This document shows positions 1 through 64,000 of a stretch of 64,000 nucleotides of DNA, piece by piece. Source of the DNA: a virus; IMG/VR virus record IMGVR_UViG_3300002835_000070, positions 38,229 through 102,228 of that record; one strand, 5' to 3'. Positions within the stretch are counted from its first letter, which is position 1, and the number at the start of each line of letters is the position of its first letter. The notes under the pieces were generated by a model. The model saw only the letters and a program-made list of their open reading frames with translations, was not told the DNA's origin and searched no databases. The position numbers and the translations under genes are program-made.

Positions 1-3000
1 AATGGTATGCAATAGTTGAAGCAAGAAGTATAAAAAATTTCGCCAAAGGCGGTTTTGTTGGTACGGTTGAATTCAACGTAGGAGATACTGTTTGGCAAAA
101 AGACGAAAAAAGATACGCAACTGTAATGAATAATTATGGCGACCCTATCAATGGAGATTATGGAGAATTAAGACTTGATACAACAGGGAATACTCTAATA
201 TTTACTTCTGATAAAGAATACAATACAACAGGCTATAATCTTATCAAACTTGGAGAAAAAGGCGACACGGGTAAATTCACTCCTGAAGTTCTTGAAGATA
301 TGAAAGCAAGTGCAAACCGTCTTATTGAATCAAGAAGACAAGGTAAGGATAAAGAGGGTGTTGCTTACTATCAGGAAGTTTACAAAAGACTTCTTGACGG
401 AGAGTTTGATTCTATGGCAGGTGGTGCTAAAGCGACTGCTTCTAACAAAAAAAGTTCAGTTGATTATACTTACGTTCCTAATAAAGACGTAAAAGAATTG
501 AGCGTTGTAGTTAAGGGCGAATTAAAGAAATTAATGGGTTCTGATATACTTGACGGGGTTTACGTTAAAAATTCAGCGAAATCTACTGCGAAATCTACTG
601 CAAAAGTAGATGCAAATGCCGTGTTTGCTAAAATGCTTAAAGATGCAAAAGAAGCAAAAATCGGAAAGACGAAAAGGTTTACCGTTACTGATTTAAAAAA
701 ATTAAATCTTGAAATGGTTCAAAAACTTGTAGAGGCAGGTTACACCGAACAACAAATAAGAAATATTATTTTTGGATATGCTTTTGATAACGAAATTGTG
801 GCTGACAACGAACTTGAATACGATAAGGGTATTTTTTCTTACGAAGACACTTATGTTAAAAGCAAAATCGAGGGTTTAGTTGAGGCTCAAAAAAACAAAG
901 AGTTTGCAGTTGGTATTGAATACCCTGACTTTGATTGGCAAGGTATCATAAAGAAATATAAAATATCTTCAAAACCTAAAGACATAACTGAAAAACAAAA
1001 AGGTACTTCAGGTTCTACCGAGAACTACTATGAAGTTTTTGTTGGAGAAAATATAGTGATAGGTCATAATTACGGATATAAATGGCTTGATGCTGACGGA
1101 AAAGTGTTAAGTAATTATATGGAAGAGGATAAAAAAGTTTCTGACCCTACTAAACAAAATGCTTGGCAAAAAGAAAGAGGACAAAAAGCAGGTTTCAACG
1201 GAGGTTGGTGGACTATTATTTCTTCTAAAATAGAAATTATTGACGATGTATTGAAAACTTTACTTGCTCAAAAGGGTAGTTACTGTAAAGAGATACAATT
1301 TTATGACGATTCTTTACCTAAAGCCTTAAAAGAAAACAAGATTGATTTTGAACTTGGGGGAGATTTTGCTCCAAACGTTTCAGACGGAACTCAATTTATG
1401 GGCGATGTTTATGCTAAAGGCGGAAAACTTACAAAATATATCGACCACGATGATATTAAAAGCGTTACCTTAAAATTAAAAGGTAAAGTTGTAACTGTTG
1501 CAGGTAGTGATGTTTTGAATGGTGCAAACATATTAAAAGACGGTGGAGATTTAAGTAAAATTGCAAACTACGTTGGTAAAAACGATGTGGTTTCTGTTGA
1601 ACTTAAAAACGGAGAAACTATAAAACCTGCAAATGGATATTGGGTAAAGAAAGGGGCAGAGCCTCTTTCTGCTCCAAGTTCAAAACCTGTTAGTAAAACA
1701 GGTGCGAGATTTAAGTTTGAAGTTGGCGATAAAGTAATGGTTGATGATTCGGGTTATGTTACCTCTTTTACAGAATTTGACTTATCTAAACCTGCCGAAA
1801 TTATTGACAGGTCTGTATCGAAAATGGGTGGAAAAACTTATTACTTTTATAAGTTGAAAATGGCTGACGGTAGAACTGCTTTTAATCAGGCAGAACAAAG
1901 TAAATTGACACTTGCACAAAACACAACGCCTACTTCTAAAAAAGATGTTAATAAGTTAGTCGCTCCAAAGGGATATGTTTTTGTTAATTCAGGAAGCCAT
2001 AGAGCAACCCAACAAATAAATAGAAGTGATGTAAAATACATTTCGTTGTACTCATTTGGAGGTTCTAACACAAGTGCAGGGACTACGATTATGTTTATGA
2101 CCGAAAATGATTATGAAAAAATTAAAGGCGTAAGAGGTGTTTCTCCTGCTAAAAGTTATCTGTCTGCAAAATCTCAATGGTTTTCAAGACAAGAAGATAA
2201 AAAATTAGACACTTTATTTAGAGAAATTGAACAAAAAGAATCTTTTGGTTATGCTGACGGTGGAAGTACTGATGAAGTTGCCAAAATAAAAGTATCAAGT
2301 CCTGACGGAAAATATGTAGATACTTGGTACATTACAAAAGATACCGATACAACTCACTTTTACATATCAAATTCTACTGAATCAAAAGGAGTGCCGTATC
2401 ACGTTGGTCAATTTAGAAGCGAGGTTTTTTACGAAGATTTAAGAAGTTGGTTAAAAGGCGGTACTAATATTGATGGAAAAGAATATAAAACCAATTCTTA
2501 CGCTAAAGGCGGAGAAATGCAAGGAAATAACATTGATGCTGAATTACAAGACTTCGATTTAGATAATTTAGACCCTATTGAAACGATGCAGTATAATCAT
2601 TTTGTAAAAAGTTCAGGCAAAGTCGGTGCGTTGCAGGTTTTAATAAATAGCGTTGAGGGCGACTATTCTCAATTAAGTCCTGAATTGGCTGAATTGGCTG
2701 AAATGCAATTGTCAACCGAAGAATGGGACGAAATGACAAATGAACAAATAAGAGAAGAATATAGCTATGCTAAAGGCGGAGATGTTGAAGAAAGGTTAGT
2801 TGGAAGTTTTTACTATGACTCAAGAAAAGACAAAACTTTTAGAATAATTTATTCTGATAAAGATAAAATATCAATACAATATTTTGATAAATCTAAAAAC
2901 CCTGTTGGTAAAATAGAAGACGTGCAAAGAAGTGAGTTTGAATATTTAACAAATATGGGTGCTTGGGGAAAATATAAACAATCTTATTTTGCTGATGGCG

Positions 3001-3746
3001 GATTTATGAATAATGTTTACGCTAAAGGTGGAGATTTAAAAGGCAAATTTTTAGCTGAAATCGGAGTTCCTTACAATTTTGAATATGTTGTTGAAGATGA
3101 GTACGAATTTTCTCGATTTTTATCAAAAGCCTTAACTAATAAATTTAATTTCGGAAACGGTGCTTGGGGTATTAAAATAGTAAAACCATTATTTGAGAAA
3201 AACTACGGGCAAAAAATAGTTGTTGAAATTGACATACCTTTAGGTGTAACTCAAGGTGGCGGGTTAGATAAGTTTGACGTTTTAGAATTTATGTCAAAAA
3301 CATTAACTAAAAAATGGTTTGGTAACGGTGTTTGGAGTGTTGAAGTTGTTAATAGTTATGCTGACGGTGCTATGTTAGACGACAACGAGGGGTTTATGAA
3401 AGCAGATAACGAAAACAATTACAGATACCCTGAAAGAGAAGTTCACGTTGATACTCTTGACGAGCCAATTGACTTGACTAATAAAGTAAGTCGCATAAGT
3501 GGCAAGATTGATACTCTTGACGAGCCAATTGATTTAAAAAGTAATGTAAGTCGCAGAACTAACGATGTTGTAATTAGAACGCTTGACGAAAGTGCTGATT
3601 TGAATGACGACAAAAGAGTAAGAGCAAGAATGAGTTACAATCCAAAAGACAGAAACCCTGACAAACTTTTAAGTGTAAACCCAAGAGCGTTTGAGTTCAT
3701 AAAGGATTTACCAATGCCTACATCAAACACACATAAAAACGATTAA
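1..3746 (+). CDS. Giant multi-domain YA(D/K)GG-motif protein, N-terminus outside the window
   Basis: The frame is open from base 3, so the Met at 126 is internal and the gene begins upstream; at least 1,247 residues are visible. Small domains are separated by an aromatic-Ala-(Lys/Asp)-Gly-Gly motif: FAKGG near 45, YAKGG near 1410, YADGG near 2250, YAKGG near 2500 and 2770, and FADGG followed by MNNVYAKGG near 2990-3030. A domain with the signature GSDVLNGANIL, followed by VVSVELKNG and GYWVKKGAEP (about 1440-1670), recurs in the next gene, and a degenerate copy lies near 480-570. Two 60-bp direct repeats around 3449-3568 encode TLDEPIDL. No enzyme motif was recognised. It may be a structural polyprotein cut at the GG motifs, or a modular protein with flexible linkers. 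Confidence 0.8.
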   Translation, partial: WYAIVEARSIKNFAKGGFVGTVEFNVGDTVWQKDEKRYATVMNNYGDPINGDYGELRLDTTGNTLIFTSDKEYNTTGYNLIKLGEKGDTGKFTPEVLEDMKASANRLIESRRQGKDKEGVAYYQEVYKRLLDGEFDSMAGGAKATASNKKSSVDYTYVPNKDVKELSVVVKGELKKLMGSDILDGVYVKNSAKSTAKSTAKVDANAVFAKMLKDAKEAKIGKTKRFTVTDLKKLNLEMVQKLVEAGYTEQQIRNIIFGYAFDNEIVADNELEYDKGIFSYEDTYVKSKIEGLVEAQKNKEFAVGIEYPDFDWQGIIKKYKISSKPKDITEKQKGTSGSTENYYEVFVGENIVIGHNYGYKWLDADGKVLSNYMEEDKKVSDPTKQNAWQKERGQKAGFNGGWWTIISSKIEIIDDVLKTLLAQKGSYCKEIQFYDDSLPKALKENKIDFELGGDFAPNVSDGTQFMGDVYAKGGKLTKYIDHDDIKSVTLKLKGKVVTVAGSDVLNGANILKDGGDLSKIANYVGKNDVVSVELKNGETIKPANGYWVKKGAEPLSAPSSKPVSKTGARFKFEVGDKVMVDDSGYVTSFTEFDLSKPAEIIDRSVSKMGGKTYYFYKLKMADGRTAFNQAEQSKLTLAQNTTPTSKKDVNKLVAPKGYVFVNSGSHRATQQINRSDVKYISLYSFGGSNTSAGTTIMFMTENDYEKIKGVRGVSPAKSYLSAKSQWFSRQEDKKLDTLFREIEQKESFGYADGGSTDEVAKIKVSSPDGKYVDTWYITKDTDTTHFYISNSTESKGVPYHVGQFRSEVFYEDLRSWLKGGTNIDGKEYKTNSYAKGGEMQGNNIDAELQDFDLDNLDPIETMQYNHFVKSSGKVGALQVLINSVEGDYSQLSPELAELAEMQLSTEEWDEMTNEQIREEYSYAKGGDVEERLVGSFYYDSRKDKTFRIIYSDKDKISIQYFDKSKNPVGKIEDVQRSEFEYLTNMGAWGKYKQSYFADGGFMNNVYAKGGDLKGKFLAEIGVPYNFEYVVEDEYEFSRFLSKALTNKFNFGNGAWGIKIVKPLFEKNYGQKIVVEIDIPLGVTQGGGLDKFDVLEFMSKTLTKKWFGNGVWSVEVVNSYADGAMLDDNEGFMKADNENNYRYPEREVHVDTLDEPIDLTNKVSRISGKIDTLDEPIDLKSNVSRRTNDVVIRTLDESADLNDDKRVRARMSYNPKDRNPDKLLSVNPRAFEFIKDLPMPTSNTHKND

Positions 3747-3758
3747 TTTAAAAATACT

Positions 3759-6700
3759 ATGAAGTTATTTAATAAAACAATAGACAGACAATTATTCAAT
3801 CAATATTCACTTGGTAGTAACCTCTCTAAACAAGAGGTTGTTGTCAAGATATTCAATCCTATGGGGAATGGAAGCTGGTATATTTTAAATTCTGACCCCA
3901 ATGACCCTGATTATCTTTGGGCTATTGTAGATTTAGGATATGGTGCTGAAGTAGGTTCAGTAAGCCGTAGCGACCTTGAAACGTATAGAGGTCGATTTGG
4001 ATTAGGATTTGAGCGTGATTTAGGTTTTGACCCAATTAACGCTGAAGAACTTTATAACGGTTTGAGAGAGGGTAAATTTTACGCTGACGGTGGCAACATT
4101 GAAAGTTTCAGCGATAACCAACGTATGATTATGAATCAAAACGTTGAGGTAGAACATCATCACGAGGAATTGGAAGATATTTTAGAAGATAAAGTTCCTG
4201 TTCCTGCTTGGGTAGTTGCAAAAATGGAAACTGCAACGCAAAACCTTTCCGACATTACTCATTACCTTGACGGTAAAAAAGAGTTGATGGAGGAAGAAAA
4301 CGAAGAAGAGGACGAAGACGAGGAAGAGGACGAGGAAGAGGACGAAGACCAAGACGATATTAAAAATCAAAATGTTGTCGAACCAATAAACGTGTCTGCG
4401 GGAACTAAAGCAGAATTGACTAAAAAATTTACTGACGATGCTTTGGGTAATTTTAAAGGTTTCTTGAAAGGTATGGAGGGAGTTGACTTGCGTGAAGACT
4501 ACACGTTTGATTACAAGGACGAACAATACGAAGTTGAGCCAATTGTTAACTCTGATGAAAACGGTGTTTCAAATGCCGTGTTTAGCATTTTTGACGGAGA
4601 CGGAGAAGAAGTTGGGGAAGTTACTTATAGCCGTGACGGTGGAAAACAAAAGTTTACTGCTAATTCGGAATTTTTCGGTTGGAATAATGCAAAGTTTGAA
4701 GACGGTGGGTTTATGAATAATGTTTACGCTGACGGGGGAGAAATAAGTCTTTGGAAAGCAGAGCCAAATAACAAACCTGAAAAATTAAAAACTTTTAAAT
4801 CATTACGGGCTTATAATACTTATATGAATAAAAACCGTGAATTTTTTAGAGATGAACATTCTAAAAACGGAACAGGATTTTATGGTTTTGAAGCAGATGT
4901 AACTGAAAAAGAAGTTGAAAGCAGTATAGAAAATCTATATGATTCTAATAATAAATATGCTAACGGTGGATATTTTGACGGAACTATACCGAAAGTTTCT
5001 ACTTATATGAGTAATTATGCTAAAGGCGGAGAAGTTGCCAAAGCAGAAATTCTTGGTTTGAGTAAAAACATAATGGGAACTACTGATATTGAAATGAAAA
5101 TTTCAGGAATGAGAAAATCTCAAGACTTTAGTGTTTACCCAATTGGTAAAGATGATACAGACCAAATTATTACAATTCAATCTGAAACAAGAATTGGTAA
5201 AATAGATTTGTCAACAGGTCGTGGATTAATGAGCCAAAGTCATTCTAACGGTGCTTACTTTGTACATTTTCAAATGGACAATCTTACTAAATTTACTGTA
5301 AGCGAAAGCGACTTAGAAGAATTGAAAATGTACATTTTTAAAACTGCGGGTTCTAATGTTGGAAGTTCAATTGTAAAATCTGACAATTCAGGGGCTTCGG
5401 GCGTTTATGAAGACGGTGGTTCTGTAAAAAGAACAAGGCGAACAAAAAACCAAATAAGGAAAGACGAATACAATAAAGAAGTTGATTTATATAATTGGTA
5501 TATTGTAAATTTTTTAGAAAATAAAGTAGAATCAGGATTTGAATATAAAGAAGATGCTGTTGACTTACTTTCTGATTATGATGGAGATAAAAATTTTAAA
5601 GTAGTATCTAAAAAAACCTTAAAAACTTTAGGAATTGAAATACCTAATGAAAATTGGAAATATGCTGACGGTGGCTTTATGAATAATGTTTACGCTAAAG
5701 GCGGTAAAATTGATAACTCACATAATTATCGATTATTAGATAGATTACGTTCAGATAACGATTATTTTTTAGGTAATGGAAACAGGTCTGAAAAACATTT
5801 GTGGGCGGGTAATGTAGATGCTCAAATAAAAGAAATGAAGCGTTTGTGGAATAACTTACCTGAAGATGCAAAACCTGAATGGTTAAGTATGGATGATATT
5901 TTAGAATACGAACAAAAAATGAAAAAGCAATACGCTGACGGTGGCTTTATGAATAATGTTTATGCTGACGGTGGTAGAGTTAGTAATGAAGACTACGAAC
6001 AAAGACTTCAATATTTAAAAATGATGAAGAACAATGAACCTACTGATTTAGGTAAATACAGAATTGACAAAGAAATCAGAGAAATAAATACAATTTTAAA
6101 CCATAGAGGAAATCTAAAAAATTCTTACGCCAAAGGCGGAAGTTTAGAAGATAAACTGACTAAACTTGAAAACAAAAAATCTGAATTAGAATCAAAATTA
6201 TTTGAAGCTAAATTAAAAGAATATAAAGTTATAGAAAATATGGGTTGGGGTGCAGGTATGAGAAGAAGTAAGGTTAGTATCAGCACAAGACAAACAGATT
6301 CTTTAAAAGAAAGAATTAAACTTGTGGAAAAGGAAATAGAGCAAACCAAAATAGATATTTTGCCAAAAAAACCTAAATACATTCTTAAAGCAGACATCAA
6401 AACCGTTACACTTAAACGTAATGGCAAGGAGGTTACTTACAGTGGTGCTGATGTTCTAAATGGTGCTAACGTACTTGCGAAAGGCGGAGATTTGACTTCA
6501 AAAGCAAATTACATTCCAAAACGTGATGTAGTTTCTGTTGAGTTGAAAGATGGAACTACCGTTAAGCCTGTAAATGGGTATTGGGTTAAGAAAGGTGCTG
6601 AACCAATTGGAGGACAACCAACGCCTACTTCTTCAGGAAAATCAGAACCTAAAATTAGTACAACTGAAATTAGAAAAGATGCAAGAGGTAATTGGAGAGC

Positions 6701-7298
6701 GGAAAACACAGTAGATGATTTTAACGGTTACGATTGGAGAATATCTACCGTTAAAACTTATAGTGGTAATTTAGTTTCTTCTGCTCAAGGAGGTAAAACA
6801 GAGCCGACAGGAACAAAAGGTTATAGTATTTTTAAATATACTATGTATCAAGACCCAAATCATACTTTAGAAGTTTCTAAACCAAAAAGATTGACTGATA
6901 AGGTAGTTTCTGAACAACACGAAAAAGCATTAGCCAAGTTCAAAAAGTTTATGGAAACAGGAATGTTCAAAGGCGGAGGTAAAATCTCCAACTTTGATAA
7001 ACTTTCTGATAAAGTAGCAAAAGAATACGAGGGAATACCTGTTAAGAGCAAATACCAAGAGCAATATGGTAGATACTATTCTAAAGAAGAAGCACAGGAA
7101 GTTGGCGATAAAGTTGCGGGAAAAGTAAAGGCTATGCAATCTGCTAAAAAGATGTCAGGCGGTAGTACAGACGGTAAAAAATCAAATAGCGGAGCAGAAA
7201 CCCTAAAAAAAGCAAATGATTTAGCTAAAAAAATCCGTATGGATGGAGAGAGTTGGAACAATGCTAAAAAAAGAGCCTTTGCCCAATTAAAAAAATAG
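3759..7298 (+). CDS. Giant multi-domain YA(D/K)GG-motif protein
   Basis: This 1,179-residue protein lies 12 bp after its paralogue and has the same architecture. The aromatic-Ala-x-Gly-Gly motif recurs at about 4080, 4705, 4730, 4955, 5018, 5405, 5662, 5695, 5935, 5965 and 6125. Three times it occurs as a doublet, ADGG or EDGG then FMNNVYA(D/K)GG. Residues about 178-200 form a strongly acidic Glu/Asp run. The DVLNGANVL / VVSVELKDG / GYWVKKGAEP domain near 6390-6610 is clearly homologous to the one in the preceding gene. The C-terminus (about 6980-7298) is Lys-rich and helical. I know no function. Repeated domains, no transmembrane helix and a position beside virion genes suggest an internal virion component or scaffold; this is inference. 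Confidence 0.85.
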   Translation: MKLFNKTIDRQLFNQYSLGSNLSKQEVVVKIFNPMGNGSWYILNSDPNDPDYLWAIVDLGYGAEVGSVSRSDLETYRGRFGLGFERDLGFDPINAEELYNGLREGKFYADGGNIESFSDNQRMIMNQNVEVEHHHEELEDILEDKVPVPAWVVAKMETATQNLSDITHYLDGKKELMEEENEEEDEDEEEDEEEDEDQDDIKNQNVVEPINVSAGTKAELTKKFTDDALGNFKGFLKGMEGVDLREDYTFDYKDEQYEVEPIVNSDENGVSNAVFSIFDGDGEEVGEVTYSRDGGKQKFTANSEFFGWNNAKFEDGGFMNNVYADGGEISLWKAEPNNKPEKLKTFKSLRAYNTYMNKNREFFRDEHSKNGTGFYGFEADVTEKEVESSIENLYDSNNKYANGGYFDGTIPKVSTYMSNYAKGGEVAKAEILGLSKNIMGTTDIEMKISGMRKSQDFSVYPIGKDDTDQIITIQSETRIGKIDLSTGRGLMSQSHSNGAYFVHFQMDNLTKFTVSESDLEELKMYIFKTAGSNVGSSIVKSDNSGASGVYEDGGSVKRTRRTKNQIRKDEYNKEVDLYNWYIVNFLENKVESGFEYKEDAVDLLSDYDGDKNFKVVSKKTLKTLGIEIPNENWKYADGGFMNNVYAKGGKIDNSHNYRLLDRLRSDNDYFLGNGNRSEKHLWAGNVDAQIKEMKRLWNNLPEDAKPEWLSMDDILEYEQKMKKQYADGGFMNNVYADGGRVSNEDYEQRLQYLKMMKNNEPTDLGKYRIDKEIREINTILNHRGNLKNSYAKGGSLEDKLTKLENKKSELESKLFEAKLKEYKVIENMGWGAGMRRSKVSISTRQTDSLKERIKLVEKEIEQTKIDILPKKPKYILKADIKTVTLKRNGKEVTYSGADVLNGANVLAKGGDLTSKANYIPKRDVVSVELKDGTTVKPVNGYWVKKGAEPIGGQPTPTSSGKSEPKISTTEIRKDARGNWRAENTVDDFNGYDWRISTVKTYSGNLVSSAQGGKTEPTGTKGYSIFKYTMYQDPNHTLEVSKPKRLTDKVVSEQHEKALAKFKKFMETGMFKGGGKISNFDKLSDKVAKEYEGIPVKSKYQEQYGRYYSKEEAQEVGDKVAGKVKAMQSAKKMSGGSTDGKKSNSGAETLKKANDLAKKIRMDGESWNNAKKRAFAQLKK

Positions 7299-7408
7299 TA
7301 CGAAAACAGATGTAATATGTCCGACACCAAGCGGACAAAAAATAATAGCAGAAAGCCTGTTAGAAACATAAAAAAAGACAATTATTTTAAAAACAAGGCA
7401 TTAATTAC

Positions 7409-7435
7409 TTGTTTATCAAAATTTTATTATATTTG
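7409..7435 (+). promoter_or_regulatory. Bacteroidetes-type promoter upstream of the membrane-protein run
   Basis: TATATTTG at 7428-7435 matches the Bacteroidetes -7 element TAnnTTTG exactly. A TTG at 7409-7411 could be the -33 element, although the 16-bp spacing is slightly short. It lies 33 bp before the ATG at 7468, in the 169-bp gap after the giant ORFs. A small inverted repeat (TGTCCG / CGGACA, 7318-7323 and 7332-7337) precedes it. Confidence 0.6.
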
Positions 7436-7467
7436 TAGATTAAATTAACTTTATTAAGTACAATACT

Positions 7468-8034
7468 ATGGAAACAATTAATGGATTATTAAGAGCGTTG
7501 GATAACAAAGTACCCGCTTCAATGGCTAAAAGAATAGACGGTTTGCAAAAACTGAATGTGAAATTAGAAACCGCAAGAAGCGAACACGATGCTAACCCGA
7601 CAGAGGCTTCTCAAGATGCGTTAGACGAGATTATAGAATTTATCAAAGACACCCAAGAGGATGTTCAAGAAGATTTAGAAACTCTTGTAGAGCAAAAAAG
7701 AAGTGCTAATTTAAAAGCACAGGGAGAAGAGAAAAAAAGAAGAGAACAAGAGGCTTTAGCGAAAAGAGGAGAACAAGAGGCGTTAGCCAAAAGAAGAAAA
7801 CAACAAGAGGAATTAGCAAATAGAAGAGCAAGTGAAAAAGCCCAAAAAGATGCTGAAGAATTGAGAGAAAAAGAAGATTTAGAGAAAAAAGAATCGGAAG
7901 AACAAGAATTAAAAACAGATGACGAAACTAAAACTGAAAAAAAATCAGGAATTGGTTGGGGAAGTTTGCTTTTAGGCGGTATTCTACTTGTAGCAACAGG
8001 TGGGGCAATAAAGTATTTCGGAAATAAAAAATAA
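7468..8034 (+). CDS. Coiled-coil protein with C-terminal membrane anchor
   Basis: This 188-residue protein has a helical N-terminal half, a charged Glu/Lys/Arg/Gln coiled coil at about residues 80-155, and one transmembrane helix at about 165-183 followed by Lys-Lys. The expected topology puts the coiled coil on one membrane face with a tail anchor. It is the first gene after the promoter, and its stop overlaps the next start (TAATG). A similar coiled-coil/tail-anchor design occurs at 29902-30366. A virion membrane scaffold is plausible; there is no family assignment. Confidence 0.8.
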   Translation: METINGLLRALDNKVPASMAKRIDGLQKLNVKLETARSEHDANPTEASQDALDEIIEFIKDTQEDVQEDLETLVEQKRSANLKAQGEEKKRREQEALAKRGEQEALAKRRKQQEELANRRASEKAQKDAEELREKEDLEKKESEEQELKTDDETKTEKKSGIGWGSLLLGGILLVATGGAIKYFGNKK

Positions 8035-8201
8035 TGAGCAAAGCGCAAAAAATTTTATTAGTAGTAGGCATTTTAGGTGTTGCTTTCGGAGGCTTTGTCT
8101 TGGCGAAGTATCTTACTCGTAATGTTAGAAAAATTCGAGGTGGAACAGTCACTTTTCAAAAGTTTGACACACCGCCAATAGAAGAACCTTTATCTGAATA
8201 A
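8034..8201 (+). CDS. Small single-TM protein (55 aa)
   Basis: The ATG overlaps the preceding stop codon, which implies translational coupling. An N-terminal transmembrane helix (about residues 7-25) is followed by a basic stretch (RNVRKIRGG) and a short hydrophilic tail ending in Leu-Ser-Glu. Gene order, spacing and composition match the neighbouring virion membrane proteins. Function is unknown. Confidence 0.7.
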   Translation: MSKAQKILLVVGILGVAFGGFVLAKYLTRNVRKIRGGTVTFQKFDTPPIEEPLSE

Positions 8202-8203
8202 TT

Positions 8204-8902
8204 ATGGGAAAGTACACGACAGTTGCGATTAAAGTGCCTGATATTAATAGAAGTTTTGCACAATCAAATTATAAATACTCTAACCCCGATGTTATAAGAG
8301 TTAACAATTTACTTATAGATGAAATCAATAAGTCATTTGGAAGCTATGTTACAAAGTGGGGAATTGAATTTGAAATTGATGATTCAATAATTATAGGTTT
8401 TATTGCTACCGAAAGTGGCGGTATTAATTCTCCTCCGAATAAATATGATGCGACAGGTCTTATGCAGATGACTCCAAACACAGTTTGGGAAATTTTGGCA
8501 AAATGGCAAGTTATGGTCAATTCCCCGCTATCTACTAAAGCAAAATCTTTTTTCAATAAAGCGATTCCGTCAAGTAAAAATTTCAACGCTAATGTACTTC
8601 CGAGTTCGGCAGTAAAAAGCGAAATACGCAAAGCATTACAAAATAATCCTGAATTCAATATAGCAATTGGTACTGCTAATTTAAGATGGCTTTTAGAAGC
8701 ATTTAAAGAGGGCAACGTTGCGAGTATGAATAAAGTTATGGTTTCCTACAATGCGGGTTACTATGCTATGAGAAATAAGGTAAAAGGTGCTTTAACAACT
8801 CAACAATTAATCAATAATAAATCTATTCCTTTGGAAAGCAGAGGTTATTTATTAAAAATGTTAGGCGTAAACGGTTTTTTAGACCTATGGTTTAAAAAGT
8901 AA
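8204..8902 (+). CDS. Lytic transglycosylase (SLT-like)
   Basis: This 232-residue soluble protein carries the soluble lytic transglycosylase signature: ATESGG, placing the candidate catalytic Glu at residue 70, then GLMQMTP at about 85-91, and SYNAGY at about 179-184. These are the three motifs expected of family-1 SLT domains that cleave the MurNAc-GlcNAc bond. No signal peptide is seen, so it probably acts from the virion at entry. Its place at the head of a membrane-protein run supports a penetration role rather than late lysis. Confidence 0.85.
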   Translation: MGKYTTVAIKVPDINRSFAQSNYKYSNPDVIRVNNLLIDEINKSFGSYVTKWGIEFEIDDSIIIGFIATESGGINSPPNKYDATGLMQMTPNTVWEILAKWQVMVNSPLSTKAKSFFNKAIPSSKNFNANVLPSSAVKSEIRKALQNNPEFNIAIGTANLRWLLEAFKEGNVASMNKVMVSYNAGYYAMRNKVKGALTTQQLINNKSIPLESRGYLLKMLGVNGFLDLWFKK

Positions 8903-8986
8903 TTATAAACAAAAACAAGAAACAAAACAACAACCTAATTAAGTAATGATAAATTTAAAAAATATAAACAATTAAATATTAAAATT

Positions 8987-9241
8987 ATGAAAAAAGGTTA
9001 TTTAGTAGGTGGTTTAGCGATTGTAGGTGCAATAGCATTATTTATGTATTTAAAACCAAAAAACAAAGCAAATTCAGAGGGTTTTTACGGGGCAAATGGT
9101 AAATTAACTACCAAAGGAGGTTCGACTTCAAAAGTTCAATTACAATGTAAAAGACCTAATGGAAGTTATTACTTACAACCATCAGGAGCAACTGCTTGTG
9201 TGTATGGTAGTGACACACCAATTCGTTACGTTGAAAATTAA
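8987..9241 (+). CDS. N-anchored membrane protein, GGLAVVGAIALF anchor family, short Cys ectodomain
   Basis: The 84-residue protein has a transmembrane helix at about residues 5-23, a basic KPKNK linker and an ectodomain with LQCKRPNGSYYL. It is nearly the same protein as the one at 25638-25889, 16.6 kb away, and shares about 62 nearly invariant bases encoding the anchor (9023-9084) with both 25298-25359 and 25674-25735. Two Cys residues could form an ectodomain disulfide. It is probably a virion membrane protein. Confidence 0.75.
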   Translation: MKKGYLVGGLAIVGAIALFMYLKPKNKANSEGFYGANGKLTTKGGSTSKVQLQCKRPNGSYYLQPSGATACVYGSDTPIRYVEN

Positions 9242-9252
9242 AAACAAAAAAA

Positions 9253-9384
9253 ATGGAAAAGAAATATATCGTAGGAGGTTTAGCCGTAGTAGGTGCTTTA
9301 GCATTATTAGCTTGGTATTTTACACCAAAGAAAAGTTCAGATAAATTCTTGAACGCAACAGGTGGTTGCGGTTGTGGGGCTTAA
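9253..9384 (+). CDS. Small single-TM protein with C-terminal GCGCG tail (43 aa)
   Basis: It starts MEKKYIVGGLAVVGA, the same anchor module as 8987, 25262 and 25638, but the ectodomain is reduced to about 18 residues ending GGCGCGA. The Cys pair near the terminus could bind metal or form disulfides. It looks like a minimal member of the anchor family. It lies 11 bp downstream of the 8987 gene, consistent with one transcript. Confidence 0.65.
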   Translation: MEKKYIVGGLAVVGALALLAWYFTPKKSSDKFLNATGGCGCGA

Positions 9385-9386
9385 TA

Positions 9387-9680
9387 ATGGCTTATAAAAT
9401 TTTACCATATTCAAAAGCACAGGCGGATAAGTTGGGGGTTGAAATAAAGCCCTCAACAAACTCTGTTAAAAAAATTGATATTTTTAAAAATGGTAAAAAA
9501 ATTGCTACAATAGGGGCTTCGGGTATGAATGATTACCCGACCTATTTGGAGAAAGAAAAAAAAGGGTATTTCCCGAAAGGATATGCTAAAGAAAGACGTA
9601 GATTGTATAAGCAACGCCACGAAAAAGACCGTCATAAAACAGGGTCGAATGGTTGGTATGCAGATAAAATATTGTGGTAA
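9387..9680 (+). CDS. Small basic soluble protein
   Basis: I chose the ATG at 9387 (MAYKILPYSK) over an upstream ATG at 9366 that would overlap the previous gene; the chosen start follows that gene's stop by two bases. The 97-residue product is basic, has no membrane segment, and contains GYFPKGYAKERRRLYKQRHEKDR, suggesting nucleic-acid or polyanion contact. The tail reads NGWYADKILW. No family was recognised with confidence. Confidence 0.65.
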   Translation: MAYKILPYSKAQADKLGVEIKPSTNSVKKIDIFKNGKKIATIGASGMNDYPTYLEKEKKGYFPKGYAKERRRLYKQRHEKDRHKTGSNGWYADKILW

Positions 9681-10301
9681 ATGGCTCTAATATACGAAAA
9701 TAAAGTTCCTGCTTCATACAGGATACCTTTTGTTAACAAGGTAAACGAAATTGCACCAAGAATAGGGGTTGACCCTAATTGGTTAATGGCAATTATGTAC
9801 TTTGAGAGCGCAGGTGGTTTTAGCCCGTCTATTACAAATTCATTAGGGTATGTAGGCTTAATTCAATTTGGAGCATCGGCAAGAAAAACTTTAGGTGTTA
9901 CAAAAGAGCAACTAAAGGCAATGACCGCAGTAGAGCAATTAGATTACGTTGAAAAATATTTTAATTTATATAAGGGTAAATACAAAACTTATATAGACAC
10001 ATATTTTGCAGTATTTTTTCCTTTAGCAATTGGAAAGCCCGATGATTGGGTAATTCAAGGCGGAGGTCTTACGGCAAAACAAATTTACGATGCGAACCCC
10101 GCTTTCCGAAATGTAAAAGACGGAAAATTGAGAGTTTGGGAAGTTAAAAAAACAATGTTAGAAAAACTGCCGAGCCAATGGCTACAAGACGGAAGTTTTA
10201 GTTTGGCAGTTAAAGCATACAAGAATTATATTGCAGTTGGTATATTATCAATATTGGCAGGATTAACATTATATTATTATGGTAGAAGCAGTACAAAATA
10301 G
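9681..10301 (+). CDS. Membrane-anchored lysozyme/transglycosylase-like protein
   Basis: This 206-residue protein begins directly after the preceding stop. PNWLMAIMYFESAGGF places a candidate catalytic Glu at residue 42, and GYVGLIQFG at about 57-64 matches the second motif of lysozyme-fold transglycosylases. A single C-terminal transmembrane helix lies at about residues 185-202. It appears to be a second peptidoglycan-cutting enzyme, held in a membrane, unlike the soluble one at 8204. I infer a virion-membrane enzyme acting on the wall at entry. Exact glycosidase subtype is uncertain. Confidence 0.75.
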   Translation: MALIYENKVPASYRIPFVNKVNEIAPRIGVDPNWLMAIMYFESAGGFSPSITNSLGYVGLIQFGASARKTLGVTKEQLKAMTAVEQLDYVEKYFNLYKGKYKTYIDTYFAVFFPLAIGKPDDWVIQGGGLTAKQIYDANPAFRNVKDGKLRVWEVKKTMLEKLPSQWLQDGSFSLAVKAYKNYIAVGILSILAGLTLYYYGRSSTK

Positions 10302-10473
10302 TCAGACGGGAACACCAAATGAAGAAATGGATAAGACGATAAAAAAAGACGTAAATGCTCAAATACATCAGCATTTATCTACAATTTTTGTTGTAGTAGG
10401 CATTATATCTTTTACATTGGGTGCAATTGTAAATTGGTACACAATTCAAAGAATTAAAGGCGGAAAAATATAA
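10279..10473 (+). CDS. Small single-TM protein (64 aa)
   Basis: It overlaps the end of the transglycosylase gene by 23 bp; a downstream ATG at 10327 is an alternative start. The N-terminal half is hydrophilic and one transmembrane helix lies at about residues 36-56. The stop overlaps the next ATG at 10473 (TAATG), so the three genes are probably translationally coupled. Function is unknown. Confidence 0.6.
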   Translation: MVEAVQNSQTGTPNEEMDKTIKKDVNAQIHQHLSTIFVVVGIISFTLGAIVNWYTIQRIKGGKI

Positions 10474-10901
10474 TGAAAATATTTGGACAAGTTTTAGATA
10501 CAAATGATGAACCAATGGCATTGGCGAATATTACTATTGTTACAGGCGTAAATGCTAATACTATGGGTACTCACGGTGATTTAGATGGTAATTTTGTTTT
10601 AGAAAGTCCTAATATTGAAAGCGATTCCCGATTTAAGGTTTCTTATGTAGGATATGTATCTCAATTTTTCAATACAAATGAATTACAAGGTAAAAAAGTA
10701 AAATTAAAAGACGATGTGGAAGAATTGCAAGAAGTTGTAATTACGGCAGGTTCAAAACCGTCTAATTCTTCTACTAAAACTAATGTAGTACAATCGAGTA
10801 AAAAAAAGTTTGTTCAGCACTTACAAGACCATAAATTCGTTTATGCGGGATTAGGAGGATTGGCAGGAATAATATTAATTGCGAGAGCATTTAAAAGATA
10901 A
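10473..10901 (+). CDS. Carboxypeptidase-regulatory-like (SusC N-terminal type) domain with C-terminal anchor
   Basis: Residues 3-95 read as the small beta-sandwich found at the N-terminus of Bacteroidetes SusC/RagA receptors: GQVLDTNDEPMALANITI, then DLDGNFVLE, then VSYVGYVSQ, closing with LQEVVITA, the usual hand-over to the TonB plug. Here no plug or barrel follows. A Ser/Thr linker leads instead to one transmembrane helix at about residues 120-138. It looks like a captured host domain on a viral anchor. It could mimic a receptor module or simply be a stable virion domain. Confidence 0.75.
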   Translation: MKIFGQVLDTNDEPMALANITIVTGVNANTMGTHGDLDGNFVLESPNIESDSRFKVSYVGYVSQFFNTNELQGKKVKLKDDVEELQEVVITAGSKPSNSSTKTNVVQSSKKKFVQHLQDHKFVYAGLGGLAGIILIARAFKR

Positions 10902-10912
10902 AAAATAAGATT

Positions 10913-11347
10913 ATGGCAAAATATAAATTGTTAATAGATATTGTAACGTATAATTATGGAGGCGGAAACCCACCAAAAGTAATTTCGGAAAAATTTGTAA
11001 TTCCAAAAGGAACAATTGTTGATATTACACCGCAACCGTATTCAGGAACAACTAATTTTTCTTATATTGTAGATACAAAATACGGAAAAACAAATCAAAA
11101 TAATTTTGATAACGGAAGTAAAGACGAACCATCAATCACGATTGAAAAAGTTTCTGAAAACACCCCCGTTACTTTAGATGCGAAAATAATTCCTAAAAAC
11201 GTATCTTCAAATCAATCTATGCAAAATATTAGTTCAGGTATCACAAATGTTGTTCCTGAAACATTTTTACAAAAACACAAAAACCATTTACTAATTGTTG
11301 GAGCATTAGTTATTGGATATTTCGCATATAAAAAAATAAATAATTAA
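10913..11347 (+). CDS. C-anchored membrane protein of the QKHKNHLL anchor family
   Basis: The 144-residue protein has a beta-rich N-terminal domain (about 1-85), a Ser/Asn-rich linker, and a C-terminal module FLQKHKNHLLIVGALVIGY followed by basic residues. The same anchor closes the proteins at 12086-12394 and 12401-13135, whose ectodomains differ. The His/Lys-rich lead-in to the helix is diagnostic of the family. It is probably exposed from the virion membrane; the ectodomain was not recognised. Confidence 0.75.
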   Translation: MAKYKLLIDIVTYNYGGGNPPKVISEKFVIPKGTIVDITPQPYSGTTNFSYIVDTKYGKTNQNNFDNGSKDEPSITIEKVSENTPVTLDAKIIPKNVSSNQSMQNISSGITNVVPETFLQKHKNHLLIVGALVIGYFAYKKINN

Positions 11348-11371
11348 ATAAATAAATAAAAATTAAAAGTT

Positions 11372-11809
11372 ATGGAAACTAAAAAAATATTATTGATAGG
11401 TGGTGGAGTAGTAGTTGCTTATTTACTTTACAAAGGATATACTGATAAAAAAGCAAAAGATTTAATTGCTTCTGACTTATTAGCAACAAAAACCGCAGAT
11501 TGCGAAGCTAAATTTTTAGAAAATGAAAAAACAGTTAGAAGAAGTGCAGGTTTTGATATGGTTGCTTATAAAACGCAATTTATGAAAGACTGTTTAAATG
11601 CTACACCTGAAACAGGCGGGGCAGAAATACCTCTTGGAACAGGTGGAATTAAAACACCACAAGAAAACCCAATTAAAGGCAATATAATGCCTTTAAAGAG
11701 CAATACAATGACTCTTGACGACAATATTATAAGAGGTCAATTAGAACAAGCAGAATTAAGTTTTGCAGGGACTAAAGGAAAATCTTTAGCGGGACAATAT
11801 TATAGATAA
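11372..11809 (+). CDS. N-anchored membrane protein with two-Cys helical motif
   Basis: A transmembrane helix (about residues 5-21) precedes a helical segment with DCEAKFLENEKTVRR and YKTQFMKDCL, giving two Cys about 31 residues apart. The same pattern (Cys, Arg/Gly turn, second helix ending D-C-L/M) is found in the proteins at 14066-14329 and 14341-14655. A disulfide-linked helical hairpin is likely. The rest (about 85-145) is Gly/Pro/Asn-rich and perhaps disordered. Function is unknown. Confidence 0.7.
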   Translation: METKKILLIGGGVVVAYLLYKGYTDKKAKDLIASDLLATKTADCEAKFLENEKTVRRSAGFDMVAYKTQFMKDCLNATPETGGAEIPLGTGGIKTPQENPIKGNIMPLKSNTMTLDDNIIRGQLEQAELSFAGTKGKSLAGQYYR

Positions 11810-11813
11810 AAAA

Positions 11814-12068
11814 ATGGAAAATAAAAATTTATTGCTAATTGGCGGTGGTCTGCTAATAGCTTATTTAGTTTTTAACAATTTAAAAGCAAATAAAAGAGCA
11901 AATGATTTAGAAACGATGGTTGCTTCTATGAATCAAGCAACACAGGAAAATAATATTCAATTAAGCAATGTAGGTCAATTAGCTTCTGAAGTTGTTGAAA
12001 CTCCTGCTCCTGAACAACCGCAACAAAGAGTTAGGCTGAATGAAATGCCTTTGTCAACTCGTTATTAA
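11814..12068 (+). CDS. N-anchored small membrane protein (84 aa)
   Basis: An N-terminal transmembrane helix (about residues 5-22) is followed by a Lys/Arg lead-in and a Gln/Glu/Pro-rich helical tail. It starts four bases after the preceding stop. No catalytic or metal-binding residues are evident. Position and topology make it a likely minor membrane component of the virion. Confidence 0.65.
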   Translation: MENKNLLLIGGGLLIAYLVFNNLKANKRANDLETMVASMNQATQENNIQLSNVGQLASEVVETPAPEQPQQRVRLNEMPLSTRY

Positions 12069-12085
12069 AAATTAATAAAAAAGTT

Positions 12086-12394
12086 ATGGCAAAATATACA
12101 TTTGTAAAAGATTATAGTTACACAGTTTACGGAATTGGAAGACAAGATAACACCATAAAAAAAGGACAATCATTTGACGGTATTGAAACGGCAAACGGAA
12201 TTGTTATTTCTCCAAATGGAAGTGACTTATCTAACTATCAAAAAGAGGTTTTGTATCCTGATATGCCATCGTCATACTTGGAAGTACCTAAAGAGTATTT
12301 AACTCAATCGTTCTTTCAGCAACACAAAAACCATTTACTAATTTTAGGAGGATTGGTATTAGGATATTTAGCATTTAAAAAATTTAATAAATAA
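12086..12394 (+). CDS. C-anchored membrane protein of the QKHKNHLL anchor family
   Basis: The 102-residue protein has a small beta domain (YTFVKDYSYTVYGIG, then KKGQSFDGIE) resembling SH3-like folds, followed by the QQHKNHLLILGGLVLGYLA anchor. The last 76 bases, 12321-12396, are identical to 13062-13137 at the end of the next gene, so the anchor was recently copied. The same YIFKEDY...KGDVFEG fold logic recurs in the next gene's C-terminal domain. Confidence 0.75.
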   Translation: MAKYTFVKDYSYTVYGIGRQDNTIKKGQSFDGIETANGIVISPNGSDLSNYQKEVLYPDMPSSYLEVPKEYLTQSFFQQHKNHLLILGGLVLGYLAFKKFNK

Positions 12395-12396
12395 AA
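12321..12396 (+). repeat. 76-bp exact direct repeat encoding a C-terminal membrane anchor (copy 1)
   Basis: These bases are identical to 13062-13137. Each copy encodes the HKNHLLILGGLVLGYLAFKK anchor plus the stop codon at the end of two adjacent genes with different ectodomains. Identity at synonymous positions points to recent duplication or gene conversion rather than protein-level convergence. Confidence 0.9.
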
Positions 12397-12400
12397 AGTT

Positions 12401-13135
12401 ATGAATATTGCAAAACTATCATTAAGTACAAGAATGGCGATAAGTAATAATTTCGGATTTCCAAAAGGGGAAAACGGAAATATTGGTGCTTTTGTTAAGG
12501 TAAGTAAAAATATAGACAAAGAATTAAAAGATTTAGGGGCTTCTATTCAAGGTTTAATGCAGGGTCAAACAACAGGAGAACTTTTTACAATTCGATTCCC
12601 GATTAATTCACTTGATAAAATATCAGAAATTGACGGTCTTATTTATCTTGATATTGGAGAAAAAGCAAATATGAATATTGACAGTCCTAAAAAACAAGCA
12701 AATTATAATTTATTAAATGAGCAATATCAAGATGCAATAAATCAGCAAAAGGCTTTAAATAATAAAAGTAATTCAGTTTCAAAATATATTTTTAAAGAAG
12801 ATTACGAGGCTATTGGAACAAATATAATTGACAATAATCTAACAGACCAACGCTCACAAAAATTAAAACATCAATTTAAAAAAGGAGATGTTTTTGAGGG
12901 AAATAAAATAGCAATTGGTGGTGGAGCAGACCCTAATTTTGTTCAATATGGTATAGAAATAATCACTCCGAATAATTATTTAGAAGACGGAAGATTCGTG
13001 ATGTATAATGGAGTATTTCAAGTTCCTGAAATAGTAGTGAGCGAACAAACATTTTTACAAAAACACAAAAACCATTTACTAATTTTAGGAGGATTGGTAT
13101 TAGGATATTTAGCATTTAAAAAATTTAATAAATAA
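12401..13135 (+). CDS. C-anchored membrane protein, two ectodomains plus shared anchor
   Basis: The 244-residue protein has an N-terminal region (about 1-120) with no recognised match, then a domain (about 128-210) opening KYIFKEDYEAIG and containing KKGDVFEGNKIAIGGG, which resembles the ectodomain of the preceding 102-residue protein. It ends with the same anchor, carried on an exact 76-bp repeat (13062-13137). It thus looks like a fusion of a new N-terminal domain to a copy of the neighbouring gene. A virion surface or intermembrane role is inferred. Confidence 0.75.
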   Translation: MNIAKLSLSTRMAISNNFGFPKGENGNIGAFVKVSKNIDKELKDLGASIQGLMQGQTTGELFTIRFPINSLDKISEIDGLIYLDIGEKANMNIDSPKKQANYNLLNEQYQDAINQQKALNNKSNSVSKYIFKEDYEAIGTNIIDNNLTDQRSQKLKHQFKKGDVFEGNKIAIGGGADPNFVQYGIEIITPNNYLEDGRFVMYNGVFQVPEIVVSEQTFLQKHKNHLLILGGLVLGYLAFKKFNK

Positions 13136-13137
13136 AA
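13062..13137 (+). repeat. 76-bp exact direct repeat encoding a C-terminal membrane anchor (copy 2)
   Basis: This copy is identical to 12321-12396, offset by 741 bp in direct orientation. Recombination between the copies would delete the 12401-13135 ectodomain while keeping an intact anchor. Confidence 0.9.
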
Positions 13138-13140
13138 GTT

Positions 13141-13461
13141 ATGGAAACAGAAGTATCAGTAGCCCCCGTAGCACCTGTACAAACAGTAGCACCTATTCAA
13201 ACGTTAGCGCCATCGTCAGGTGGTGGCGATGACGTATTTGAAAATATGAGTTCACAAAAGCCAATGGATTTAAAAAGTTTACTTATATTTGGTCTTTTAA
13301 TCGCATTTTCAATATACGGAATAACGTATTACAGAAAAGCGATTTCTAAATTGAACGAGGATAAGAAGCCAAACGATGACTTTTTGAATTTAGTAGATGA
13401 CGTAGAAGAAGTAAAATACAATGTTAAAAAAGCATTGGGTCAGAAATATTCAACGACTTAA
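13141..13461 (+). CDS. Single-TM protein with Val/Ala/Pro-rich N-terminus
   Basis: The first 25 residues repeat a Val-Ala-Pro pattern (VAPVAPVQTVAPIQTLAP). One transmembrane helix follows at about residues 44-62, then an acidic helical C-terminal segment. The topology differs from most neighbours because the anchor is central. Function is unknown. Confidence 0.7.
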   Translation: METEVSVAPVAPVQTVAPIQTLAPSSGGGDDVFENMSSQKPMDLKSLLIFGLLIAFSIYGITYYRKAISKLNEDKKPNDDFLNLVDDVEEVKYNVKKALGQKYSTT

Positions 13462-13470
13462 TAATAGTTT

Positions 13471-13674
13471 ATGTCAGCAGTAGCAAAAAACGATAATTCA
13501 GCAGTTTTATTAGTAATACCTTTAGGTTTTGCTATTTACTCATATACTCAAAAGTACAGTTTTGGAAAAGGTGCTTTAGTAACTGTTTTAGGAACTTTAG
13601 CAGTAGGCGTTGCGGTTGGGATTTATTCCGTAGCTTCGTTAACTTCTAAATTAGTTGATAAAAGTTATAATTAA
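13471..13674 (+). CDS. Two-TM protein (67 aa), QKYSxxKG family
   Basis: Two hydrophobic helices (about residues 10-26 and 33-55) flank SYTQKYSFGKG. The same arrangement (IPLG, YSYYQKYS, then KG before a second helix) occurs at the C-terminus of the protein at 31867-32244, so the two are paralogues. A polar QKYS hairpin between helices suggests a membrane-inserted pair. A holin-like role is possible but unsupported. Confidence 0.7.
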   Translation: MSAVAKNDNSAVLLVIPLGFAIYSYTQKYSFGKGALVTVLGTLAVGVAVGIYSVASLTSKLVDKSYN

Positions 13675-13708
13675 AAAAGATTAAGCCAAGTATAACAACA
13701 AAAAAACA

Positions 13709-13891
13709 ATGGAAAAGAGTAAAGGTTTAGGCGATACCATTGAAAAAATTACTAAATTTACAGGAATTAAAGCCGTTGTAGATGCAGTAGTTGAAGACTG
13801 TGGTTGCGAAGCAAGAAAAGATTGGTTAAATGGCATAGTGCCTTATGACGGAAAAAACGTTCAAAGAATATTAAAGTTTTTTAAAAAATAA
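13709..13891 (+). CDS. Small soluble protein with Cys-Gly-Cys motif (60 aa)
   Basis: The protein reads KGLGDTIEKITKFTGIKAVV, then EDCGCEARKDWLN. The amphipathic helix followed by a CGC turn and a Lys/Trp helix looks like a small metal- or peptide-binding module that I associate with Bacteroidetes phages. No membrane segment is present. Function is unknown. Confidence 0.7.
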   Translation: MEKSKGLGDTIEKITKFTGIKAVVDAVVEDCGCEARKDWLNGIVPYDGKNVQRILKFFKK

Positions 13892-13925
13892 AAATCAATT
13901 ATAAATTAAATAAAAAAAAGAAATT

Positions 13926-14063
13926 ATGGCAAAAGCGGTAAACGGGTATTTCAAAGCAATGTTGGAAGCCAAAAAGAGTAATTCAGCATCTTTCGAGTAC
14001 AATGGTAAAACTTATGTAGCTTCAAAGACAAAAACAGGTTTAACTGTTTATAAAGCAAAATAA
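13926..14063 (+). CDS. Small basic protein (45 aa)
   Basis: This short ORF has the genome's usual start context (AAATTATGG) and begins MAKAVNGYFKAMLEAKKS; FEYNGKTYVASKTKTGL follows. Lys-rich ends around a small beta segment are compatible with DNA or capsid-interior binding. It sits two bases before the next gene. The name is descriptive only. Confidence 0.65.
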   Translation: MAKAVNGYFKAMLEAKKSNSASFEYNGKTYVASKTKTGLTVYKAK

Positions 14064-14065
14064 TC

Positions 14066-14329
14066 GTGAATACGAGAGATTTTCTTTTAGTAGGCACGGG
14101 TTTAGTTGTCGGGTTCTTTGTAAAAAGAACTTTAGACAACAGAAATGCACTTGCTTTGGCGGATAGAGTTGATTCGCTTCCTGATGATACAAACTATGTA
14201 TTTTCTCAAAAGTACAAAGATTGTGAGGCAATTGTAAGTCAAGATATGGCTCAATCAAGATACGCAGGAAATGTTGATTTAGTTGCTATGAAAAAATCTT
14301 TAATTGACGACTGTATGAAAGCAGTATAA
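14066..14329 (+). CDS. N-anchored two-Cys membrane protein, GTG start (87 aa)
   Basis: I take GTG at 14066 as the start because the next product begins with the same residues, MNTRD, two bases after the upstream stop fits the local spacing, and no ATG is available before the membrane helix. The transmembrane helix (about residues 6-22) precedes a helical hairpin with KYKDCEAIV and KKSLIDDCM. It is a paralogue of the proteins at 11372 and 14341. Confidence 0.7.
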   Translation: MNTRDFLLVGTGLVVGFFVKRTLDNRNALALADRVDSLPDDTNYVFSQKYKDCEAIVSQDMAQSRYAGNVDLVAMKKSLIDDCMKAV

Positions 14330-14340
14330 AAATAAAAATT

Positions 14341-14655
14341 ATGAACACGAGAGATATAGTTTTATTTGGTGTAGGGGCATTTGCAGGATACCTATTGGTA
14401 GGCTATTTGAATAAAAACAAAGTAGCTTCAGGAGCAACCGATACAATGGGTTTACCTGATACCTCTTCTCAAACAGTACCGCCTGAAACAATAGGTTCTA
14501 CTGATTCAAATGGCGGAGAAACATTAGTTGACCCAAGATTGACTTTATGCGAGGAAAATTGGGGTAAATTTTCATCTACACAAAGATTTGGTTCAGCAGA
14601 ACAAGCACAATCAGTACACGATAATTTTATTACAAGTTGTTTAGCTAAAGGATAA
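14341..14655 (+). CDS. N-anchored two-Cys membrane protein (104 aa)
   Basis: It begins MNTRDIVLFGVGAFAGYLL, in tandem with its paralogue at 14066, and differs by a Ser/Thr/Gly/Pro linker of about 40 residues before the Cys hairpin (RLTLCEENWGKF ... FITSCLAKG). The linker probably moves the hairpin away from the membrane. It shows duplication followed by linker expansion. Function is unknown. Confidence 0.7.
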   Translation: MNTRDIVLFGVGAFAGYLLVGYLNKNKVASGATDTMGLPDTSSQTVPPETIGSTDSNGGETLVDPRLTLCEENWGKFSSTQRFGSAEQAQSVHDNFITSCLAKG

Positions 14656-14667
14656 TAAATTGTAACT

Positions 14668-15315
14668 ATGGAATTTAACGATTTAACATACGGAAATCCA
14701 ACTGTTGAGGATTTAGTTTACATTCAGGGAAATGGATTGACAGACGACCTTTTTGAAACATTAAAGTCCAAGTTGTCATATCCAAAAAATGATTCTGAAT
14801 TAGTTAAGGACGAACTTAACGAAATTGTAGATGCTTTGGCAACAATGGCTCAACCTGAAAATCAAAACTATTTAAAAAGATACAAGTCTTACGATAGGAA
14901 TTTAATTCAGTCGCTTTCAGCAATATTTAAACAAAGAAATATTGATGTTGAACAATTGTGTAAAGACGTAGTTATGGATATGCAAAATTTGATTTATAAA
15001 TTAAAATTTTACTATCAAAGACCACGACCAAAGCAAATTGCGCAATATTACAAGTTGAAATTATTTCCATACAAAAGTTTTTCAGCACACACGCCATCGT
15101 TCCCTTGCGGACATTGCGTACAAGCAATTGTAATGCTTAACGTAATAGGAAATAAAAACCCTACTGAATATCCGTTCTGTAAAGAACTAATTGAAGATAT
15201 TGCATACAGTAGAGTATATTTAGGACATCATTTTCCAAGCGATAATGACGGAGCAAGAGAAATTGGTAAAGCGATTTTAAAACACCCTGAATTTGCGAAA
15301 AAATACGGCATATAA
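14668..15315 (+). CDS. PAP2-family phosphatase
   Basis: All three motifs of the phosphatidic acid phosphatase type 2 / vanadium haloperoxidase superfamily are present: K-x6-RP (K111, R118-P119), the Ser-Gly-His motif as SFPCGH with His149, and SR-x5-H-x3-D (S181-R182, H188, D192). His149 would be the acid and His188 the nucleophile. The 215-residue protein shows no obvious transmembrane helix, so it resembles soluble acid phosphatases. A lipid, undecaprenyl-phosphate or nucleotide substrate is possible. In a run of membrane-protein genes a phospholipid role is attractive but unproven. Confidence 0.8.
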   Translation: MEFNDLTYGNPTVEDLVYIQGNGLTDDLFETLKSKLSYPKNDSELVKDELNEIVDALATMAQPENQNYLKRYKSYDRNLIQSLSAIFKQRNIDVEQLCKDVVMDMQNLIYKLKFYYQRPRPKQIAQYYKLKLFPYKSFSAHTPSFPCGHCVQAIVMLNVIGNKNPTEYPFCKELIEDIAYSRVYLGHHFPSDNDGAREIGKAILKHPEFAKKYGI

Positions 15316-15363
15316 ATTTATTTGTACGCCTTAATAAAAACCAAGACTAAACTAACAACAATT

Positions 15364-15750
15364 ATGAAACACGAGGAATATGAACTACAAAAATCAGTAG
15401 CCCGTTATTTATCTTACCAATATCCAGATGTTGAATATATGTCGGATACTATTGCCTCTGTAAAACTTACCGAAAGACAGGCAGGGCGAAACAAACTTGT
15501 TCAAAAGAACAATTTTAAATGTCCTGATATTTTGATATTTGAGCCACGCAATAACTTTTGTGGCTTGTTTATAGAACTTAAAATTGAAACCCCTTTCAAG
15601 AAAGACGGTACAATTAAGGCTTCTCAAAAAGACCATTTGAAACTACAACACGAATGTTTACTTAAACTAACCTCAAAAGGTTATAAGGCGGTATTTTCTT
15701 GGAATTTTGATATGACAAAGCAAATTATTGACGAATACTTAAATCAATAG
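15364..15750 (+). CDS. VRR-NUC family nuclease
   Basis: I chose the ATG at 15364, which has an upstream ATT context, over a TTG at 15322. The 128-residue protein reads as a stand-alone VRR-NUC domain of the PD-(D/E)xK superfamily: CPDILIF (Asp55), IELKIE (Glu71 and Lys73), a Gln/Leu helix (about 88-100) and a KGYKAVFSW strand. Such domains cut structured DNA in phages and Fan1-like enzymes. A resolvase- or packaging-linked role fits the packaging ATPase 1.7 kb downstream. It precedes the next gene by two bases. Confidence 0.8.
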   Translation: MKHEEYELQKSVARYLSYQYPDVEYMSDTIASVKLTERQAGRNKLVQKNNFKCPDILIFEPRNNFCGLFIELKIETPFKKDGTIKASQKDHLKLQHECLLKLTSKGYKAVFSWNFDMTKQIIDEYLNQ

Positions 15751-15752
15751 CT

Positions 15753-16184
15753 ATGACTCAAGAAACTAACGATGTATCAAAGGTATTAAAGGAGTTGGAT
15801 AAAACCATTCAGGTAATAGGAACAGAAAAGCTAATTGAGATTCTAAAATACTCACGGCTTAATATGGCAAACATAAACGAGGAACAAATTAACAGGTCTT
15901 TAGAAATAATTAAAGTTGTTTGTGATGAATTTAATATTTCATTAGTTGAGTTCTTCGACAGAAAGCGTAAAACCAATAGAAGAACTGCAATAGGCATTTG
16001 CGCCTATCTAATTCAAAAAGAATTAAATCTTGACAATTCAAACATATCATACATTTTGAAAAAACCTGACGAAGTAATATCTTTGTACAAACAAGAAATA
16101 ATCAGATTGAACTCAAACCATCCTCAAGACATACAGGTATTGGAAAAAATAAAAATAATAAGTGAAACTATAAAATTACAATAA
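15753..16184 (+). CDS. Possible DnaA domain-IV-like DNA-binding protein
   Basis: The 143-residue helical protein contains SLVEFFDRKRKTNRRTAIGI, then a helix with LIQKELNL and ISYILKKPDE. This resembles the DnaA C-terminal helix-turn-helix layout, in which a basic RxxR helix precedes a helix with a Leu/Asn turn. Similar small proteins occur beside nuclease genes in Bacteroidetes phages, as far as I recall. DNA binding is likely from the basic segment; the DnaA relationship is tentative. Confidence 0.45.
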   Translation: MTQETNDVSKVLKELDKTIQVIGTEKLIEILKYSRLNMANINEEQINRSLEIIKVVCDEFNISLVEFFDRKRKTNRRTAIGICAYLIQKELNLDNSNISYILKKPDEVISLYKQEIIRLNSNHPQDIQVLEKIKIISETIKLQ

Positions 16185-16187
16185 AAA

Positions 16188-17330
16188 ATGAGCAACCAAG
16201 AAAAACAAATAGAAGAAGTTTATGCAGAAGTAGTGCAAACAATTGATGATGATTTCTCTCCGTTAGATGCCCCCGTAAAACAGAGGGCATATACACAACA
16301 CAAATTAGACGACAGTCAAGTAATGCAGGATTTGGAAGAACCAAGTTTTGAAAGACCAAGTTTTGCAGACCTTGATGGAAGTGCCGAAGAGGAATCATCA
16401 GAACCTGAAAGACCTTTTAACCCGTCTTATAATGAATTAGACGGTAAAGAAAAGACAATGGGGGCTGAAATGATGGCTGAAATGACTTTGGACATTTACG
16501 AAAAGGGTTGTTTCTATATGGGTAAAATACCCGAAATCAGTGAGCAAAAATTAGATAAGTTAATTGCAGAGGGGGAAATAGACCCGTCAATCCAACTTCA
16601 AACAGAAGCGGGTTCAATGCCTATTAAAGATTTTGCAGTAGAGTTCAACGACAGTATTAAAGATGCTTTTGCGGTAACTGACGAATTTAAAGAAAAAGTA
16701 AAACCACCATTAATCCGTGTTTTCAAAAAACGTGGAATTGGAATGACCGATGAGCAATTATTGGCTTACTACTTTATTTCAGATTTAGGAGCAAAAGGCG
16801 CACAAGCGTTTATGTTGCGTAAAACGGCTAATAGCATTTTGGATTCTTTGAGAGAAAACACTTTGGCAATTAGAGAAAATCAATTAAGAACAGAAAGACC
16901 AACTCCTCCACCTGCGCCACAACAATCGTATCAGGAAAGAACTGATTGGGATACTTCGTCAAAACCGAGAAACGTAAATACTACCGATTCCGAACCAATA
17001 GATAGAGAGGACTTTGACTATTCCGAAAACATAGCAGAAGTTATACAAAAACCTGTTAAGAAAGAAAAACTTGAAAAACCTGTAAGAAGAAAGCCTCAAA
17101 CTAATTTAGAAGAGCAATTAGCTTATTTTGAGCCTGAAGAACAAGAAGTTTTTAGTAACTTAAAAGATAAAGACGGTTTTACAGATAGATTTCAAGACGT
17201 AGCAGGTATGCCTCAATATGGCGACCCTGTAATGATGTCAGAATTAGAGAAGTTGAGTAAGAAAGACCCAACTAAACCTGTTAGAAAAGTAAGAACAACT
17301 GCTTTAAGAAAACCAAGAAATAAAAAATAA
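16188..17330 (+). CDS. Acidic/basic segmented protein upstream of the packaging ATPase
   Basis: The 380-residue protein has an acidic, Pro-rich N-terminal region (1-85), a predicted helical globular core (about 90-230, containing EMMAEMTLDIYEKG and GIGMTDEQLLAYYF), a Pro/Gln-rich linker, and a Lys/Arg-rich C-terminus ending RKPRNKK. No membrane helix or enzyme motif is evident. Its basic tail and place before the ATPase suggest a DNA- or capsid-contact protein; this is inference. Confidence 0.7.
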   Translation: MSNQEKQIEEVYAEVVQTIDDDFSPLDAPVKQRAYTQHKLDDSQVMQDLEEPSFERPSFADLDGSAEEESSEPERPFNPSYNELDGKEKTMGAEMMAEMTLDIYEKGCFYMGKIPEISEQKLDKLIAEGEIDPSIQLQTEAGSMPIKDFAVEFNDSIKDAFAVTDEFKEKVKPPLIRVFKKRGIGMTDEQLLAYYFISDLGAKGAQAFMLRKTANSILDSLRENTLAIRENQLRTERPTPPPAPQQSYQERTDWDTSSKPRNVNTTDSEPIDREDFDYSENIAEVIQKPVKKEKLEKPVRRKPQTNLEEQLAYFEPEEQEVFSNLKDKDGFTDRFQDVAGMPQYGDPVMMSELEKLSKKDPTKPVRKVRTTALRKPRNKK

Positions 17331-17332
17331 TT

Positions 17333-17449
17333 ATGGCAAGTAATATAGCGAATAATAAAAACAACAATAACAATCCTATATGGGTTGTTATGTTGTTATT
17401 CGTAATTTGGCTTATATTAATTTTTTTAAGACTTAAACAAACTTTATAA
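17333..17449 (+). CDS. Tiny single-TM protein, Asn-rich N-terminus (38 aa)
   Basis: The ATG lies two bases after the preceding stop with TTATGG context. Eight of the first fifteen residues are Asn (NKNNNNN), then comes a hydrophobic helix (about 17-33) and a short LKQTL tail. The stop TAA precedes the ATPase start by one base. Its conserved spacing between two real genes supports expression. Confidence 0.6.
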   Translation: MASNIANNKNNNNNPIWVVMLLFVIWLILIFLRLKQTL

Positions 17450-17450
17450 T

Positions 17451-18275
17451 ATGGAAGAAAGAGAACCGAAATTATTAGTTGCAGTTGGACGTAAAGGGTG
17501 CGGTAAAACTTTTTCAACAAGAAAAATGCTTACAAGTTATGTTCAAGGCAATATTTCAAAAGGTATTGCCCCAAGAAGAGTTTTAATATTTGATGTAAAT
17601 GATGAGTTTGAGGACATAAAAGCATTGGCTTTAAAAGATGTGGCTTTATTTTCTATGCACCCAAAAATAGAGATAAGAAGAATTAGACCATTCAACAAGG
17701 ACGGAAGACCTATGGGTATTAATGAAATGCAAGAAACATTATTTAAAATAGTTAATAATTTTAGAGGAGGAATGCTTTTGTTAGAGGATTTAAACGGTTA
17801 CGTTGGGGATTATATCCCACAGGATTTAATAGGTAAAATAGTAAGAGCAAGACACGCAGATTTGGACATAATTACGCATTTTCAATCAATAGGAAGAATA
17901 TCGCCTAAAATTTGGCAGAACGTCAACGCTATTCGTTTTCACAAAAATACAGATTCAGTTTTAAAACATTCCAAGAAATTTGATAATTTTTCAGAAATGT
18001 TTTTATTAGTGGAGGCTTATGTAAATTCCGAGTATCATTTAGGAAATGAAAGAATACAAGTTTGGGTTGATACAGAAAACGAAAAAATTAAAATACCAAA
18101 AGAAAATATAGCTAAATTTGAAAAAATTGTAGAATTGTACTTAATGGAAAACCATAAAAGAATACTTTCCCCTTTATTAAATAAAAATATTTTCTTTAAA
18201 AATAATAAACCATTAACAATGCAAGAAGTTTTAAAAATAAAAAAAGCAGAAATGTTAAAATATTATTTAGATTAA
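17451..18275 (+). CDS. Genome-packaging ATPase, FtsK/HerA (A32)-like
   Basis: The 274-residue protein has a Walker A motif GRKGCGKT (residues 13-20), a Walker B strand MLLLED (108-113), and a downstream ITHFQSIGRISPKIW segment with Gln145, then R162 near NAIRFHK. This order matches A32-like packaging ATPases of PRD1-type and related membrane-containing viruses rather than terminases, since no nuclease domain follows. It probably powers DNA translocation into the capsid. The C-terminal 50 residues are Lys/Asn-rich. An inverted homing endonuclease lies just downstream. Confidence 0.8.
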   Translation: MEEREPKLLVAVGRKGCGKTFSTRKMLTSYVQGNISKGIAPRRVLIFDVNDEFEDIKALALKDVALFSMHPKIEIRRIRPFNKDGRPMGINEMQETLFKIVNNFRGGMLLLEDLNGYVGDYIPQDLIGKIVRARHADLDIITHFQSIGRISPKIWQNVNAIRFHKNTDSVLKHSKKFDNFSEMFLLVEAYVNSEYHLGNERIQVWVDTENEKIKIPKENIAKFEKIVELYLMENHKRILSPLLNKNIFFKNNKPLTMQEVLKIKKAEMLKYYLD

Positions 18276-18289
18276 AAATAAATATTTTT

Positions 18290-18883
18290 TTATAAATATT
18301 TATTTGTAATTCCGTTTTGTTTTTCAAAATCAACTCTTTTTTGGTAAGCCTCCTCTTCAGTTTTAAACATTCCGAACCGAACAGATTTTCCATTAAACTG
18401 AATTGAACTTCTCCATTTATTATCTCTTTTAAAATATGAAACGCCAATATATTTACTTGTGCAGTTTGAATTTTTAACCCTATGACAGCTATTTTCCCTA
18501 TTGTTTACCCATTCTAAATTTGAAATTTTATTATTAAGTTTATTTCCGTCAATATGGTTTACTTGCGGATTATTTTTTGGGTTATTAATAAACGAAATAG
18601 CAATCAGCCTATGTATTTTTTTTGTAATTTCAAGTGCATTTTTACAAAAACCTACTTCCCAATAACCCCTTTTACTTATATGTGGTTTTTTTATTAATAC
18701 CTTATAAATGCACTTTTTCCCACTTATAATAAGTGTTTTCTCTAAAGATTTTACTCTTCCAAGATTCGATATTTGATAATACCCCTCGTAATCAGGAACA
18801 TCTTTCCATTCTTCAACACGAGTAACACCATTATCATCTATATAGACAATATCTTCTAAACTTAAATCTTTGTAGTAATCCAT
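18290..18883 (-). CDS. HNH homing endonuclease (NUMOD4-HNH-AP2)
   Basis: The 197-residue protein on the opposite strand has a NUMOD4 module (about 26-50, EWKDVPDYEGYYQISNLGRV), an HNH core (about 88-134, VNHIDGNKLNNKISNLEW, His110 and Asn127-type residues) and an AP2-like DNA-binding domain (about 144-186, YIGVSYFKRDNKWRSSI). Its 3' end lies 14 bp from the end of the packaging-ATPase gene. It breaks an otherwise plus-strand block, so it is probably a selfish free-standing element. No intron boundaries were identified. Confidence 0.9.
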   Translation of the reverse strand: MDYYKDLSLEDIVYIDDNGVTRVEEWKDVPDYEGYYQISNLGRVKSLEKTLIISGKKCIYKVLIKKPHISKRGYWEVGFCKNALEITKKIHRLIAISFINNPKNNPQVNHIDGNKLNNKISNLEWVNNRENSCHRVKNSNCTSKYIGVSYFKRDNKWRSSIQFNGKSVRFGMFKTEEEAYQKRVDFEKQNGITNKYL

Positions 18884-19041
18884 AAAATAAAAAACCCATA
18901 AATCAATAGGTCGAAGTCTATATCATTATGGGAATTTAATTATTTTTTTTATTTCGGCTTCGACTCCGACAGTACAAATATAACTAATGTATTTTGACCA
19001 AAATAAAAATTAAGTATTTTTTATGAAAAATAAAATTATTC

Positions 19042-19068
19042 TTTGTAAAATTCTTTTCACTACCTTTG
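19042..19068 (+). promoter_or_regulatory. Bacteroidetes-type promoter for the lysis cassette
   Basis: TACCTTTG at 19061-19068 matches TAnnTTTG, with TTTG at 19042-19045 as a possible -33 box. The spacing, 15 bp, is short for the class. It lies 67 bp before the ATG at 19135. The 251-bp gap from 18884 also holds CCCATAA/TTATGGG and GTCGAAG/CTTCGAC inverted repeats near 18894-18972. Confidence 0.55.
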
Positions 19069-19134
19069 ACAGATGCTATAAAATAGCTTAAACCAAGAAA
19101 CTTTAATAACAAATAAATCAATAAAATTAAAGTT

Positions 19135-19377
19135 ATGAAAAAAAGTAGATTTAGTAAGTTATGTCTAAAAGACCTTTCACGGGGTGTGATAATGACAGTA
19201 GGTACAACTTTTGTAGGGTTGTGTAGCACAAGTGTAGTTTCGGGAATATTTCCTGCGGTTGCAGATTTTATTAATATGGGTAAGGTAGGTTTGCTTTCAG
19301 GAGCAGTTTATTTAGTTAAAAACTTCCTTACAAACTCAAAAGGCGAATTTTTAAAACAAGAAGAAGATGTCGTATAG
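19135..19377 (+). CDS. Two-TM protein, candidate holin
   Basis: The 80-residue protein has a basic N-terminus, two hydrophobic segments (about 18-38 and 48-64) and a charged C-terminal tail. It is the first gene after the promoter and its 3' end overlaps the peptidoglycan hydrolase gene by 11 bp. Size, two helices, charged tail and context fit a class II holin. The alternative is another virion membrane protein. Confidence 0.55.
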   Translation: MKKSRFSKLCLKDLSRGVIMTVGTTFVGLCSTSVVSGIFPAVADFINMGKVGLLSGAVYLVKNFLTNSKGEFLKQEEDVV

Positions 19378-19894
19378 TTATTTAAGCAAAGAGGCTTCGC
19401 CTCAAATTTTAGTTCAAGCAAAATCCCTTTTAGGAACTAAAGAAATTGTAGGCGTTATTCATAATAAAACTATTATGAGTTGGGCTAAAGGTTTAGGTCT
19501 TGAAAAAATATATACCTCTGACGAAATCGCTTGGTGCGGTTTATTTATGTCAGAAGTTTGTAAAAAAGCGGGGGTAGAAACCAACTTAACCCCTAAAGAT
19601 TCATTGTGGGCTTTAAATTGGAGTAAATTTGGAACAAAGCAATCAGTAGCGATGCTTGGGGATATTCTTACTTTTAAAAGAAACGGAGGCGGACACGTTG
19701 GTATTTATGTTGGGGAAGACGATACTTGCTATCATATTCTTGGGGGAAACCAATCTAATATGGTTTGCGTTACTCGAATTGAAAAATCAAGAGTTAACAG
19801 TATTAGACGTACAAGTTGGAAGTCAAAACAACCAAGTAATGTAAGGGTAATAAAACTCGAAAGTAACGGTATAATTTCTAAAGACGAGAGTTAA
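19367..19894 (+). CDS. TIGR02594-type NlpC/P60-like peptidoglycan hydrolase (endolysin)
   Basis: The 175-residue protein carries the cysteine-peptidase layout of this family: AWCGLFMSEV with Cys57, a GDILTFKRNGGGHVGIYVG segment with His110, and GGNQSN (about 126-131) as the third polar position. Such enzymes cut cell-wall peptides. There is no signal peptide, so a holin would be needed for export, which fits the gene before it. It belongs to a compact cassette with overlapping or near-abutting genes ending at a terminator. Confidence 0.8.
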   Translation: MSYSYLSKEASPQILVQAKSLLGTKEIVGVIHNKTIMSWAKGLGLEKIYTSDEIAWCGLFMSEVCKKAGVETNLTPKDSLWALNWSKFGTKQSVAMLGDILTFKRNGGGHVGIYVGEDDTCYHILGGNQSNMVCVTRIEKSRVNSIRRTSWKSKQPSNVRVIKLESNGIISKDES

Positions 19895-19895
19895 T

Positions 19896-20285
19896 ATGGA
19901 AAATTTAAAAAATGTTTTATCAAACAAACTAAACCTGCTTATACTTTTGGTAGCAATTATTTTTTGCTTCCAAGTTTTTAGTTTATTTAGTAACGGTAAT
20001 GAAACCCAAAAAATCAACTACATCAAAGATGAAATATCTGATTTAAAAACAGGGGTAAAGGTTATTTACGATTCATACGAAAGAATGGATAAAAAAATTG
20101 AAACTTTCAATACGAAAATAAATAACATTGACAATCAAGTAAAAATAAATAATACTAAAATAGATAATCTAAAAAAAGATGAAAAAACTAAAATTGATAA
20201 TTTCAAGTCTTATGATGCTCGTATGTATGAGCGTTATTTCACAGAACGCTATGCAAAAAAGCCAAGTACCGCTACAATCAAATAA
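19896..20285 (+). CDS. N-anchored coiled-coil protein, candidate inner-membrane spanin
   Basis: The 129-residue protein has one N-terminal transmembrane helix (about 13-31) followed by a long heptad-rich coiled coil with repeated KINNIDNQVKINN-like units. The next gene starts inside its 3' end, 107 bp before the stop and in another frame. Inner-membrane spanins have this N-terminal anchor plus periplasmic coiled coil, and nested partners are typical. Assignment rests on topology and position, not on recognised sequence similarity. Confidence 0.55.
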   Translation: MENLKNVLSNKLNLLILLVAIIFCFQVFSLFSNGNETQKINYIKDEISDLKTGVKVIYDSYERMDKKIETFNTKINNIDNQVKINNTKIDNLKKDEKTKIDNFKSYDARMYERYFTERYAKKPSTATIK

Positions 20286-20616
20286 AGTAGTAATAGATAC
20301 TTCCATAGCAAGGAAAATAGCAACAGACCTTGTAAGAGGAGATTTCTGTAAAGCAGAAATAAAGTTAGTCAGAAGCAATTTAGACTTAACGAAGAAACAA
20401 GTAGTACTAAAAGACAGTATCATAAAGACTTTAGGAACTCAAAAGGAAGAACTTAATTTGATTATTTCAAAAAAAGATGAAATGTTTTCCAAACAAGAGG
20501 AAATATCGAATAGTTATAAAAAAGAATTGTCAAAACAAAAGGGAACAACGTTCCTTTATAAGTTACTATCCCTGTTAGGTGTTGTTTCTACCTCACTACT
20601 CATAATAAAACCATAA
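20179..20616 (+). CDS. Signal-peptide, coiled-coil and C-terminal TM protein, candidate spanin
   Basis: The 145-residue protein begins with a signal-like segment (MKKLKLIISSLMMLVCMSVI). The Cys at about 17 lacks a normal lipobox because Val precedes it. A coiled coil follows (about 65-118), then a C-terminal transmembrane helix (about 124-142). Having both ends membrane-associated would suit a unimolecular spanin. It overlaps the preceding coiled-coil gene by 107 bp in another frame and is followed within 10 bp by a terminator. A two-component spanin pair is an equally good reading. Confidence 0.55.
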   Translation: MKKLKLIISSLMMLVCMSVISQNAMQKSQVPLQSNKVVIDTSIARKIATDLVRGDFCKAEIKLVRSNLDLTKKQVVLKDSIIKTLGTQKEELNLIISKKDEMFSKQEEISNSYKKELSKQKGTTFLYKLLSLLGVVSTSLLIIKP

Positions 20617-20621
20617 CACAA

Positions 20622-20650
20622 AGCGCACCAATACGGTGCGTTTTTTTTTG
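20622..20650 (+). terminator. Rho-independent terminator after the lysis cassette
   Basis: CGCACC (20624-20629) pairs with GGTGCG (20635-20640) across a five-base loop, followed directly by nine T residues at 20641-20649. The hairpin lies 7 bp after the spanin-like stop codon. Confidence 0.9.
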
Positions 20651-20726
20651 CTCATTACCTTTACGTTGAGAATAATTAAATAGTTTGTGAATTATTATTT
20701 AATGATAAAGTAGGCGTTAAATAAAT

Positions 20727-20753
20727 TTGATGTGCTATTATGCTATAAATTTG
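20727..20753 (+). promoter_or_regulatory. Bacteroidetes-type promoter for the capsid unit
   Basis: TAAATTTG at 20746-20753 matches TAnnTTTG, with TTG at 20727-20729 as a -33 candidate 16 bp upstream. That same TTG is the end of another perfect TAAATTTG at 20722-20729, so two -7 elements stand in tandem 24 bp apart. They lie between the lysis-cassette terminator and the small gene at 20819, consistent with a strong or dual promoter. Confidence 0.6.
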
Positions 20754-20818
20754 GCTTTGATATTATTTCTGTAAATTAATATCATTAAAAATAAGTTTAA
20801 CAAAAAAATCATTCTGAA

Positions 20819-20950
20819 ATGAAAAACGAAATTGTTCCTTTATTGAAAAGCGTTGCCGTTGTAGTTGTAGGTGTGTTAGTTGCTAACTATGTTCAAAAAA
20901 CATTGTTGACTAAAGCAGTTGTCGCTCCCGCTTCTTCTTCAGCAGTATAA
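20819..20950 (+). CDS. Tiny single-TM protein preceding the capsid gene (43 aa)
   Basis: It begins MKNEIVPLLKSVAVVVVGVL, with a hydrophobic helix (about 8-26) and an Ala/Ser-rich tail ending APASSSAV. It is the first ORF after the tandem -7 elements, and the capsid gene follows 54 bp later without a terminator between, so both are probably co-transcribed. A small capsid-associated membrane peptide is a reasonable inference. Confidence 0.65.
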   Translation: MKNEIVPLLKSVAVVVVGVLVANYVQKTLLTKAVVAPASSSAV

Positions 20951-21004
20951 TTAGGTGTCAAAACCGAGTAAAAAAATTAGTAAATAATATTAAATTAAAT
21001 TAAA

Positions 21005-21700
21005 ATGTCAAACGTAAGAAGATATTTAAGCAATGCACGTCAAAGTGCAATGGAATCTTTCTCAAATGCTGACGGATTCATCGACCAAGACCTGTCATTC
21101 ACAGGAGATGATTTCTTTAGAGCAGACGGAGGAATGGGGCAACAAGATATTCAAACATCTCAACCCTACATTATCAACGTTACTTCTACATCAGGAGCAG
21201 CGATTGCTAACTTTGCTATATTAGGTTCATACCAATATATCAATAACACAGGATTCGTTAACGGTTCGTTAACAATCGGTCCAGTGACTGTGAGTTCAGG
21301 TATTCCTGACATCACTTACCAAGAAATGTTATACCAATTTATGAATAATCCTTATTCTGTTGGTTTAACTTACATCCAATCGGCTACTACTAACCAAGTT
21401 CTACAAACTTTGTCAGTAAACACGAGAGATGCGAATGGTAACTTGGCACAAAAAACTTTAGTGCCTACAATTGACCCATATCAGCAACAAACGAATATCG
21501 TTGCAATGAAGTATGCTTACCGTATTGATGGTTTCACAAAAATCATCATTGCTCAAATTTTAGCAACTGCTACATTGTCATTATACTTCTATCCTGCTGA
21601 TAACATCAACCTTGCAAGAGCATTGGGTGGTCAACCTGTAAGCAGACAATTCGGAACACCTCCTGTAACTAATGGACAAACCATCAAGTTAAGAGCGTAA
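21005..21700 (+). CDS. Major capsid protein candidate (beta-rich, jelly-roll type)
   Basis: The 231-residue protein has an N-terminal arm (SNARQSAMESFSNADGF, then an acidic DDFFRADGG segment) and a beta-rich core from about residue 50 with INVTSTSGAAIANFAILG, SVGLTYIQSATTNQVLQTL, a DANG turn, and DPYQQQTNIV. The C-terminus is a Gly/Pro/Thr tail. It has its own promoter and terminator, as expected for an abundant product. The protein at 59058 shares the second half of the core. The fold call (single jelly roll) is inferred from length and strand pattern; a minor structural protein is the alternative. Confidence 0.65.
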   Translation: MSNVRRYLSNARQSAMESFSNADGFIDQDLSFTGDDFFRADGGMGQQDIQTSQPYIINVTSTSGAAIANFAILGSYQYINNTGFVNGSLTIGPVTVSSGIPDITYQEMLYQFMNNPYSVGLTYIQSATTNQVLQTLSVNTRDANGNLAQKTLVPTIDPYQQQTNIVAMKYAYRIDGFTKIIIAQILATATLSLYFYPADNINLARALGGQPVSRQFGTPPVTNGQTIKLRA

Positions 21701-21739
21701 TTATCAGTGATGATATAACGAATTAATGTATAATTTAGA

Positions 21740-21779
21740 AAAAGAGCAAGTTTGATTTATTTCTACTTGCTCTTTTTTG
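21740..21779 (+). terminator. Rho-independent terminator after the capsid gene
   Basis: GAGCAAGT (21744-21751) pairs with ACTTGCTC (21765-21772), extended by flanking A and T runs, with TTTTTT following at 21773-21778. It lies 40 bp after the capsid stop and before the next ATG at 21796. Confidence 0.9.
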
Positions 21780-21795
21780 CTTAAAACAAATAACT

Positions 21796-22233
21796 ATGAA
21801 CGTATATGAATATGTTGCGGATTCAAATCCAAGAGTAGCAGAACAAATAATGAACTCATTTAATTATGATGTCGTTAATTCTGCTGATATGGGATTGAGC
21901 CAATTAGTTGACAAGGTCGGAGAACCTGCTTTGCAAAAAGTAATGGAAAACCACCCTGATAAAGAAATTATTTTAGAGATGTTCTCTAAAAAAGAGGATA
22001 GTAAGGATAGTACTTGCGGTTGCGATAGTTGTAGATACAGAAATCGAAATGGCAATGAAAATTTGAATTATCTTAATATGACAGGCAGTGGGAATGTTTC
22101 TCCTACTAATGTTCCAAATACAACTGCTACTGATTCTACTTCAAATACTCATTTATTGGCAAACCAAACAAATGTCATTTTAGTAGTATCTGCATTATTC
22201 ATAGCAACTGCATTAATTTTAAAAAATAAATAA
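21796..22233 (+). CDS. C-anchored protein with Cys-rich central motif
   Basis: The 145-residue protein has a helical N-terminal domain (about 1-65), a Cys cluster TCGCDSCRYRNRNGN (about 74-88) that could bind zinc or iron, a Thr/Ser/Asn linker, and one C-terminal transmembrane helix (about 125-142). It is the first gene after the capsid terminator. Three Cys within six residues is unusual among the neighbours. Function is unknown. Confidence 0.75.
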   Translation: MNVYEYVADSNPRVAEQIMNSFNYDVVNSADMGLSQLVDKVGEPALQKVMENHPDKEIILEMFSKKEDSKDSTCGCDSCRYRNRNGNENLNYLNMTGSGNVSPTNVPNTTATDSTSNTHLLANQTNVILVVSALFIATALILKNK

Positions 22234-22235
22234 AA

Positions 22236-22910
22236 ATGGCAAATTCAAAAGCGACTCCTCAATTAGGAGCATTAACATTAGTATTACTTGTAAGAAATTA
22301 TAGAAGCCAAATGATTGCTTTATTGGCAAGAAATGGTGTTGCGGTAAAACCTAATGCGTCAGAACAAAATATAGCCAATTTAATGGCTAATTTATTAAAA
22401 GTATCAAAATCTTTTTTCAAAGATTTAAGCGACTTTTTAACTAACCCTGCGGTAACTAAAGTACTTGCAGATGGGGTTGCTAAAGTTTCACAAACTGCTC
22501 AATATATGAAAGCAAGTGGAAATGGGTATATGAATTATGAGGGGGAAGAATATGACGATGCTTACTTTGAAGAAGACCCTATTGACCCTGCATTACCTGT
22601 ACCGTCAAATACTCCAAAAAAAGGGTTTTGGTCAGATTTGAATTTTGCAGAAATATTAAAAGGAGGTATGAATCTTTTTGGTAATTATACAAAAGCACAA
22701 TCTGATGCTGAAATAGCAAGGCAACGTGCTAAAGTTGCAGAAGCGGGAGGTGGAGCAGTTGTTTTAGACCCAACGACAGGGGAAGAAGTTGACCCAAATG
22801 ACAAACCTGATACGGGATTGGGTACAACTACAATTGTTGTATTAAGTTTAGTAGGCGTTGCATTATTAGGAACTGTAATATATTTTATTGCAAGACCTAA
22901 AAAATCTTAA
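22236..22910 (+). CDS. C-anchored membrane protein with acidic linker
   Basis: The 224-residue protein has a helical N-terminal domain (about 5-75, TLVLLVRNYRSQMIALLARNG), an acidic linker (YEGEEYDDAYFEEDP, about 105-120), a helical segment with FAEILKGGMNLFG, and one C-terminal transmembrane helix (about 197-217). It begins two bases after the preceding stop. The layout suggests a virion protein bridging membrane and capsid. No family was recognised. Confidence 0.7.
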   Translation: MANSKATPQLGALTLVLLVRNYRSQMIALLARNGVAVKPNASEQNIANLMANLLKVSKSFFKDLSDFLTNPAVTKVLADGVAKVSQTAQYMKASGNGYMNYEGEEYDDAYFEEDPIDPALPVPSNTPKKGFWSDLNFAEILKGGMNLFGNYTKAQSDAEIARQRAKVAEAGGGAVVLDPTTGEEVDPNDKPDTGLGTTTIVVLSLVGVALLGTVIYFIARPKKS

Positions 22911-22921
22911 AAAATAGAGTT

Positions 22922-23146
22922 ATGATTGATGAAAAAATGTTATCCAATATAATTGGGGCTTCTGTTGGAACTTATCCTAATGAAGTTGCTGACTTCCTTG
23001 TGCGTAATAACGTAATTGCACCTGCACCTGAATACACGCTTGACCAATTGGTAGAGGGTGTATTTATAGGTTTGAATAAAAATCCAACTTTTACTCAAGA
23101 ATATGGTTCTTGGGTAGAGCAAATTATAACTACATTAACCTTTTAA
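22922..23146 (+). CDS. Small soluble helical protein (74 aa)
   Basis: It opens MIDEKMLSNIIGASVGTYPNE and has three predicted helices without a membrane segment. It lies 12 bp after the previous gene and 13 bp before the next. Among predominantly membrane proteins, a soluble partner of this size might be a capsid cement or adaptor; that is speculation. Confidence 0.65.
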   Translation: MIDEKMLSNIIGASVGTYPNEVADFLVRNNVIAPAPEYTLDQLVEGVFIGLNKNPTFTQEYGSWVEQIITTLTF

Positions 23147-23158
23147 AAATATAATATT

Positions 23159-23464
23159 ATGGCAGGATGGGCAGATGCTTTAGGAGCAATATTACCAGCT
23201 TTTATAACGGTTGGCGGAGGATTAATTTCGCAAAACCAATTAGTGCAACAAGCGCAAGGTCAAGCTAATGATGCAAGAGCATTAGCTGAAAAACAATACG
23301 AAACTGCATTGGCACAACAAAAGGCGCAAGAATTAGCTTCAATAAATGCAAACAAAAATAAAGTCGTAACTCCACCAAAGAACAATACTTTACTTTATGT
23401 TGGATTAGGTGTAGGCGGTGTTGTTTTAATTGGAGTTGTAATTTTTGCGGTTACGAGAAACTAA
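23159..23464 (+). CDS. Membrane protein with Ala/Gln-rich helix and C-terminal TM (101 aa)
   Basis: A hydrophobic N-terminal segment (about 6-24, ALGAILPAFITVGGGLI) is followed by an Ala/Gln-rich helix (about 28-65), a Lys/Pro spacer, and a C-terminal transmembrane helix (about 77-97). A protein of the same plan is at 58010-58363. Both ends in the membrane would give a hairpin with the Gln-rich helix on one side. Confidence 0.7.
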   Translation: MAGWADALGAILPAFITVGGGLISQNQLVQQAQGQANDARALAEKQYETALAQQKAQELASINANKNKVVTPPKNNTLLYVGLGVGGVVLIGVVIFAVTRN

Positions 23465-23483
23465 TTTTTAATAAATATTAGAT

Positions 23484-23699
23484 ATGCAAGATTTTTTAGC
23501 ACAAGCGAAAGACATAGCGAGTAAGGACAAAAGAGAAATTCTTATGGTAACTACTCAAGCATCGGTAAACGGTGCGGTTACAGGACTTGTTTTGGGTCTT
23601 ATGATTGGTTATTGGAAAAACAAAAATATTTACATCACAGGTCTTGTAGGTGCTATCATTGGTGGTGTTGCTACAAGTATTATAGTTAATAAAAAGTAA
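23484..23699 (+). CDS. Two-TM protein with Gly-rich helices (71 aa)
   Basis: A short amphipathic N-terminus precedes two closely spaced helices (about 27-44 and 49-67) rich in Gly, with KNKNI between them. The GxxxG-like spacing in TGLVLGLMIG and VGAIIGGVA would favour tight helix packing or oligomerisation. A pore-forming or curvature role is possible. No family was recognised. Confidence 0.7.
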   Translation: MQDFLAQAKDIASKDKREILMVTTQASVNGAVTGLVLGLMIGYWKNKNIYITGLVGAIIGGVATSIIVNKK

Positions 23700-23706
23700 T
23701 ATAATT

Positions 23707-24642
23707 ATGGATTCATCAAAATTATTGATAGTTGGGGGAGTAGTTTTAGGAGGTTTTTACCTTTTAAATAAAGGAAAAAAAACAAAAGCAGATGCGGATA
23801 CAAAAGCATTAGCAGACGCTCAAGCACAAGCATTAGCTTTAGCAATGGCAACCCCAACAATACCCAATCCTGTCGTTGTAGAGTCAAAATTCTATACTCC
23901 TGCCGAAGCAACTAAAAAAGCATTGGAAGTTGTAACTAAATGGATAAGCCTTTTAGATGCTATTCCAAAAGAAGCGTTGACAGAGGAAAACAAAAATATA
24001 CTCAATCAAAAGGCTTGGGATGAAAAAGCAAAAAAAGATAAAGCCGAATATGATAAAGCATTAGCACTTGCGAAATCAAAAAATGAACCTAAATTTACTT
24101 TTGGCGATACGAATTATTGGACGGCTAATGAAGAGGATGTTAGAAACGGAAGTTGGGTTAAAGTATTGTCGGCAAATGTTTGGCAACCAAACAATATTAT
24201 TTCTTATTCTAATTCATTTAAAATTAGAGATGGCGACAGAATGTTTGAAATTAGTCGTGCGAATCTTATGTTTTCAAATGCCCCTAAAAATTTAGGAGAT
24301 TATGTAAAGAGAGTGAAACAAATAGATTTTTCAAATGTTTACGATGCTTTAAAAGTACAATTTGCAGAACTTCCAAAAACAGATGTTGATAGGTTAGTAA
24401 TATTATTGCCTAAATATCTTTTGGTAGTAAATGATGATTTTAAATATTTTGAAAATTATTTACAGCAAAATCCATTTACAATAGAAGAACAGTTGTATTT
24501 AAAAGATGTTAGTATTGATAGTTTATTCAATCCTAAAAAAACCGTAACACCTCAATTCTACGGTAATCCGATTATACAAAACGCTACATCATTTGCAAAT
24601 GCGGTACAAAACGCTACATCAATAGCAAATGCGGTTAGGTAA
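23707..24642 (+). CDS. Large N-anchored ectodomain protein (311 aa)
   Basis: A transmembrane helix (about 6-22) is followed by a Lys/Ala/Asp-rich helix and a long ectodomain. One beta segment (about 118-175) has FGDTNYWTANEEDVRNGSWVK followed by DGDRMFEISRANLMF, which resembles SH3-like segments elsewhere in this array. Its last 30 residues contain a duplicated NATSxANAV unit from a short DNA repeat (about 24588-24640). Possibly a virion surface or periplasm-spanning protein. Confidence 0.7.
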   Translation: MDSSKLLIVGGVVLGGFYLLNKGKKTKADADTKALADAQAQALALAMATPTIPNPVVVESKFYTPAEATKKALEVVTKWISLLDAIPKEALTEENKNILNQKAWDEKAKKDKAEYDKALALAKSKNEPKFTFGDTNYWTANEEDVRNGSWVKVLSANVWQPNNIISYSNSFKIRDGDRMFEISRANLMFSNAPKNLGDYVKRVKQIDFSNVYDALKVQFAELPKTDVDRLVILLPKYLLVVNDDFKYFENYLQQNPFTIEEQLYLKDVSIDSLFNPKKTVTPQFYGNPIIQNATSFANAVQNATSIANAVR

Positions 24643-24662
24643 ACAATAGATAAAAAAAGATT

Positions 24663-24773
24663 ATGAAAAAGCAAAATATAATAATTGGTTTAGTTGGATT
24701 AGTAATTTCTCTTGGAGTAGTTTACGGATATACCTATGTAATTGGAAAATCTTGGAAAGCAAGTCAAAAATAA
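24663..24773 (+). CDS. Tiny single-TM protein (36 aa)
   Basis: It begins MKKQNIIIGLVGLVISLGVV, with one hydrophobic helix and a basic tail GKSWKASQK. The start context GATTATG and 20-bp flanks on both sides match its neighbours. The tail resembles GLAWKKSQTA in the protein at 25901-26035. Function is unknown. Confidence 0.6.
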   Translation: MKKQNIIIGLVGLVISLGVVYGYTYVIGKSWKASQK

Positions 24774-24793
24774 TTAATTAAAAAATTAATAAA

Positions 24794-25234
24794 ATGGAAA
24801 TTTTAAAAGACAAAAAAATATTAGTAGGTGGTTTGGCAGTAATAGGAGGTATAGCACTCGTTGCTTACTTGTTAAAGCAAAAAACACCAACAAGAAATTC
24901 AGAGGGGTTTTTTAATGCGGGTGGGAGAATTTTACCAATAAAAGAACCAATATTACCAAAAAACCAAGAGGTTTGTAATTTGCCTAATAATTTTGTTAGA
25001 CAGGTAGTTACTAAAACAGGAGTAATTAAAAATTTTTGCGGTAGATACGATAGGGTTATAGCTATGACACCAACAGGTAAAGGATTTCAATACAGGTTGC
25101 GACCTGAAATTCCGAGCGCAACTTTTATAAATGGTGGTTTTGTAAATTCAAACGGAACGGGAATTATTACAACATATCAAATAATTAGTAGTTCTGATTA
25201 TGAATCCGCATTTATTTATGGACAAAATTGTTAA
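24794..25234 (+). CDS. N-anchored membrane protein, GGLAVxGGIAL anchor, Cys ectodomain (146 aa)
   Basis: The anchor (VGGLAVIGGIALVAYLL) and the junction NSEGFF match the family at 8987, 25262 and 25638. The ectodomain shares its layout with the next protein: FVRQ, then FCGRYDRV, an aromatic beta segment, ISSSDYESAF, and a C-terminal Cys. The two are tandem duplicates with diverged lengths. A disulfide between the Cys residues is likely outside the cytoplasm. It is a candidate virion protein. Confidence 0.75.
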   Translation: MEILKDKKILVGGLAVIGGIALVAYLLKQKTPTRNSEGFFNAGGRILPIKEPILPKNQEVCNLPNNFVRQVVTKTGVIKNFCGRYDRVIAMTPTGKGFQYRLRPEIPSATFINGGFVNSNGTGIITTYQIISSSDYESAFIYGQNC

Positions 25235-25261
25235 AAAACATTAATCATTAATTCAAAAAAA

Positions 25262-25609
25262 ATGGAAAAGAAGTATTTAGTAGGAGGTTTAGCAGTAGTA
25301 GGTGCAATAGCATTGTTTATGTATTTAAAACCAAAAAACAAAGCAAATTCAGAGGGTTTCTTTAATATGAGTGGGTTTAATCCTCAAACAAATCCATTTA
25401 TACCAAATTCTTTTACAAGACAAGATAGATTTTGTAAAGTTTGTGTGCAGTATGATAAAATACAATCGCCTAAAGGAGGGTTTATGTATTTAAAAAAACT
25501 GTACAACCCTAACCAATCTATTAGCGAAGCATTTAGTATCACAGAACAAGAATACACATCTGCGTTTACTAAAAACGGACTTTGTAAAGTAAATCCACCA
25601 ACAAAATAA
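25262..25609 (+). CDS. N-anchored membrane protein, GGLAVVGAIALF anchor, Cys ectodomain (115 aa)
   Basis: Its anchor DNA (25298-25359) differs by very few bases from 9023-9084 and 25674-25735, yet the ectodomain is that of the preceding gene (FTRQDRFCKVCVQYDKI, ITEQEYTSAF, terminal Cys) and not that of 8987 or 25638. It therefore combines the anchor of one subfamily with the ectodomain of another, showing module exchange. Role unknown. Confidence 0.75.
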   Translation: MEKKYLVGGLAVVGAIALFMYLKPKNKANSEGFFNMSGFNPQTNPFIPNSFTRQDRFCKVCVQYDKIQSPKGGFMYLKKLYNPNQSISEAFSITEQEYTSAFTKNGLCKVNPPTK

Positions 25610-25637
25610 AACATTAACAATTAAAATTATAATAAAA

Positions 25638-25889
25638 ATGGAAAAAAAGTATATCATCGGAGGTTTAGCAGTAGTAGGTGCAATAGCATTATTTATGTAT
25701 TTAAAACCAAAAAACAAAGCAAATTCAGAGGGTTTCTATGGTGCAAATGGTAGATTAACTACAAAAGGAGGTGCGACTTCAAAAGTTTATTTACAATGTA
25801 AAAGACCAAATGGTAGTTATTATTTAACTAACGCTCAAGGACATTGTGACTATTCAAGTGACAAAGAAGTAGGTTACGTTAACAACTAA
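25638..25889 (+). CDS. N-anchored membrane protein, near-copy of the 8987 protein (83 aa)
   Basis: The anchor (GGLAVVGAIALFMYLKPKNK) and the ectodomain (GFYGANGRLTTKGGATSKV, LQCKRPNGSYYL) match the product of 8987-9241 over nearly the full length. They differ mainly in the last 20 residues, NAQGHCDYSSDKEVGYVNN here. The copies are 16.6 kb apart. A recent intragenomic duplication or conversion is the simplest explanation. Confidence 0.8.
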   Translation: MEKKYIIGGLAVVGAIALFMYLKPKNKANSEGFYGANGRLTTKGGATSKVYLQCKRPNGSYYLTNAQGHCDYSSDKEVGYVNN

Positions 25890-25900
25890 AATTTAAGGAA

Positions 25901-26035
25901 ATGGATACATTTTATGACGAACAAAAACAACCAAGTACAACGAGTAACTTGGTTTATATCGGAGTATCAGCAGTAGTGATATTTGGATTAGTTTATCTTG
26001 TAGGTCTTGCTTGGAAGAAAAGCCAAACTGCATAA
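25901..26035 (+). CDS. Small single-TM protein (44 aa)
   Basis: A hydrophilic N-terminus (MDTFYDEQKQPSTTS) precedes one hydrophobic helix (about 17-37) and a basic tail WKKSQTA. It lies 11 bp downstream of the preceding gene. It resembles the tiny protein at 24663 in helix and tail, so the two may be paralogues. Confidence 0.6.
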   Translation: MDTFYDEQKQPSTTSNLVYIGVSAVVIFGLVYLVGLAWKKSQTA

Positions 26036-26058
26036 TTCAAGATAAAAAAGCAAAAATA

Positions 26059-26124
26059 ATGTTTATTATTCTTACAATCGCTATATTAGCGGTTGTGAGA
26101 ATATTTAGCATAAAAAAACAATAA
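26059..26124 (+). CDS. Possible micro-protein, single TM (21 aa)
   Basis: The ATG follows an A-rich leader and encodes MFIILTIAILAVVRIFSIKKQ, almost entirely one membrane helix with a basic end. It fills the gap between two well-supported genes and ends two bases before the next ATG. The spacing and composition are coherent, but an ORF this short could be chance. Confidence 0.4.
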   Translation: MFIILTIAILAVVRIFSIKKQ

Positions 26125-26126
26125 AA

Positions 26127-26444
26127 ATGAATAAAAATTTAATGTTTTACGGATTAGTTGCTTTAGGTGGAGTACTTGCTTATTATGCTTGGAAAAAACA
26201 TAGTTTAAGTGCTAAAGAAAATTCTGAAAGCACAACCACACCATTAAGTCAAACTTCGGGTATTTTTGTAGATGACGTTCCTATTGACCCAAGTGTGTTA
26301 GGAATTAAAACAGGAGGTATAAAAGAAAATTTCACTTCTGCTTTTGATATGGTAAAGACTTCGGTAAGTAAAATTATTGAACCCGTTATCGGAAAATCAA
26401 AAAGCACACAATTATCAGGACAAGGACAATTTATTGAATCGTAA
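26127..26444 (+). CDS. N-anchored membrane protein (105 aa)
   Basis: One transmembrane helix (about residues 5-22) is followed by a Lys/His lead-in, a Ser/Thr-rich linker, and a segment with GIKENFTSAFDMVKTSVSKI that may form an amphipathic helix near the C-terminus. The tail ends in GQGQFIES. No family was recognised. Confidence 0.65.
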   Translation: MNKNLMFYGLVALGGVLAYYAWKKHSLSAKENSESTTTPLSQTSGIFVDDVPIDPSVLGIKTGGIKENFTSAFDMVKTSVSKIIEPVIGKSKSTQLSGQGQFIES

Positions 26445-26456
26445 AAAAAATAACTT

Positions 26457-26609
26457 ATGGAAACTAAAAAAATAATAGGAATTGCATTATTAGGTATTTC
26501 GGTAGGACTATTAGTTTTTATCTATAAGGGATACTTAAAACCAAGATTAGAATTTGACGCTGAAGTAAATAAGGTTAAAGATTCTCTAACAACAACAACA
26601 ACAAAATAA
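26457..26609 (+). CDS. Small single-TM protein with poly-Thr tail (50 aa)
   Basis: It begins METKKIIGIALLGISVGLLV, as does the protein at 11372 in its first six residues. One transmembrane helix is followed by an acidic helix and a TTTTTK tail encoded by an ACA repeat (about 26590-26604), which could vary in length by slippage. Function is unknown. Confidence 0.6.
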   Translation: METKKIIGIALLGISVGLLVFIYKGYLKPRLEFDAEVNKVKDSLTTTTTK

Positions 26610-26617
26610 TTAAGAAT

Positions 26618-26947
26618 ATGGAAACAACAGGCAAAAGCCCAAATCGTTTATGGAAAGAAAGCGGAACTACATTAAGTTTTGCTAATTGGATTCAACGTGA
26701 AAAAGACAAGAATAATTTTTTAGTTAACAAAAAGTTTGAGAACTTTTCTAATTATACAGAAGAGCCTGATGATGCTACTTGGCTTCAAGACTCAATTGCG
26801 GAGTCACGAATTGTTTTAGGTATTGACGCTCCTTTAAAAATTAAACCTGACAATACATTTGTAGGTCTAAATAAAACAATTATTTTTATTTCTTTATTTA
26901 TAATAGTAGGGGCAGTAGGATATAAAATTTATCAAAAAAATAAGTAG
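26618..26947 (+). CDS. C-anchored membrane protein (109 aa)
   Basis: The hydrophilic N-terminal 85 residues (with SGTTLSFANWIQREKDKNN, then FENFSNYTEEPDDATW) precede a C-terminal transmembrane helix (about 88-104) and a basic end YQKNK. The WIQREKDK helix may be amphipathic. It lies one base before the metalloprotease gene, so the pair is probably co-translated. Confidence 0.65.
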   Translation: METTGKSPNRLWKESGTTLSFANWIQREKDKNNFLVNKKFENFSNYTEEPDDATWLQDSIAESRIVLGIDAPLKIKPDNTFVGLNKTIIFISLFIIVGAVGYKIYQKNK

Positions 26948-26948
26948 T

Positions 26949-27734
26949 ATGAATTTAAGATTAGATACAAGGTTTGAAGAAATGTGCTTGGTAGTAAAAG
27001 TAGCAGTTACAATGCCTACTAAAGTCAGAATTAAAATTTTTGATGAACAAAAACCTAAAATTGTTTTTACTGATAGGTATAAAACAGTTAATTCAGATTA
27101 CACTTTCTTTGTCCGTATGCCAATCACGTCTAAAAGCGTTATAATTTCAGTGTATGATGATAGAAGAGGAAATTCGCCACAAAGCGAAGATAAAAACATC
27201 ACGGTTGTTTCAGTTGATAAAACACCGTTACAAAAAAGGATTGATGTAGTCGATATACATAATCCAACAATTGCTTATTTTATAGATTTTGCGCAAAGAT
27301 TTTGTTTTAACGCACCTTATTTAGAAGCAAACAAATCGTATCAGTCAGACAACGGAAATATTATGATAGAGTATTTACCGACTATTACAGATTCAAAAGG
27401 AAAAGAACTTACAACACCTGCGAGAATATCAAGAATGACAGGTCGTATTCAAGTATCTAAAAGGCAATTTGATACTTATACTATACCTATGAGATTTGCG
27501 ATTCTTTGCCACGAATTTAGCCATTTCTACGTTAACGAAGATATGCACGATGAGAGCGAAGCAGACTTGAATGGGTTATTGATTTATTTAGGGCTTGGTT
27601 ATCCAAGAATTGAAGCGTGTGAAGCGTTTTTAGAAGTTTTTGAACACTACCCAAGCCAAGAGAATAAAGTTCGTTACGATAAGATTAAAAACTTTATCGA
27701 CAACTTTGAAAAAGACAATATAGTATTTAGGTAA
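26949..27734 (+). CDS. Zinc metalloprotease (HExxH type)
   Basis: In this 261-residue protein, residues 185-195 read ILCHEFSHFYV, with the zinc ligands His188 and His192 and the catalytic Glu189. The downstream HDESEAD (200-206) can supply the third acidic ligand, as in gluzincin-like viral and bacterial peptidases. The N-terminal 95 residues form a beta-sandwich-like domain. There is no membrane helix or signal peptide. It could be the maturation protease acting on the YA(D/K)GG polyproteins or capsid proteins, or an entry enzyme. Its setting among virion genes favours a virion or assembly role. Confidence 0.75.
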   Translation: MNLRLDTRFEEMCLVVKVAVTMPTKVRIKIFDEQKPKIVFTDRYKTVNSDYTFFVRMPITSKSVIISVYDDRRGNSPQSEDKNITVVSVDKTPLQKRIDVVDIHNPTIAYFIDFAQRFCFNAPYLEANKSYQSDNGNIMIEYLPTITDSKGKELTTPARISRMTGRIQVSKRQFDTYTIPMRFAILCHEFSHFYVNEDMHDESEADLNGLLIYLGLGYPRIEACEAFLEVFEHYPSQENKVRYDKIKNFIDNFEKDNIVFR

Positions 27735-27753
27735 AATTAAAAAAATAGAGATT

Positions 27754-28965
27754 ATGGAAAATGAAGAAATTATGGTTAAACCATTAAGACTTGAAGAACC
27801 AAGAAGATTAGAAACAGGGCTTTCAAACATAAATTTGAATCCAATAGACGTAGTTGAGAAATTAGGTAAGTATGAGTTTATTTATGATTACCAAGTTCCT
27901 AATTTTTCTTTGCTAAATTATCTCCAACCATTGCAAAGTATAGGTTTTACTTTACCATCTACGATAAAAGAAGTTGCTTCAAATGCTAATATGATTGCGC
28001 CAACTTCGATTTGGTCAGGACAATCTTTTCCGCAACCCGTAAAGTTTAATTCAGAGCCACAAGTAGGTACTTTTTCAAAAGGCAATATAGTAAACGTAGT
28101 TCGATTTGAGGGAAATAATGCAATTATAGAAAACCCAAATTATGTTGAACCTGACCCTAACGCACCTAAAGGTAGTTTTTTTAGTAGTCTTGGAGATTTA
28201 AAAAAACAAAAAGAATTTACAATTCCTAAAAGTTATTTAAGAAAAGTTGATGATTCTTTAGCGGTAACTGTTTCGACAGGTATTCTATATGGGGCTAATA
28301 TGCTACAACCTGTTTATGTAAGTAATCCTGTAAAGCCTGTATATGACACTACTCTTGAACAAAATGCAACTTTCGTATTAACTAAAGACTTTGATTATGT
28401 TTCAGGAAGCAAAATGATAAACGATGGAATTAAATCAGGCTCAATACCTGTTTTTTCTACTTTGAAAGCAGGAACAAAAGTTTCGGGTAGATTATTTAGT
28501 AAGTACATTAAAGGATTTAGCGGTGGAATTGCAAGTGCTTACAGACCTGATACTCAACAAAATGTTCTTGAAGTAAAAAATTATGGTATTCAAGGCTCTA
28601 TTGAAATTCCAATCGAATATTTGACAAGACCTATTGTATCAGTAGTTTCTTTAGTAGATAAAAAAACAGGGAAATGTAATCAAACAGGATTAATTCAAAC
28701 AATGGAATACAACCCTTGTAGAGTTTCTGCAATAATGGGAGAAACTTATAAAGGGTATATTTCAGGCGGTTCTTTTTACACTACTGACGGAAAAACTTTT
28801 ATACCAATAAACGAGTATAAAATTATTGAAGAAAATAACGGTTCAGGTATTCCAACAAATAGCAGTACATTTATTCCTGAAAATATTGACAATAAAAATC
28901 TATTGATGATAGCAGGTGCTTTTTTAGTAGGGTACGTTTTATTCAATAAAGGTAAAAGCGAATAA
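27754..28965 (+). CDS. Large C-anchored multi-domain protein (403 aa)
   Basis: Three or more beta-rich domains can be seen. One begins around residue 85 (VGTFSKGNIVNVVRFEGNNAI), another near 205 (ATFVLTKDFDYVSGSK, with FSTLKAGTKVSG), and one near 310 with KTGKCNQTG. They resemble the YxFxxDY...KxGxxFxG pattern of the 12086 and 12401 ectodomains. The C-terminus is a single transmembrane helix (about 382-398). It may be a long periplasm-spanning or receptor-contact protein. No family was named. Confidence 0.7.
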   Translation: MENEEIMVKPLRLEEPRRLETGLSNINLNPIDVVEKLGKYEFIYDYQVPNFSLLNYLQPLQSIGFTLPSTIKEVASNANMIAPTSIWSGQSFPQPVKFNSEPQVGTFSKGNIVNVVRFEGNNAIIENPNYVEPDPNAPKGSFFSSLGDLKKQKEFTIPKSYLRKVDDSLAVTVSTGILYGANMLQPVYVSNPVKPVYDTTLEQNATFVLTKDFDYVSGSKMINDGIKSGSIPVFSTLKAGTKVSGRLFSKYIKGFSGGIASAYRPDTQQNVLEVKNYGIQGSIEIPIEYLTRPIVSVVSLVDKKTGKCNQTGLIQTMEYNPCRVSAIMGETYKGYISGGSFYTTDGKTFIPINEYKIIEENNGSGIPTNSSTFIPENIDNKNLLMIAGAFLVGYVLFNKGKSE

Positions 28966-28985
28966 TTTTAAAAAAAATAAAAGTT

Positions 28986-29720
28986 ATGGCAAATAAACCA
29001 ATTACCGTAAACAAACCTTTAACGCTTGTTTACTTCAATAATTTAATTCTTGGGGAATTAAGAAAAAACGGCATTAATTGTTGGATTGCAGGTGGAGTTT
29101 TAAGAGATTATTTTTCAAATCAGCCTCTAAAATCTGATTGCGATATTTTCTTTCCTAATGTTGCTGAATACAATAAAGCAAAAGAATATTTAATTTCTAA
29201 AGGAGCAAATACTATTTGGGAAAGCGAAAACGGAATGAAAGTTAATTACAATGGTAAAACTTTTGATTTGGTTAAAATATTCAGACCAAATCCAATAGAA
29301 ACTATTAATCGTTTTGATTTTACGATTTCAATGTTTGCTACTGACGGAAATGACGTTTATTACAGTGACAATTCACTTAAAGACTTACAGGATAGAAAAT
29401 TGGTAATCAATAATATCATTAATCCTTTGAGTAGTTTAAAAAGGGTTTTGAAGCATTATAGAAAAGGCTACACTATGTCTGCTCAAGAAACTAAAAAACT
29501 ATATACTGCTTTAAATAACATTCCTTTTAACGATACAGACGATTTGCTTAATGCTAACGGAGGTTCGGGGCAAAGTATGGGGGGGCAACCAAGCTATACG
29601 GCTCAAGATACACCTGTTGCGCCTGAAGTTAAACCTGACTACGCTAAATACGCTATGTTCGGAGTTCTTGCGATTTTGGTTGGATATACATTATTTAAAA
29701 AAACTAATAAAACTGAATAA
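28986..29720 (+). CDS. Membrane-anchored nucleotidyltransferase-fold protein
   Basis: Residues 30-60 carry the nucleotidyltransferase signature of the poly(A)-polymerase/CCA-adding superfamily: IAGGVLRDYF (GG at 36-37, Arg40-Asp41), followed by KSDCDIFF with Asp51 and Asp53 as metal ligands. NRFDFTISMFATDG near 117 matches the third conserved block. A C-terminal transmembrane helix lies at about 224-240. CCA enzymes are not normally anchored, so this may modify another substrate or be a structural relic; the key aspartates are present. A 53-bp piece of this gene is copied downstream at 29825-29877. Confidence 0.75.
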   Translation: MANKPITVNKPLTLVYFNNLILGELRKNGINCWIAGGVLRDYFSNQPLKSDCDIFFPNVAEYNKAKEYLISKGANTIWESENGMKVNYNGKTFDLVKIFRPNPIETINRFDFTISMFATDGNDVYYSDNSLKDLQDRKLVINNIINPLSSLKRVLKHYRKGYTMSAQETKKLYTALNNIPFNDTDDLLNANGGSGQSMGGQPSYTAQDTPVAPEVKPDYAKYAMFGVLAILVGYTLFKKTNKTE

Positions 29721-29722
29721 TT

Positions 29723-29824
29723 ATGGGAAGTTTCAGAGGAGTAAACATATATAGTCAAAATTTTCATCAAACAGTTAATTTGGCTCAATAGAAAGCATTT
29801 ATGGATGAGCAATATAGACTTGCT
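29723..29824 (+). pseudogene. Degenerate copy of the start of the 30369-30896 gene
   Basis: The bases align with the beginning of the gene at 30369: MGSFRGVNIYSQNFHQTVNLA here versus MGSFGGVNIDSQNFHQTVNLA there. A CAA codon has become TAG at 29789-29791, ending the frame after 22 codons, although similarity continues for about 30 bases. It even has a normal start context. It joins directly to a second copied piece, from a different gene. Confidence 0.85.
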
Positions 29825-29877
29825 CTTGTTTACTTCAATAATTTAATTCTTGGGGAATTAAGTAAAAACGGCATTAA
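29825..29877 (+). repeat. 53-bp fragment copied from the nucleotidyltransferase gene
   Basis: Apart from one A-to-T change at 29863, these bases equal 29025-29077 and are offset by exactly 800 bp. They follow the truncated gene fragment at 29723-29824 and precede an A-rich leader for the gene at 29902. A template switch during replication or recombination explains the mosaic. Confidence 0.9.
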
Positions 29878-29901
29878 ATTTTAATAAATAAAAATATAAA
29901 A

Positions 29902-30366
29902 ATGGGTGGTTTAAGTATTAAAAGTATAGGTAATTTTGTTTCAAACAATGTAAAATCTACCGTAAGGAGTGGCGCACATTTAGCACAACAGTACGTTAAC
30001 AACCCTATAACAAGAGCTGTTGCGCCAACTGCTTTATCTGCAATTGGAGTACCGCCTGAAGTTTACGATGTTGTGAAAAATTTACAAAATTCAGGTTTAA
30101 ATAGTCTTCAAGACATAAAAAAAGCAGTTGTAGGTAGCGAATATAGTCAACAAATTCAAGGCTTGACCGAAGCTGATTTTAAAGCAATGACAAAAAAGAT
30201 TGAAGAGGAAGAGGAAAAAAAGAAAGAGGAAGAAGAAAGAAAGAAAGAGGAAGAAGAAAGAAAGAAAAAAGAGAATAAAAAGACATTATACCTAATAATT
30301 GGCGGAATACTTTTAGTTACGACTGCCTCCTTTGTGATATACAAACTATTAAAGAAAAAACAGTAA
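29902..30366 (+). CDS. Coiled-coil protein with C-terminal membrane anchor (154 aa)
   Basis: A helical N-terminal domain (about 1-95, with GLSIKSIGNFVSNNVKSTV) is followed by a Glu/Lys-rich coiled coil (about 96-130, repeated EEERKK units encoded by a 15-18 bp DNA repeat) and a transmembrane helix (about 133-150). It has the same plan as the 7468 protein. The repeat invites slippage. It ends two bases before the next start. Confidence 0.75.
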   Translation: MGGLSIKSIGNFVSNNVKSTVRSGAHLAQQYVNNPITRAVAPTALSAIGVPPEVYDVVKNLQNSGLNSLQDIKKAVVGSEYSQQIQGLTEADFKAMTKKIEEEEEKKKEEEERKKEEEERKKKENKKTLYLIIGGILLVTTASFVIYKLLKKKQ

Positions 30367-30368
30367 TT

Positions 30369-30896
30369 ATGGGAAGTTTCGGAGGAGTAAATATAGATAG
30401 TCAGAATTTTCATCAAACAGTTAATTTGGCTGAACAAAAAGCATTAATTGAAAAACAATTAAAAGAGCAAGAAAGACAATATCAATTAGCACAAAGCCTT
30501 ACGGATTACCGTAATAATTTGAATAATTCTACATTTCCTGACGGAGAATATTATGTTACGTCTGATTTTAATTCACAGGAAGTTCGTTTTCAAGGCGATG
30601 CTTATAACACACGTCAACAGTTTATGGCTATGCCAAATCCTGTTTTAAGACTTTTCAAAAAAGGGGATTTAGTTAATGTAGTTACCTTTACAAAAGATAT
30701 GGCTATGAATACTGTTAAAGCGATTCAAACCAATTCGGGTACTTTTTACGCAGACCAAAATAAACTTTCTAAAACAAAGCCTGTTGAACCTGTTACAACT
30801 GAATCGTTGGCTGAAAATAAGAAAAAAGATGACGATACTATTAAAGTAATGATTGTAGGTGCTTTTGTATTAGGGTTTTTATTGAGCAATGATTAA
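30369..30896 (+). CDS. C-anchored membrane protein (175 aa)
   Basis: The N-terminal region is a Gln-rich helix (about 13-45), then a beta domain with FPDGEYYVTSDFN and LRLFKKGDLVNVVTF resembling the SH3-like ectodomains of this array, then a transmembrane helix (about 158-173). A damaged copy of its first 30 codons lies 646 bp upstream. Likely a virion membrane protein. Confidence 0.75.
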   Translation: MGSFGGVNIDSQNFHQTVNLAEQKALIEKQLKEQERQYQLAQSLTDYRNNLNNSTFPDGEYYVTSDFNSQEVRFQGDAYNTRQQFMAMPNPVLRLFKKGDLVNVVTFTKDMAMNTVKAIQTNSGTFYADQNKLSKTKPVEPVTTESLAENKKKDDDTIKVMIVGAFVLGFLLSND

Positions 30897-30907
30897 AGAC
30901 AACCATA

Positions 30908-31198
30908 ATGGATAAAAAGAAAAAAGTTTTTATTGTTCTTGGTGTTGTTGTTGCTTTAACAGGAATAGTATTGTTTTTAATACCGCCTAAAGCAAAAGTA
31001 ACCATAAGACAAGATGGAAGTGGAACTGCTTCATTGGGAGGTTCTACAAAAAACTTCTCATTGAATAAAGGCGTTGACATTACAACTTTTAACGGATATG
31101 AATTACACGTCTTCGGGGAAGAAATTTGGTTGAGAAAATGGGGTAGAGATGTTCTTGATGCTAATGGAAAACCTAAAGTAGAACTTAAAGCAGAATAA
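30908..31198 (+). CDS. N-anchored membrane protein with small beta ectodomain (96 aa)
   Basis: The helix at about residues 6-23 is followed by a beta-rich ectodomain with KVTIRQDGSGTASLGG and GYELHVFGEEIWLRKWG. The size is similar to that of a single Ig- or SH3-like fold. A related layout (N-anchor, then a beta domain reading KVTVLSVDFDNG) is found at 36355. Function is unknown. Confidence 0.65.
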   Translation: MDKKKKVFIVLGVVVALTGIVLFLIPPKAKVTIRQDGSGTASLGGSTKNFSLNKGVDITTFNGYELHVFGEEIWLRKWGRDVLDANGKPKVELKAE

Positions 31199-31203
31199 TT
31201 AAT

Positions 31204-31764
31204 ATGAATTCAAATACAAAAAAAACATTATTAATAGGTGGGTTATCAATCGCAGGATTGGCAACCGCTTATTTTTGGTATAGAGATAAACAGAATAGAA
31301 GACCCGTTGGAATTATTGATGACCAAGACGTTGATTTTGATTATGAAAATGCAATAGGTAAATTAAATTCAGATAAAGTTAGAGAGGGAATTGAAATTTC
31401 TATAAACGAATATAAAAAAAGTCTTGAACAAACTCTTAATGATAAAAAATACGCAAAGTATTTGGGTCAAAAAATTTATACTTTAACAGATAACGTTAAT
31501 GTTAGAATGGGTGCGGGAGTTAATAATGGCATCATTAATAACATAGCAGGAACAATACCTTATAAAAAATCATTTATAGGAAAAGTTGTAACCGCTAAAT
31601 TGGGCGATGACAAAAAAATATGGTTTGCCGTAAACGAAGAAAATTCAAACCAACTATACGAAATAAAAAAGAATTTCAGTTGGGATATTATGAAAAAGAA
31701 TGACCCGTCTTTACGTTGGTTTAGGTCTGATGTAGTTGTAATCAATATGAACAAAAAAAAATAA
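31204..31764 (+). CDS. N-anchored protein with SH3-like ectodomain (186 aa)
   Basis: The helix at about 9-24 precedes a helical stretch and a domain (about 80-180) reading KIYTLTDNVNVRMGAGVNNG, then IGKVVTAKLGDDKKIWFAV and WFRSDVVV, as in bacterial SH3 domains that bind cell-wall peptides. The protein at 35295 has the matching PIYTKLDDVKARYQNFVNNG segment, so they are paralogues. Wall contact during entry is a reasonable inference. Confidence 0.7.
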   Translation: MNSNTKKTLLIGGLSIAGLATAYFWYRDKQNRRPVGIIDDQDVDFDYENAIGKLNSDKVREGIEISINEYKKSLEQTLNDKKYAKYLGQKIYTLTDNVNVRMGAGVNNGIINNIAGTIPYKKSFIGKVVTAKLGDDKKIWFAVNEENSNQLYEIKKNFSWDIMKKNDPSLRWFRSDVVVINMNKKK

Positions 31765-31768
31765 GGTT

Positions 31769-31864
31769 ATGAAAGATAAAAGAATATTATATTTTGGCTT
31801 TGCAATAGTTGCAATTTACTCGTATATGACATACTCAAGGTATCAAAAAACTAAAAATTTATAA
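31769..31864 (+). CDS. Tiny single-TM protein (31 aa)
   Basis: It begins MKDKRILYFGFAIVAIYSYM, one membrane helix with basic ends, with a GTTATG start context, four bases after the preceding stop and two before the next ATG. The spacing fits the array. Function is unknown. Confidence 0.55.
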   Translation: MKDKRILYFGFAIVAIYSYMTYSRYQKTKNL

Positions 31865-31866
31865 AA

Positions 31867-32244
31867 ATGTCTAATATAACAGAGCCAATAGGTAACACAG
31901 ACGGTGGGGGCGCAAAGCCCTTAACAACTCCAATTATGGTAGATGGAATTGCTTTTAAATTTCAAAGGGATGCAGACGAGTATATTAGAACGAAAAACGC
32001 AATGACACCTGCTCAAATTAAAAAAGAAGCGGACGATATTGCTTTAGCAAAAGCAACTAAAAATAAGGAAGTAATTGTAAGTATGATAAAAAATACCGCT
32101 ATGGTTTCGGCAGTACCATTAGGACTTGCTTATTTTTCCTATTATCAGAAATATAGTTTAACAAAAGGAATAGCAGTTGTGGTTATTGGTAGCGGGATAG
32201 CCTACTCTATGGCTATTGCTTACGCTTTTAGAAATGGAATGTAA
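31867..32244 (+). CDS. Two-TM protein of the QKYSxxKG family (125 aa)
   Basis: An N-terminal hydrophilic domain (about 1-70) with TTPIMVDGIAFKFQRD is followed by two transmembrane helices (about 77-93 and 99-120) joined by SYYQKYSLTKG. The helical pair is homologous to the whole 67-residue protein at 13471, so the domain at its N-terminus was gained, or lost in the shorter copy. Confidence 0.7.
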   Translation: MSNITEPIGNTDGGGAKPLTTPIMVDGIAFKFQRDADEYIRTKNAMTPAQIKKEADDIALAKATKNKEVIVSMIKNTAMVSAVPLGLAYFSYYQKYSLTKGIAVVVIGSGIAYSMAIAYAFRNGM

Positions 32245-32256
32245 AAAAATAAAGTT

Positions 32257-32823
32257 ATGAATAATAAAAATTTATTAATAGGAGTTGGTGTAGCCGTTGT
32301 GGTTTATTATTTGTATAATCAAAATCAAAAGAAAAAAATTCAAGCAACAACGACATACGATGATGCTGAATTAAACAAGTTAGTTACTGACTTTGTTAAT
32401 AAGGCAGTCACTTATACAGAAAAGAGAGAGCCAAATGCAAAACACAAAACTTTTAAAGAAATTTTTGATGGTACTATGCAGATTATTAACAATGCTAAAA
32501 CTAACGGTAAAGACGTAAGTAAAAACAATATTGATAAATTATTATCTATATTAGAATTACAATACAGAAACGAATCGGGAGATTTATCTTTAGGTCAAAC
32601 TACAAAAGAGCAATTTGATTTTATTGTTAATTTAACCCAAGAACCTACTCCTGTTCATTATTCAAATGGTTTTTTTCCCAAAACCCCCGTTGACGTTCAA
32701 AATAATCAACTTAATAATTTAGGTTTTACAAAAGAGCAATGTGAAAAAGCAGGTAAAAAATATACCGAAGTAGAAGTTCAATGTATAAAAGCACCTTGTA
32801 GTGGGCTTGGAATTTGTAATTAA
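32257..32823 (+). CDS. N-anchored membrane protein with Cys-rich C-terminus (188 aa)
   Basis: One transmembrane helix (about 5-20) precedes a helical ectodomain and a C-terminal segment EQCEKAGKKYTEVEVQCIKA followed by PCSGLGIC. Four Cys within about 30 residues suggest a disulfide knot, consistent with exposure to an oxidising compartment. No family was recognised. Confidence 0.7.
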   Translation: MNNKNLLIGVGVAVVVYYLYNQNQKKKIQATTTYDDAELNKLVTDFVNKAVTYTEKREPNAKHKTFKEIFDGTMQIINNAKTNGKDVSKNNIDKLLSILELQYRNESGDLSLGQTTKEQFDFIVNLTQEPTPVHYSNGFFPKTPVDVQNNQLNNLGFTKEQCEKAGKKYTEVEVQCIKAPCSGLGICN

Positions 32824-32849
32824 AAATTAATTTTAAAAAAATATAAATT

Positions 32850-33182
32850 ATGAATTTAGACCCAAAACAAAAAAAGTTTTTAATAATTGCAGGTTCGGTT
32901 GTTTTAGGAGTTTACTTAATTAGTAAATGGCTACATAGTTTACCAAAAGCAGAACCCGCAGATTCACAGACTTCAACTTTAGATATTGAAAAAGCATTAA
33001 AAAGAGGCTCTCAAGGATTAGAAGTTTCTGAATTACAAAGAATACTTAAAAAGGATTATAATGCCGATTTAGGCAAGTCAGGGGTTAACCAAGACGGAAT
33101 TGACGGAGATTTTGGATTAATAACAGAGGTTGCGTTAAGAAAAGCAAAAGGAGTAACAAAAATATCATTAAAAGACTTATAA
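32850..33182 (+). CDS. N-anchored peptidoglycan-binding protein (PG_binding_1-like), copy 1
   Basis: A transmembrane helix (about 9-26) is followed by a helical repeat: KRGSQGLEVSELQRIL, then GIDGDFGLITEVALRKAKG. That pattern (Gly-x-x-Val-x-x-Leu-Gln, then the DGxFGxxT turn) is characteristic of peptidoglycan-binding domain 1. Next to it are two further copies, at 33184 and 33735. It would hold the virion membrane to the wall or place the muramidases. Confidence 0.8.
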   Translation: MNLDPKQKKFLIIAGSVVLGVYLISKWLHSLPKAEPADSQTSTLDIEKALKRGSQGLEVSELQRILKKDYNADLGKSGVNQDGIDGDFGLITEVALRKAKGVTKISLKDL

Positions 33183-33183
33183 T

Positions 33184-33540
33184 ATGAAAATAGATATAAA
33201 AGACGAGAAGACACAATTGATAATTGGCGGAATAGTATTGGGAATAGGTTTTTTAACTTACTATCATTACAGAAACAAACCAATTACAATCGGAAATCAA
33301 ACTATTGATACAAATCCGACCCCACCTCAAACTAATTTAGACGTTAATTTAGTTTTAAAACAAGGTTTAGAGGGTGCTGAAGTTTCTGAATTACAAAGAA
33401 TCCTTATTAATGATTACGGTCAGGATTTAGGTTCTTTTGGAGATAACAAAGATGGTATTGACGGAGTATTTGGAACAGTTACTTTAGCGGGTTTATTGAA
33501 AGCAAAACAGGTTTCTGAAATAGCATTAAAAGATTTGTAA
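33184..33540 (+). CDS. N-anchored peptidoglycan-binding protein (PG_binding_1-like), copy 2
   Basis: It has the same plan as the preceding gene: helix at about 10-26, then KQGLEGAEVSELQRILIND and GIDGVFGTVTLAGLLKAKQ, ending in ALKDL where copy 1 ends in SLKDL. It starts one base after copy 1 ends. The two are clear tandem duplicates. Confidence 0.8.
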   Translation: MKIDIKDEKTQLIIGGIVLGIGFLTYYHYRNKPITIGNQTIDTNPTPPQTNLDVNLVLKQGLEGAEVSELQRILINDYGQDLGSFGDNKDGIDGVFGTVTLAGLLKAKQVSEIALKDL

Positions 33541-33541
33541 A

Positions 33542-33721
33542 ATGGGAAAAGGTTACTACATAGTAGGTGCGGTTTTAATTGGATTTGGGGCATTTTTGCT
33601 TTACAACAAAATTAAAAGCGGAAATGTAAATTTCAACACAAGAAGTCAAGACGACATAGTAGAAGCGGAAGACGGAAGTCATTTGATTCCTCCTATGGAA
33701 GTACTGCCTTTAGCAACATAA
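33542..33721 (+). CDS. Small N-anchored protein between wall-binding genes (59 aa)
   Basis: It begins one base after the preceding stop with MGKGYYIVGAVLIGFGAFLL, a transmembrane helix, followed by an acidic 35-residue tail (DIVEAEDGSHLIPP). There is no wall-binding motif, so it separates the second and third PG-binding copies. Function is unknown. Confidence 0.65.
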   Translation: MGKGYYIVGAVLIGFGAFLLYNKIKSGNVNFNTRSQDDIVEAEDGSHLIPPMEVLPLAT

Positions 33722-33734
33722 AAATAATTGAATT

Positions 33735-34067
33735 ATGAAAAATAATCAAAAAGTAATAATCGTATCAGCAGGGCTAATTATATTAGGTCTTTACTATTTT
33801 TACAAGCAAAGTAAGCAAAATTCAGAAATTGCAAAAGAAACAACTTCCCAAAGCGGAACTTCAAATACAACACCTGCAAAAGCAGATTGGGATAAAGTTT
33901 TGAAAAAAGGCTCTGTGGGTAAAGAAGTAGAAATACTTCAAACGGCATTAAAACAATTAACCGTTGACGGAAATTTTGGTTTACTGACAGAAGATAGGCT
34001 AAAAAGAGTTATGAAAGTCACGGAAACGTCATTGAATCAGTATAATAAATTCATTAAAAAAAAATAG
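33735..34067 (+). CDS. N-anchored peptidoglycan-binding protein (PG_binding_1-like), copy 3
   Basis: A transmembrane helix (about 7-22) and a Ser/Thr linker lead to KKGSVGKEVEILQTALKQL and VDGNFGLLTEDRLKR, the shortened wall-binding signature. It is the most diverged of the three and lacks the DGID insertion of copies 1 and 2. A Lys-rich tail follows. Confidence 0.75.
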   Translation: MKNNQKVIIVSAGLIILGLYYFYKQSKQNSEIAKETTSQSGTSNTTPAKADWDKVLKKGSVGKEVEILQTALKQLTVDGNFGLLTEDRLKRVMKVTETSLNQYNKFIKKK

Positions 34068-34071
34068 AGTT

Positions 34072-34590
34072 ATGAATAAAATTGCAGTAATAATAGGAAG
34101 TGTTGCGGTATTAGGTATTGGGGCATATTTTTACTTTAAACCTAAAGCAAAAATAGAAGATGCAATAGGTTCGGGAACAACAGGTTCGGGAACAACAGGT
34201 TCAGGCACAACGGGTTCAGGTTCAACAGGTTCAATAGGTTCAACAGGTTCAACAGGTTCAACAGGTTCAACAGGTTCAACAGGTTCAGGCTATCAACTTC
34301 CAGGAACTAATTATACCTCTCCTGAACAAGTTGCAGAAGATGTAAAAAAAATAGCAGAAGCAACAGAACTTGCGAAACAAATTGATGCTATAAACAAAAA
34401 AATTGATAGCCTAACAACGGCTAAAAATAATCCCGTGCAACATTATGGATTTGGACAAAGTGCTTATACAAGAAACGCAGTGTATCAACAACAAATCAAT
34501 AACGAAAATAAAAAACGTGTTCCTTTAGTAGAGAAGTTAAAAGATTTAGGATATACTGAATCGTATGGCATAGCCGTTAAAATAAGATAA
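34072..34590 (+). CDS. N-anchored protein with Gly-Ser-Thr repeat linker (172 aa)
   Basis: The helix at about 4-22 is followed by a linker of GSGTT then GST repeats (about residues 33-72) and a helical C-terminal domain (about 80-170) with AIVDxKI-type heptads around AKQIDAINKKIDSLTTAKNN. The linker DNA is a tandem repeat, described separately, and could change length. The C-terminal helices may form the interacting head. Confidence 0.75.
   Translation: MNKIAVIIGSVAVLGIGAYFYFKPKAKIEDAIGSGTTGSGTTGSGTTGSGSTGSIGSTGSTGSTGSTGSTGSGYQLPGTNYTSPEQVAEDVKKIAEATELAKQIDAINKKIDSLTTAKNNPVQHYGFGQSAYTRNAVYQQQINNENKKRVPLVEKLKDLGYTESYGIAVKIR
34168..34290 (+). repeat. Tandem repeat encoding the Gly-Ser-Thr linker
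   Basis: The first part repeats a 15-bp unit similar to GGTTCGGGAACAACA; the second part repeats GGTTCAACA every 9 bp with few changes. Unit lengths are multiples of three, so gain or loss of units keeps the frame and only changes linker length. Confidence 0.9.
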
Positions 34591-34620
34591 TAGCAAATTT
34601 AACATATATAAAAGTTAAAT

Positions 34621-34658
34621 AAATATTGTTAAAAACATTGTAATTTTAATTAACTTTG
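34621..34658 (+). promoter_or_regulatory. Bacteroidetes-type promoter with shared upstream motif
   Basis: TAACTTTG at 34651-34658 fits TAnnTTTG, with TTG at 34626-34628 and 22-bp spacing, the best-spaced promoter in the window. The upstream box AAATATTGTTAAAAACA (34621-34637) recurs exactly at 38775-38791 ahead of another gene. It drives the 34692 gene and probably the run to 38694. Confidence 0.7.
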
Positions 34659-34691
34659 TTGTGAATAATTAAGAATTTAAAAAATAAAAAA

Positions 34692-35120
34692 ATGGCAGTA
34701 ATAACTTGGGATACCGTACCTGACTATGACCAATGGGGCATTGATTCTTTTTGGAATTGTGAAGATTGGATTATTTGGCACAAAAAGTTAGCGGAGCATT
34801 TTGGTAAAGAAAGTGCCAAAGAACTTTGGGATTATGCGTATGCAAAATCAGGAAGTTTAAGTTCTAATCTTGATTGCCGAACATTTAATTCTACTTTTAG
34901 ACAGTATGTAAATAAAAATGGCTTGTCCCCTTATGCTAATGCAGGTGTACTTGCACCCGTTCTATCAACTTATGGAACGGCAAGTGATGTATTAGGTGGT
35001 ACTTTATCAGGAGTTTCTTCTTTTTTTGCAGGAGATAATGTAAAAAAGGTAATGAATATCCTTTTAATCGGGGGCTTTATTTACGGTGGAATTTATATTT
35101 ATAAATCTTTTAAACAATAA
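34692..35120 (+). CDS. C-anchored membrane protein with Trp-rich N-terminal domain (142 aa)
   Basis: The N-terminal 75 residues are Trp- and Cys-rich (TWDTVPDYDQWGIDSFWNCED, IIWHKKLAEHFG, LDCRTFNSTFRQY). The segment DQWGIDSFWNCEDWIIWHKKL suggests a compact helical fold with a disulfide. A Gly/Ser stretch and one transmembrane helix (about 121-138) follow. It is the first gene after the promoter at 34621. Function is unknown. Confidence 0.7.
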   Translation: MAVITWDTVPDYDQWGIDSFWNCEDWIIWHKKLAEHFGKESAKELWDYAYAKSGSLSSNLDCRTFNSTFRQYVNKNGLSPYANAGVLAPVLSTYGTASDVLGGTLSGVSSFFAGDNVKKVMNILLIGGFIYGGIYIYKSFKQ

Positions 35121-35125
35121 AGTTT

Positions 35126-35290
35126 ATGAAAAATAAGAAAGCAATTGTAATCGCAACAACTTCTATAATAGTAATAGGGTTACTTTATTTCGCAATAAAA
35201 AAAGCGAGTGTAAAAGATATAAATACTGACCCAAAATTAAAATCAGATTTTGATTCGGTAATTAAAAATATTGATGACGCAAAAAAATAA
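35126..35290 (+). CDS. Small N-anchored protein (54 aa)
   Basis: It begins MKNKKAIVIATTSIIVIGLL, one membrane helix, followed by a Lys/Asp-rich helical tail (VKDINTDPKLKSDFDSVIKN). The ATG follows an AGTTT leader five bases after the preceding stop. Function is unknown. Confidence 0.6.
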   Translation: MKNKKAIVIATTSIIVIGLLYFAIKKASVKDINTDPKLKSDFDSVIKNIDDAKK

Positions 35291-35294
35291 AATT

Positions 35295-35864
35295 ATGAAC
35301 GGAGATAAAAAAATGTATTTGTATTCAGGATTAGCAATCGCTTTAGCGGTAGTTGCCTATTTAGTAATCACAAAGAAAAAAGATATGCCAAATGCTTCAA
35401 GCGAGGGTACGCCCGTAGCTGATGATGGCGGAAATGTTGCTACTACTACAACAGGCGAAGTAGTTTCTGAAGAGCAGGTAATTATCCCTACGGCTTTATC
35501 TGAAATATTAAAGAAAACCTCTGCTCAAGCAACGGTAGATTTGGTAAACAAGCCTATTTATACAAAATTAGACGATGTTAAAGCAAGGTATCAAAACTTT
35601 GTAAATAACGGTTTAATAGATAACGTTATGTCAACAATAACTAATAGAGGAACTCTTTTGGGTAATTTAATACAAGTGGTTGACGATAAAGGAAAATTGA
35701 CTAATGCTGACGGAAGAATATTAAAATGGTTTAGAATAAAACCATCTCAAATCGCATTAGACGATATGAATAGAAACAAAAGTTTTTTAACACACGTTTT
35801 TTTACCTAACACAACAGGAAAAGAAATTTATGTAAGAGAAGATACAGTAAAATTAGAAAAGTAA
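35295..35864 (+). CDS. N-anchored protein with SH3-like ectodomain (189 aa)
   Basis: I chose ATG 35295 (MNGDKKMYLYSG), which has the AAATTATG context, over an upstream ATG at 35271 lying inside the previous gene. The helix at about 6-24 precedes a Thr/Gly linker and a domain with PIYTKLDDVKARYQNFVNNG, LGNLIQVVDDKGK and LKWFRIKP, homologous to the 31204 ectodomain. Wall or peptide binding is inferred from the SH3-like pattern. Confidence 0.7.
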   Translation: MNGDKKMYLYSGLAIALAVVAYLVITKKKDMPNASSEGTPVADDGGNVATTTTGEVVSEEQVIIPTALSEILKKTSAQATVDLVNKPIYTKLDDVKARYQNFVNNGLIDNVMSTITNRGTLLGNLIQVVDDKGKLTNADGRILKWFRIKPSQIALDDMNRNKSFLTHVFLPNTTGKEIYVREDTVKLEK

Positions 35865-35868
35865 TATT

Positions 35869-36348
35869 ATGAGGCAATATTTATCAGATAGTATAATTGA
35901 TGACGATTCAAACAATGTATTAGACGGTGGTTTGGGTGGTAGTTCAGGAAGCGGTTCAGGCGGTGGCAGTTATGTTATGCCAACAGGAGGAAATTTAGGC
36001 GGTGGCTCAAATAGCGGTTCTCAAATAGTAGAACCTGATTTGATAAACCCAATTGTTTTTATAAACAATACTTCAAATGGAAGTTCTCAATCACAACAGG
36101 TAGTTGATGAAATTTTGTCGCAACAAGAGGCAAATCAAAATACAGGAAGCCAAACAAGCACTCCTAAAAGTAATGCGATTCCAAGCGATACAAGTGATGA
36201 AACTAAAACCTACGTTGACGGTGGCACAACGCCTAATTCTACCATTAATTTAAAAAAACCAAAGCCAAACTACCTTACTTTAGGAATTTTAGGTATTATT
36301 GGTTTATTGGTGGTTTACAAAGTGTTTTTTAATAAAAAAAGCGAGTAA
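35869..36348 (+). CDS. C-anchored membrane protein with Gly/Ser-rich extension (159 aa)
   Basis: The N-terminal half is Gly/Ser/Asn-rich (GGLGGSSGSGSGGGS at about 20-35), then a Gln/Ser/Thr-rich middle segment, and one transmembrane helix (about 136-153) ending in basic residues. It seems disordered except at the ends. Such linkers could extend a terminal head from the virion membrane. Confidence 0.7.
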   Translation: MRQYLSDSIIDDDSNNVLDGGLGGSSGSGSGGGSYVMPTGGNLGGGSNSGSQIVEPDLINPIVFINNTSNGSSQSQQVVDEILSQQEANQNTGSQTSTPKSNAIPSDTSDETKTYVDGGTTPNSTINLKKPKPNYLTLGILGIIGLLVVYKVFFNKKSE

Positions 36349-36354
36349 AAAATT

Positions 36355-36708
36355 ATGAGTATCAATTCAAGCATATCATTAGTAAAAGAAAGTAAAATCG
36401 TCCTAAAGGTAGTTGCAATAGCAACTGTGTTTACTGCTTTAGGCGGTGCGTATTACTTTTTTGTAAATAATGTTTGGAAGCCAAAAGTAACGGTTTTAAG
36501 CGTAGATTTTGATAATGGATTTGCGACATTACAATTGCCTTTTGGCAGAAAAGTTGATATTTATGGCGATTCTCAATTTTTGATTAGCGGGGATTGGGGT
36601 GTAAGATTCGGCTCGATTAATAAAAATGGAAAGGTAGCATACGAAAATATACAATTATTAAAACACGGTTTAGTTGTTGAATATTTAGACGTGTCAAAAG
36701 TAATTTAG
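36355..36708 (+). CDS. N-anchored beta-domain protein (117 aa)
   Basis: One transmembrane helix (about 18-38) is followed by a beta domain with KVTVLSVDFDNGFATLQLPF and LISGDWGVRFG (about 44-105). The strand pattern resembles the ectodomain of 30908 (KVTIRQDGSG ... IWLRKWGRD), which suggests paralogy. No active-site residues are recognised. Confidence 0.65.
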   Translation: MSINSSISLVKESKIVLKVVAIATVFTALGGAYYFFVNNVWKPKVTVLSVDFDNGFATLQLPFGRKVDIYGDSQFLISGDWGVRFGSINKNGKVAYENIQLLKHGLVVEYLDVSKVI

Positions 36709-36723
36709 AAAAGCAAAAAAAAT

Positions 36724-36936
36724 ATGGCTTATACAGACGTTGGTACAGGTGGTAGGATTTACAGTGTTGGGGAAGAAGATAGATTAATTGATGCCGTCAA
36801 TCGACAAGAAGCAGGTTTTGCGGAAATCGAAAAAAGTCTTACTGCAAAAAAAGACATTGCAAGATATGCCATAATTGGAATTGGTAGTATTTTAATTTTA
36901 GTCTTATTGAAATTTGCAATAAAAAAGAAAAAATAA
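36724..36936 (+). CDS. Small C-anchored protein (70 aa)
   Basis: A hydrophilic N-terminus (YTDVGTGGRIYSVGEEDRLI) leads to a short helix (RQEAGFAEIEKSLTAKKD) and a transmembrane helix (about 46-65) with a terminal KKKK. Its last base is shared with the next ATG (TAATG). Function is unknown. Confidence 0.65.
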   Translation: MAYTDVGTGGRIYSVGEEDRLIDAVNRQEAGFAEIEKSLTAKKDIARYAIIGIGSILILVLLKFAIKKKK

Positions 36937-37637
36937 TGAGTGCAGGTAAAATAATAGAAAGCGTAATTATATTTGGTGGTATCGGAACGATGGCATATTT
37001 GTTGTTTAAAAAGAAGCCTGTTATTGCACAAGAACCAATTCCAATAAAATACAATGTTGTTGAAAAAGGAAAAACTGCGGTTAATGAAGAAGATTGGATT
37101 AAAGGACAAAGAAAACTATGTGTAGATTTTATAACTAATAAAACAGGTCTTGCAACAGGTCACTCTTTTGAGAATTATCGTAGTTGTAATGATATTCAAG
37201 AAAAAAATGAATTAAGTGAGCATTTAGTTGATATAAACGTTTTAAACAATAGAATAGATTACAACAAATTAAAATCTGAACAATGGAGTGCTACTTATTT
37301 ATCATATTTAACGCCACAAGGGGAATTAAAAGCAAACACTTGTTTGGAATTAGATTGGTTAATTAAAGATTTTGGTATAGAACAAGTACATTTATCAGTT
37401 AGTGCTATTGGAATAAGGCAACAAATTGTTAAAATGGCTAAAGAAAAGTATGAAAGATTTAATTGTAGAGATAAAGTAGAGGCAGTAAGAACAAGAGATT
37501 TAATAGCTTTACAAACGCAAGGTTCTATAAAAGCTGAAGAAAGTATTGTTAAAAAAGGTTTTGCAGAACAAAAAACATATATAATATTGGGTGGATTAGT
37601 TTTATTGACAGGGTTTTATATAATTGTAAAAAAATAA
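36936..37637 (+). CDS. Two-TM protein with large Cys-containing middle domain (233 aa)
   Basis: Transmembrane helices lie near each end (about 5-23 and 212-229), with about 185 residues between them. The middle holds RKLCVDFITNK, NYRSCNDI, TCLELDW and KYERFNCRDKVEAVR. The KYxxxNCxD motif before the second helix also occurs in the next protein, so they are distant paralogues. Both ends in the membrane puts the Cys domain on one side. Confidence 0.7.
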   Translation: MSAGKIIESVIIFGGIGTMAYLLFKKKPVIAQEPIPIKYNVVEKGKTAVNEEDWIKGQRKLCVDFITNKTGLATGHSFENYRSCNDIQEKNELSEHLVDINVLNNRIDYNKLKSEQWSATYLSYLTPQGELKANTCLELDWLIKDFGIEQVHLSVSAIGIRQQIVKMAKEKYERFNCRDKVEAVRTRDLIALQTQGSIKAEESIVKKGFAEQKTYIILGGLVLLTGFYIIVKK

Positions 37638-37641
37638 TATT

Positions 37642-38118
37642 ATGGCGCAATTACTTAATTATATTTATGGTTTAGAAAATGTAGGAAAATGCGAATTAAG
37701 CTATGATGCAAATAAAGCATATTCTTGTGGTGCTAATAAAATGCAATTATGTCCTGACTATATCAAAATACCTGTTGTTGATGATAAGTATTTTGACAGT
37801 CGTTCAATTTATGAAAAGTGCAAGTGCATAGACAAGATAAAATCAAGTCTTGAAATACTTGCTAAAAACGAACCTGCTAAATATAATGCCTACTTTGATA
37901 TTTACAAAAAAAAATACACTCAAAATAATTGCGCTGATGTTTTTAAGAATTATATAGCAACTAATCAACAGGATATTTATAATACTACTACACAGGCGGA
38001 TAAATTAAGAATTGAAACACAAAGCATTAAAGAGAGAAATCAAAGAATTTACATCGGTGTAGTATTTCTTGCGGTTGCCGTTGGAATGGTTGCTATATAC
38101 CAAACAAGGAATAGTTAA
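37642..38118 (+). CDS. C-anchored Cys-rich protein (158 aa)
   Basis: An N-terminal Cys-rich domain (GKCELSYD, YSCGANKMQLCPDY, YEKCKCIDK) leads to KKYTQNNCADVFKNYIATN and a Gln/Arg-rich helix before the C-terminal transmembrane segment (about 134-152). It shares the KYxxxNCxD helix with the preceding gene. At least seven Cys suggest disulfides or metal binding outside the cytoplasm. Confidence 0.7.
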   Translation: MAQLLNYIYGLENVGKCELSYDANKAYSCGANKMQLCPDYIKIPVVDDKYFDSRSIYEKCKCIDKIKSSLEILAKNEPAKYNAYFDIYKKKYTQNNCADVFKNYIATNQQDIYNTTTQADKLRIETQSIKERNQRIYIGVVFLAVAVGMVAIYQTRNS

Positions 38119-38133
38119 TATAATATAATTAGT

Positions 38134-38694
38134 ATGAAAAAAGTTTTTTTATTTGGAGGATTAGCCCTTGCGGGTTTTGGATTATATAGGTACTTTAAGT
38201 ATCAAGTTGACTTGGCTTTAAATTATCAGTATGCGCTTAAAGATTTTGAAATCATAGGTCAAAAGGATGATATTATGCAGGTTTCAGCAGTATTTAGTAT
38301 TACAAATAAGTCTTCATTTAAAGTTGAAGTTAAAGACTATGATTTACAATTGTTTTTCAAAGACTTGCCTTTTGCTAATACAAAATCAACTCAAAGCATA
38401 ACAGTTCAGCCAAACTCAACTTTTGAAGTAAAGGGTTATGGGGAAATAGATATTCAAAAATCAAAAGTAGCTATTTTGCCTTTTATTAAAGACGTGCTTG
38501 ATAGAAAACCAATAGATATTGCCGTTTCAGGAAAAATAAATGTTGTGTTTCTTGGAATACCTACATCGTTAAATTTCAACAAAGAAAAATTCAACTATTC
38601 AGTCGATTTGATTCAAGATTATAATTTAGGAAGTGCTTATGAAAAACTTAAAGCAAAATACCCTAAAGTATTTTCTTTTTTAGGAATTAAGTAA
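38134..38694 (+). CDS. N-anchored LEA2/WHy-like beta-sandwich protein
   Basis: The helix at about 4-22 precedes a beta-sandwich (about 38-160) with SAVFSITNKSSFKVEVKDYD, then ITVQPNSTFEVKGYGE, matching the LEA2 (late embryogenesis abundant 14-like) pattern in which a strand ends in an Asn-Lys/Pro turn and a later Pro-x-Ser segment. Such domains are known as membrane-tethered stress or periplasmic proteins in bacteria. It closes the promoter-34621 gene run. Confidence 0.7.
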   Translation: MKKVFLFGGLALAGFGLYRYFKYQVDLALNYQYALKDFEIIGQKDDIMQVSAVFSITNKSSFKVEVKDYDLQLFFKDLPFANTKSTQSITVQPNSTFEVKGYGEIDIQKSKVAILPFIKDVLDRKPIDIAVSGKINVVFLGIPTSLNFNKEKFNYSVDLIQDYNLGSAYEKLKAKYPKVFSFLGIK

Positions 38695-38774
38695 AAAAAC
38701 ATTAATTTTACAAAATATTAATTTATTTTATATAAAATAAAAAACAGATTAATTTAGCATTTTAAATATTTAAC

Positions 38775-38791
38775 AAATATTGTTAAAAACA
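38775..38791 (+). promoter_or_regulatory. Shared regulatory box, second copy
   Basis: AAATATTGTTAAAAACA is identical to 34621-34637 and lies 24 bp before the ATG at 38815, in a 120-bp AT-rich gap. The included TTG is in -33-like position, but no perfect TAnnTTTG follows. It may be an operator or a degenerate promoter of the same regulon. Confidence 0.45.
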
Positions 38792-38814
38792 AGAAATTTT
38801 TAAACTAAAACACT

Positions 38815-39210
38815 ATGATTGAGGGAATTGTTAAAAAGATTATGATGACGGGAATTAATAAGTATGCAGAAACATACATAACGTCAAATGATAATGTTCA
38901 AATTAAGGTTACTGACGATATTAACGGGAATGTTTTTTATACTATGTGTAATGACTTCAAAGATGTTGAAACTGTTACTTTTTTGAATATAATGGACAAA
39001 AGAATGGATTTTTTCGGGTATGAGGGATTAGCTTCTCCGTTCTTGAAAAAAGCATTAGGAATATTCGCTGACGAAGCAAATTGCGAAGTGTCTAACGTTA
39101 ATTGTTTTATTATGAAACATAAAGAAACAGTTGGCTTGGCTTTTTATAATGGATTCAAAAGCGGTAAAAATATTCTTCTTGCAAAACAATTAGAACAATT
39201 AGGATTATAA
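38815..39210 (+). CDS. Soluble protein preceding the spike genes (131 aa)
   Basis: The predicted fold is alpha/beta without a membrane segment. It contains YITSNDNVQIKVTDDINGN, then DKRMDFFGYEGLASPFLKKAL and CEVSNVNCFI. It lies alone behind the 38775 box. Its position 330 bp before the first spike gene could suit a chaperone or regulator for spike expression; this is inference only. Confidence 0.65.
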   Translation: MIEGIVKKIMMTGINKYAETYITSNDNVQIKVTDDINGNVFYTMCNDFKDVETVTFLNIMDKRMDFFGYEGLASPFLKKALGIFADEANCEVSNVNCFIMKHKETVGLAFYNGFKSGKNILLAKQLEQLGL

Positions 39211-39222
39211 AAAAATATTATT

Positions 39223-39525
39223 ATGGCTTTGACAAGAAAACCTAAAGAAACCGTTACGGTAGATGCAAAAGATATTACTTGGATAAAAGATATTCTAAAA
39301 GAATTATCATTAAAAGTAGAAACTATTGATAAAACAACAACCAAGTTAAATACTACAATTGTTGGCGACCCCTCATACGGACAGATAGGTTTGATTACGC
39401 AAGTCAAAGAACATAATGATTACATTGAATCAGACAGAACTTTTAAGTCTAAATTGATTGGTGGAAGTATAGTTTTAGGTGGTCTATGGACAATTCTTTT
39501 AAAATTTTGGGAAAAAATATTTTAA
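39223..39525 (+). CDS. C-anchored coiled-coil protein (100 aa)
   Basis: The N-terminal 25 residues are basic, then a coiled coil (about 20-60, DILKELSLKVETIDKTTTKL) and one transmembrane helix (about 76-94) follow. It lies 13 bp before the first spike gene. Similar short anchored coiled coils commonly dock fibres or act as spanin-like proteins. The evidence is positional. Confidence 0.65.
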   Translation: MALTRKPKETVTVDAKDITWIKDILKELSLKVETIDKTTTKLNTTIVGDPSYGQIGLITQVKEHNDYIESDRTFKSKLIGGSIVLGGLWTILLKFWEKIF

Positions 39526-39537
39526 AAATAATTTAGT

Positions 39538-42500
39538 ATGGCATATCCAAATGGGTCGATACCCGTAACAAGTAGTATAGGCACTACTGCAAGTAGTGAT
39601 ACATTTCCAACGCACATAGATAATCTTGGGGCAGGTGGTCTTATGACTATGCTCACAGTTGCCAATATGAACTCAATACCAACTTTACGAAGAAAGTTTG
39701 GTATGCAAGTTTCAGTAACAAGCGATTCAACTCCCGCAAACAATAAAGTTTACATTTTAGCAAACGTTGCAATGGGTGGAACAGATAATTCTGTTTCAAA
39801 TAACTCAAACTGGATTGATTATAGTTCTTATATTGGTGCTGGTAGTCCTTTTGAGTATGGCACTAATGATGCTATTCAGCCAGTAATAGGTGGGAATGTT
39901 GCGAGTGGTTGTCAATCAACAATTGGAGGAGGTAGTTGCAATACTGCAAGTGGTTGTAAATCAACAGTAAGTGGTGGAAACGAAAATCTTTCTTGTGAAA
40001 TACTTTCTACGGTTGGAGGAGGTACAAGAAACTATGCCAAAGGTAGTTGCTCAACAATAGGAGGTGGTCAAAACAATAGAGCTATTGGACAATGGTCGTT
40101 TATTGGAGGGGGGTATAATAATTGTGCCGTAGGAGGTTACGCAACAACTGTCGGAGGTGTTGGTAATGTAGTACAATCTAGTTTTTCAACAATTATTGGT
40201 GGTAAAAGTAATACAGTTTATGGTGTTTTTTCAATAGTTGGCGGTGGTCTATATAATAAATCTTGTGGGTATTATTCAACAGTCGGAGGAGGTTTTTGTA
40301 ATAAAGCCTATGTTCATTGGTCAACAGTAAGTGGTGGAACTTGTAATATTACAAATTCAAGGTTTTCATTTATTGGAGGTGGTCAAAGAAATATAATTCA
40401 ATCGCCTACAAACGAATGTTGCTCTTTGGGAGTAACAATTGGTGGTGGTATTGGTCATAATACTGCTGGTGGTGTTTTAAATACAACTAATGGAGATTTA
40501 ACTGGTGCAATTACTTGTTGTAATGCTGGAAGATTATCTACAATTAGTGGTGGATTACTAAACTGTGGTACTGGTAATTATTCAACAATTGGTGGTGGTA
40601 AATTTAATACTGCTTCAAGTTGTTATTCAACAATTGGCGGAGGTAATAGCAATGTTTCAAGTGGTACTCATTCTGTAATTAGTGGCGGTTGTTGTAATAC
40701 CTCATCGAGTTTATTTACAACTGTTGGTGGAGGACAAGCTAATACATCATCAGCACGTTGTTCTACTGTTGCAGGGGGTGCTTCTAACATATCTTCTAAT
40801 CGTTGCTCAACTGTTGGTGGAGGAACTTTAAACTTGGCATCAGGTTGTTCTTCAACTATCGCAGGTGGTAGGTTTAATTGCGCCACAAATGATGGTTCAA
40901 CAGTTGGTGGCGGATGTTGTAATTCATCATCTTCTGTTTTTACAACAATTGGTGGTGGTTTTACTAATATTGCTTCTGCTTTTTATTCAACAATTGGCGG
41001 TGGTTATAAAAATTGTAGTTGTTGTAATTTTTCTTTAGTTGGAGGAGGTTTTTGCAATTCTGTTAAAACTGAATTTTCAACAATATCAGGTGGTAAACGT
41101 AATAATACTTGTTTAGGGGAAAATATAACAATTGGTGGCGGTTATTGTAATACTGCTTCTAATTATTATTCAACAATTGGTGGCGGTTATAAGAATCTTG
41201 CTGATGGACTAAATAGTGCTATTTTGGGAGGTTCTACAAACAAAACGTGCGGATATGCCAATGCAATGATAATCGGCTCTAATTTATGTGCAACTCAAGC
41301 GTGTACTACATTTACTAATTGCCTTTCAGCGCAAAATTTATCAGCAGGTTGTGCCGTTGTAGTTGGAGCAAATGGTGTGTTAGTAAATGCACCGACAATT
41401 CCTTACGTTGGCAGTATATTTCAAATAGGGATAGGAACAGGAAGTACAGAGCGTTGTGGTTTATCGAATAATGCTCAAGGTAATTATTCAACTATTAGCG
41501 GTGGTAAATCTAATTGTGCTTTAGGTATATATTCAATAATAGGTGGTGGTTCAATAAACACTACAAATGGTATTAATTCAATTGTAGGTGGGGGGGAAAA
41601 AAATCAAGCTATTTGCGAACATAGTGTAGTTGTAGGTGGATATTGTAATTCATCAACAAACATACACGCAATAGTAGGTGGCGGTGGTTTTAATAATGCA
41701 AGTGGAGTTTATTCAATGATTGGAGGAGGTTGTGCTAATATTGCTTCAGGTAAATATTCAACAATTGGAGGTGGTTATACTAACATTTCTTCTAACAAAA
41801 CAACAACAATAGGCGGTGGTTATCAAAATACTGCTTCAAATTCAGGTGCTACTATTGGTGGTGGTGGAGATAATCTCGCAAGTGGTTTTACTTCAACAAT
41901 TAGTGGTGGCGGTTGTAATACCGCATCTGGTTGTGTTTCATTCATTGGTAGCGGAATTCGTAATACCGCATCTAATTGTTTTTCAATAATTAGTGGTGGA
42001 TTTTGTAATACCGTATCGGCTTGTTATTCGATAATTGGGGGTGGTATATGTAATACTGCATCTGGCAATTGTTCAGCTATTTTAGGGGGGTGTTTAAATA
42101 ACACTTGTACTTTTGATGACGCTATGATAATCGGCTCTAATTTATGTGCAACTCAAGCGTGTACTACATTTATGAACTGCGTATCGGCTAATAATTTAAC
42201 AGTTGGTTGTTTTGTTAGCGTTGGCGCAAATAAAGTACTTGAAAATGCGCCTTTTGTTCCAAATAGCGGTTTATTCGCTCAAACAACAGATAGCACTCCT
42301 GTAACGGCAACTGATGTTGAAAGTTCTTTAATAGGTGTTGGTGTTGGTACATTAAGTGTACCTGCAAATGGATTTTCAGTAGGAGATAGTTTTAATGCGG
42401 TTTTAGACGGTATTATTTCAAATGTCGGAACTGCGACCCTACGTATAAGAATAAAAACACTTTCGGGTGCGCCTTTAGCAGATACGGGAGTTCTTGCTTT

Positions 42501-42774
42501 AGACGCTTCTACTTTAAAATCTTGGACACTAATATTACAATTTACAATTAGAACATTAGGAACAACAGGCGTAGCATCAATTTCGTCAGGTGGTTTGTTT
42601 TCATATATTAAAAATGCGGGAACAAGTTTTGAGGGATTCGTTTTGACACTATTAAATACAACTACTTTTGATACTACAATAAATAATACATTAGTCATTA
42701 CGGCTCAATGGAACACTAACAATGCGGGTAATTCAATGTTTTCGAGAAATTTCGTCTTGAGTAAAGTATATTAA
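39538..42774 (+). CDS. Giant repeat spike 1 (YadA-head-like), two heads and a beta-sandwich tip
   Basis: In this 1,078-residue protein, residues 1-110 form the shared N-terminal base (MAYPNGSIPVTSSIGTTASS). From about 115 to 575 and 640 to 860, 15-residue repeats follow (STIGGG, two variable residues, N, TASG, two variable residues), separated by a neck reading ATQACTTFTNCLSAQNLSAG. The heads resemble YadA beta-rolls and should trimerise. Residues about 905-1078 are a beta-sandwich tip unlike that of the other spikes. Cys is frequent (CCN, SGC). This is probably the receptor-binding spike. Confidence 0.85.
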   Translation: MAYPNGSIPVTSSIGTTASSDTFPTHIDNLGAGGLMTMLTVANMNSIPTLRRKFGMQVSVTSDSTPANNKVYILANVAMGGTDNSVSNNSNWIDYSSYIGAGSPFEYGTNDAIQPVIGGNVASGCQSTIGGGSCNTASGCKSTVSGGNENLSCEILSTVGGGTRNYAKGSCSTIGGGQNNRAIGQWSFIGGGYNNCAVGGYATTVGGVGNVVQSSFSTIIGGKSNTVYGVFSIVGGGLYNKSCGYYSTVGGGFCNKAYVHWSTVSGGTCNITNSRFSFIGGGQRNIIQSPTNECCSLGVTIGGGIGHNTAGGVLNTTNGDLTGAITCCNAGRLSTISGGLLNCGTGNYSTIGGGKFNTASSCYSTIGGGNSNVSSGTHSVISGGCCNTSSSLFTTVGGGQANTSSARCSTVAGGASNISSNRCSTVGGGTLNLASGCSSTIAGGRFNCATNDGSTVGGGCCNSSSSVFTTIGGGFTNIASAFYSTIGGGYKNCSCCNFSLVGGGFCNSVKTEFSTISGGKRNNTCLGENITIGGGYCNTASNYYSTIGGGYKNLADGLNSAILGGSTNKTCGYANAMIIGSNLCATQACTTFTNCLSAQNLSAGCAVVVGANGVLVNAPTIPYVGSIFQIGIGTGSTERCGLSNNAQGNYSTISGGKSNCALGIYSIIGGGSINTTNGINSIVGGGEKNQAICEHSVVVGGYCNSSTNIHAIVGGGGFNNASGVYSMIGGGCANIASGKYSTIGGGYTNISSNKTTTIGGGYQNTASNSGATIGGGGDNLASGFTSTISGGGCNTASGCVSFIGSGIRNTASNCFSIISGGFCNTVSACYSIIGGGICNTASGNCSAILGGCLNNTCTFDDAMIIGSNLCATQACTTFMNCVSANNLTVGCFVSVGANKVLENAPFVPNSGLFAQTTDSTPVTATDVESSLIGVGVGTLSVPANGFSVGDSFNAVLDGIISNVGTATLRIRIKTLSGAPLADTGVLALDASTLKSWTLILQFTIRTLGTTGVASISSGGLFSYIKNAGTSFEGFVLTLLNTTTFDTTINNTLVITAQWNTNNAGNSMFSRNFVLSKVY
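40626..40943 (+). repeat. About 318-bp block shared by spikes 1 and 2 (copy 1)
   Basis: The block is nearly identical to 44733-45050 and offset by 4,107 bp. Differences are scattered single bases until the boundaries, after which the genes diverge, as expected of gene conversion or recombination between repeat heads. Confidence 0.8.
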
Positions 42775-42793
42775 TATAATTAAAAAAAGCATA

Positions 42794-43750
42794 ATGGCAA
42801 TAAATAAATCACAACCACAGAATATATCATCGCCTAACGGAAATTCATTAGCAGTATTTGTAGATGGTATAACAGGAGTTCTAACACTAAAAGACGTTTA
42901 TGGCGCAACAGAACCTTTACAAAACTATGTAACAGGTGGCGGTGGCGGTGGAAGCAGTGTTTACGCAGGAGATTCGCCAACAACAGTAATAGTTGAAAAT
43001 ATACCAATAGGTACAGATATTACAGGATATACTTATGACGATTTATTTCAAAATATATATGCGCCTTATGTATATCCAACTTTCACTTCGTTTGGAATTA
43101 CACAAACTACTCCTATTGAAGTGGGAACAACAATTAGTGGTGCTAAATCATTTAGTTGGGCGTTTACAACTCCGTCTAATTTACAAGCAAATAGCGTTTC
43201 TGTAATTGACGTTACAGACGGAAATACAGTCTTGCAATCAGGTATAAGCAATACAAGCCCTCAAAATGTAAATATTGGGTCGGTTCAAAAAATAGTTTCT
43301 TCAATTAATGAATGGAAAGCAACTGCAATTGACACAAAATCAAATGTAATTACAAGTACATTTGCAACTGTTATATGGTATTGGAAATTATATTATGGCG
43401 TTAGTGCTAATCCAACATTAAACGAGGCTCAAATAGAGGCTTTGACAGGGGTTTTAAAAGCAAATCAAATAGGAGATTATACTTTTTCTACATTAAATTA
43501 TAAATACATTTGTTATCCTGATACTACGCCTTTTTCAAGTCCAACAACTGCAACAGGTTTTAAAGATACTGCTACGAATTTAGTGGTAGCAATGGCTGAT
43601 GCGACAGACGATGCTTTTTATAGCAATGTTGAAAATGGGTGGTCTTATGGTACTGTAAGTGTTACTAATGCTCAAGGAGTTACAGTAGATTATAGAGTTT
43701 ACAGAACTAAATATGAATTAGGTGCAGAAATAACAATTAGAGTTTCCTAA
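42794..43750 (+). CDS. Short fibre-like protein without GGG repeats
   Basis: The 318-residue protein has a hydrophilic base (INKSQPQNISSPNGNSLAVFV), a GGGGGG hinge (about 49-54) and beta-rich domains typical of phage fibres (FTSFGITQTTPIEVGTTISG, FSWAFTTPSNLQANSVSVID). The C-terminal section (about 190-318) has a Trp/Tyr-rich fold. It lies between spike genes with 19 and 17 bp spacing, so it is expressed with them. It may be a receptor-binding or connector fibre. Confidence 0.75.
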   Translation: MAINKSQPQNISSPNGNSLAVFVDGITGVLTLKDVYGATEPLQNYVTGGGGGGSSVYAGDSPTTVIVENIPIGTDITGYTYDDLFQNIYAPYVYPTFTSFGITQTTPIEVGTTISGAKSFSWAFTTPSNLQANSVSVIDVTDGNTVLQSGISNTSPQNVNIGSVQKIVSSINEWKATAIDTKSNVITSTFATVIWYWKLYYGVSANPTLNEAQIEALTGVLKANQIGDYTFSTLNYKYICYPDTTPFSSPTTATGFKDTATNLVVAMADATDDAFYSNVENGWSYGTVSVTNAQGVTVDYRVYRTKYELGAEITIRVS

Positions 43751-43767
43751 TTTAAAAATAATTTAGT

Positions 43768-46326
43768 ATGGCATATCCAAATGGGTCGATACCCGTAACA
43801 AGTAGTATAGGCACTACTGCAAGTAGTGATACATTTCCAACGCACATAGATAATCTTGGGGCAGGTGGTCTTATGACTATGCTTACTGTTGCCAATATGA
43901 ACTCAATACCAACTGCTCGAAGAAAGTTTGGTATGCAGGTTTCAGTTACAAGCGATTCAACTCCTGCAAACAATAAAGTTTATATTTTAGCAAACGTTGC
44001 AATGGGTGGAACAGATAATTCTGTTTCAAATAATGCCAATTGGATTGAATATTCGTCTTTTAATGGCGCAAGTCCTTTTGAACATAATGCTAATGCAACG
44101 GGTATTCAGCCGATAATAGGTGGTAATAATGCGAGTGGTGTTAATTCAACAATTGGGGGTGGTCAACAAAATACCGCTTGTGGTTGCACTTCAACAATTG
44201 GAGGTGGTGCAAATAATGTTTCAGGCAAATTAAGTACATATTTTCAAACTTGCAACACTAATTACGCACGGTTTTGTACTAATTCAGGATATGTTAACGG
44301 AAATGTTAATTTTATAGCACCAAACTTTAGTTATTTTTGTTTTATCGGAAATCAAACTACTTATTTTGGAAGCCCCGATATTATAAGTGGTTTATATTTA
44401 AAAAGCGATACTCCTCTTAACTCTTTTAGTTGCTATCAACCTAACACGGGGTTTTCTTTAATAGGCGCATATTACAATCCATCTACGCAGAATACCTGTG
44501 TAGGATTCTCTCCTAACTTATATAGTGAATTTTCAATAAATCAATATCCAGGTTCTTTTATAGGAGGAGGAAATTCAAATTTATCTTGCGGAAAAAATTC
44601 AGTTGTAGTTGGTGGTTTAGAGAATAATGCTTTATGTGCATACTCGACAATTGGGGGTGGTCAATGTAATAATTCAAGTGGTTATTCCTCAACAGTAAGT
44701 GGTGGCGGTAGTAATACCGCTTCGGGTTATATTTCAACAATTGGCGGAGGTAATAGCAATGTTTCAAGTGGTACTCATTCTGTAATTAGTGGGGGTTGTT
44801 GTAATACCTCATCGAGTTTATTTACAACTGTTGGTGGAGGACAAGCTAATACATCATCAGGACGTTGTTCTACTGTTGCAGGAGGTGCTTCTAACATATC
44901 TTCTAATCGTTGCTCAACTGTTGGTGGTGGAACTTTAAACTTGGCATCAGGTTGTTTTACAACTATCGCAGGTGGTAGGCTTAATTGCGCTACAAGCTAT
45001 GGTTCAACAATTGGAGGTGGATGTTGTAATTCATCATCTTGTTATTTTACAACAATTGGCGGTGGTTATTGTAATATTGCTTCGGGTTATGATTCATTTA
45101 TTGGTGGTGGTAGAACAAATACCGCTTCAGCTTGTAAATCAACAATTGGCGGAGGTTGTTGTAATACCGTTTCGTGTTATATTTCAACAATTGGAGGTGG
45201 TTATCGCAATACTGTTTCGGGTAGTATTTCAACAATTGGAGGTGGCGGTAATAATAACGCTTCGGGTCAAGGTTCGACAATTAGTGGTGGTCAATGTAAT
45301 ACCGCTTCGGGTTATTGTTCAACAGTTGGAGGCGGTTCTTGTAATTCATCATCGAGTCTTGCTACAACAATTGGGGGTGGACGTTTTAATATTACTTCTG
45401 CTTGTAATTCAACAGTTGGAGGCGGTTCTTGTAATATTGCTTCGTGTGCTAATTCAACAATTGGTGGTGGTCTTAAAAATACTGCTTCGGGTGCTACTTC
45501 AACAGTTGGCGGTGGTTGTTATAATACCGCTTCGGGTGGTGCTACAACAATTGGGGGTGGACGTTGTAATATTGCTTCTGCTTGTTATTCAACAATTGGG
45601 GGTGGTTGTGTTAATACCGCTTCGTGTGCTAATTCAACAATTGGTGGTGGTAAACTTAATAAAACTTGCAATAGTTATGCAACAATTGGGGGTGGTATTG
45701 AAAATACCGCTTTGGGTGCTACTTCAACGATTGGGGGTGGCTTTCAAAATCTTACTTCTAATAGTATTTCAACAATTGGTGGTGGCTCTCGAAATACCGC
45801 TTCGGGTTTTATGTCAACAATTGGGGGCGGTTGTTGCAATATTACTTCTAATTGTAATTCAACAGTTGGTGGTGGTCTTAAAAATACCGCTTCGGGTTAT
45901 TCCTCGATAATTGGTGGGGGTTGTTATAATACCGCTTTGGGTTGTAGTTCAACAATTGGGGGTGGTTTTCAAAATACAGCTTCGTGCAATAGTTCAACAA
46001 TTGGGGGTGGTTGTCAAAATACAGCTTCGTATTGCCATTCAACAATTGGGGGTGGTTGTCGTAATACCGCTTCGGGTTTTGGAGCTACTATTTCAGGTGG
46101 TTTTAGTAACTGCGCTAATGGTATTAGTTCTTTTATTGCGGGAGGAACTTGTAATAGCACATCTTTTTTTGATTTCGCAATGATTGTAGGTTCTTGTATA
46201 ACCGCAAATAGAGTTTGTACTACATTTGTAAATAATTTATCTATAATGAACATTCCAACATATAGCGCAGGTTTACCAAGTGGTGCTTTGTGGAGTAGTG
46301 GCGGAACAATATGTATTGTACCGTAA
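43768..46326 (+). CDS. Giant repeat spike 2 (YadA-head-like)
   Basis: In this 852-residue protein the N-terminal base is almost identical to that of spike 1, and the duplication includes the leader AAAAATAATTTAGT. A short unique domain (about 153-255) breaks the first repeats. A long head of 15-residue repeats follows, then a C-terminal IVGSCITANRVCTTFVNN... LPSGALW module shared with spikes 3 and 4. A block at 44733-45050 is nearly identical to 40626-40943 in spike 1. Cys is common in the variable positions. Confidence 0.85.
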   Translation: MAYPNGSIPVTSSIGTTASSDTFPTHIDNLGAGGLMTMLTVANMNSIPTARRKFGMQVSVTSDSTPANNKVYILANVAMGGTDNSVSNNANWIEYSSFNGASPFEHNANATGIQPIIGGNNASGVNSTIGGGQQNTACGCTSTIGGGANNVSGKLSTYFQTCNTNYARFCTNSGYVNGNVNFIAPNFSYFCFIGNQTTYFGSPDIISGLYLKSDTPLNSFSCYQPNTGFSLIGAYYNPSTQNTCVGFSPNLYSEFSINQYPGSFIGGGNSNLSCGKNSVVVGGLENNALCAYSTIGGGQCNNSSGYSSTVSGGGSNTASGYISTIGGGNSNVSSGTHSVISGGCCNTSSSLFTTVGGGQANTSSGRCSTVAGGASNISSNRCSTVGGGTLNLASGCFTTIAGGRLNCATSYGSTIGGGCCNSSSCYFTTIGGGYCNIASGYDSFIGGGRTNTASACKSTIGGGCCNTVSCYISTIGGGYRNTVSGSISTIGGGGNNNASGQGSTISGGQCNTASGYCSTVGGGSCNSSSSLATTIGGGRFNITSACNSTVGGGSCNIASCANSTIGGGLKNTASGATSTVGGGCYNTASGGATTIGGGRCNIASACYSTIGGGCVNTASCANSTIGGGKLNKTCNSYATIGGGIENTALGATSTIGGGFQNLTSNSISTIGGGSRNTASGFMSTIGGGCCNITSNCNSTVGGGLKNTASGYSSIIGGGCYNTALGCSSTIGGGFQNTASCNSSTIGGGCQNTASYCHSTIGGGCRNTASGFGATISGGFSNCANGISSFIAGGTCNSTSFFDFAMIVGSCITANRVCTTFVNNLSIMNIPTYSAGLPSGALWSSGGTICIVP
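44733..45050 (+). repeat. About 318-bp block shared by spikes 1 and 2 (copy 2)
   Basis: This is the second copy of the block at 40626-40943. Together with the shared bases (39525-39780, 43755-44010, 46332-46590), it gives several tracts for homologous recombination. Confidence 0.8.
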
Positions 46327-46344
46327 TAAAAAAAATAATATAGT

Positions 46345-49300
46345 ATGGCATATCCAAATGGGTCAATACCCGTAACAAGTAACATAGGCACTACGGCAAG
46401 TAGTGACACATTTCCAACGCACATAGATAATCTTGGGGCAGGTGGTCTTATGACTATGCTTACGGTTGCCAATATGAACTCGATACCAACTGCTCGAAGA
46501 AAGTTTGGTATGCAGGTTTCGGTAACAAGCGACACAACTCCCGCAAACAATAAAGTTTACATTTTAGCAAACGTTGCAATGGGTGGAACAGATAATTCTG
46601 TTTCAAATAATGCGAATTGGATTGAATACTCTTCTTTCAATGGTGCAAGTCCTTTTGAATATAATGCTAATGCAACAGGCATTCAGCCAATATTAGGCAG
46701 TAATAATGCGAGTGGTTGTTTAGCTACTATTGGTGGTGGTTGTTATAATATTGCAAGTGGAACACATTCTTTTATTGGTTCAGGCTTTTGTAACAAGGCA
46801 ACTTTAGATAAATCTATTGTTGTTGGGGGATATAAAAATTGTGCATCAGGTTGTTATTCTTTTATTGGGGGTGGTTATTATAATTCTTCAAGTGGTAAAT
46901 ACGCTACAATTGGTGGGGGTTCATATAATGAAACTGCTTATAGTTATACAACTGTAAGTGGTGGAAAATATAACAGTTCAATTAGTAAGGGTGCTACCGT
47001 TAGTGGCGGTATATTAAATAATTCAAACAATCAATATGCTTTTGTAGGTGGAGGTAAAAAAAATCTTTCTTCTGGTCAATTTGCTACTATTGGCGGTGGT
47101 TGTTGTAATAAAGCGTGTGTTAATGGTTCAACAGTTGGTGGTGGAATAAAAAACACATCTTGCAATAATTTTTCAACAGTTAGTGGTGGTTGTTGTAATA
47201 CTGCGAATGGTTGTTACTCTTTTATAGGTGGTGGTGCTTGTAATCTTGCATCAAGTACTGAAAAAGGATTTCAGGGATTTTCAACAATTGGTGGTGGTAG
47301 GAGTAATACCGCTTGTGGGAATTATTCTTTTATTGGCGGTGGTAAATTAAATTGTGCTTTAGGCGAATATTCAATAATAGTTGGTGGTTTTAATAACTCA
47401 ACTACTTGCCCTCTTTCAACAATCGGTGGTGGTCGTTGCAATATTACGTCTGCTATAAATTCAACTATTAGTGGTGGTTGTAGTAATAGTACTTCGGGTT
47501 TTTATTCAACAATTGGCGGTGGTTGTACTAACATTGCTTCTGCTTCAAAGGCAACAGTTAGTGGCGGTGGTAATAATACTGCATCTGCTTGTTATTCATT
47601 TGTAGGTGGCGGTGCTTACAATACTGCTATTTCTACGAATTCAACTATTGGTGGCGGTGGTAGTAATAATGCGTGTGGGGAATTTTCATCAATTGGCGGT
47701 GGTGTTGAAAACGCTACATTTGCACCAAATGCTACAATTGGTGGTGGTAGGAATAATCAAGCCTGTGGTAATGCTTCAACTATTTCAGGTGGTTGGTGTA
47801 ATAGTACTTGTTATAGTTTTTCAACAGTAGGTGGTGGTAAACAGAATAGTGCTTCTTATGATTATGCAACAGTAGGAGGCGGTTATTGTAATACTGCTTC
47901 AAATTATTATTCAACAATTGGCGGAGGAATTAGTAATACTTCAAGTGATTATAATTCAACAGTTGGTGGTGGTATTTGTAATACCGCTTCGGGTTCTGAT
48001 TCATTTATTGGTGGTGGTAGAACAAATACCGCTTCGGGTTGTTCCTCGATAATTGGTGGTGGTTTACAAAATACTGCTTCTAATAAATACACAACAGTTA
48101 GTGGTGGTCAATGTAATACTGTTTCTTCAATTAATGGCATAATTGGGGGAGGTTGTTATAATAAAATAAACGCATCTCAAAACTATAATAATAGTTATCC
48201 TTTTATTGGAGATGTAATTAATGGCGGTAGTCGTAATGAAATTAAACAAAATACTTATTGTGCTTTTTCTTCTACTGGTGGAAATGTAATTGGAGGGGGT
48301 TATAATAATATAGTATGTGCTTATAGAGAGTCAAATACTATTGGTGGTGGTAAAATTAATACAACTCGTGGGGATTTTTCAACAATAAGCGGAGGAAATA
48401 GCAATAAGGCTTATTGTAGTGGCTCAACAATAGGTGGCGGTTCTTTTAATAAAGCGTATAATTATCACGCTACTGTTTCTGGAGGTGTTGCAAATACTGC
48501 TTGTGGTTGTTATTCAACTATTGGTGGTGGTAGATGTAATATAATTACTTCTGGTCGTTATACATTTATTGGAGGAGGTCAAAAAAATTCGCTAACCGCT
48601 ATTTATTCAACAATTGTAGGGGGTTATTATAATACTGCTTCTGGTTATTCTTCTTTTGTAGGTGGCGGTAGTAAAAATACATCAAGTAATAATTATACAA
48701 CAGTAGGTGGCGGTAGATATAACGTTTCAAGTAGTTATTATGCTACTATTGGAGGTGGTTGTTGCAATACTGCTTCGGGCAATAGTTCTTTTATAGGTGG
48801 GGGTATATTTAATGTTAGTTGTGGTGCTGTTTCTTTTGTAGGTGGCGGACAACGTAATGTAAATTATGGTCTTTTTTCAACAATTTCTGGGGGTTATTAT
48901 AACTGTATTCAAGGAGGATGTAATTCTACAATTGGTGGCGGTAGTAAAAATTGCATAAAGGGTAAGAGTGGAGTAATTGGCGGAGGTTATAATAATTATA
49001 TTACTGATAGAAGTGATTATTCCTCTATTATTGGTGGCAGAAATAATAATACCAACGATTATAGTGATGTTCATATAATAGGTTGTAATATTACTGCAAA
49101 TCAAAATAACACTACATTTACAAATTGCATTTCTGCTTGTAACTTAACCGCAGGTTGTTTTGTATCAGTAGGTGCAAACGGTGTATTAATAGATAATGCA
49201 GGTATTCCTTATGCGGGTTGCTTAATAATTCAAGGTTTAGGTACGGGTAGTACAATGCGTTGTGGTTTGTCAAATATTGCAACAGGCAATTATGCAACTC

Positions 49301-50700
49301 TTTTTGGCACAGGTAATGTTGCAAGTGGAGAGAAATCAACAGTAGGTGGTGGAGAATGTAATACTGCTTCGGACTATCATTCAACAATTGGTGGTGGATT
49401 TTGTAATACCGCTTCGGGCTTTTTGTCAACAATTGGGGGCGGAAAATGTAATACTGCTTATGCTTGTTATTCATTTGTAGGGGGCGGATATTGTAACGTT
49501 ACAAGTGGATATAGAGGCAATACAATTGGAGGGGGTCGTGAAAATATTTCTACTTCGTATAATTCAACAGTTGGTGGCGGTTTTCAAAATACTGCTTCTG
49601 CGTATTATTCAACAATTAGCGGTGGTAAAAATAATTTCTCAAGTGGTTGTTGTTCATTTGTTGGTGGTGGTTATAGTAATGTTGCTTCTGCCTTTCATTC
49701 AACAATAGGGGGTGGTTATGAAAATATTAGTTCTGGGCAGTATGCAACAATTGGGGGTGGTGCTAATAATGTTGCAAACAATCTTGTTTCTTTCGTAGGA
49801 GGTGGTACGGGTAATCTTGCTTACGGACAAAAATCAACAATTGGTGGAGGAGAGACAAATGTTGCTTGTGGCGATTATTCAAGTGTAATTGGTGGAAGTG
49901 GAAATGTTGCCTGTGGTCTTTATTCAACAGTTGGAGGTGGACACGGAAATTGTGCAATTGGTCGAGGGTCAACAGTTAGTGGTGGTTCTTCTTATTCAGC
50001 TTATAATAATAAAGCGTATGGAAGTTTCTCAACAATAGGTGGTGGATATTATAATTGGATTAATGGTATTGATGCTTGTGGTTATGCTTCGACAATAAGT
50101 GGTGGTAATTGCAATACTATAAATAATAGAGAAGGAACAATTGGGGGTGGTAGGCACAATACAGTAAGTGCTAATTTATCAACAGTTAGTGGTGGTCAAT
50201 ATAATACTGCTTCTGGTGGTTGGTCAACAGTAAGTGGTGGTAAGTGTAATAGTGCAAGTGGGTGTTATTCATTTATTGGTGGTGGTTATAGCAATACTGC
50301 TACTGTGCAATACTCAACAGTTGGTGGAGGACTTAGTAATATTGCTTGTGGTTCTTATGGAGTAATTAGTGGTGGTTTAGCAAATATTAATGGTGGTAGT
50401 TTTTCAATGATTGGTGGCGGAAATGCTAATAAAATTGTACAAAATAACAGTGCTTCGTTTATTGGCGGTGGTACTTGCAATAATGTACAATCAGTAGCTT
50501 GTTTTTCAGCTATTTTAGGTGGTAATAATAATAATGCACAATCCGCATATTCAATGATTGTAGGAACTAATATCACTACGAATAGAGTTTGCACTACATT
50601 TGTAAATAACTTATCTATAATGAATATTCCAACAAGTAGTGCTGGTTTACCGAGTGGCTCTGTTTGGAGAAGAGAAAGTTCATTGTGTATAGTGCCTTAA
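46345..50700 (+). CDS. Giant repeat spike 3 (YadA-head-like), the largest
   Basis: The 1,451-residue protein has the shared base (MAYPNGSIPVTSNIGTTASS) and at least two long heads. The first, about 118-910, ends in the IIGCNITANQNNTTFTNCI neck; the second runs to about 1405. A small segment near 610-670 with ASQNYNNSYPFIGDVINGG interrupts the repeats. The C-terminal IVGTNITTNRVCTTFVNN module closes it. Each head should form a stacked beta-roll trimer. Length and internal repeats make it the likely longest projection of the virion. Confidence 0.85.
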   Translation: MAYPNGSIPVTSNIGTTASSDTFPTHIDNLGAGGLMTMLTVANMNSIPTARRKFGMQVSVTSDTTPANNKVYILANVAMGGTDNSVSNNANWIEYSSFNGASPFEYNANATGIQPILGSNNASGCLATIGGGCYNIASGTHSFIGSGFCNKATLDKSIVVGGYKNCASGCYSFIGGGYYNSSSGKYATIGGGSYNETAYSYTTVSGGKYNSSISKGATVSGGILNNSNNQYAFVGGGKKNLSSGQFATIGGGCCNKACVNGSTVGGGIKNTSCNNFSTVSGGCCNTANGCYSFIGGGACNLASSTEKGFQGFSTIGGGRSNTACGNYSFIGGGKLNCALGEYSIIVGGFNNSTTCPLSTIGGGRCNITSAINSTISGGCSNSTSGFYSTIGGGCTNIASASKATVSGGGNNTASACYSFVGGGAYNTAISTNSTIGGGGSNNACGEFSSIGGGVENATFAPNATIGGGRNNQACGNASTISGGWCNSTCYSFSTVGGGKQNSASYDYATVGGGYCNTASNYYSTIGGGISNTSSDYNSTVGGGICNTASGSDSFIGGGRTNTASGCSSIIGGGLQNTASNKYTTVSGGQCNTVSSINGIIGGGCYNKINASQNYNNSYPFIGDVINGGSRNEIKQNTYCAFSSTGGNVIGGGYNNIVCAYRESNTIGGGKINTTRGDFSTISGGNSNKAYCSGSTIGGGSFNKAYNYHATVSGGVANTACGCYSTIGGGRCNIITSGRYTFIGGGQKNSLTAIYSTIVGGYYNTASGYSSFVGGGSKNTSSNNYTTVGGGRYNVSSSYYATIGGGCCNTASGNSSFIGGGIFNVSCGAVSFVGGGQRNVNYGLFSTISGGYYNCIQGGCNSTIGGGSKNCIKGKSGVIGGGYNNYITDRSDYSSIIGGRNNNTNDYSDVHIIGCNITANQNNTTFTNCISACNLTAGCFVSVGANGVLIDNAGIPYAGCLIIQGLGTGSTMRCGLSNIATGNYATLFGTGNVASGEKSTVGGGECNTASDYHSTIGGGFCNTASGFLSTIGGGKCNTAYACYSFVGGGYCNVTSGYRGNTIGGGRENISTSYNSTVGGGFQNTASAYYSTISGGKNNFSSGCCSFVGGGYSNVASAFHSTIGGGYENISSGQYATIGGGANNVANNLVSFVGGGTGNLAYGQKSTIGGGETNVACGDYSSVIGGSGNVACGLYSTVGGGHGNCAIGRGSTVSGGSSYSAYNNKAYGSFSTIGGGYYNWINGIDACGYASTISGGNCNTINNREGTIGGGRHNTVSANLSTVSGGQYNTASGGWSTVSGGKCNSASGCYSFIGGGYSNTATVQYSTVGGGLSNIACGSYGVISGGLANINGGSFSMIGGGNANKIVQNNSASFIGGGTCNNVQSVACFSAILGGNNNNAQSAYSMIVGTNITTNRVCTTFVNNLSIMNIPTSSAGLPSGSVWRRESSLCIVP

Positions 50701-50722
50701 TAAAAATAAAAAAAATAAAAAT

Positions 50723-50983
50723 ATGTATAAATTTGAAATAGTTGTTGGAAGTTTACAAATATCACTTAATGGATTAATTATATTAGTTGTTCCAAAAGAT
50801 TCTTGTGCAATAGATGTTTTGGCGTTATCTAAATCAACTCCTTACATATCTATTTTTAATAAATTTTTGGCTAACTTTACAACCATTTTCAGCCAACCGT
50901 TGTCAAGTTGCATAAACGCAACTAATACGCCTTTTACCGAAAGTAGCTTTATTGCTTTCGCAGAGGTTAATTTAGGGGTTTAA
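50723..50983 (+). CDS. Stand-alone spike base module (86 aa)
   Basis: It encodes only the base seen at the N-terminus of spike 4: KFEIVVGSLQISLNGLIILV here versus KLVIVDGSLQISINGSIILV there, then PKDSCAIDVLAL and IFSQPLSSC. It is a tandem duplicate without a head. It may act as an assembly adaptor or be a decapitated relic, though its frame is intact and conserved. Confidence 0.75.
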   Translation: MYKFEIVVGSLQISLNGLIILVVPKDSCAIDVLALSKSTPYISIFNKFLANFTTIFSQPLSSCINATNTPFTESSFIAFAEVNLGV

Positions 50984-50995
50984 AAAAATATAGTT

Positions 50996-52606
50996 ATGAT
51001 AAAATTAGTAATAGTAGATGGAAGTTTACAAATAAGCATTAATGGTTCAATTATATTAGTAGCACCGAAAAATTCGTGTGCTATTGATGTATTATCTTTA
51101 TACGATGCGATACCTTTAATTGTAATTTACAATAAGTATTTAGGTAATTTCACGAGTATTTTTAGTCAACCTTTGTCTGAATGTACGGACGGTACAGGAA
51201 CTCCTTTTGACGTAAACACATTTATTGATTTTGCGGAAGCAAATCTTGGGTTTGATACATCAGGTGGTGGTGGCGGTGGTTGTAGTCCTTTCAAATATAA
51301 CACTAATGGAACAGGTATAGAACCTTGCTTGGGTAGTAACTATGCGAGTGGGGATTTATCCACTATTGGCGGTGGTTCTACAAATACTGCGAGTGGTATT
51401 CACTCAACAATTGGTGGTGGGGATTGCATAACCGCTGATGGCGACCATTCTTTTGTAGGCGGTGGTTTATGTAATACGGCAACAGGTGGATGTTCGACAA
51501 TTGGTGGTGGAATTAGTAATACCGCTTCGGGTAATAATTCAACCGTTAGTGGTGGGAAATGTAACACTTCTTCTTGTGATTTAGCAAATATCAGTGGTGG
51601 TATTTCAAACACTTCCTCTGGTTACGCTTCAGTAATTGGTGGCGGTACAGGAAATGCTTCTTCTACTGTTAATTCAACAGTAGGTGGTGGAGGTAGTAAT
51701 TCGGCTTCAGGTAGTGCTTCAACAGTTAGTGGTGGTTGTGCGAATTTCGCTACTGCTTATAAAACAACTGTTGGTGGTGGTGGTAGTAACTATGCAACTT
51801 CTGACTTGGCTACCATTGGTGGTGGAAGCCAAAATAATGCGGTTGGTTATTGGGCGACAATTTCAGGCGGTAAAGGACAATGGGCTTGTAATAGTGCTTT
51901 TGTAGGAGGTGGTAGATACAATTGTGCTAATGGTTGTAATTCTGTTGTAGTTGGTGGTGGTGGTACATATCCATCGGAGGGTAATATTGCAAGTGGAAAT
52001 ACATCAACAATTAGTGGCGGTAGAGCCAATGCTTCCATAGGAGGCTTTTCAACAATTGGCGGTGGTATTTTTAATAGTGCTTCTGCTAAATATTCAACAG
52101 TTGCAGGGGGTTATAATAATACTGCTTCTGGTTATTCTTCTTTTGTAGGTGGCGGTAATCTTAATACTGCTTCGGGTTTTTATTCAATAATTGGCAGTGG
52201 TAGGAGAAATACTTCTTCTGGTGATTTTTCTACAATCGGAGGAGGTTGTTACAATACTGCTTCTGGCAATAAGTCTTTTATAGGCGGGGGTTATAAAAAT
52301 TGTGTTTCTAATTATGAATATTCATCAATTGTTGGTGGCAAGAGAAATAATACTTATAGTGCTTATTCTTTTATAGGTAATGGTTATCAAAATAAAGTTA
52401 ACGCTGATTTTTCAGCTATATTAGGTGGTAAAAACAATGTTGCTAATTACGCTTGTTCGATGATTGTAGGAGATAATATTACTACAAATAGAATTTGTAC
52501 TACATTTGTAAACAACTTATCTATAATGAATATTCCAACAACTAATCTTGGATTACCGAGTAATTCTGTTTATAAAATAGGTAATCAATTATTTATAGTG
52601 CCTTAA
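50996..52606 (+). CDS. Repeat spike 4 (YadA-head-like) with a distinct base
   Basis: The 536-residue protein has a base (1-85) that differs from spikes 1-3 and matches the adjacent 86-residue protein. A GGGGGG hinge (about 91-96) is followed by one head of 15-residue repeats (about 105-480), and the C-terminal IVGDNITTNRICTTFVNN module shared with spikes 2 and 3. It shows exchange of bases on the same head type. Confidence 0.85.
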   Translation: MIKLVIVDGSLQISINGSIILVAPKNSCAIDVLSLYDAIPLIVIYNKYLGNFTSIFSQPLSECTDGTGTPFDVNTFIDFAEANLGFDTSGGGGGGCSPFKYNTNGTGIEPCLGSNYASGDLSTIGGGSTNTASGIHSTIGGGDCITADGDHSFVGGGLCNTATGGCSTIGGGISNTASGNNSTVSGGKCNTSSCDLANISGGISNTSSGYASVIGGGTGNASSTVNSTVGGGGSNSASGSASTVSGGCANFATAYKTTVGGGGSNYATSDLATIGGGSQNNAVGYWATISGGKGQWACNSAFVGGGRYNCANGCNSVVVGGGGTYPSEGNIASGNTSTISGGRANASIGGFSTIGGGIFNSASAKYSTVAGGYNNTASGYSSFVGGGNLNTASGFYSIIGSGRRNTSSGDFSTIGGGCYNTASGNKSFIGGGYKNCVSNYEYSSIVGGKRNNTYSAYSFIGNGYQNKVNADFSAILGGKNNVANYACSMIVGDNITTNRICTTFVNNLSIMNIPTTNLGLPSNSVYKIGNQLFIVP

Positions 52607-52645
52607 TAAATAAATAAAAAAAAGAATAAAACCGAAATACTTTTT

Positions 52646-52653
52646 TATATTTG
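52646..52653 (+). promoter_or_regulatory. TAnnTTTG -7 element upstream of the surface-chemistry island
   Basis: TATATTTG fits the Bacteroidetes -7 consensus and lies 50 bp before the ATG at 52703, after the last spike stop at 52606. No TTG is found at suitable spacing, so only the -7 is supported. Confidence 0.45.
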
Positions 52654-52702
52654 TATTTCAAAATTGACTTAAAACAATTAAAAACATTTAAAATTAAATA
52701 AA

Positions 52703-53041
52703 ATGGAAAATTTCACAATTCACATCTTCGGTTACGGAGAAACACAGATTAATTCAAAAGATTTATCAGTAAAAGTAAAAACTGATACTCTTACTACTGT
52801 AACGCCATTAGTGGCAGGTATATTCGCTAAAAAACCTGCGGACAACCCAACTTTGATTACAGATTTTCACGCAATAAACCTTTTTGGCTACAAAGACGTT
52901 CGTTGGATGGCAAAAGACGGTTTTAATGTAAAAGACGATGAGGATTTAAAACCTCTTATTGACGCTTTAATTGCTGAATTGCAAACCGCAAAAGACAACG
53001 AACCTGCACCTGCTCCAAAAGTAGCTAAAGCAACAACATAA
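52703..53041 (+). CDS. Small soluble protein with Ala/Pro/Lys tail (112 aa)
   Basis: A compact alpha/beta domain (about 1-95; FTIHIFGYGETQINSKDL, DFHAINLFGYKDVRWMA) is followed by a PAPAPKVAKA tail. It has its own -7 element. It may be a phage-type early or virion accessory protein. No clear function is seen. Confidence 0.7.
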   Translation: MENFTIHIFGYGETQINSKDLSVKVKTDTLTTVTPLVAGIFAKKPADNPTLITDFHAINLFGYKDVRWMAKDGFNVKDDEDLKPLIDALIAELQTAKDNEPAPAPKVAKATT

Positions 53042-53057
53042 AAAAATAGTCGTTATG

Positions 53058-53095
53058 CTCGGTAACTCCTCTTTGTTAATTCAAATGAAACCGAG
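53058..53095 (+). promoter_or_regulatory. Inverted repeat in the sulfotransferase leader
   Basis: CTCGGT (53058-53063) and ACCGAG (53090-53095) could pair around a 26-base loop in the leader between 53041 and the ATG at 53133. No U-run follows, so it is not a normal terminator; it could be an operator or leader structure. Confidence 0.25.
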
Positions 53096-53132
53096 TGAAA
53101 GACTAAATTAAGAAACTAATATAACAACAAGT

Positions 53133-53951
53133 ATGAAAAAGATTTTTTTCAATTCCTCGCTCCCACGTTCGGGGTCAACTTTGATTTCTAATTTGATTGC
53201 TCAAAACCCTGAATTTTATGCAACGCCTACTTCGGGTCTTTCAGATTTAGTTTTGAGTGCTAAAAACTCTTACGCACATTCCCAAGCAATTTTGTCGCAA
53301 GACAAGGAAGCAATGGAAAAAGCATTTTTAGGATTTTGCCGTGCAGGTATGCAAGGCTTTTTCAATAACCTTACCCCAAAAGAATTTATCGTTGATAAAA
53401 GCAGAGATTGGGGTATTCACTACAACTTATTGAATTTACTATATCCTGAACCAAAGATAATTTGTATGGTTAGAGATGTTCGAGCCGTATATGCTTCTAT
53501 GGAAAAGAACTTTAGGAAAAATCCGCATAAAGAAAGTCATATCCAAAATGCACCACAATTAATTGGAACTACATTAGACAAGAGAATTAATATATGGGCT
53601 GACGGAGTACCTGTTGGTATTGCGTTAGACCGTTTGAAAGATGTTATCCAACAAGGTTTAGATAAAAAAATATTATTTATTCGCTATGAAGACTTAATGG
53701 CGAACCCTGAAAACGAAATGAAGCGTTTGTATGAGTATTTAGGACAACCTTACTACGACAAACACGATTTTGAAAACATTACCCAACATACTCACGAAAA
53801 CGATGCTATTCACGGTATCTATGGCGACCATCAGTTAAGACCTAAATTCGAGAGATTACCTGACGATTTTTACGATGTTTTAGGTTACGAACTTTGCCAA
53901 TCCATAAAAAACACTTATGCTTGGTTCTACAAATATTTTGCGTACCTATAA
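53133..53951 (+). CDS. Sulfotransferase
   Basis: The 272-residue protein begins KIFFNSSLPRSGSTL, the 5'-phosphosulfate-binding loop (PRSGST at 11-16). ICMVRDVRAVYASM (Arg114, Ser122) matches the 3'-phosphate-binding motif of PAPS-dependent sulfotransferases. The enzyme would transfer sulfate from PAPS to a carbohydrate, protein or lipid. Adenylylsulfate kinase, which makes PAPS, is encoded just downstream. No membrane segment is seen. The acceptor is unknown. Confidence 0.85.
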   Translation: MKKIFFNSSLPRSGSTLISNLIAQNPEFYATPTSGLSDLVLSAKNSYAHSQAILSQDKEAMEKAFLGFCRAGMQGFFNNLTPKEFIVDKSRDWGIHYNLLNLLYPEPKIICMVRDVRAVYASMEKNFRKNPHKESHIQNAPQLIGTTLDKRINIWADGVPVGIALDRLKDVIQQGLDKKILFIRYEDLMANPENEMKRLYEYLGQPYYDKHDFENITQHTHENDAIHGIYGDHQLRPKFERLPDDFYDVLGYELCQSIKNTYAWFYKYFAYL

Positions 53952-53963
53952 AATAATCGAAGT

Positions 53964-54107
53964 ATGTATGTAGAAAATATTTTAAGTTACAGTTTTAAAG
54001 AATTTAATTGTAGCTTTTATCCCTGCGTTGTAAATATGTTTATTCCAAAGGGTAGTATAGCATTAGTTCAAGTAAATAGTAAAAAATCAAAAACAATAGA
54101 GGTATGA
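53964..54107 (+). CDS. Small protein overlapping the adenylylsulfate kinase gene (47 aa)
   Basis: It begins MYVENILSYSFKEFNCSFYP and is mostly beta/aromatic, with an IPKGSIALVQVNS segment. Its stop overlaps the next ATG as ATGA, so it is probably translated with the kinase. Function is unknown. The position between sulfotransferase and kinase hints at an auxiliary role. Confidence 0.6.
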   Translation: MYVENILSYSFKEFNCSFYPCVVNMFIPKGSIALVQVNSKKSKTIEV

Positions 54108-54559
54108 TATTCTGGTTCACGGGGCAACCCCACGCAGGAAAAACAACATTAGCTAAACACTTAAAAAAAGCCTTAATGTTAAATAATCCTTTAAGAGAAG
54201 TTCATTTAGTTGACGGAGATGATTTGAGAAGAATTATCAACAATAAAGACTATTCAGAACAAGGACGTAGAAATAATATTAGTCAAGCAATAGCAATCGC
54301 TAAATATTTAGACGACAACTCAAAAAATGACGTTGTAGTGTCTTTAGTTTCTCCGTATAAAGATTTAAGAGATGAATTGAAGTCAAGTACCGATGTAATT
54401 GAAATTTACGTTCATACGACAGATATTAGAGGTAGAGAAGCGTTTCACGTTGCGGACTACCAAGCACCAACAGAATCATTCATTGATATTGACACAACAG
54501 GTGTTGATGTATTGGTTTCGGTAAATGAGTTGTTAAATAAAATCAAAAACTTTTCATAA
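54104..54559 (+). CDS. cysC: Adenylylsulfate (APS) kinase
   Basis: The 151-residue protein has a Walker A motif GQPHAGKTT (7-15), DGDDLRR (38-43) followed by SEQGRRNNI, the SPYKDLRD segment (83-90), and YQAPTESF (119-126). This motif order matches APS kinases, which phosphorylate adenylylsulfate to PAPS. It is slightly shorter than typical bacterial CysC. Neighbouring sulfotransferase and DUF2061 genes make the assignment strong. It would supply the sulfate donor in infected cells. Confidence 0.85.
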   Translation: MIFWFTGQPHAGKTTLAKHLKKALMLNNPLREVHLVDGDDLRRIINNKDYSEQGRRNNISQAIAIAKYLDDNSKNDVVVSLVSPYKDLRDELKSSTDVIEIYVHTTDIRGREAFHVADYQAPTESFIDIDTTGVDVLVSVNELLNKIKNFS

Positions 54560-54870
54560 TGAAAAAAGAAAAAAAAGTAGTCAATACTAAAGATGCAATC
54601 CAAAGATTCATTTTAGAGGGGCGTGAGGTAATTCTTAAAAAAGAAAACGAAACTTCATTTGTCCGCATCAGGTTTAATAACGAAGATACAGACGGTACTC
54701 AAAAGTGGCGTGTATTAATCAATGGAAACGAACTTCGTACAAGCGAAGTAATCATAAACTGCCAAGTAAGAACTCTTACCGAAGAGTTTCAAGAAATAGG
54801 TATAAAACACCATATTGTTTGCGATGCCAAAGAAATCATATTTAAAAATAATATAGCAACTGTAAATTAA
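54559..54870 (+). CDS. Small soluble protein coupled to APS kinase (103 aa)
   Basis: TAATG overlaps the kinase stop. The product is beta-rich: KDAIQRFILEGREVILKKEN, SFVRIRFNNEDTDGTQ, KWRVLINGNEL, then VIINCQVRT. There is no membrane helix or named motif. Tight coupling suggests a partner of the sulfation pathway; this is not shown by sequence. Confidence 0.65.
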   Translation: MKKEKKVVNTKDAIQRFILEGREVILKKENETSFVRIRFNNEDTDGTQKWRVLINGNELRTSEVIINCQVRTLTEEFQEIGIKHHIVCDAKEIIFKNNIATVN

Positions 54871-54877
54871 TAAGAAA

Positions 54878-55843
54878 TTGGCAGTTAAAAGAGATATTTC
54901 AGGGCAAAAATTCGGTAAGTTATTTGTTTTAAATTACGTTGAAACGATTAATAAATTGAGTAGATATTTATGTCAATGCGATTGTGGGAATCAAAAAGTT
55001 TTAATTAGAAAACTTTTGGTAAGAGGGGATACAAAAAGTTGTGGTTGTGATTGGATACAATCTAATTCTAAACATCATTCTTGGAAAGGCTACGAAGACT
55101 TACCTTTAGATTTTTTTACAAGTATAAAAAGAGGTGCAAAATCAAGAAATATAGAATTTGATATAAAAATTGAGGACATTTGGGATTTATTGATTCGTCA
55201 AGATAGAAAATGTGCGCTTTCGGGATTAGATTTGAAGTTTTCTCAAATAAGAAAAAACAGAACGTTACAAACAACTTGCTCTTTAGATAGAATAGATAGT
55301 TCTATGGGATATGTAAATGGTAATGTTCAATGGGTTCATAAGAAAATAAATATAATGAAGAATAAACTATTAGACAAAGATTTTATATATTTCTGCGTTA
55401 TGGTTTCTAATAAAAATAAAAAAAGAATTATTATGGAAAATAATGAATGGAAAGAGTTTATTCACGTTGAATCCTCTTTAAAAAGAAAAAAAAATCAATT
55501 TGCTATGTTTTGCGGTAGGTTTCAACCTTTACACGAAAGTCATATAGCATTATTTAAAAGGGCGTTAGAAAATAAAAAAAATGTTCTTATATGTATTAGA
55601 GATGGGGAGATAAATGAAAAAAATCCGTTTACCGCTGAAGAAGTTTTAAAAAAAATATCCGAGTATTACAAAAATCTCATCAAAAAGGGCAAAGTTAAAG
55701 TTATGATAATCCCTGATATTTGTTCAGTAGAATTTGGACGTGGCGTTGGATATGATATTATTGAGCATATACCACCTACTGAAGTAGCGGAAATTTCTGC
55801 TACTAAAATTAGAGAGCAAATGCGTAAAGACGGTACGCTATGA
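54878..55843 (+). CDS. HNH endonuclease fused in frame to a HIGH-type nucleotidyltransferase
   Basis: A TTG start begins a 321-residue ORF. Residues 1-185 are a homing endonuclease: zinc-like CQCDCGN and SCGC, then CALSGLDL, CSLDRIDSSMGYVNGNVQW and the NIMKN helix. Met186 (ATG 55433, ideal AAGAATTATTATGG context) opens a complete adenylyl/cytidylyltransferase domain: MFCGRFQPLHESHIALFKRA with HxxH-type His219/His222, and ISATKIR at 306-312. The second half probably also has its own start. The endonuclease seems to have inserted just upstream and lost its own stop. The nucleotidyltransferase's substrate is unclear (NMN-, CTP- or ATP-sulfurylase-like). Confidence 0.8.
   Translation: MAVKRDISGQKFGKLFVLNYVETINKLSRYLCQCDCGNQKVLIRKLLVRGDTKSCGCDWIQSNSKHHSWKGYEDLPLDFFTSIKRGAKSRNIEFDIKIEDIWDLLIRQDRKCALSGLDLKFSQIRKNRTLQTTCSLDRIDSSMGYVNGNVQWVHKKINIMKNKLLDKDFIYFCVMVSNKNKKRIIMENNEWKEFIHVESSLKRKKNQFAMFCGRFQPLHESHIALFKRALENKKNVLICIRDGEINEKNPFTAEEVLKKISEYYKNLIKKGKVKVMIIPDICSVEFGRGVGYDIIEHIPPTEVAEISATKIREQMRKDGTL
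55433..55843 (+). other. Probable internal translation start giving the nucleotidyltransferase alone
   Basis: The ATG at 55433-55435, in frame with the longer ORF, is preceded by an A-rich leader equal in quality to the starts of independent genes here. It would give a 136-residue nucleotidyltransferase that begins shortly before the GRFQPLHESH motif. This would be the original gene, with the endonuclease inserted before it. Confidence 0.55.
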
Positions 55844-56193
55844 TAAAAAATTCAACCTACTTTGTAGATATTGACGGTACTATCATTAAGTATAGACCTT
55901 TTGCGTTATTACTATCAATCGAGCCTGAACCAATTCAGGATGTGATAAATAAAATCAATAAGGAATACGACAACGGAAGTCATATTGTGGTTACAACCGC
56001 AAGACCTGAAATGATGAAAACACAGACCAAGAAAGAACTAAAAAAGGTTGGGTTAAAATACAATCAATTAGTAATGGGTATTGGTAGAGGAACAAGATAT
56101 TTGCTTAATGATGTTGACCCCGAAAATCCAAGAGTTAAAAGGGCAGTAGGCGTTAATTTGATTAGAAACAAAGGGCTTAAAGGAAAATCTTAA
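55840..56193 (+). CDS. HAD-like phosphatase
   Basis: It begins KNSTYFVDIDGTIIKY, the DxDGT nucleophile motif of the haloacid dehalogenase superfamily. VVTTARP follows at about 47-53 (motif II Thr), and NDVDPENP near 93-100 gives the acidic motif. The 117 residues are short, as for C0-cap HAD proteins. It starts four bases before the previous stop (ATGA). It may hydrolyse a nucleotide-sugar or adenosine phosphate in the pathway. Confidence 0.75.
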   Translation: MIKNSTYFVDIDGTIIKYRPFALLLSIEPEPIQDVINKINKEYDNGSHIVVTTARPEMMKTQTKKELKKVGLKYNQLVMGIGRGTRYLLNDVDPENPRVKRAVGVNLIRNKGLKGKS

Positions 56194-56194
56194 A

Positions 56195-56539
56195 ATGACA
56201 AAAGAACAAGACGGTAATATGGTTGATATTTCAACCATTAAAACTATTTCAAATGAAGAATATAGTTTTTTAATAAAACAAAGTTTAGAGTTAGATAAAC
56301 TCAAAAGCGAAAAATCAGTAAGTTATAAAAGACATATTTTCAAAGCAATAAGTTATAGAGCGTTGGGTTCATTCCAAACCTGCCTAATATCTTATTTCTT
56401 TACAGGTAACTTTTTGGTAGCAGGAAGTATTGGGCTAACGGAAATTTGCATAAAGCCAATTATATATTTCTTTCACGAAAGAATGTGGTACACGTTTTCA
56501 GATTATGGGGTAAAAAATAAAGAAATTAAAAAAGACTAA
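56195..56539 (+). CDS. DUF2061-type membrane protein
   Basis: The 114-residue protein has a hydrophilic start and then KRHIFKAISYRALGSFQTCL with two hydrophobic segments (about 55-72 and 74-92) and KPIIYFFHERMW, the signature of DUF2061, a small membrane family I associate with adenylylsulfate-kinase loci and fusions. It may transport or anchor intermediates. Its presence strengthens the sulfate-activation reading of the island. Confidence 0.75.
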   Translation: MTKEQDGNMVDISTIKTISNEEYSFLIKQSLELDKLKSEKSVSYKRHIFKAISYRALGSFQTCLISYFFTGNFLVAGSIGLTEICIKPIIYFFHERMWYTFSDYGVKNKEIKKD

Positions 56540-56542
56540 ATT

Positions 56543-57418
56543 ATGTTACAAAATTTAATATTTCAGGTGGATGGGGGTTTAGGTAAGTCTATTATGGCTA
56601 CCGCAGTATTAAAAGCAATTAGAAAACAATATAAAAAGGCAAACATAATTGTCGTTACAGGTTATCCTGATGTTTTCATAGCGAATCCGAATGTAAATAA
56701 AGTTTTAAGGCACGACCAATTAAGCGGTATTTACGAGAAAAATATTATGAATAAAGACTGCAAAGTATTTGTTTCAGACCCTTATCATACGTCTGACTTC
56801 ATTACCGAAAGCAAACACTTAATTCAAATTTGGTGCGAAATGTATGGAGTGGAGTATAATGGCGAAATGCCTGAATTATTTTTGCTTAAAGCGGAAAAAG
56901 AGTACTTCGAGCCTTTTTATAGATTGGATAAGCCAATTTTAGCAATTCAAACTAACGGTGGTGCGGTTAACCAACCTTTAAAGTATTCTTGGACAAGGGA
57001 TATTCCTGCTCCAATTGTAGAGCAAGTTATTGAACGATACAAAAACGATTATGCTATTTTGCATATTAAAAGAGAAGACCAAATATCATTTCCAAATACG
57101 TTACAAGCACTCGATAATTTTAGAAGTATTGCAGTGGCACTAACACTTTCTCAAAAAAGATTATTGATTGATAGTAGCGCATTGCATATAGCTACTTCAC
57201 TTAATTTGCCGTCAGTAGTTGCTTGGGTAGGAACAAATCCTAAAGTTTTTGGATATGAGATGCACAATAACATTGTAGCCAACACTCCGACAAGACAAGT
57301 TGATTTAGACCACCCTAATTATCAGAAATATCTTTTGTTTCAGGACATTAGCACAATCCCTTACAACGACTTAAATGAAGTGCTTGATGTTAAAAACATA
57401 ATAACCGCTTTGGCATAA
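56543..57418 (+). CDS. Glycosyltransferase family 9-like (heptosyltransferase-like)
   Basis: The 291-residue protein opens LIFQVDGGLGKSIMATAVLK, the Gly-rich N-lobe loop of GT-B heptosyltransferases, and later has LILSQKRLLIDSSALHIA- and NLPSVVAWVG-type segments (about 220-255) matching the C-lobe donor site of ADP-heptose transferases. This could modify an LPS-like or virion glycan. The catalytic Asp/Glu was not verified. It completes the sulfation/glycan island. Confidence 0.75.
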   Translation: MLQNLIFQVDGGLGKSIMATAVLKAIRKQYKKANIIVVTGYPDVFIANPNVNKVLRHDQLSGIYEKNIMNKDCKVFVSDPYHTSDFITESKHLIQIWCEMYGVEYNGEMPELFLLKAEKEYFEPFYRLDKPILAIQTNGGAVNQPLKYSWTRDIPAPIVEQVIERYKNDYAILHIKREDQISFPNTLQALDNFRSIAVALTLSQKRLLIDSSALHIATSLNLPSVVAWVGTNPKVFGYEMHNNIVANTPTRQVDLDHPNYQKYLLFQDISTIPYNDLNEVLDVKNIITALA

Positions 57419-57524
57419 TTAATAAGTTATTGATTATTAATTTAATGATAAACATAGCTAAAAAATATTATTTGAAATAATTTTTTTGTACTATTGCTAT
57501 ATTTATTAAAAATTTCGTTGTAAA

Positions 57525-58007
57525 ATGGCAGAATTTGAATTAGCAGAAAAACAACAAATACTCTTTGAACTCGATGGCTCTAATTTTATAGAGCAAGTTG
57601 AGCGCATAGAGAATTTGTTGATTAATAGCGGTTCTTCGGATGTTTATGTAGGTAATACTGAAGAATTGCCTTTAACTCATTCGTTTTCAGATGGCATTTA
57701 TACAAGGGAGATTTTTATAAAAAAAGGATTGTTTGCGATAGGTAAAATTCATAAATCTGACCACACATTTTTCTTAATGAAAGGTAAGTTATTGTTGTGT
57801 ACCGAAGATGGAGTAAAAGAAATAGAAGCACCGTATTACGGAAATGCAAGTGCAGGAACTAAAAGAGTTGCTATTGCTTTGGAGGACACAGTTTTTGTAA
57901 ACGTACACCCAAATCCAAACAATATAAAAGAAATAGAGAAATTAGAAGATATTTTTGTTGTGTCTTCTTATGAGGAATATAAAAATTATAAACTTTTAAA
58001 TAAGTAA
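57525..58007 (+). CDS. Cupin-fold protein
   Basis: Residues about 58-140 read YTREIFIKKGLFAIGKIHKSDH, FFLMKGKLLLCTEDG, then AGTKRVAIALEDTVFVNVHPN. The Gly- and His-spaced strands match single-domain cupins seen in phage genomes. His and Asp/Glu residues near the KSDH segment and the final HPN may bind metal. The N-terminal 55 residues are helical. It opens the second virion block, preceded by a 106-bp AT-rich gap without a good promoter match. Confidence 0.7.
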   Translation: MAEFELAEKQQILFELDGSNFIEQVERIENLLINSGSSDVYVGNTEELPLTHSFSDGIYTREIFIKKGLFAIGKIHKSDHTFFLMKGKLLLCTEDGVKEIEAPYYGNASAGTKRVAIALEDTVFVNVHPNPNNIKEIEKLEDIFVVSSYEEYKNYKLLNK

Positions 58008-58009
58008 CT

Positions 58010-58363
58010 ATGGCGTATATAGCAGTAGCGGGAATAGCAGTTTCAATTGGAACAAGCCTTTTAGGGGCAGAGGCATCAAAAAAAGAAGCGAAAAAACAAC
58101 GTGATTTGATGTTTAATCTTAAGATGGCTGAAATCGCTTCTAATGAAGCGATAAAATACGAAGAAATAAAAACTATTGCCGAAACTGAACGTATAAGAAT
58201 ACTTACAGATTCTTTAGGAAAATATCGAGAAGCCTTACAAAAAGAAAGTACAATACGTTTGCGTGATACTTGGATTTATATTGCGGGTCTTGGTTGCGGA
58301 ACAAGTGCAATCTATGCTGTTTCATTAATGTTTTCTAAATCAAAATCAAATGGAAACGCATAG
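58010..58363 (+). CDS. Two-TM membrane protein with central coiled coil (117 aa)
   Basis: A hydrophobic N-terminus (AVAGIAVSIGTSLLG), a charged coiled coil (about 22-85) and a transmembrane segment (about 88-108) give the same plan as 23159-23464. The coding end overlaps the next start by 14 bp. It is probably a virion membrane component. Confidence 0.7.
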   Translation: MAYIAVAGIAVSIGTSLLGAEASKKEAKKQRDLMFNLKMAEIASNEAIKYEEIKTIAETERIRILTDSLGKYREALQKESTIRLRDTWIYIAGLGCGTSAIYAVSLMFSKSKSNGNA

Positions 58364-58712
58364 TAGTTTTTTAAATGCAGGTGGTGCAGGATGGACTGAA
58401 TTAGTTGGAGTTGCCGTTGAATTTGGTGTTGGTTATTTAACTGCCAAAAATTTAAACGAAGAAAATAAAAAGTTACTTCAGCAAATGGCTGAACTCGATG
58501 CTCAATCAGCAGAAAATCTAAAGAAAGCGTTAAATGCTTCTTTAACCGAAGTTGCAAAAACACAGGTTATATATGAGTTTCTTAATGATAAAAAAATTAA
58601 AGAATTAGAAGAAGACACAAAAAGAAAAAGAATTTTACCTTTAATCGGATTAGGAGTTGGAGTAGTTGTACTTGCTTTAATCTTTTATAAATTACACAGA
58701 CAAAATGGATAG
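58350..58712 (+). CDS. Membrane protein with coiled coil and C-terminal TM (120 aa)
   Basis: The N-terminal 30 residues are Gly/Val-rich and hydrophobic (GWTELVGVAVEFGVGYL). A coiled coil follows (about 35-90), then a basic KRKR and one transmembrane helix (about 95-114). It overlaps both neighbours by several bases, showing strong packing of this block. Confidence 0.7.
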   Translation: METHSSFLNAGGAGWTELVGVAVEFGVGYLTAKNLNEENKKLLQQMAELDAQSAENLKKALNASLTEVAKTQVIYEFLNDKKIKELEEDTKRKRILPLIGLGVGVVVLALIFYKLHRQNG

Positions 58713-59055
58713 AGAAACGAAAACGTTATTGGCGACAATTGGAATTGCTTTAGTTATTCTTTGGGTTTTTAAACCAAAGAAAGGCAGTAGCGATTCTAAA
58801 ACAGATGAGGTTTTGGTAGATAAATACCAAGCACCTAAAATAGTTGCGGAAGACGAAAAGAAATTAAAAGATGAAGCAGTTGTCGGATTACAGGCAATGC
58901 GTGAGGCTATAAATAATGGCGAATCTGCAAGAGAGTTAGATAAGTTGAAAAATATGATTTTTCAGGAAAACGGCATTAAGATTATGATTAGTAAAAAAAC
59001 AAAGAAGTTAAGAGCAATGGCTAAAGACGGAAGTGTTATCGGAGAAGAAGAATAA
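58705..59055 (+). CDS. N-anchored membrane protein with acidic ectodomain (116 aa)
   Basis: A transmembrane helix (about 7-21) is followed by a Ser/Lys spacer and a helical charged ectodomain (KLKDEAVVGLQAMREAINNG, SARELDKLKNMIF). It ends in a short beta tail with KLRAMAKDGSVIG. It overlaps the previous gene by eight bases and lies two bases before the capsid paralogue. Confidence 0.65.
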   Translation: MDRETKTLLATIGIALVILWVFKPKKGSSDSKTDEVLVDKYQAPKIVAEDEKKLKDEAVVGLQAMREAINNGESARELDKLKNMIFQENGIKIMISKKTKKLRAMAKDGSVIGEEE

Positions 59056-59057
59056 TT

Positions 59058-59522
59058 ATGGCAGGAATCTACACACCTACAACTACGTTTTACCCAAATG
59101 GAGTATATCAAATATCGAGTAACGATGGTACTCCTTATTTTCAAATACAAAATTCAATGGGTAGCTTTCTGTATGGTGTAGATGAGATTTATCTACAAGC
59201 AAATTCAGCAGAACAATTATTGCAAGGTTTGAGTTTTAGAAGTTATGACGTTAATGGGGATGTAAGTAATTTTATAAACACAACAACCGTTGACCCTTAT
59301 CAATATCAAAATTCTATATTTATAAAACCAATCCGAAACGATATTGTTCTTGACGGACGTACAAGCATAAATTTCAATTTATTACCAAGTGAAACTATCA
59401 ATTTTGTGTTTTATGTAACCGAACATTTTAACGGAATGTTCTTGCCTAAAACCAAATTTTTAGACGATTATTTTTTCAAACAACAATACGACTTTTTTAA
59501 TGGCTTTGTCGAACAAGTTTAA
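59058..59522 (+). CDS. Minor capsid protein candidate, paralogue of the 21005 protein
   Basis: In this 154-residue protein, residues about 38-118 align with the major capsid candidate: NSAEQLLQGLSF against TNQVLQTLSV, then DVNG against DANG, TTVDPYQYQNSI against PTIDPYQQQTNI, a DG turn before a T-x-I strand, and closing NFVFYV against SLYFYP. The N-terminal arm of the larger protein is missing. A penton, vertex or cap protein is a good inference. It overlaps the next gene by 23 bp. Confidence 0.65.
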   Translation: MAGIYTPTTTFYPNGVYQISSNDGTPYFQIQNSMGSFLYGVDEIYLQANSAEQLLQGLSFRSYDVNGDVSNFINTTTVDPYQYQNSIFIKPIRNDIVLDGRTSINFNLLPSETINFVFYVTEHFNGMFLPKTKFLDDYFFKQQYDFFNGFVEQV

Positions 59523-59979
59523 TACAGTAGGTCTTAACAAATTAAAAATTCAAAATAGAAACCACATTGTTTCAAAATTAAAGACGGGAGATACGATAAC
59601 AACAAAATCTAAACTCATTCCTCTTTATGTACATCACGGAATAATTGAGCGAAATGGGGATGAAATCTTTATTGTTCATTTACATCCTGATAAGGTAAAT
59701 TCAAGTGGCGGAAATTTGATTAAAGAACCTTTATCTAAATGGTTAATAGGCGGTAGAGAAATTGTTTCTGTTCAGCAAACTGATTTAGACTCCGCAACTC
59801 TCGACCAACTTTATAAAGATTTGAAAGCAGAAAAATATGACCACATCAATTATAATTGTGAGCATTTTGTAAATTTCGCCAAAGGGGATTATTTTGTTAG
59901 CGGTCAAGTAGTAAAATATACAGGAATACTAATGATAGGTGTTTTTGTGTATTATTTAATAAGAAATAAAAAAATATAG
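59500..59979 (+). CDS. LRAT-like (NlpC/P60-superfamily) protein with C-terminal anchor
   Basis: Residues 42-130 show the LRAT signature: YVHHGIIE (His45/His46), further His residues in IVHLHPDK (60, 62), and YNCEHFVNF with the nucleophile Cys120. The fold is a permuted papain-like domain used by acyltransferases and phospholipases. A transmembrane helix (about 140-155) anchors it. In a membrane-containing virus, acting on lipid at entry is attractive, though peptidase activity is also possible. The catalytic pair appears intact. Confidence 0.75.
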   Translation: MALSNKFNTVGLNKLKIQNRNHIVSKLKTGDTITTKSKLIPLYVHHGIIERNGDEIFIVHLHPDKVNSSGGNLIKEPLSKWLIGGREIVSVQQTDLDSATLDQLYKDLKAEKYDHINYNCEHFVNFAKGDYFVSGQVVKYTGILMIGVFVYYLIRNKKI

Positions 59980-59980
59980 T

Positions 59981-61207
59981 ATGGGCTTACCAATTAACGA
60001 TACTTTAAATGTTAGAGTTATAAATAACACTAATTTGCCACAAAGGGTAAATATATTGGGCGGTAGCCAAGACCCTTTAAGTGTGCCTCCAAATAAAATC
60101 TATGAATGGGATTTATCGGGAGAAACATTTTTCGGCAGTGTAAGTGCTAAAATTGTTATTTCAAACACATCAAGCCCTACACCTGTAACTTATACTGTTC
60201 AAGTAACACAATACAATATACAAGGAGTTGTTTCTGCGTTAAACACGCTAAAAAAAGGTTTTTTCCAATTAAGCGGAACTATAATTTACGTTTCTAATGA
60301 CTATTACATATATGGTGCTTTATCGGTGTCAGGAACTACAATTTTAGGAACTACAAGTAATAATCCTGTTGGGATTGTATATGACAGTATTGGCAATGTA
60401 TATGTTGCAAATGGTTCGGATGCGTCTGTTACTAAAATTACGCCAAGTGGGGTTTCAAGCGTTTTTTGTACATTTCCATTATTAGATTATGCTCAATCTA
60501 TCACGATTGATAGTAGTGACAACCTATATGTTGCGACTCTTACAACTTGGAACTTATTTCAAATTGACCCATTAGGTAATATTATTAATATATTTAGTTC
60601 TGCCCCACAACCTGCTCAAAATGCAATTACAATTGACAATTTAGGAAATATTTATAATGTCGGAAATACAAACAATGTTTATAAAAACGACCCTTTATTT
60701 GGAACGACTGCTTACGGGAATTTACCAATAGGTCTTGGTGGCTTTACATCTTTAGTTGTCGATTCTGTTGGAAATGTTTTTGTTGCTTGTCCTAATGCCA
60801 ATCAAGTTGCTAAAGTAACACCATCAGGAGTTACAACTGTTTTTACAATTTTTAATTTACCCCCAACTCAACCTTATGGACTTGCAATAGATAGTTCAGA
60901 TAATATTTATGTTTCAAATCCTACATTAGAAAGTGTTTATAAAGTAACGCCATTGGGTATAAGAACGCTTTATGGAAGTACAGGGGCAGGAAATAACCCT
61001 AACTACATAGCTATTGATAGTTTGGAAAATATTTACACAGTAAATACGAATGGAACTATAAGTAAAATATTAGTAGGTGGCGGAACTACATTATTAGCAG
61101 ATTTAAGTGTGTACGGTGGTACGCCATTCGCAATAACAGTAGATAGTTCGTTTAATGTTTATGTAACAGATACTACAAACAATGTCGTTTACCTGATAGT
61201 ACAATAA
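59981..61207 (+). CDS. NHL-repeat beta-propeller with fibre-type base
   Basis: In this 408-residue protein, residues 1-118 form a base domain (MGLPINDTLNVRVINNTNLP). From about 125 onward, NHL-like repeats of roughly 45 residues follow (GIVYDSIGNVYVANGSDASV, SITIDSSDNLYVAT, GLAIDSSDNIYVSN, ITVDSSFNVYVTD), enough for about a six-bladed propeller. Propellers commonly bind glycans or proteins, so receptor binding is plausible. It ends just before a strong bidirectional terminator. Confidence 0.8.
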   Translation: MGLPINDTLNVRVINNTNLPQRVNILGGSQDPLSVPPNKIYEWDLSGETFFGSVSAKIVISNTSSPTPVTYTVQVTQYNIQGVVSALNTLKKGFFQLSGTIIYVSNDYYIYGALSVSGTTILGTTSNNPVGIVYDSIGNVYVANGSDASVTKITPSGVSSVFCTFPLLDYAQSITIDSSDNLYVATLTTWNLFQIDPLGNIINIFSSAPQPAQNAITIDNLGNIYNVGNTNNVYKNDPLFGTTAYGNLPIGLGGFTSLVVDSVGNVFVACPNANQVAKVTPSGVTTVFTIFNLPPTQPYGLAIDSSDNIYVSNPTLESVYKVTPLGIRTLYGSTGAGNNPNYIAIDSLENIYTVNTNGTISKILVGGGTTLLADLSVYGGTPFAITVDSSFNVYVTDTTNNVVYLIVQ

Positions 61208-61210
61208 AAG

Positions 61211-61246
61211 AAAAAACCCCAAACGTTTTCACGGGAGGGGTTTTAA
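61211..61246 (+). terminator. Rho-independent terminator after the propeller gene
   Basis: AAAACCCC (61213-61220) pairs with GGGGTTTT (61237-61244) around a 16-base loop, with further T residues after it. The A-run on the other side would also let it work on the opposite strand. Confidence 0.85.
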
Positions 61247-61280
61247 CTTTTTGATAACTATATTTAAAAAAACACAATCT

Positions 61281-61322
61281 AAAAAATTCCAATTAGAAAT
61301 TATAAAAAACCTTTTTGGAATT
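61281..61322 (-). terminator. Terminator for the convergent minus-strand operon
   Basis: AATTCCAA (61285-61292) and TTGGAATT (61315-61322) form an inverted repeat; read on the minus strand, it is followed by TTTTT. It lies 34 bp after the stop of the RecT gene (61356 on the minus strand). Confidence 0.65.
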
Positions 61323-61355
61323 GGGTTTAAAAAATAAGTATATTGTCCTTTACTG

Positions 61356-62234
61356 TCATTCATTATCGCTTACAGAAGTAACTTTGATGTCAGAGTTCAA
61401 ATTTAATTCATTATTTTCACTTGACAATGGATTTTCTTGAAAATTTGTTAAGTTTTGATAAATACTGTTTCTTTTCTTACCTATAATCGTGCCTTGAACT
61501 ACTCTAACGGTATCATTTTCGTCCATTACTAAATAACCCCCGCCCTCTACATTGTCGTCAAAAGAAACGGCTTTTAGCAACCTATCGTCTTCTTTTGGCA
61601 TAAGTTTCGACATTTGCTTTAGAACTACTTTTTTAAGCATCCATTTTTCAGGGTCTTTTTTGTCATTGAAGTAATAGTCGTTTGGCGTTTCAAGCATATC
61701 CACGATTGTTTTTATTTCCTCAAGGCTCATAACCTTGAAAACAATATCGTCTTCTATTTTGGCGCAGGTATAGATACATTTGATATTATCACAAGTCTTT
61801 ACCGAATTGAAGTTAGGTATGTGAACCATTTTTGGCTCTAAACCAAGTTCGTACTCAAAATCATCTTCGTTGTAAACAACTTCAGCCCAAATCTTTTTAA
61901 CCTTGTTAGAACGAAGCAAAAGCGCAACCAAACCTTTGTAACCTAAAATTGGTTTTACGCTCTCTTTTGATACGGTAAAGAAGAACTCGCCCACTAAACT
62001 TGACGGGGATAGATTTAATTCGGCACAATATAGTGCAGAGGCAAAGAATGAGTTGGGATTTTTTAAGAACACTTCCTGTAACTTTGGGGAACGTTCTAAT
62101 TCATTCACTAACATTTGTTTGAACTTTTGTGGGGAAGTGTTTGTTCCCGATAGCAGGTCTGTTAGATTTTTCTTTTCGTACTTCTCGATTGAAGTATTGA
62201 AATTTGTAAGTACTCTTGTGCTTAATGTCGTCAT
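61356..62234 (-). CDS. recT: RecT-family single-strand annealing protein
   Basis: The 292-residue protein has features of RecT: helical N-terminus with NELERSPKLQEVFLKNP, then SALYCAELNLSPSSLVGEFFF, the ILGYKGLVALLLRSNKVKKI block, and KKDPEKWMLKKVVLKQMSKLMPK. It anneals complementary strands during recombination-driven replication. TAATG overlap couples it to the upstream gene at 62234. No paired RecE-type exonuclease is evident in this window, though a DEDD exonuclease is at the operon start. Confidence 0.85.
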   Translation of the reverse strand: MTTLSTRVLTNFNTSIEKYEKKNLTDLLSGTNTSPQKFKQMLVNELERSPKLQEVFLKNPNSFFASALYCAELNLSPSSLVGEFFFTVSKESVKPILGYKGLVALLLRSNKVKKIWAEVVYNEDDFEYELGLEPKMVHIPNFNSVKTCDNIKCIYTCAKIEDDIVFKVMSLEEIKTIVDMLETPNDYYFNDKKDPEKWMLKKVVLKQMSKLMPKEDDRLLKAVSFDDNVEGGGYLVMDENDTVRVVQGTIIGKKRNSIYQNLTNFQENPLSSENNELNLNSDIKVTSVSDNE

Positions 62235-62491
62235 TATTGTTCTTCTTTAATTTTATTGTACTCTTGAAGTTTGTTCTCTAAAAAATCTATTTCTATACTC
62301 ATTCTTTGCGTTTCGTTAATTATTCTTTGAAAATCAAGAAAAATCATTTTTCCTTTAACGCTTTCTGAATAGGCAAACTTAACAAGGTTTCTCTTGTTTT
62401 TTCTAATAGAAGTAAGTTCTTTGGCTATAAAATTAATAATCAAACCAACTTCTTGGTCAAAAAGACCGTTTGTATATTCAAACTCGTACAT
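62234..62491 (-). CDS. Small coiled-coil protein coupled to recT (85 aa)
   Basis: The helical protein starts MYEFEYTNGLFDQEVGLIIN and has a C-terminal heptad segment (RMSIEIDFLENKLQEYNKIK). Its stop overlaps the RecT start. It may assist strand annealing; there is no direct support. Confidence 0.7.
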   Translation of the reverse strand: MYEFEYTNGLFDQEVGLIINFIAKELTSIRKNKRNLVKFAYSESVKGKMIFLDFQRIINETQRMSIEIDFLENKLQEYNKIKEEQ

Positions 62492-62494
62492 AGT

Positions 62495-62938
62495 TTATCT
62501 CTTATACATTTTATCAGCAATGTGATTCAAATATTCTTGTTCTATTGGGTCGCTTAAATCATTTTTGCTTATGATAGCACCGTAGGAATTACAAACCAAA
62601 AATCCTTTTTCAGTCCTTATAATCCTGACATACTTCAAGTTCCAATTTGTAACGTTTTTGTTTTTGCTTTTGAGAGATAGGCATCTCCAATCTCCGTCCC
62701 CACCACTCTCTCTCCAAAACCTTTCAATCAAATCTTTAACTTCCTGTTCGGTATGGTAGAACTTGGTTATAGGGTATTTGTCAATTTTAGTTGTGTCTAA
62801 TTTTGTAATTAGCCTATCGTGTTCTTCCATTTCGGCTTTAGTCTGAACCGCACAATAGAAATCACGGGTGTCAATGTTATACCTCGCAATATTTTCATCT
62901 GAAAAATCTACGTCCTCGTAATATTTCCAATTACTCAT
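62495..62938 (-). CDS. Hypothetical soluble protein (147 aa)
   Basis: The protein is Trp/Tyr/Asp-rich (NWKYYEDVDFSDENIARYNI, REFYCAVQ-type segment, RFWRESGGDGDWRCL). No enzyme motif or membrane helix was recognised. It belongs to the tightly packed operon and overlaps the upstream gene by eight bases. It is probably an early gene. Confidence 0.7.
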   Translation of the reverse strand: MSNWKYYEDVDFSDENIARYNIDTRDFYCAVQTKAEMEEHDRLITKLDTTKIDKYPITKFYHTEQEVKDLIERFWRESGGDGDWRCLSLKSKNKNVTNWNLKYVRIIRTEKGFLVCNSYGAIISKNDLSDPIEQEYLNHIADKMYKR

Positions 62939-63158
62939 TTTCAGATATTTTAATGTTGTAATTAACCAATATCAATTTAGCCAAACGAATAGCATCTTTT
63001 TTCTCCATTTCAGATTGCATTAAAATAGATTTTTTCTTGGTATCCATAAAATTGATTATCATTGCTTTCTCGTTTAAAGCAAAGCATATTTCGTCATTTT
63101 CTTTTTTAGGAAGAATATCAAATTCAGTAACATCACACTCAAATAGTATTGTACTCAT
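62931..63158 (-). CDS. Hypothetical soluble protein (75 aa)
   Basis: It starts STILFECDVTEFDILPKKEN and is alpha/beta with Lys-rich segments (TKKKSILMQSEMEKKDAIRL). It overlaps the 147-residue gene and lies two bases from the zinc-ribbon gene. Function is unknown. Confidence 0.65.
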   Translation of the reverse strand: MSTILFECDVTEFDILPKKENDEICFALNEKAMIINFMDTKKKSILMQSEMEKKDAIRLAKLILVNYNIKISENE

Positions 63159-63160
63159 AA

Positions 63161-63448
63161 TTATTGTTTTTTTAAATTTTCTAATAGCATTTCGGGAGTA
63201 ATTTCTTTTGAAGTCATCTCGGTTACATACCCCATTTCAACAACTCCGTATTCAACTGCTTTTAATTTTGTTTGTATTGCTATTATTTCCTCACAAGTGA
63301 GGCAAGTGTAGCCTGAATTAAAACCTCCCTCGTAAATCCCCGCCCAATAAACCATAATGCTATTTTCTTGTACTTTGCGAAGACAACTAAAGCACGAATG
63401 AGGTTTTTTGGTCTTAATTTTTTTATATTTTAAAGAAGTATAAGACAT
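63161..63448 (-). CDS. Zinc-ribbon protein (95 aa)
   Basis: Two CxxC pairs (HSCFSCLRK at about 17-25 and GYTCLTCEE at about 46-54), separated by an aromatic beta segment (IMVYWAGIYEGGF), form a four-Cys zinc ribbon, followed by a helical tail. Such small ribbons bind nucleic acids or proteins in phage early operons. The exact role is unknown. Confidence 0.75.
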   Translation of the reverse strand: MSYTSLKYKKIKTKKPHSCFSCLRKVQENSIMVYWAGIYEGGFNSGYTCLTCEEIIAIQTKLKAVEYGVVEMGYVTEMTSKEITPEMLLENLKKQ

Positions 63449-63452
63449 AATT

Positions 63453-63746
63453 TTAAAGTTCTATAAATTCAACATTCAGCATTTGGCATAAATCATCAAA
63501 AGCATCTAATTCACGCTCTCCGTTTTCTTTGTGCCAAGATGAAATATCGCCATAGCTAATACCTCTTGCTCCAAAAGATATATCGAATGAACCTCTCCTG
63601 CGAACTCTGCAAATATCTCTAAAAACTCTTTCGTCATTATCTTTATAAGAAAAATCTATAAAGCAAGGGATTTCGTGACCTGTTGATATTAAATCGAAAA
63701 GTTCAGTATAGTTTCTCGACATTTTGTAAGGGGTAGTAAAACTCAT
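63453..63746 (-). CDS. Hypothetical soluble protein (97 aa)
   Basis: An alpha/beta protein with ISTGHEIPCFIDFSYKDNDE, then a basic ICRVRRRGSFDISFG segment and SYGDISSWHKENGERELDAF. It lies four bases upstream of the zinc-ribbon gene. There is no recognised family. The basic segment is compatible with nucleic-acid contact. Confidence 0.65.
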   Translation of the reverse strand: MSFTTPYKMSRNYTELFDLISTGHEIPCFIDFSYKDNDERVFRDICRVRRRGSFDISFGARGISYGDISSWHKENGERELDAFDDLCQMLNVEFIEL

Positions 63747-63748
63747 AA

Positions 63749-64000
<252 letters not shown>

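Follow-up and report, generated by a model that had tools for sequence, protein, structure and literature searches.

A probable spike-cassette island with exchangeable modules in an uncultured, AT-rich bacterial virus

The region from 39538 to 52606 is, as a whole and with a good degree of confidence, best explained as an island of spike cassettes carried by an uncultured bacterial virus with AT-rich DNA. The window, meaning the whole 64-kb stretch of DNA that was analysed, is the last part of a 102,228-base virus record (G000:C1:38229-102228). In the mechanism we propose, each large gene would encode a receptor-binding spike that starts with an N-terminal base, the presumed docking piece; several different spikes would be encoded together, and their diversity would build up over evolutionary time through homologous recombination, both among viruses and among paralogs. 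As judged from sequence comparison, the spikes are modular: modules within the same pair of genes differ in age, entire cassettes are replaced between fixed borders in related viruses, one relative carries a swapped base, and a tip is held in common with tailed phages. Exchange of modules probably helps these viruses to change what they bind, with a putative effect on host range.

Gene layout, the 15-residue repeat and its fold

The original prediction placed four giant spike genes in this locus, and all four open reading frames were recovered (S1 to S4; Table 1), although two further members, the fifth cassette and a stand-alone base gene, had been overlooked. All spike genes of the locus have the same orientation. 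S1 contains a second copy of its neck at residues 862-915, 70% identical to the first. Farther downstream, at 54878-55843, a single open frame fuses an HNH-endonuclease-like part to a nucleotidyltransferase-like part; its homolog in the related contig L050 (14575-14979) is without the HNH-endonuclease-like part.

Table 1. Features of the spike locus and its surroundings, in window coordinates
Feature	Position	Strand	Description
Upstream border gene	39223..39525	+	conserved, 100 aa, C-terminal membrane helix; DNA alignments of relatives end at its end
Spike S1	39538..42774	+	1078 aa: base A, beta-roll, neck, beta-roll, neck, tip
Base A of S1	39538..39867	+	residues 1-110; same type in S2 and S3
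Shaft tract of S1	40605..41004	+	91.25% identical to 44712-45111 in S2
Neck 1 of S1	41263..41433	+	residues 576-632
Tip of S1	42253..42771	+	residues 906-1078: predicted beta-sandwich, TNF-like-lectin-like model
Fifth cassette	42794..43750	+	318 aa: base type I_N and a non-repeat domain
Spike S2	43768..46326	+	852 aa: base A, beta-roll, shared C-terminal module
Shaft tract of S2	44712..45111	+	matches 40605-41004 in S1
Spike S3	46345..50700	+	1451 aa: base A, beta-roll, neck, beta-roll, shared C-terminal module
C-terminal module of S3	50512..50697	+	residues 1390-1451; nearer to S4 than to S2
Stand-alone base-B gene	50723..50983	+	86 aa
Spike S4	50996..52606	+	536 aa: base B, beta-roll, shared C-terminal module
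Conserved gene downstream of spikes	52703..53041	+	112 aa
Sulfotransferase	53133..53951	+	PF13469; travels with giant spikes
APS kinase	54104..54559	+	PF01583; downstream border region
RecT-family annealase	61356..62234	-	candidate recombination driver

The spikes comprise 162 counted units of 15 residues (35 in S1, 38 in S2, 70 in S3 and 19 in S4), and the repeat motif occurred 165 times, whereas 200 shuffles of the proteins gave 4.7 on average and never more than 11. These counts bear out the proposed form S-T-I-G-G-G-x-x-N-T-A-S-G-x-x, with column frequencies of S 76%, T 70%, I 67% or V 33%, and G 73% and 98% at the first two glycines, followed after the asparagine by T 38%, A 55%, S 55% and G 48%; the third glycine and the asparagine were fixed by the search pattern and hence carry no measured frequency. 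The distance from one motif to the next was exactly 15 for most intervals (in S2, for example, 32 of 43, and in S3 56 of 80). The repeat had also been called a Gly/Cys repeat, of which only the glycine part holds, since cysteine occupies the variable positions 7, 8, 10 and 12-15. Cysteine makes up 4.7% of spike residues, about sevenfold the 0.7% of the remaining window proteins, and other spikes of the virus family contain about 0.2-1.1 cysteines per unit; no stacking signal was seen, with 16 same-position cysteines on adjacent rungs against 17.4 expected.

In a phmmer search of the PDB, the head of Moraxella UspA1 (3PR7) was matched by S4 (E 3.6e-30) and by S2 (E 3.2e-26) after bias correction. 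UspA1 is an exception among adhesin heads of the left-handed parallel beta-roll type, having layers of mostly 15 residues and an extra conserved glycine (PMC9543794). Because of this match and these layers, the predicted beta-roll, a repeat of the trimeric type, is supported by sequence. An ice-binding beta-roll (3ult) matched at E 6e-4 only, far more weakly than UspA1, and was set aside. By their homology to UspA1 the spikes are probably homotrimers. A rung of a beta-roll adds about 0.48 nm, at which rate the spikes would measure roughly 9-34 nm. Their ends consist of a tip or a C-terminal module, with no Pfam match to a YadA-type C-terminal membrane anchor; no hydrophobic N-terminal stretch of the kind found in signal peptides occurs in S1-S3, and S4 has weakly hydrophobic stretches within base B. 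Lacking the anchor and, in S1-S3, a hydrophobic N-terminus, the spikes were ruled out as type Vc trimeric autotransporters.

Modular construction and exchange of the spikes

It had been predicted that spikes 1-3 share a base, that spikes 2-4 share a C-terminal module and that spike 4 has another base, and all three assignments stood: base A is 86-92% identical over about 410 bp of DNA (S1/S2 89%, S2/S3 92%, S1/S3 86%), the C-terminal modules of S3 and S4 are 81% identical in DNA, and base B is unrelated to base A. A "nearly identical" tract at 40626/44733 is present too, but its true extent and its lower identity are those of the shaft tracts in Table 1. The modules of one pair of genes have diverged to different degrees. 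Between S2 and S3, synonymous divergence (dS) is 0.29 in the base and 1.11 in the C-terminal module; between S3 and S4 it is 0.39 in the C-terminal module, although the bases are unrelated; and between S1 and S2 it is 0.24 in the base and 0.13, the minimum for the locus, in a 133-residue shaft tract, while the ends are unrelated. The low value of this last tract could alternatively come from a recent duplication or from constraint on the DNA. This discordance, together with new combinations of modules in relatives, supports the claim that bases, heads, necks and tips have been recombined.

The S1 tip had been described as unique; it is absent from S2-S4, but widespread in other viruses, occurring in 53 viral contigs behind many different and unrelated N-termini. 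One carrier is the tailed Flavobacterium phage elemoA (57% identity), where the tip lies in a tail-region gene cluster, and another tip-carrying contig has a large terminase nearby (E 2.1e-59, PHROG). The model of the tip (pLDDT 89) found its best Foldseek matches among trimeric TNF-like lectins (probability 1.00, E about 1e-3, TM 0.42-0.54), foremost PLTL (9ib9) and the N-domain of BC2L-C (2wq4), although sequence identity to these is at most 14%. The modelled tip thus weakly resembles TNF-like lectins, a lead for predicted sugar binding.

Relatives were gathered through a putative packaging ATPase (17451-18275), which yielded 36 contigs; a peptide-pattern search for relatives of S4 found none. 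Among cultured phages, no match was obtained for this ATPase, the C-terminal module, base I_N or base B. The spike locus is syntenic in the relatives, bounded upstream by the 100-aa border gene and downstream by the 112-aa gene and the sulfotransferase. When related genomes were compared, as the original prediction had suggested, the whole cassette was found replaced between aligned flanks. The cores of G026 and G033 are 79.9% identical in DNA, and alignment ceases beyond the border gene; G002 and G006 share 82% identity as far as the border and 83% once the APS kinase is reached; the intervening stretches do not align, one encoding two spikes (199 and 1525 aa) and the other just one protein, of 182 aa. 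G016 and G031 display the same pattern.

The relatives also contain modules in new combinations. The locus of L081 encodes a beta-roll spike with an I_N base and an S1-type tip, a second I_N spike, a stand-alone base and a base-B spike, whereas that of L050 encodes an SGNH-like protein, two I_N-base proteins, one of which is a homolog of the fifth cassette, a base-A spike and a base-B spike. L082 has a beta-roll spike whose end is of another kind, C1q-like by eye with no Pfam match; collagen repeats (PF01391, E 7.5e-59) are combined with a beta-roll in L087, and L088 has collagen-like repeats. In L085 and L126 the base is joined straight onto the tip. Thus one base is seen with different ends, and one end with different bases, in the window and its relatives, which is the architecture of modular receptor-binding proteins, with a shared N-terminal base and exchangeable C-terminal ends.

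The fifth cassette represents a third base type and lacks the repeat; its homolog in L050 is 72% identical and one in a megaphage 34%. Base A, the fifth cassette and the S1 tip all have remote counterparts within a fibre-like gene cluster of that megaphage (LR756502; L152, 5631-16308). Base B is kept as a separate gene ahead of base-B spikes in five lineages (the window, L081, L095, L126 and L149/L155). In a tree of base-B sequences, the base of a 289-aa spike of L050 fell inside the clade of stand-alone bases with support of 99/99, apart from the bases of spikes. On this placement the base of the L050 spike is derived from the stand-alone gene, and a deletion between two tandem base copies would yield exactly such an arrangement.

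Plain tandem duplication and divergence of a single spike gene, with modules never exchanged, would account for the tandem order and similar bases of S1-S3 and for the two tandem base-B spikes of L149/L155. It is nonetheless disfavoured and appears improbable, given the discordant dS of base and C-terminal module within the same pairs, the base swap in L050, the S1 tip on many unrelated bases and the replacement of contents between aligned flanks. It is also quite unlikely that the proteins are adhesins or other surface proteins that the infected cell displays or secretes; UspA1 itself is a bacterial adhesin, but the absence of an autotransporter anchor, the lack of a hydrophobic N-terminus in S1-S3, the place of the tip in the elemoA tail region and the distant relationship of base A and the fifth cassette to the megaphage fibre-like cluster all argue against this reading.

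The original prediction went on to propose a built-in system for switching host range, and this part was not supported. In such a system, modules would be actively rearranged within the population at designed sites, through programmed gene conversion, phase variation or a diversity-generating retroelement, and the repeated bases and shaft tracts of 86-92% DNA identity, including the low-dS tract of S1 and S2, could serve as conversion tracks. Diversity-generating retroelements and phage invertases are known built-in means of varying receptor-binding proteins, but the reverse transcriptase or recombinase that they require was not found here; in searches whose controls worked, RVT_1 was absent from 18 family records, including G000, and Phage_integrase (PF00589) and Resolvase (PF00239) were absent from the 18-20 family records searched. 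The common orientation of the genes and the constancy of the spikes across samples likewise make active rearrangement very unlikely. One related virus is represented by three contigs of different sample origin, which are 99.98-100% identical over 13.8-15.4 kb that include all its spikes; shorter contigs agree with this. Two further contigs of the window's virus are 100% identical in the overlap, S1 and the fifth cassette included. The original prediction had named in advance, as what would refute it, spike sequences that are fixed in all related isolates; the spikes proved to be fixed within a virus, but replaced between related viruses. At the present sampling this fixity speaks against rapid switching, although it says little about rate because the samples are possibly linked in place or time.

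Since no dedicated system was found and a RecT annealase is encoded, ordinary homologous recombination is the most likely driver of module exchange. The conserved flanks, the bases and the DNA repeats would provide the sites, and the virus's own annealase (E 1.5e-24) would plausibly assist. Phage annealases of the RecT class promote recombination between divergent sequences (PMC3945230), and RecT was present in 13 of the 24 family records, a set that includes many fragments; we infer from this its role in spike exchange.

The order of S2-S4 comes from one assembly, and two other contigs of the window's virus stop in or near the repeated base (the end of L048 at window position 43715, both ends of L049 at 39555/43849), so that loci of this type are probably broken up in databases. 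That the four-spike array is itself partly a chimera made by repeats is extremely improbable, as S1, the fifth cassette and the first part of S2 are 100% identical in these broken contigs and comparable arrays occur in separate assemblies of other family members.

The virus family and its sulfation genes

The 112-aa gene and the sulfotransferase were present in all ten giant-spike loci resolved on both sides (the window, L050, L081, L083-L087, L126 and L155), and both were missing at the two loci without giant spikes (G006 and G016), the latter of which also lacks the APS kinase there. In L116, a tip carrier without the family's capsid candidate, beta-roll spikes lie beside a 56% identical sulfotransferase. 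We hypothesise that the sulfotransferase may modify the spikes. The comparison of these genes drew on window 52703-57418, L153 and L154; an APS kinase and a nucleotidyltransferase are located nearby.

No Terminase_6N (PF03237) match was found in G000 and 16 relatives, which is a weak test given that PF03237 also missed most other records searched, among them most tip carriers, one of which is terminase-positive by PHROG. The putative packaging ATPase gave HerA/AAA matches below the cutoff and one weak terminase-like PHROG match. A very conserved 231-aa protein (21005-21700) with a jelly-roll-like model and weak matches is the capsid candidate; no relative of it was found in bacterial genome contigs that would link the family to a host. 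Diverged paralogs of it occur in L010 (6650-7174, 14648-15112 and 17225-18418), one of them with two tandem copies. Together with the HerA-like ATPase, the capsid candidate and its paralogs point to a possible large family of tailless viruses without a cultured member. By simple hydropathy, a membrane helix was predicted in 32 of 63 open reading frames at 7400-39600, near one end, and in this stretch dozens of small membrane proteins stand in tandem; a large tailless membrane virus is possible. PHROG "baseplate hub" matches were rejected as tail parts, being wall-degrading domains of 9681-10301 and 19367-19894. In L011 (8973-13738), a Gln/Gly-repeat protein lies beside a MoxR-like AAA ATPase (PHROG "porphyrin biosynthesis", E 9.3e-14), with a possible VWA-like partner recognised by eye.

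A broader reading, which we put forward tentatively and consider doubtful in its entirety, is that of a widespread, uncultured family of tailless, membrane-bearing viruses of roughly 100-120 kb, which would infect bacteria, draw on a pool of tips, shafts and bases shared with tailed phages and carry sulfation enzymes (the sulfotransferase and the APS kinase) in the giant-spike cassette, perhaps for modifying the spikes. This family, possibly tailless, may matter more than the spikes themselves.

Comparison with known systems

Receptor-binding modules appear to be traded as interchangeable parts, both inside this uncultured family and with tailed phages. Should the family prove tailless, components for recognising a host would pass between the most deeply separated groups of bacterial DNA viruses. 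The cassette is syntenic between its fixed borders and occurs both with and without giant spikes and the linked sulfotransferase, which makes it a natural experiment on the purpose of very long spikes.

The spikes resemble the UspA1 head in their 15-residue period and Gly-rich turn as well as in direct sequence match, but they are virus-encoded, Cys-rich and up to 70 counted rungs long, and neither a coiled-coil stalk nor a membrane anchor was found in them. Receptor-binding proteins with YadA-like and C1q-like ends are known from variable metaviromic islands (PMC3909814), which have in common with the present locus a conserved N-terminal base, variable ends and hypervariability; those are tail fibres of marine tailed phages, whereas here a multi-gene array of giant beta-rolls occurs in a family without a detected terminase. 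Host-recognition modules are likewise common to unrelated phages in the case of Alteromonas A5 and V22 (PMC10579305), where distant viruses share a whole fibre and its chaperone; here single domains are shared, such as the S1 tip on its many unrelated bases. Modularity of this kind is already known, and the locus is an unusually large and clear case of modular receptor-binding proteins.

Follow-up and report, generated by a model that had tools for sequence, protein, structure and literature searches.

The window, a 64,000-nucleotide stretch of a 102,228-base virus record, contains a single plus-strand reading frame (54878–55843) that begins with TTG, spans 321 codons and has no internal stop codon. 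Residues 1–185 (54878–55432; 185 codons from the TTG, with no stop of their own) match families of phage HNH/endonucleases (phrog_3322, 1.9e-22; phrog_374, 3.8e-18; also phrog_3118), and alignment of this part to stop-bearing, free-standing relatives spans its full length. Residues 186–321 (55433–55843) match cytidylyltransferase-like nucleotidyltransferases (NTases; PF01467, 1.2e-6); this HxGH-type NTase keeps its native ATG at 55433 and ends with a TGA at 55841–55843. We consider the NTase to be complete because its relatives share both its start Met and its end position. Hence, the open reading frame, the PHROG and Pfam matches and the shared ends of the relatives all support the initial description of this locus, in an earlier note, as a stop-less endonuclease running into a complete NTase. 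By start-context score, the final 20 nt of the endonuclease (55413–55432) form an A-rich leader for the NTase start. Upstream on the same strand are an APS-kinase-like gene of the same cassette (54104–54559; PF01583, 1.5e-16), which is a conserved neighbour, and a small ORF, orf103 (54559–54870), whose stop adjoins the NTase ATG in relatives with an empty site. Downstream, the ATG of a HAD-like ORF (55840–56193, plus strand) overlaps the NTase stop; its weak match to HAD_PNKP is below the Pfam cut-off. Public phage records with matches numbered 135 for the HNH part and 53 for the NTase.

The HNH label is of only moderate confidence, and catalysis is uncertain, because Pfam HNH models gave no match to this part of the protein and its putative HNH motif reads SLDRI, with no canonical catalytic His apparent. 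The textbook HNH motif has a His at the position where SLDRI stands here. Matches among predicted viral structures include proteins named HNH endonuclease. A fold search against solved structures gave no convincing match for the HNH part, and weak matches to phosphopantetheine adenylyltransferase and ATP-sulfurylase folds that fit the NTase part. A structure model of the fusion (54 rows; mean pLDDT 75.8, pTM 0.46) has two domains, and the modelled linker that joins them is probably flexible, with residues 164–187 and 189–199 at pLDDT below 50.

We next compared the locus with NTase relatives in viral contigs, keeping the best 80 of 189. Many of these begin at or near the Met of the window NTase, and the MENNEW start is shared with contig L002, which has an empty site. 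L002 is one of the close relatives that have no endonuclease, and a single nucleotide separates the end of its orf103 from the NTase ATG. The site is filled in L001, where the same orf103 end is followed by an HNH ATG, with the NTase ATG 555 bases further on. The L002 and L001 junctions together indicate that the insert extends from one start codon to the next and that its length, 555 or 552 bp, is a multiple of three. Thus, the comparison with insertion-free viruses that had been suggested for locating the junction places both ends of the insert at start codons. An HNH of the fused type lies directly upstream of the NTase in 4 of the 80 loci (the best 80 of 189 relatives) and is fused to it in one of those four; fusion in 1 of 80 NTase loci is far from the conservation across all homologues that would have spoken against a mobile insert. 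In L074 (5001–5605), two NTase copies lie in tandem, covering query residues 22–104 and 22–136.

Three other contigs, L001, L083 and L084, have the same fusion as the window, with no stop codon at the junction. The HNH parts of the fused copies share 76–89% nucleotide identity, and the NTases are 90% (L001), 88% (L083, where the contig ends after 56 NTase codons) and 69% (L084) identical to that of the window. Pairwise dN/dS (NG86) for the HNH part of the fused copies is about 0.1–0.2, indicative of purifying selection. The HNH start codon is TTG in the window and ATG in the other three. A scan for the fused-tail pattern found, among contigs, only L001, L083 and L084, and a junction-pattern scan returned 31 stretches, seven of them with HNH and NTase, all seven on contigs already found. 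Prokaryote genomes scanned with the fusion alignment (two peptide patterns) yielded no relative.

The closest stop-bearing relatives of the HNH part are found immediately before genes of the same NTase family. In L049, L050 and L051, three contigs with identical HNH and NTase sequences, the HNH ends ...K-K-I-TGA, and this TGA is part of an ATGA at the NTase start. The HNH stop of L085 ends 11 nt within the NTase, and that of L146 is separated from the NTase start by a 1-nt gap. In L060, only the last ~16 HNH codons remain before the NTase, a remnant that we read as a probable deletion scar. A maximum-likelihood tree built from 81 HNHs places the seven NTase-site sequences together (support 93/73) and unites the four fused HNHs with 100/100, these values being rough since the bootstrap had not settled. 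The NTase-site trait requires one change on this tree, as compared to a mean of 6.8 when shuffled, and 0 of 500 shuffles were as low. There are thus at least seven NTase-site HNHs, and among the at least 79 loci listed in a broader scan, the NTase was found only in L227, on the contig of L146. These sequences place the endonuclease in a small lineage dedicated to the site directly upstream of this NTase. The earlier idea of a mobile endonuclease fused in frame to the 5' end of an intact NTase, with the original start kept inside, is for the most part supported, and is refined in that other members of the lineage at this site keep their stops.

The NTase that follows the HNH in L146 (2604–3005) lacks the C-terminal SATKIRE end, has a premature stop and is possibly a broken gene. 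At the family C terminus, 78 of the 87 HNH loci examined end within 27 residues. Other long tails past this end were seen in L193 and L196 (94 residues), L194 (47) and L180 (53), and stand-alone relatives of these tails were not found among the loci compared, nor was one found for the L193 tail in phage records. The 94-residue C-terminal extension in L193 (4535–4825) and L196 may represent a second fusion in the same HNH family. Two further candidates for fusions, L092 and L169, were rejected as tandem HNHs.

Among gene starts in the window, position -3 and the region of -12 are occupied by A and position -1 by T; no Shine-Dalgarno signal was apparent in the base frequencies. This context resembles the A-rich, Bacteroidota-like one described for Flavobacterium johnsoniae, in which initiation is promoted by A at -3 and -12/-13 (PMC6847099); by analogy, the host is probably a member of the Bacteroidota. 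We scored start contexts with a model trained on 67 ORFs of the window, leaving out the fused-ORF region. The ATG at 55433 scored 11.51, which equals or exceeds all 67 training starts and is higher than all 252 internal in-frame ATGs. The corresponding ATGs of L001, L083 and L084 scored 5.97, 5.97 and 7.39, and each of the four scores (5.97–11.51) is reached by no more than one of the 252 internal ATGs. Eight NTase starts at empty sites scored between -5.98 and 5.74. The TTG start of the window HNH has a middling context (3.26), and use of TTG rather than ATG (54863–54890 region) may lower production of the fusion in the window. When codons were resampled with the tail peptide held fixed, the mean score for the window was 8.5 and 774 of 5000 resampled sequences reached 11.51; the observed score was reached in 975 of 5000 for L001 and 2273 of 5000 for L084. 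By this control, the Lys/Asn-rich tail peptide, rather than synonymous choice, carries most of the start signal. The claim of an excellent start context at 55433 is thus borne out, with the tail peptide explaining most of it.

We favour, as the probable explanation, that a homing endonuclease gene inserted at a start codon takes over the translation slot of its target, and that the target is then expressed both as a fusion and from its old start. An HNH-type gene of the one-site lineage would have entered the phage NTase gene precisely at its start codon, the HNH start codon replacing that of the NTase just past the stop of the upstream ORF, so that the HNH would inherit the NTase's translation slot. 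Because the HNH has no stop, ribosomes would continue into the NTase and produce an HNH-NTase fusion protein. The native NTase ATG is retained inside the frame, its A-rich leader now supplied by the last codons of the endonuclease, and for this reason the NTase is probably made on its own as well. The element would in this way spare its target gene without splicing. The sequences show the insertion and its empty site, the lack of a stop in four contigs, purifying selection, a single lineage at this site and the start context; DNA cleavage, homing, two products and NTase activity of the fusion are what we infer.

It is also conceivable, though rather unlikely, that a stop codon was lost by chance in an ancestor, that the NTase is made only as a working fusion, and that the internal ATG arose incidentally from a Lys/Asn-rich tail. 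One such event would be enough, as the fused copies form one clade, and the tail peptide does account for most of the start score. However, none of the 16,589 in-frame codon boundaries in the window genes reaches 11.51, and the Met and A-rich tail are retained in all four fused copies despite their divergence.

Less probable still is a domesticated two-domain enzyme, in which the nuclease part would now help the NTase to bind DNA or RNA, as a module of it, and homing would have been lost. Maintenance of the fusion, purifying selection on both parts and the lack of an apparent canonical catalytic His are consistent with this explanation. By contrast, free-standing versions occur at the same site, the fusion is patchily present, and the flanks of L001 are closer to those of the empty L002 than to those of the other fused contigs (APS kinase 96%, orf103 76% and DUF2061 90% identity between L001 and L002). 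In favour of our main explanation, the first 36 NTase residues of L001 are, unlike its flanks, closest to those of the window (97%) and L083 (94%), with 78% identity to L002. This pattern is as expected from transfer of the insert with co-conversion of flanking sequence; possibly, the insert was instead lost from L002 by recombination. In six of six fused pairs, the HNH has a larger fraction of identical codons than any neighbouring segment other than the first 36 codons of the NTase, and codon bias can explain part of this. Identity at four-fold sites is clearly above that of the neighbours only in the L001-L083 pair, so synonymous sites give weak evidence of recent movement, and we have downgraded synonymous identity as proof of homing, the four-fold counts giving no support in most pairs. 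Finally, an assembly or sequencing artefact, in which this one metagenome contig lost a stop (near 55420, as the earlier note had cautioned), is refuted with near certainty by the same stop-less fusion in L001, L083 and L084, three sequence-diverged contigs from other metagenomes.

We also compared the favoured arrangement, start-codon insertion with in-frame read-through, with known mobile elements. An Rfam scan of 52000–58500 found no match up to E=1. A group I or II intron was rejected because of this lack of an Rfam match and the lack of a 5' exon, the NTase beginning only after the insert; an intein was rejected because there is no N-extein, that is, no NTase sequence before the insert. 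As for free-standing HNH homing endonucleases, the element is akin to phage HNH endonucleases (by PHROG and viral folds, with no Pfam match) and occupies one fixed position in some contigs while others show that position empty (L001 filled, L002 empty). The relatives in L049, L085 and L146 have their own stops, which the window, L001, L083 and L084 lack. The locus differs, as the earlier note asserted, from introns and inteins, and from free-standing HNH genes in its missing stop.

Free-standing seg and mob endonucleases of T4, which can overlap the gene before them and contain promoters for the gene after them, are similar in their intergenic insertion, frequent lack of an own promoter, use of the upstream gene's expression, and embedding of downstream signals in the endonuclease gene, as described in PMC2988022; they differ in having their own stop and embedded promoters, whereas the window HNH lacks a stop and has a translation start embedded in the frame. 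An HNH gene of Hafnia phage Ca is described as wedged between two genes and overlapping the terminase start (PMC8861465), as in L049 and L085; unlike in the window, it is in another frame, has its own stop and is not fused. Hidden HNHs of the ShiLan type in phage methylases likewise are non-splicing insertions that leave the target frame open (PMC11855218); they lie out of frame inside the gene, whereas the window HNH is in the same frame at the 5' end, and we rejected this class on that basis. Fungal mitochondrial fusions of rps3 with a LAGLIDADG endonuclease also place a homing endonuclease ORF in frame with a protein gene without its being spliced out (PMC10448965); they involve another nuclease family, lie inside an rnl group I intron and are mitochondrial, and the parts of that account on which we draw do not describe a start-codon-to-start-codon insertion. 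Fungal rps3-endonuclease fusions, and HNH genes that overlap the gene downstream, are thus already known; our searches of open-access text turned up no account of a phage gene whose start codon carries an in-frame HNH without a stop.

Mobile endonucleases usually spare their targets by splicing, as introns and inteins do, or by an intergenic location. A third and unusual way would be insertion at a start codon, where the frame is read through into the target and the internal start is retained, and the natural series at one site (empty, overlapping stop, scar, fused) makes its steps testable. The DNA-cutting gene upstream of the NTase in some phages is likely selfish. More tentatively, the fusion may act as a retention device: with the 3' end of the HNH serving as the NTase's translation leader, deletion of the element would be penalised, and loss would leave a 3' remnant like that in L060. 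If so, the family would persist without splicing by replacing the start signal of its target, at first through a stop-start overlap and later through fusion.

Gene order around the NTase is shared: of the 22 loci compared, 17 have a sulfotransferase and 21 have an APS-kinase-like gene. The sulfotransferase, the APS-kinase-like gene and the NTase (53133–55843 in the window) travel together across these loci, and the weak ATP-sulfurylase matches of the NTase suggest a phage-encoded cassette for sulfate activation and sulfation. Further upstream, 50996–52606 encodes a 536-aa protein that consists mostly of GGG-x-N-T-A-S-G-x-x-S-T-I-like repeats and is perhaps a fibre or adhesin.
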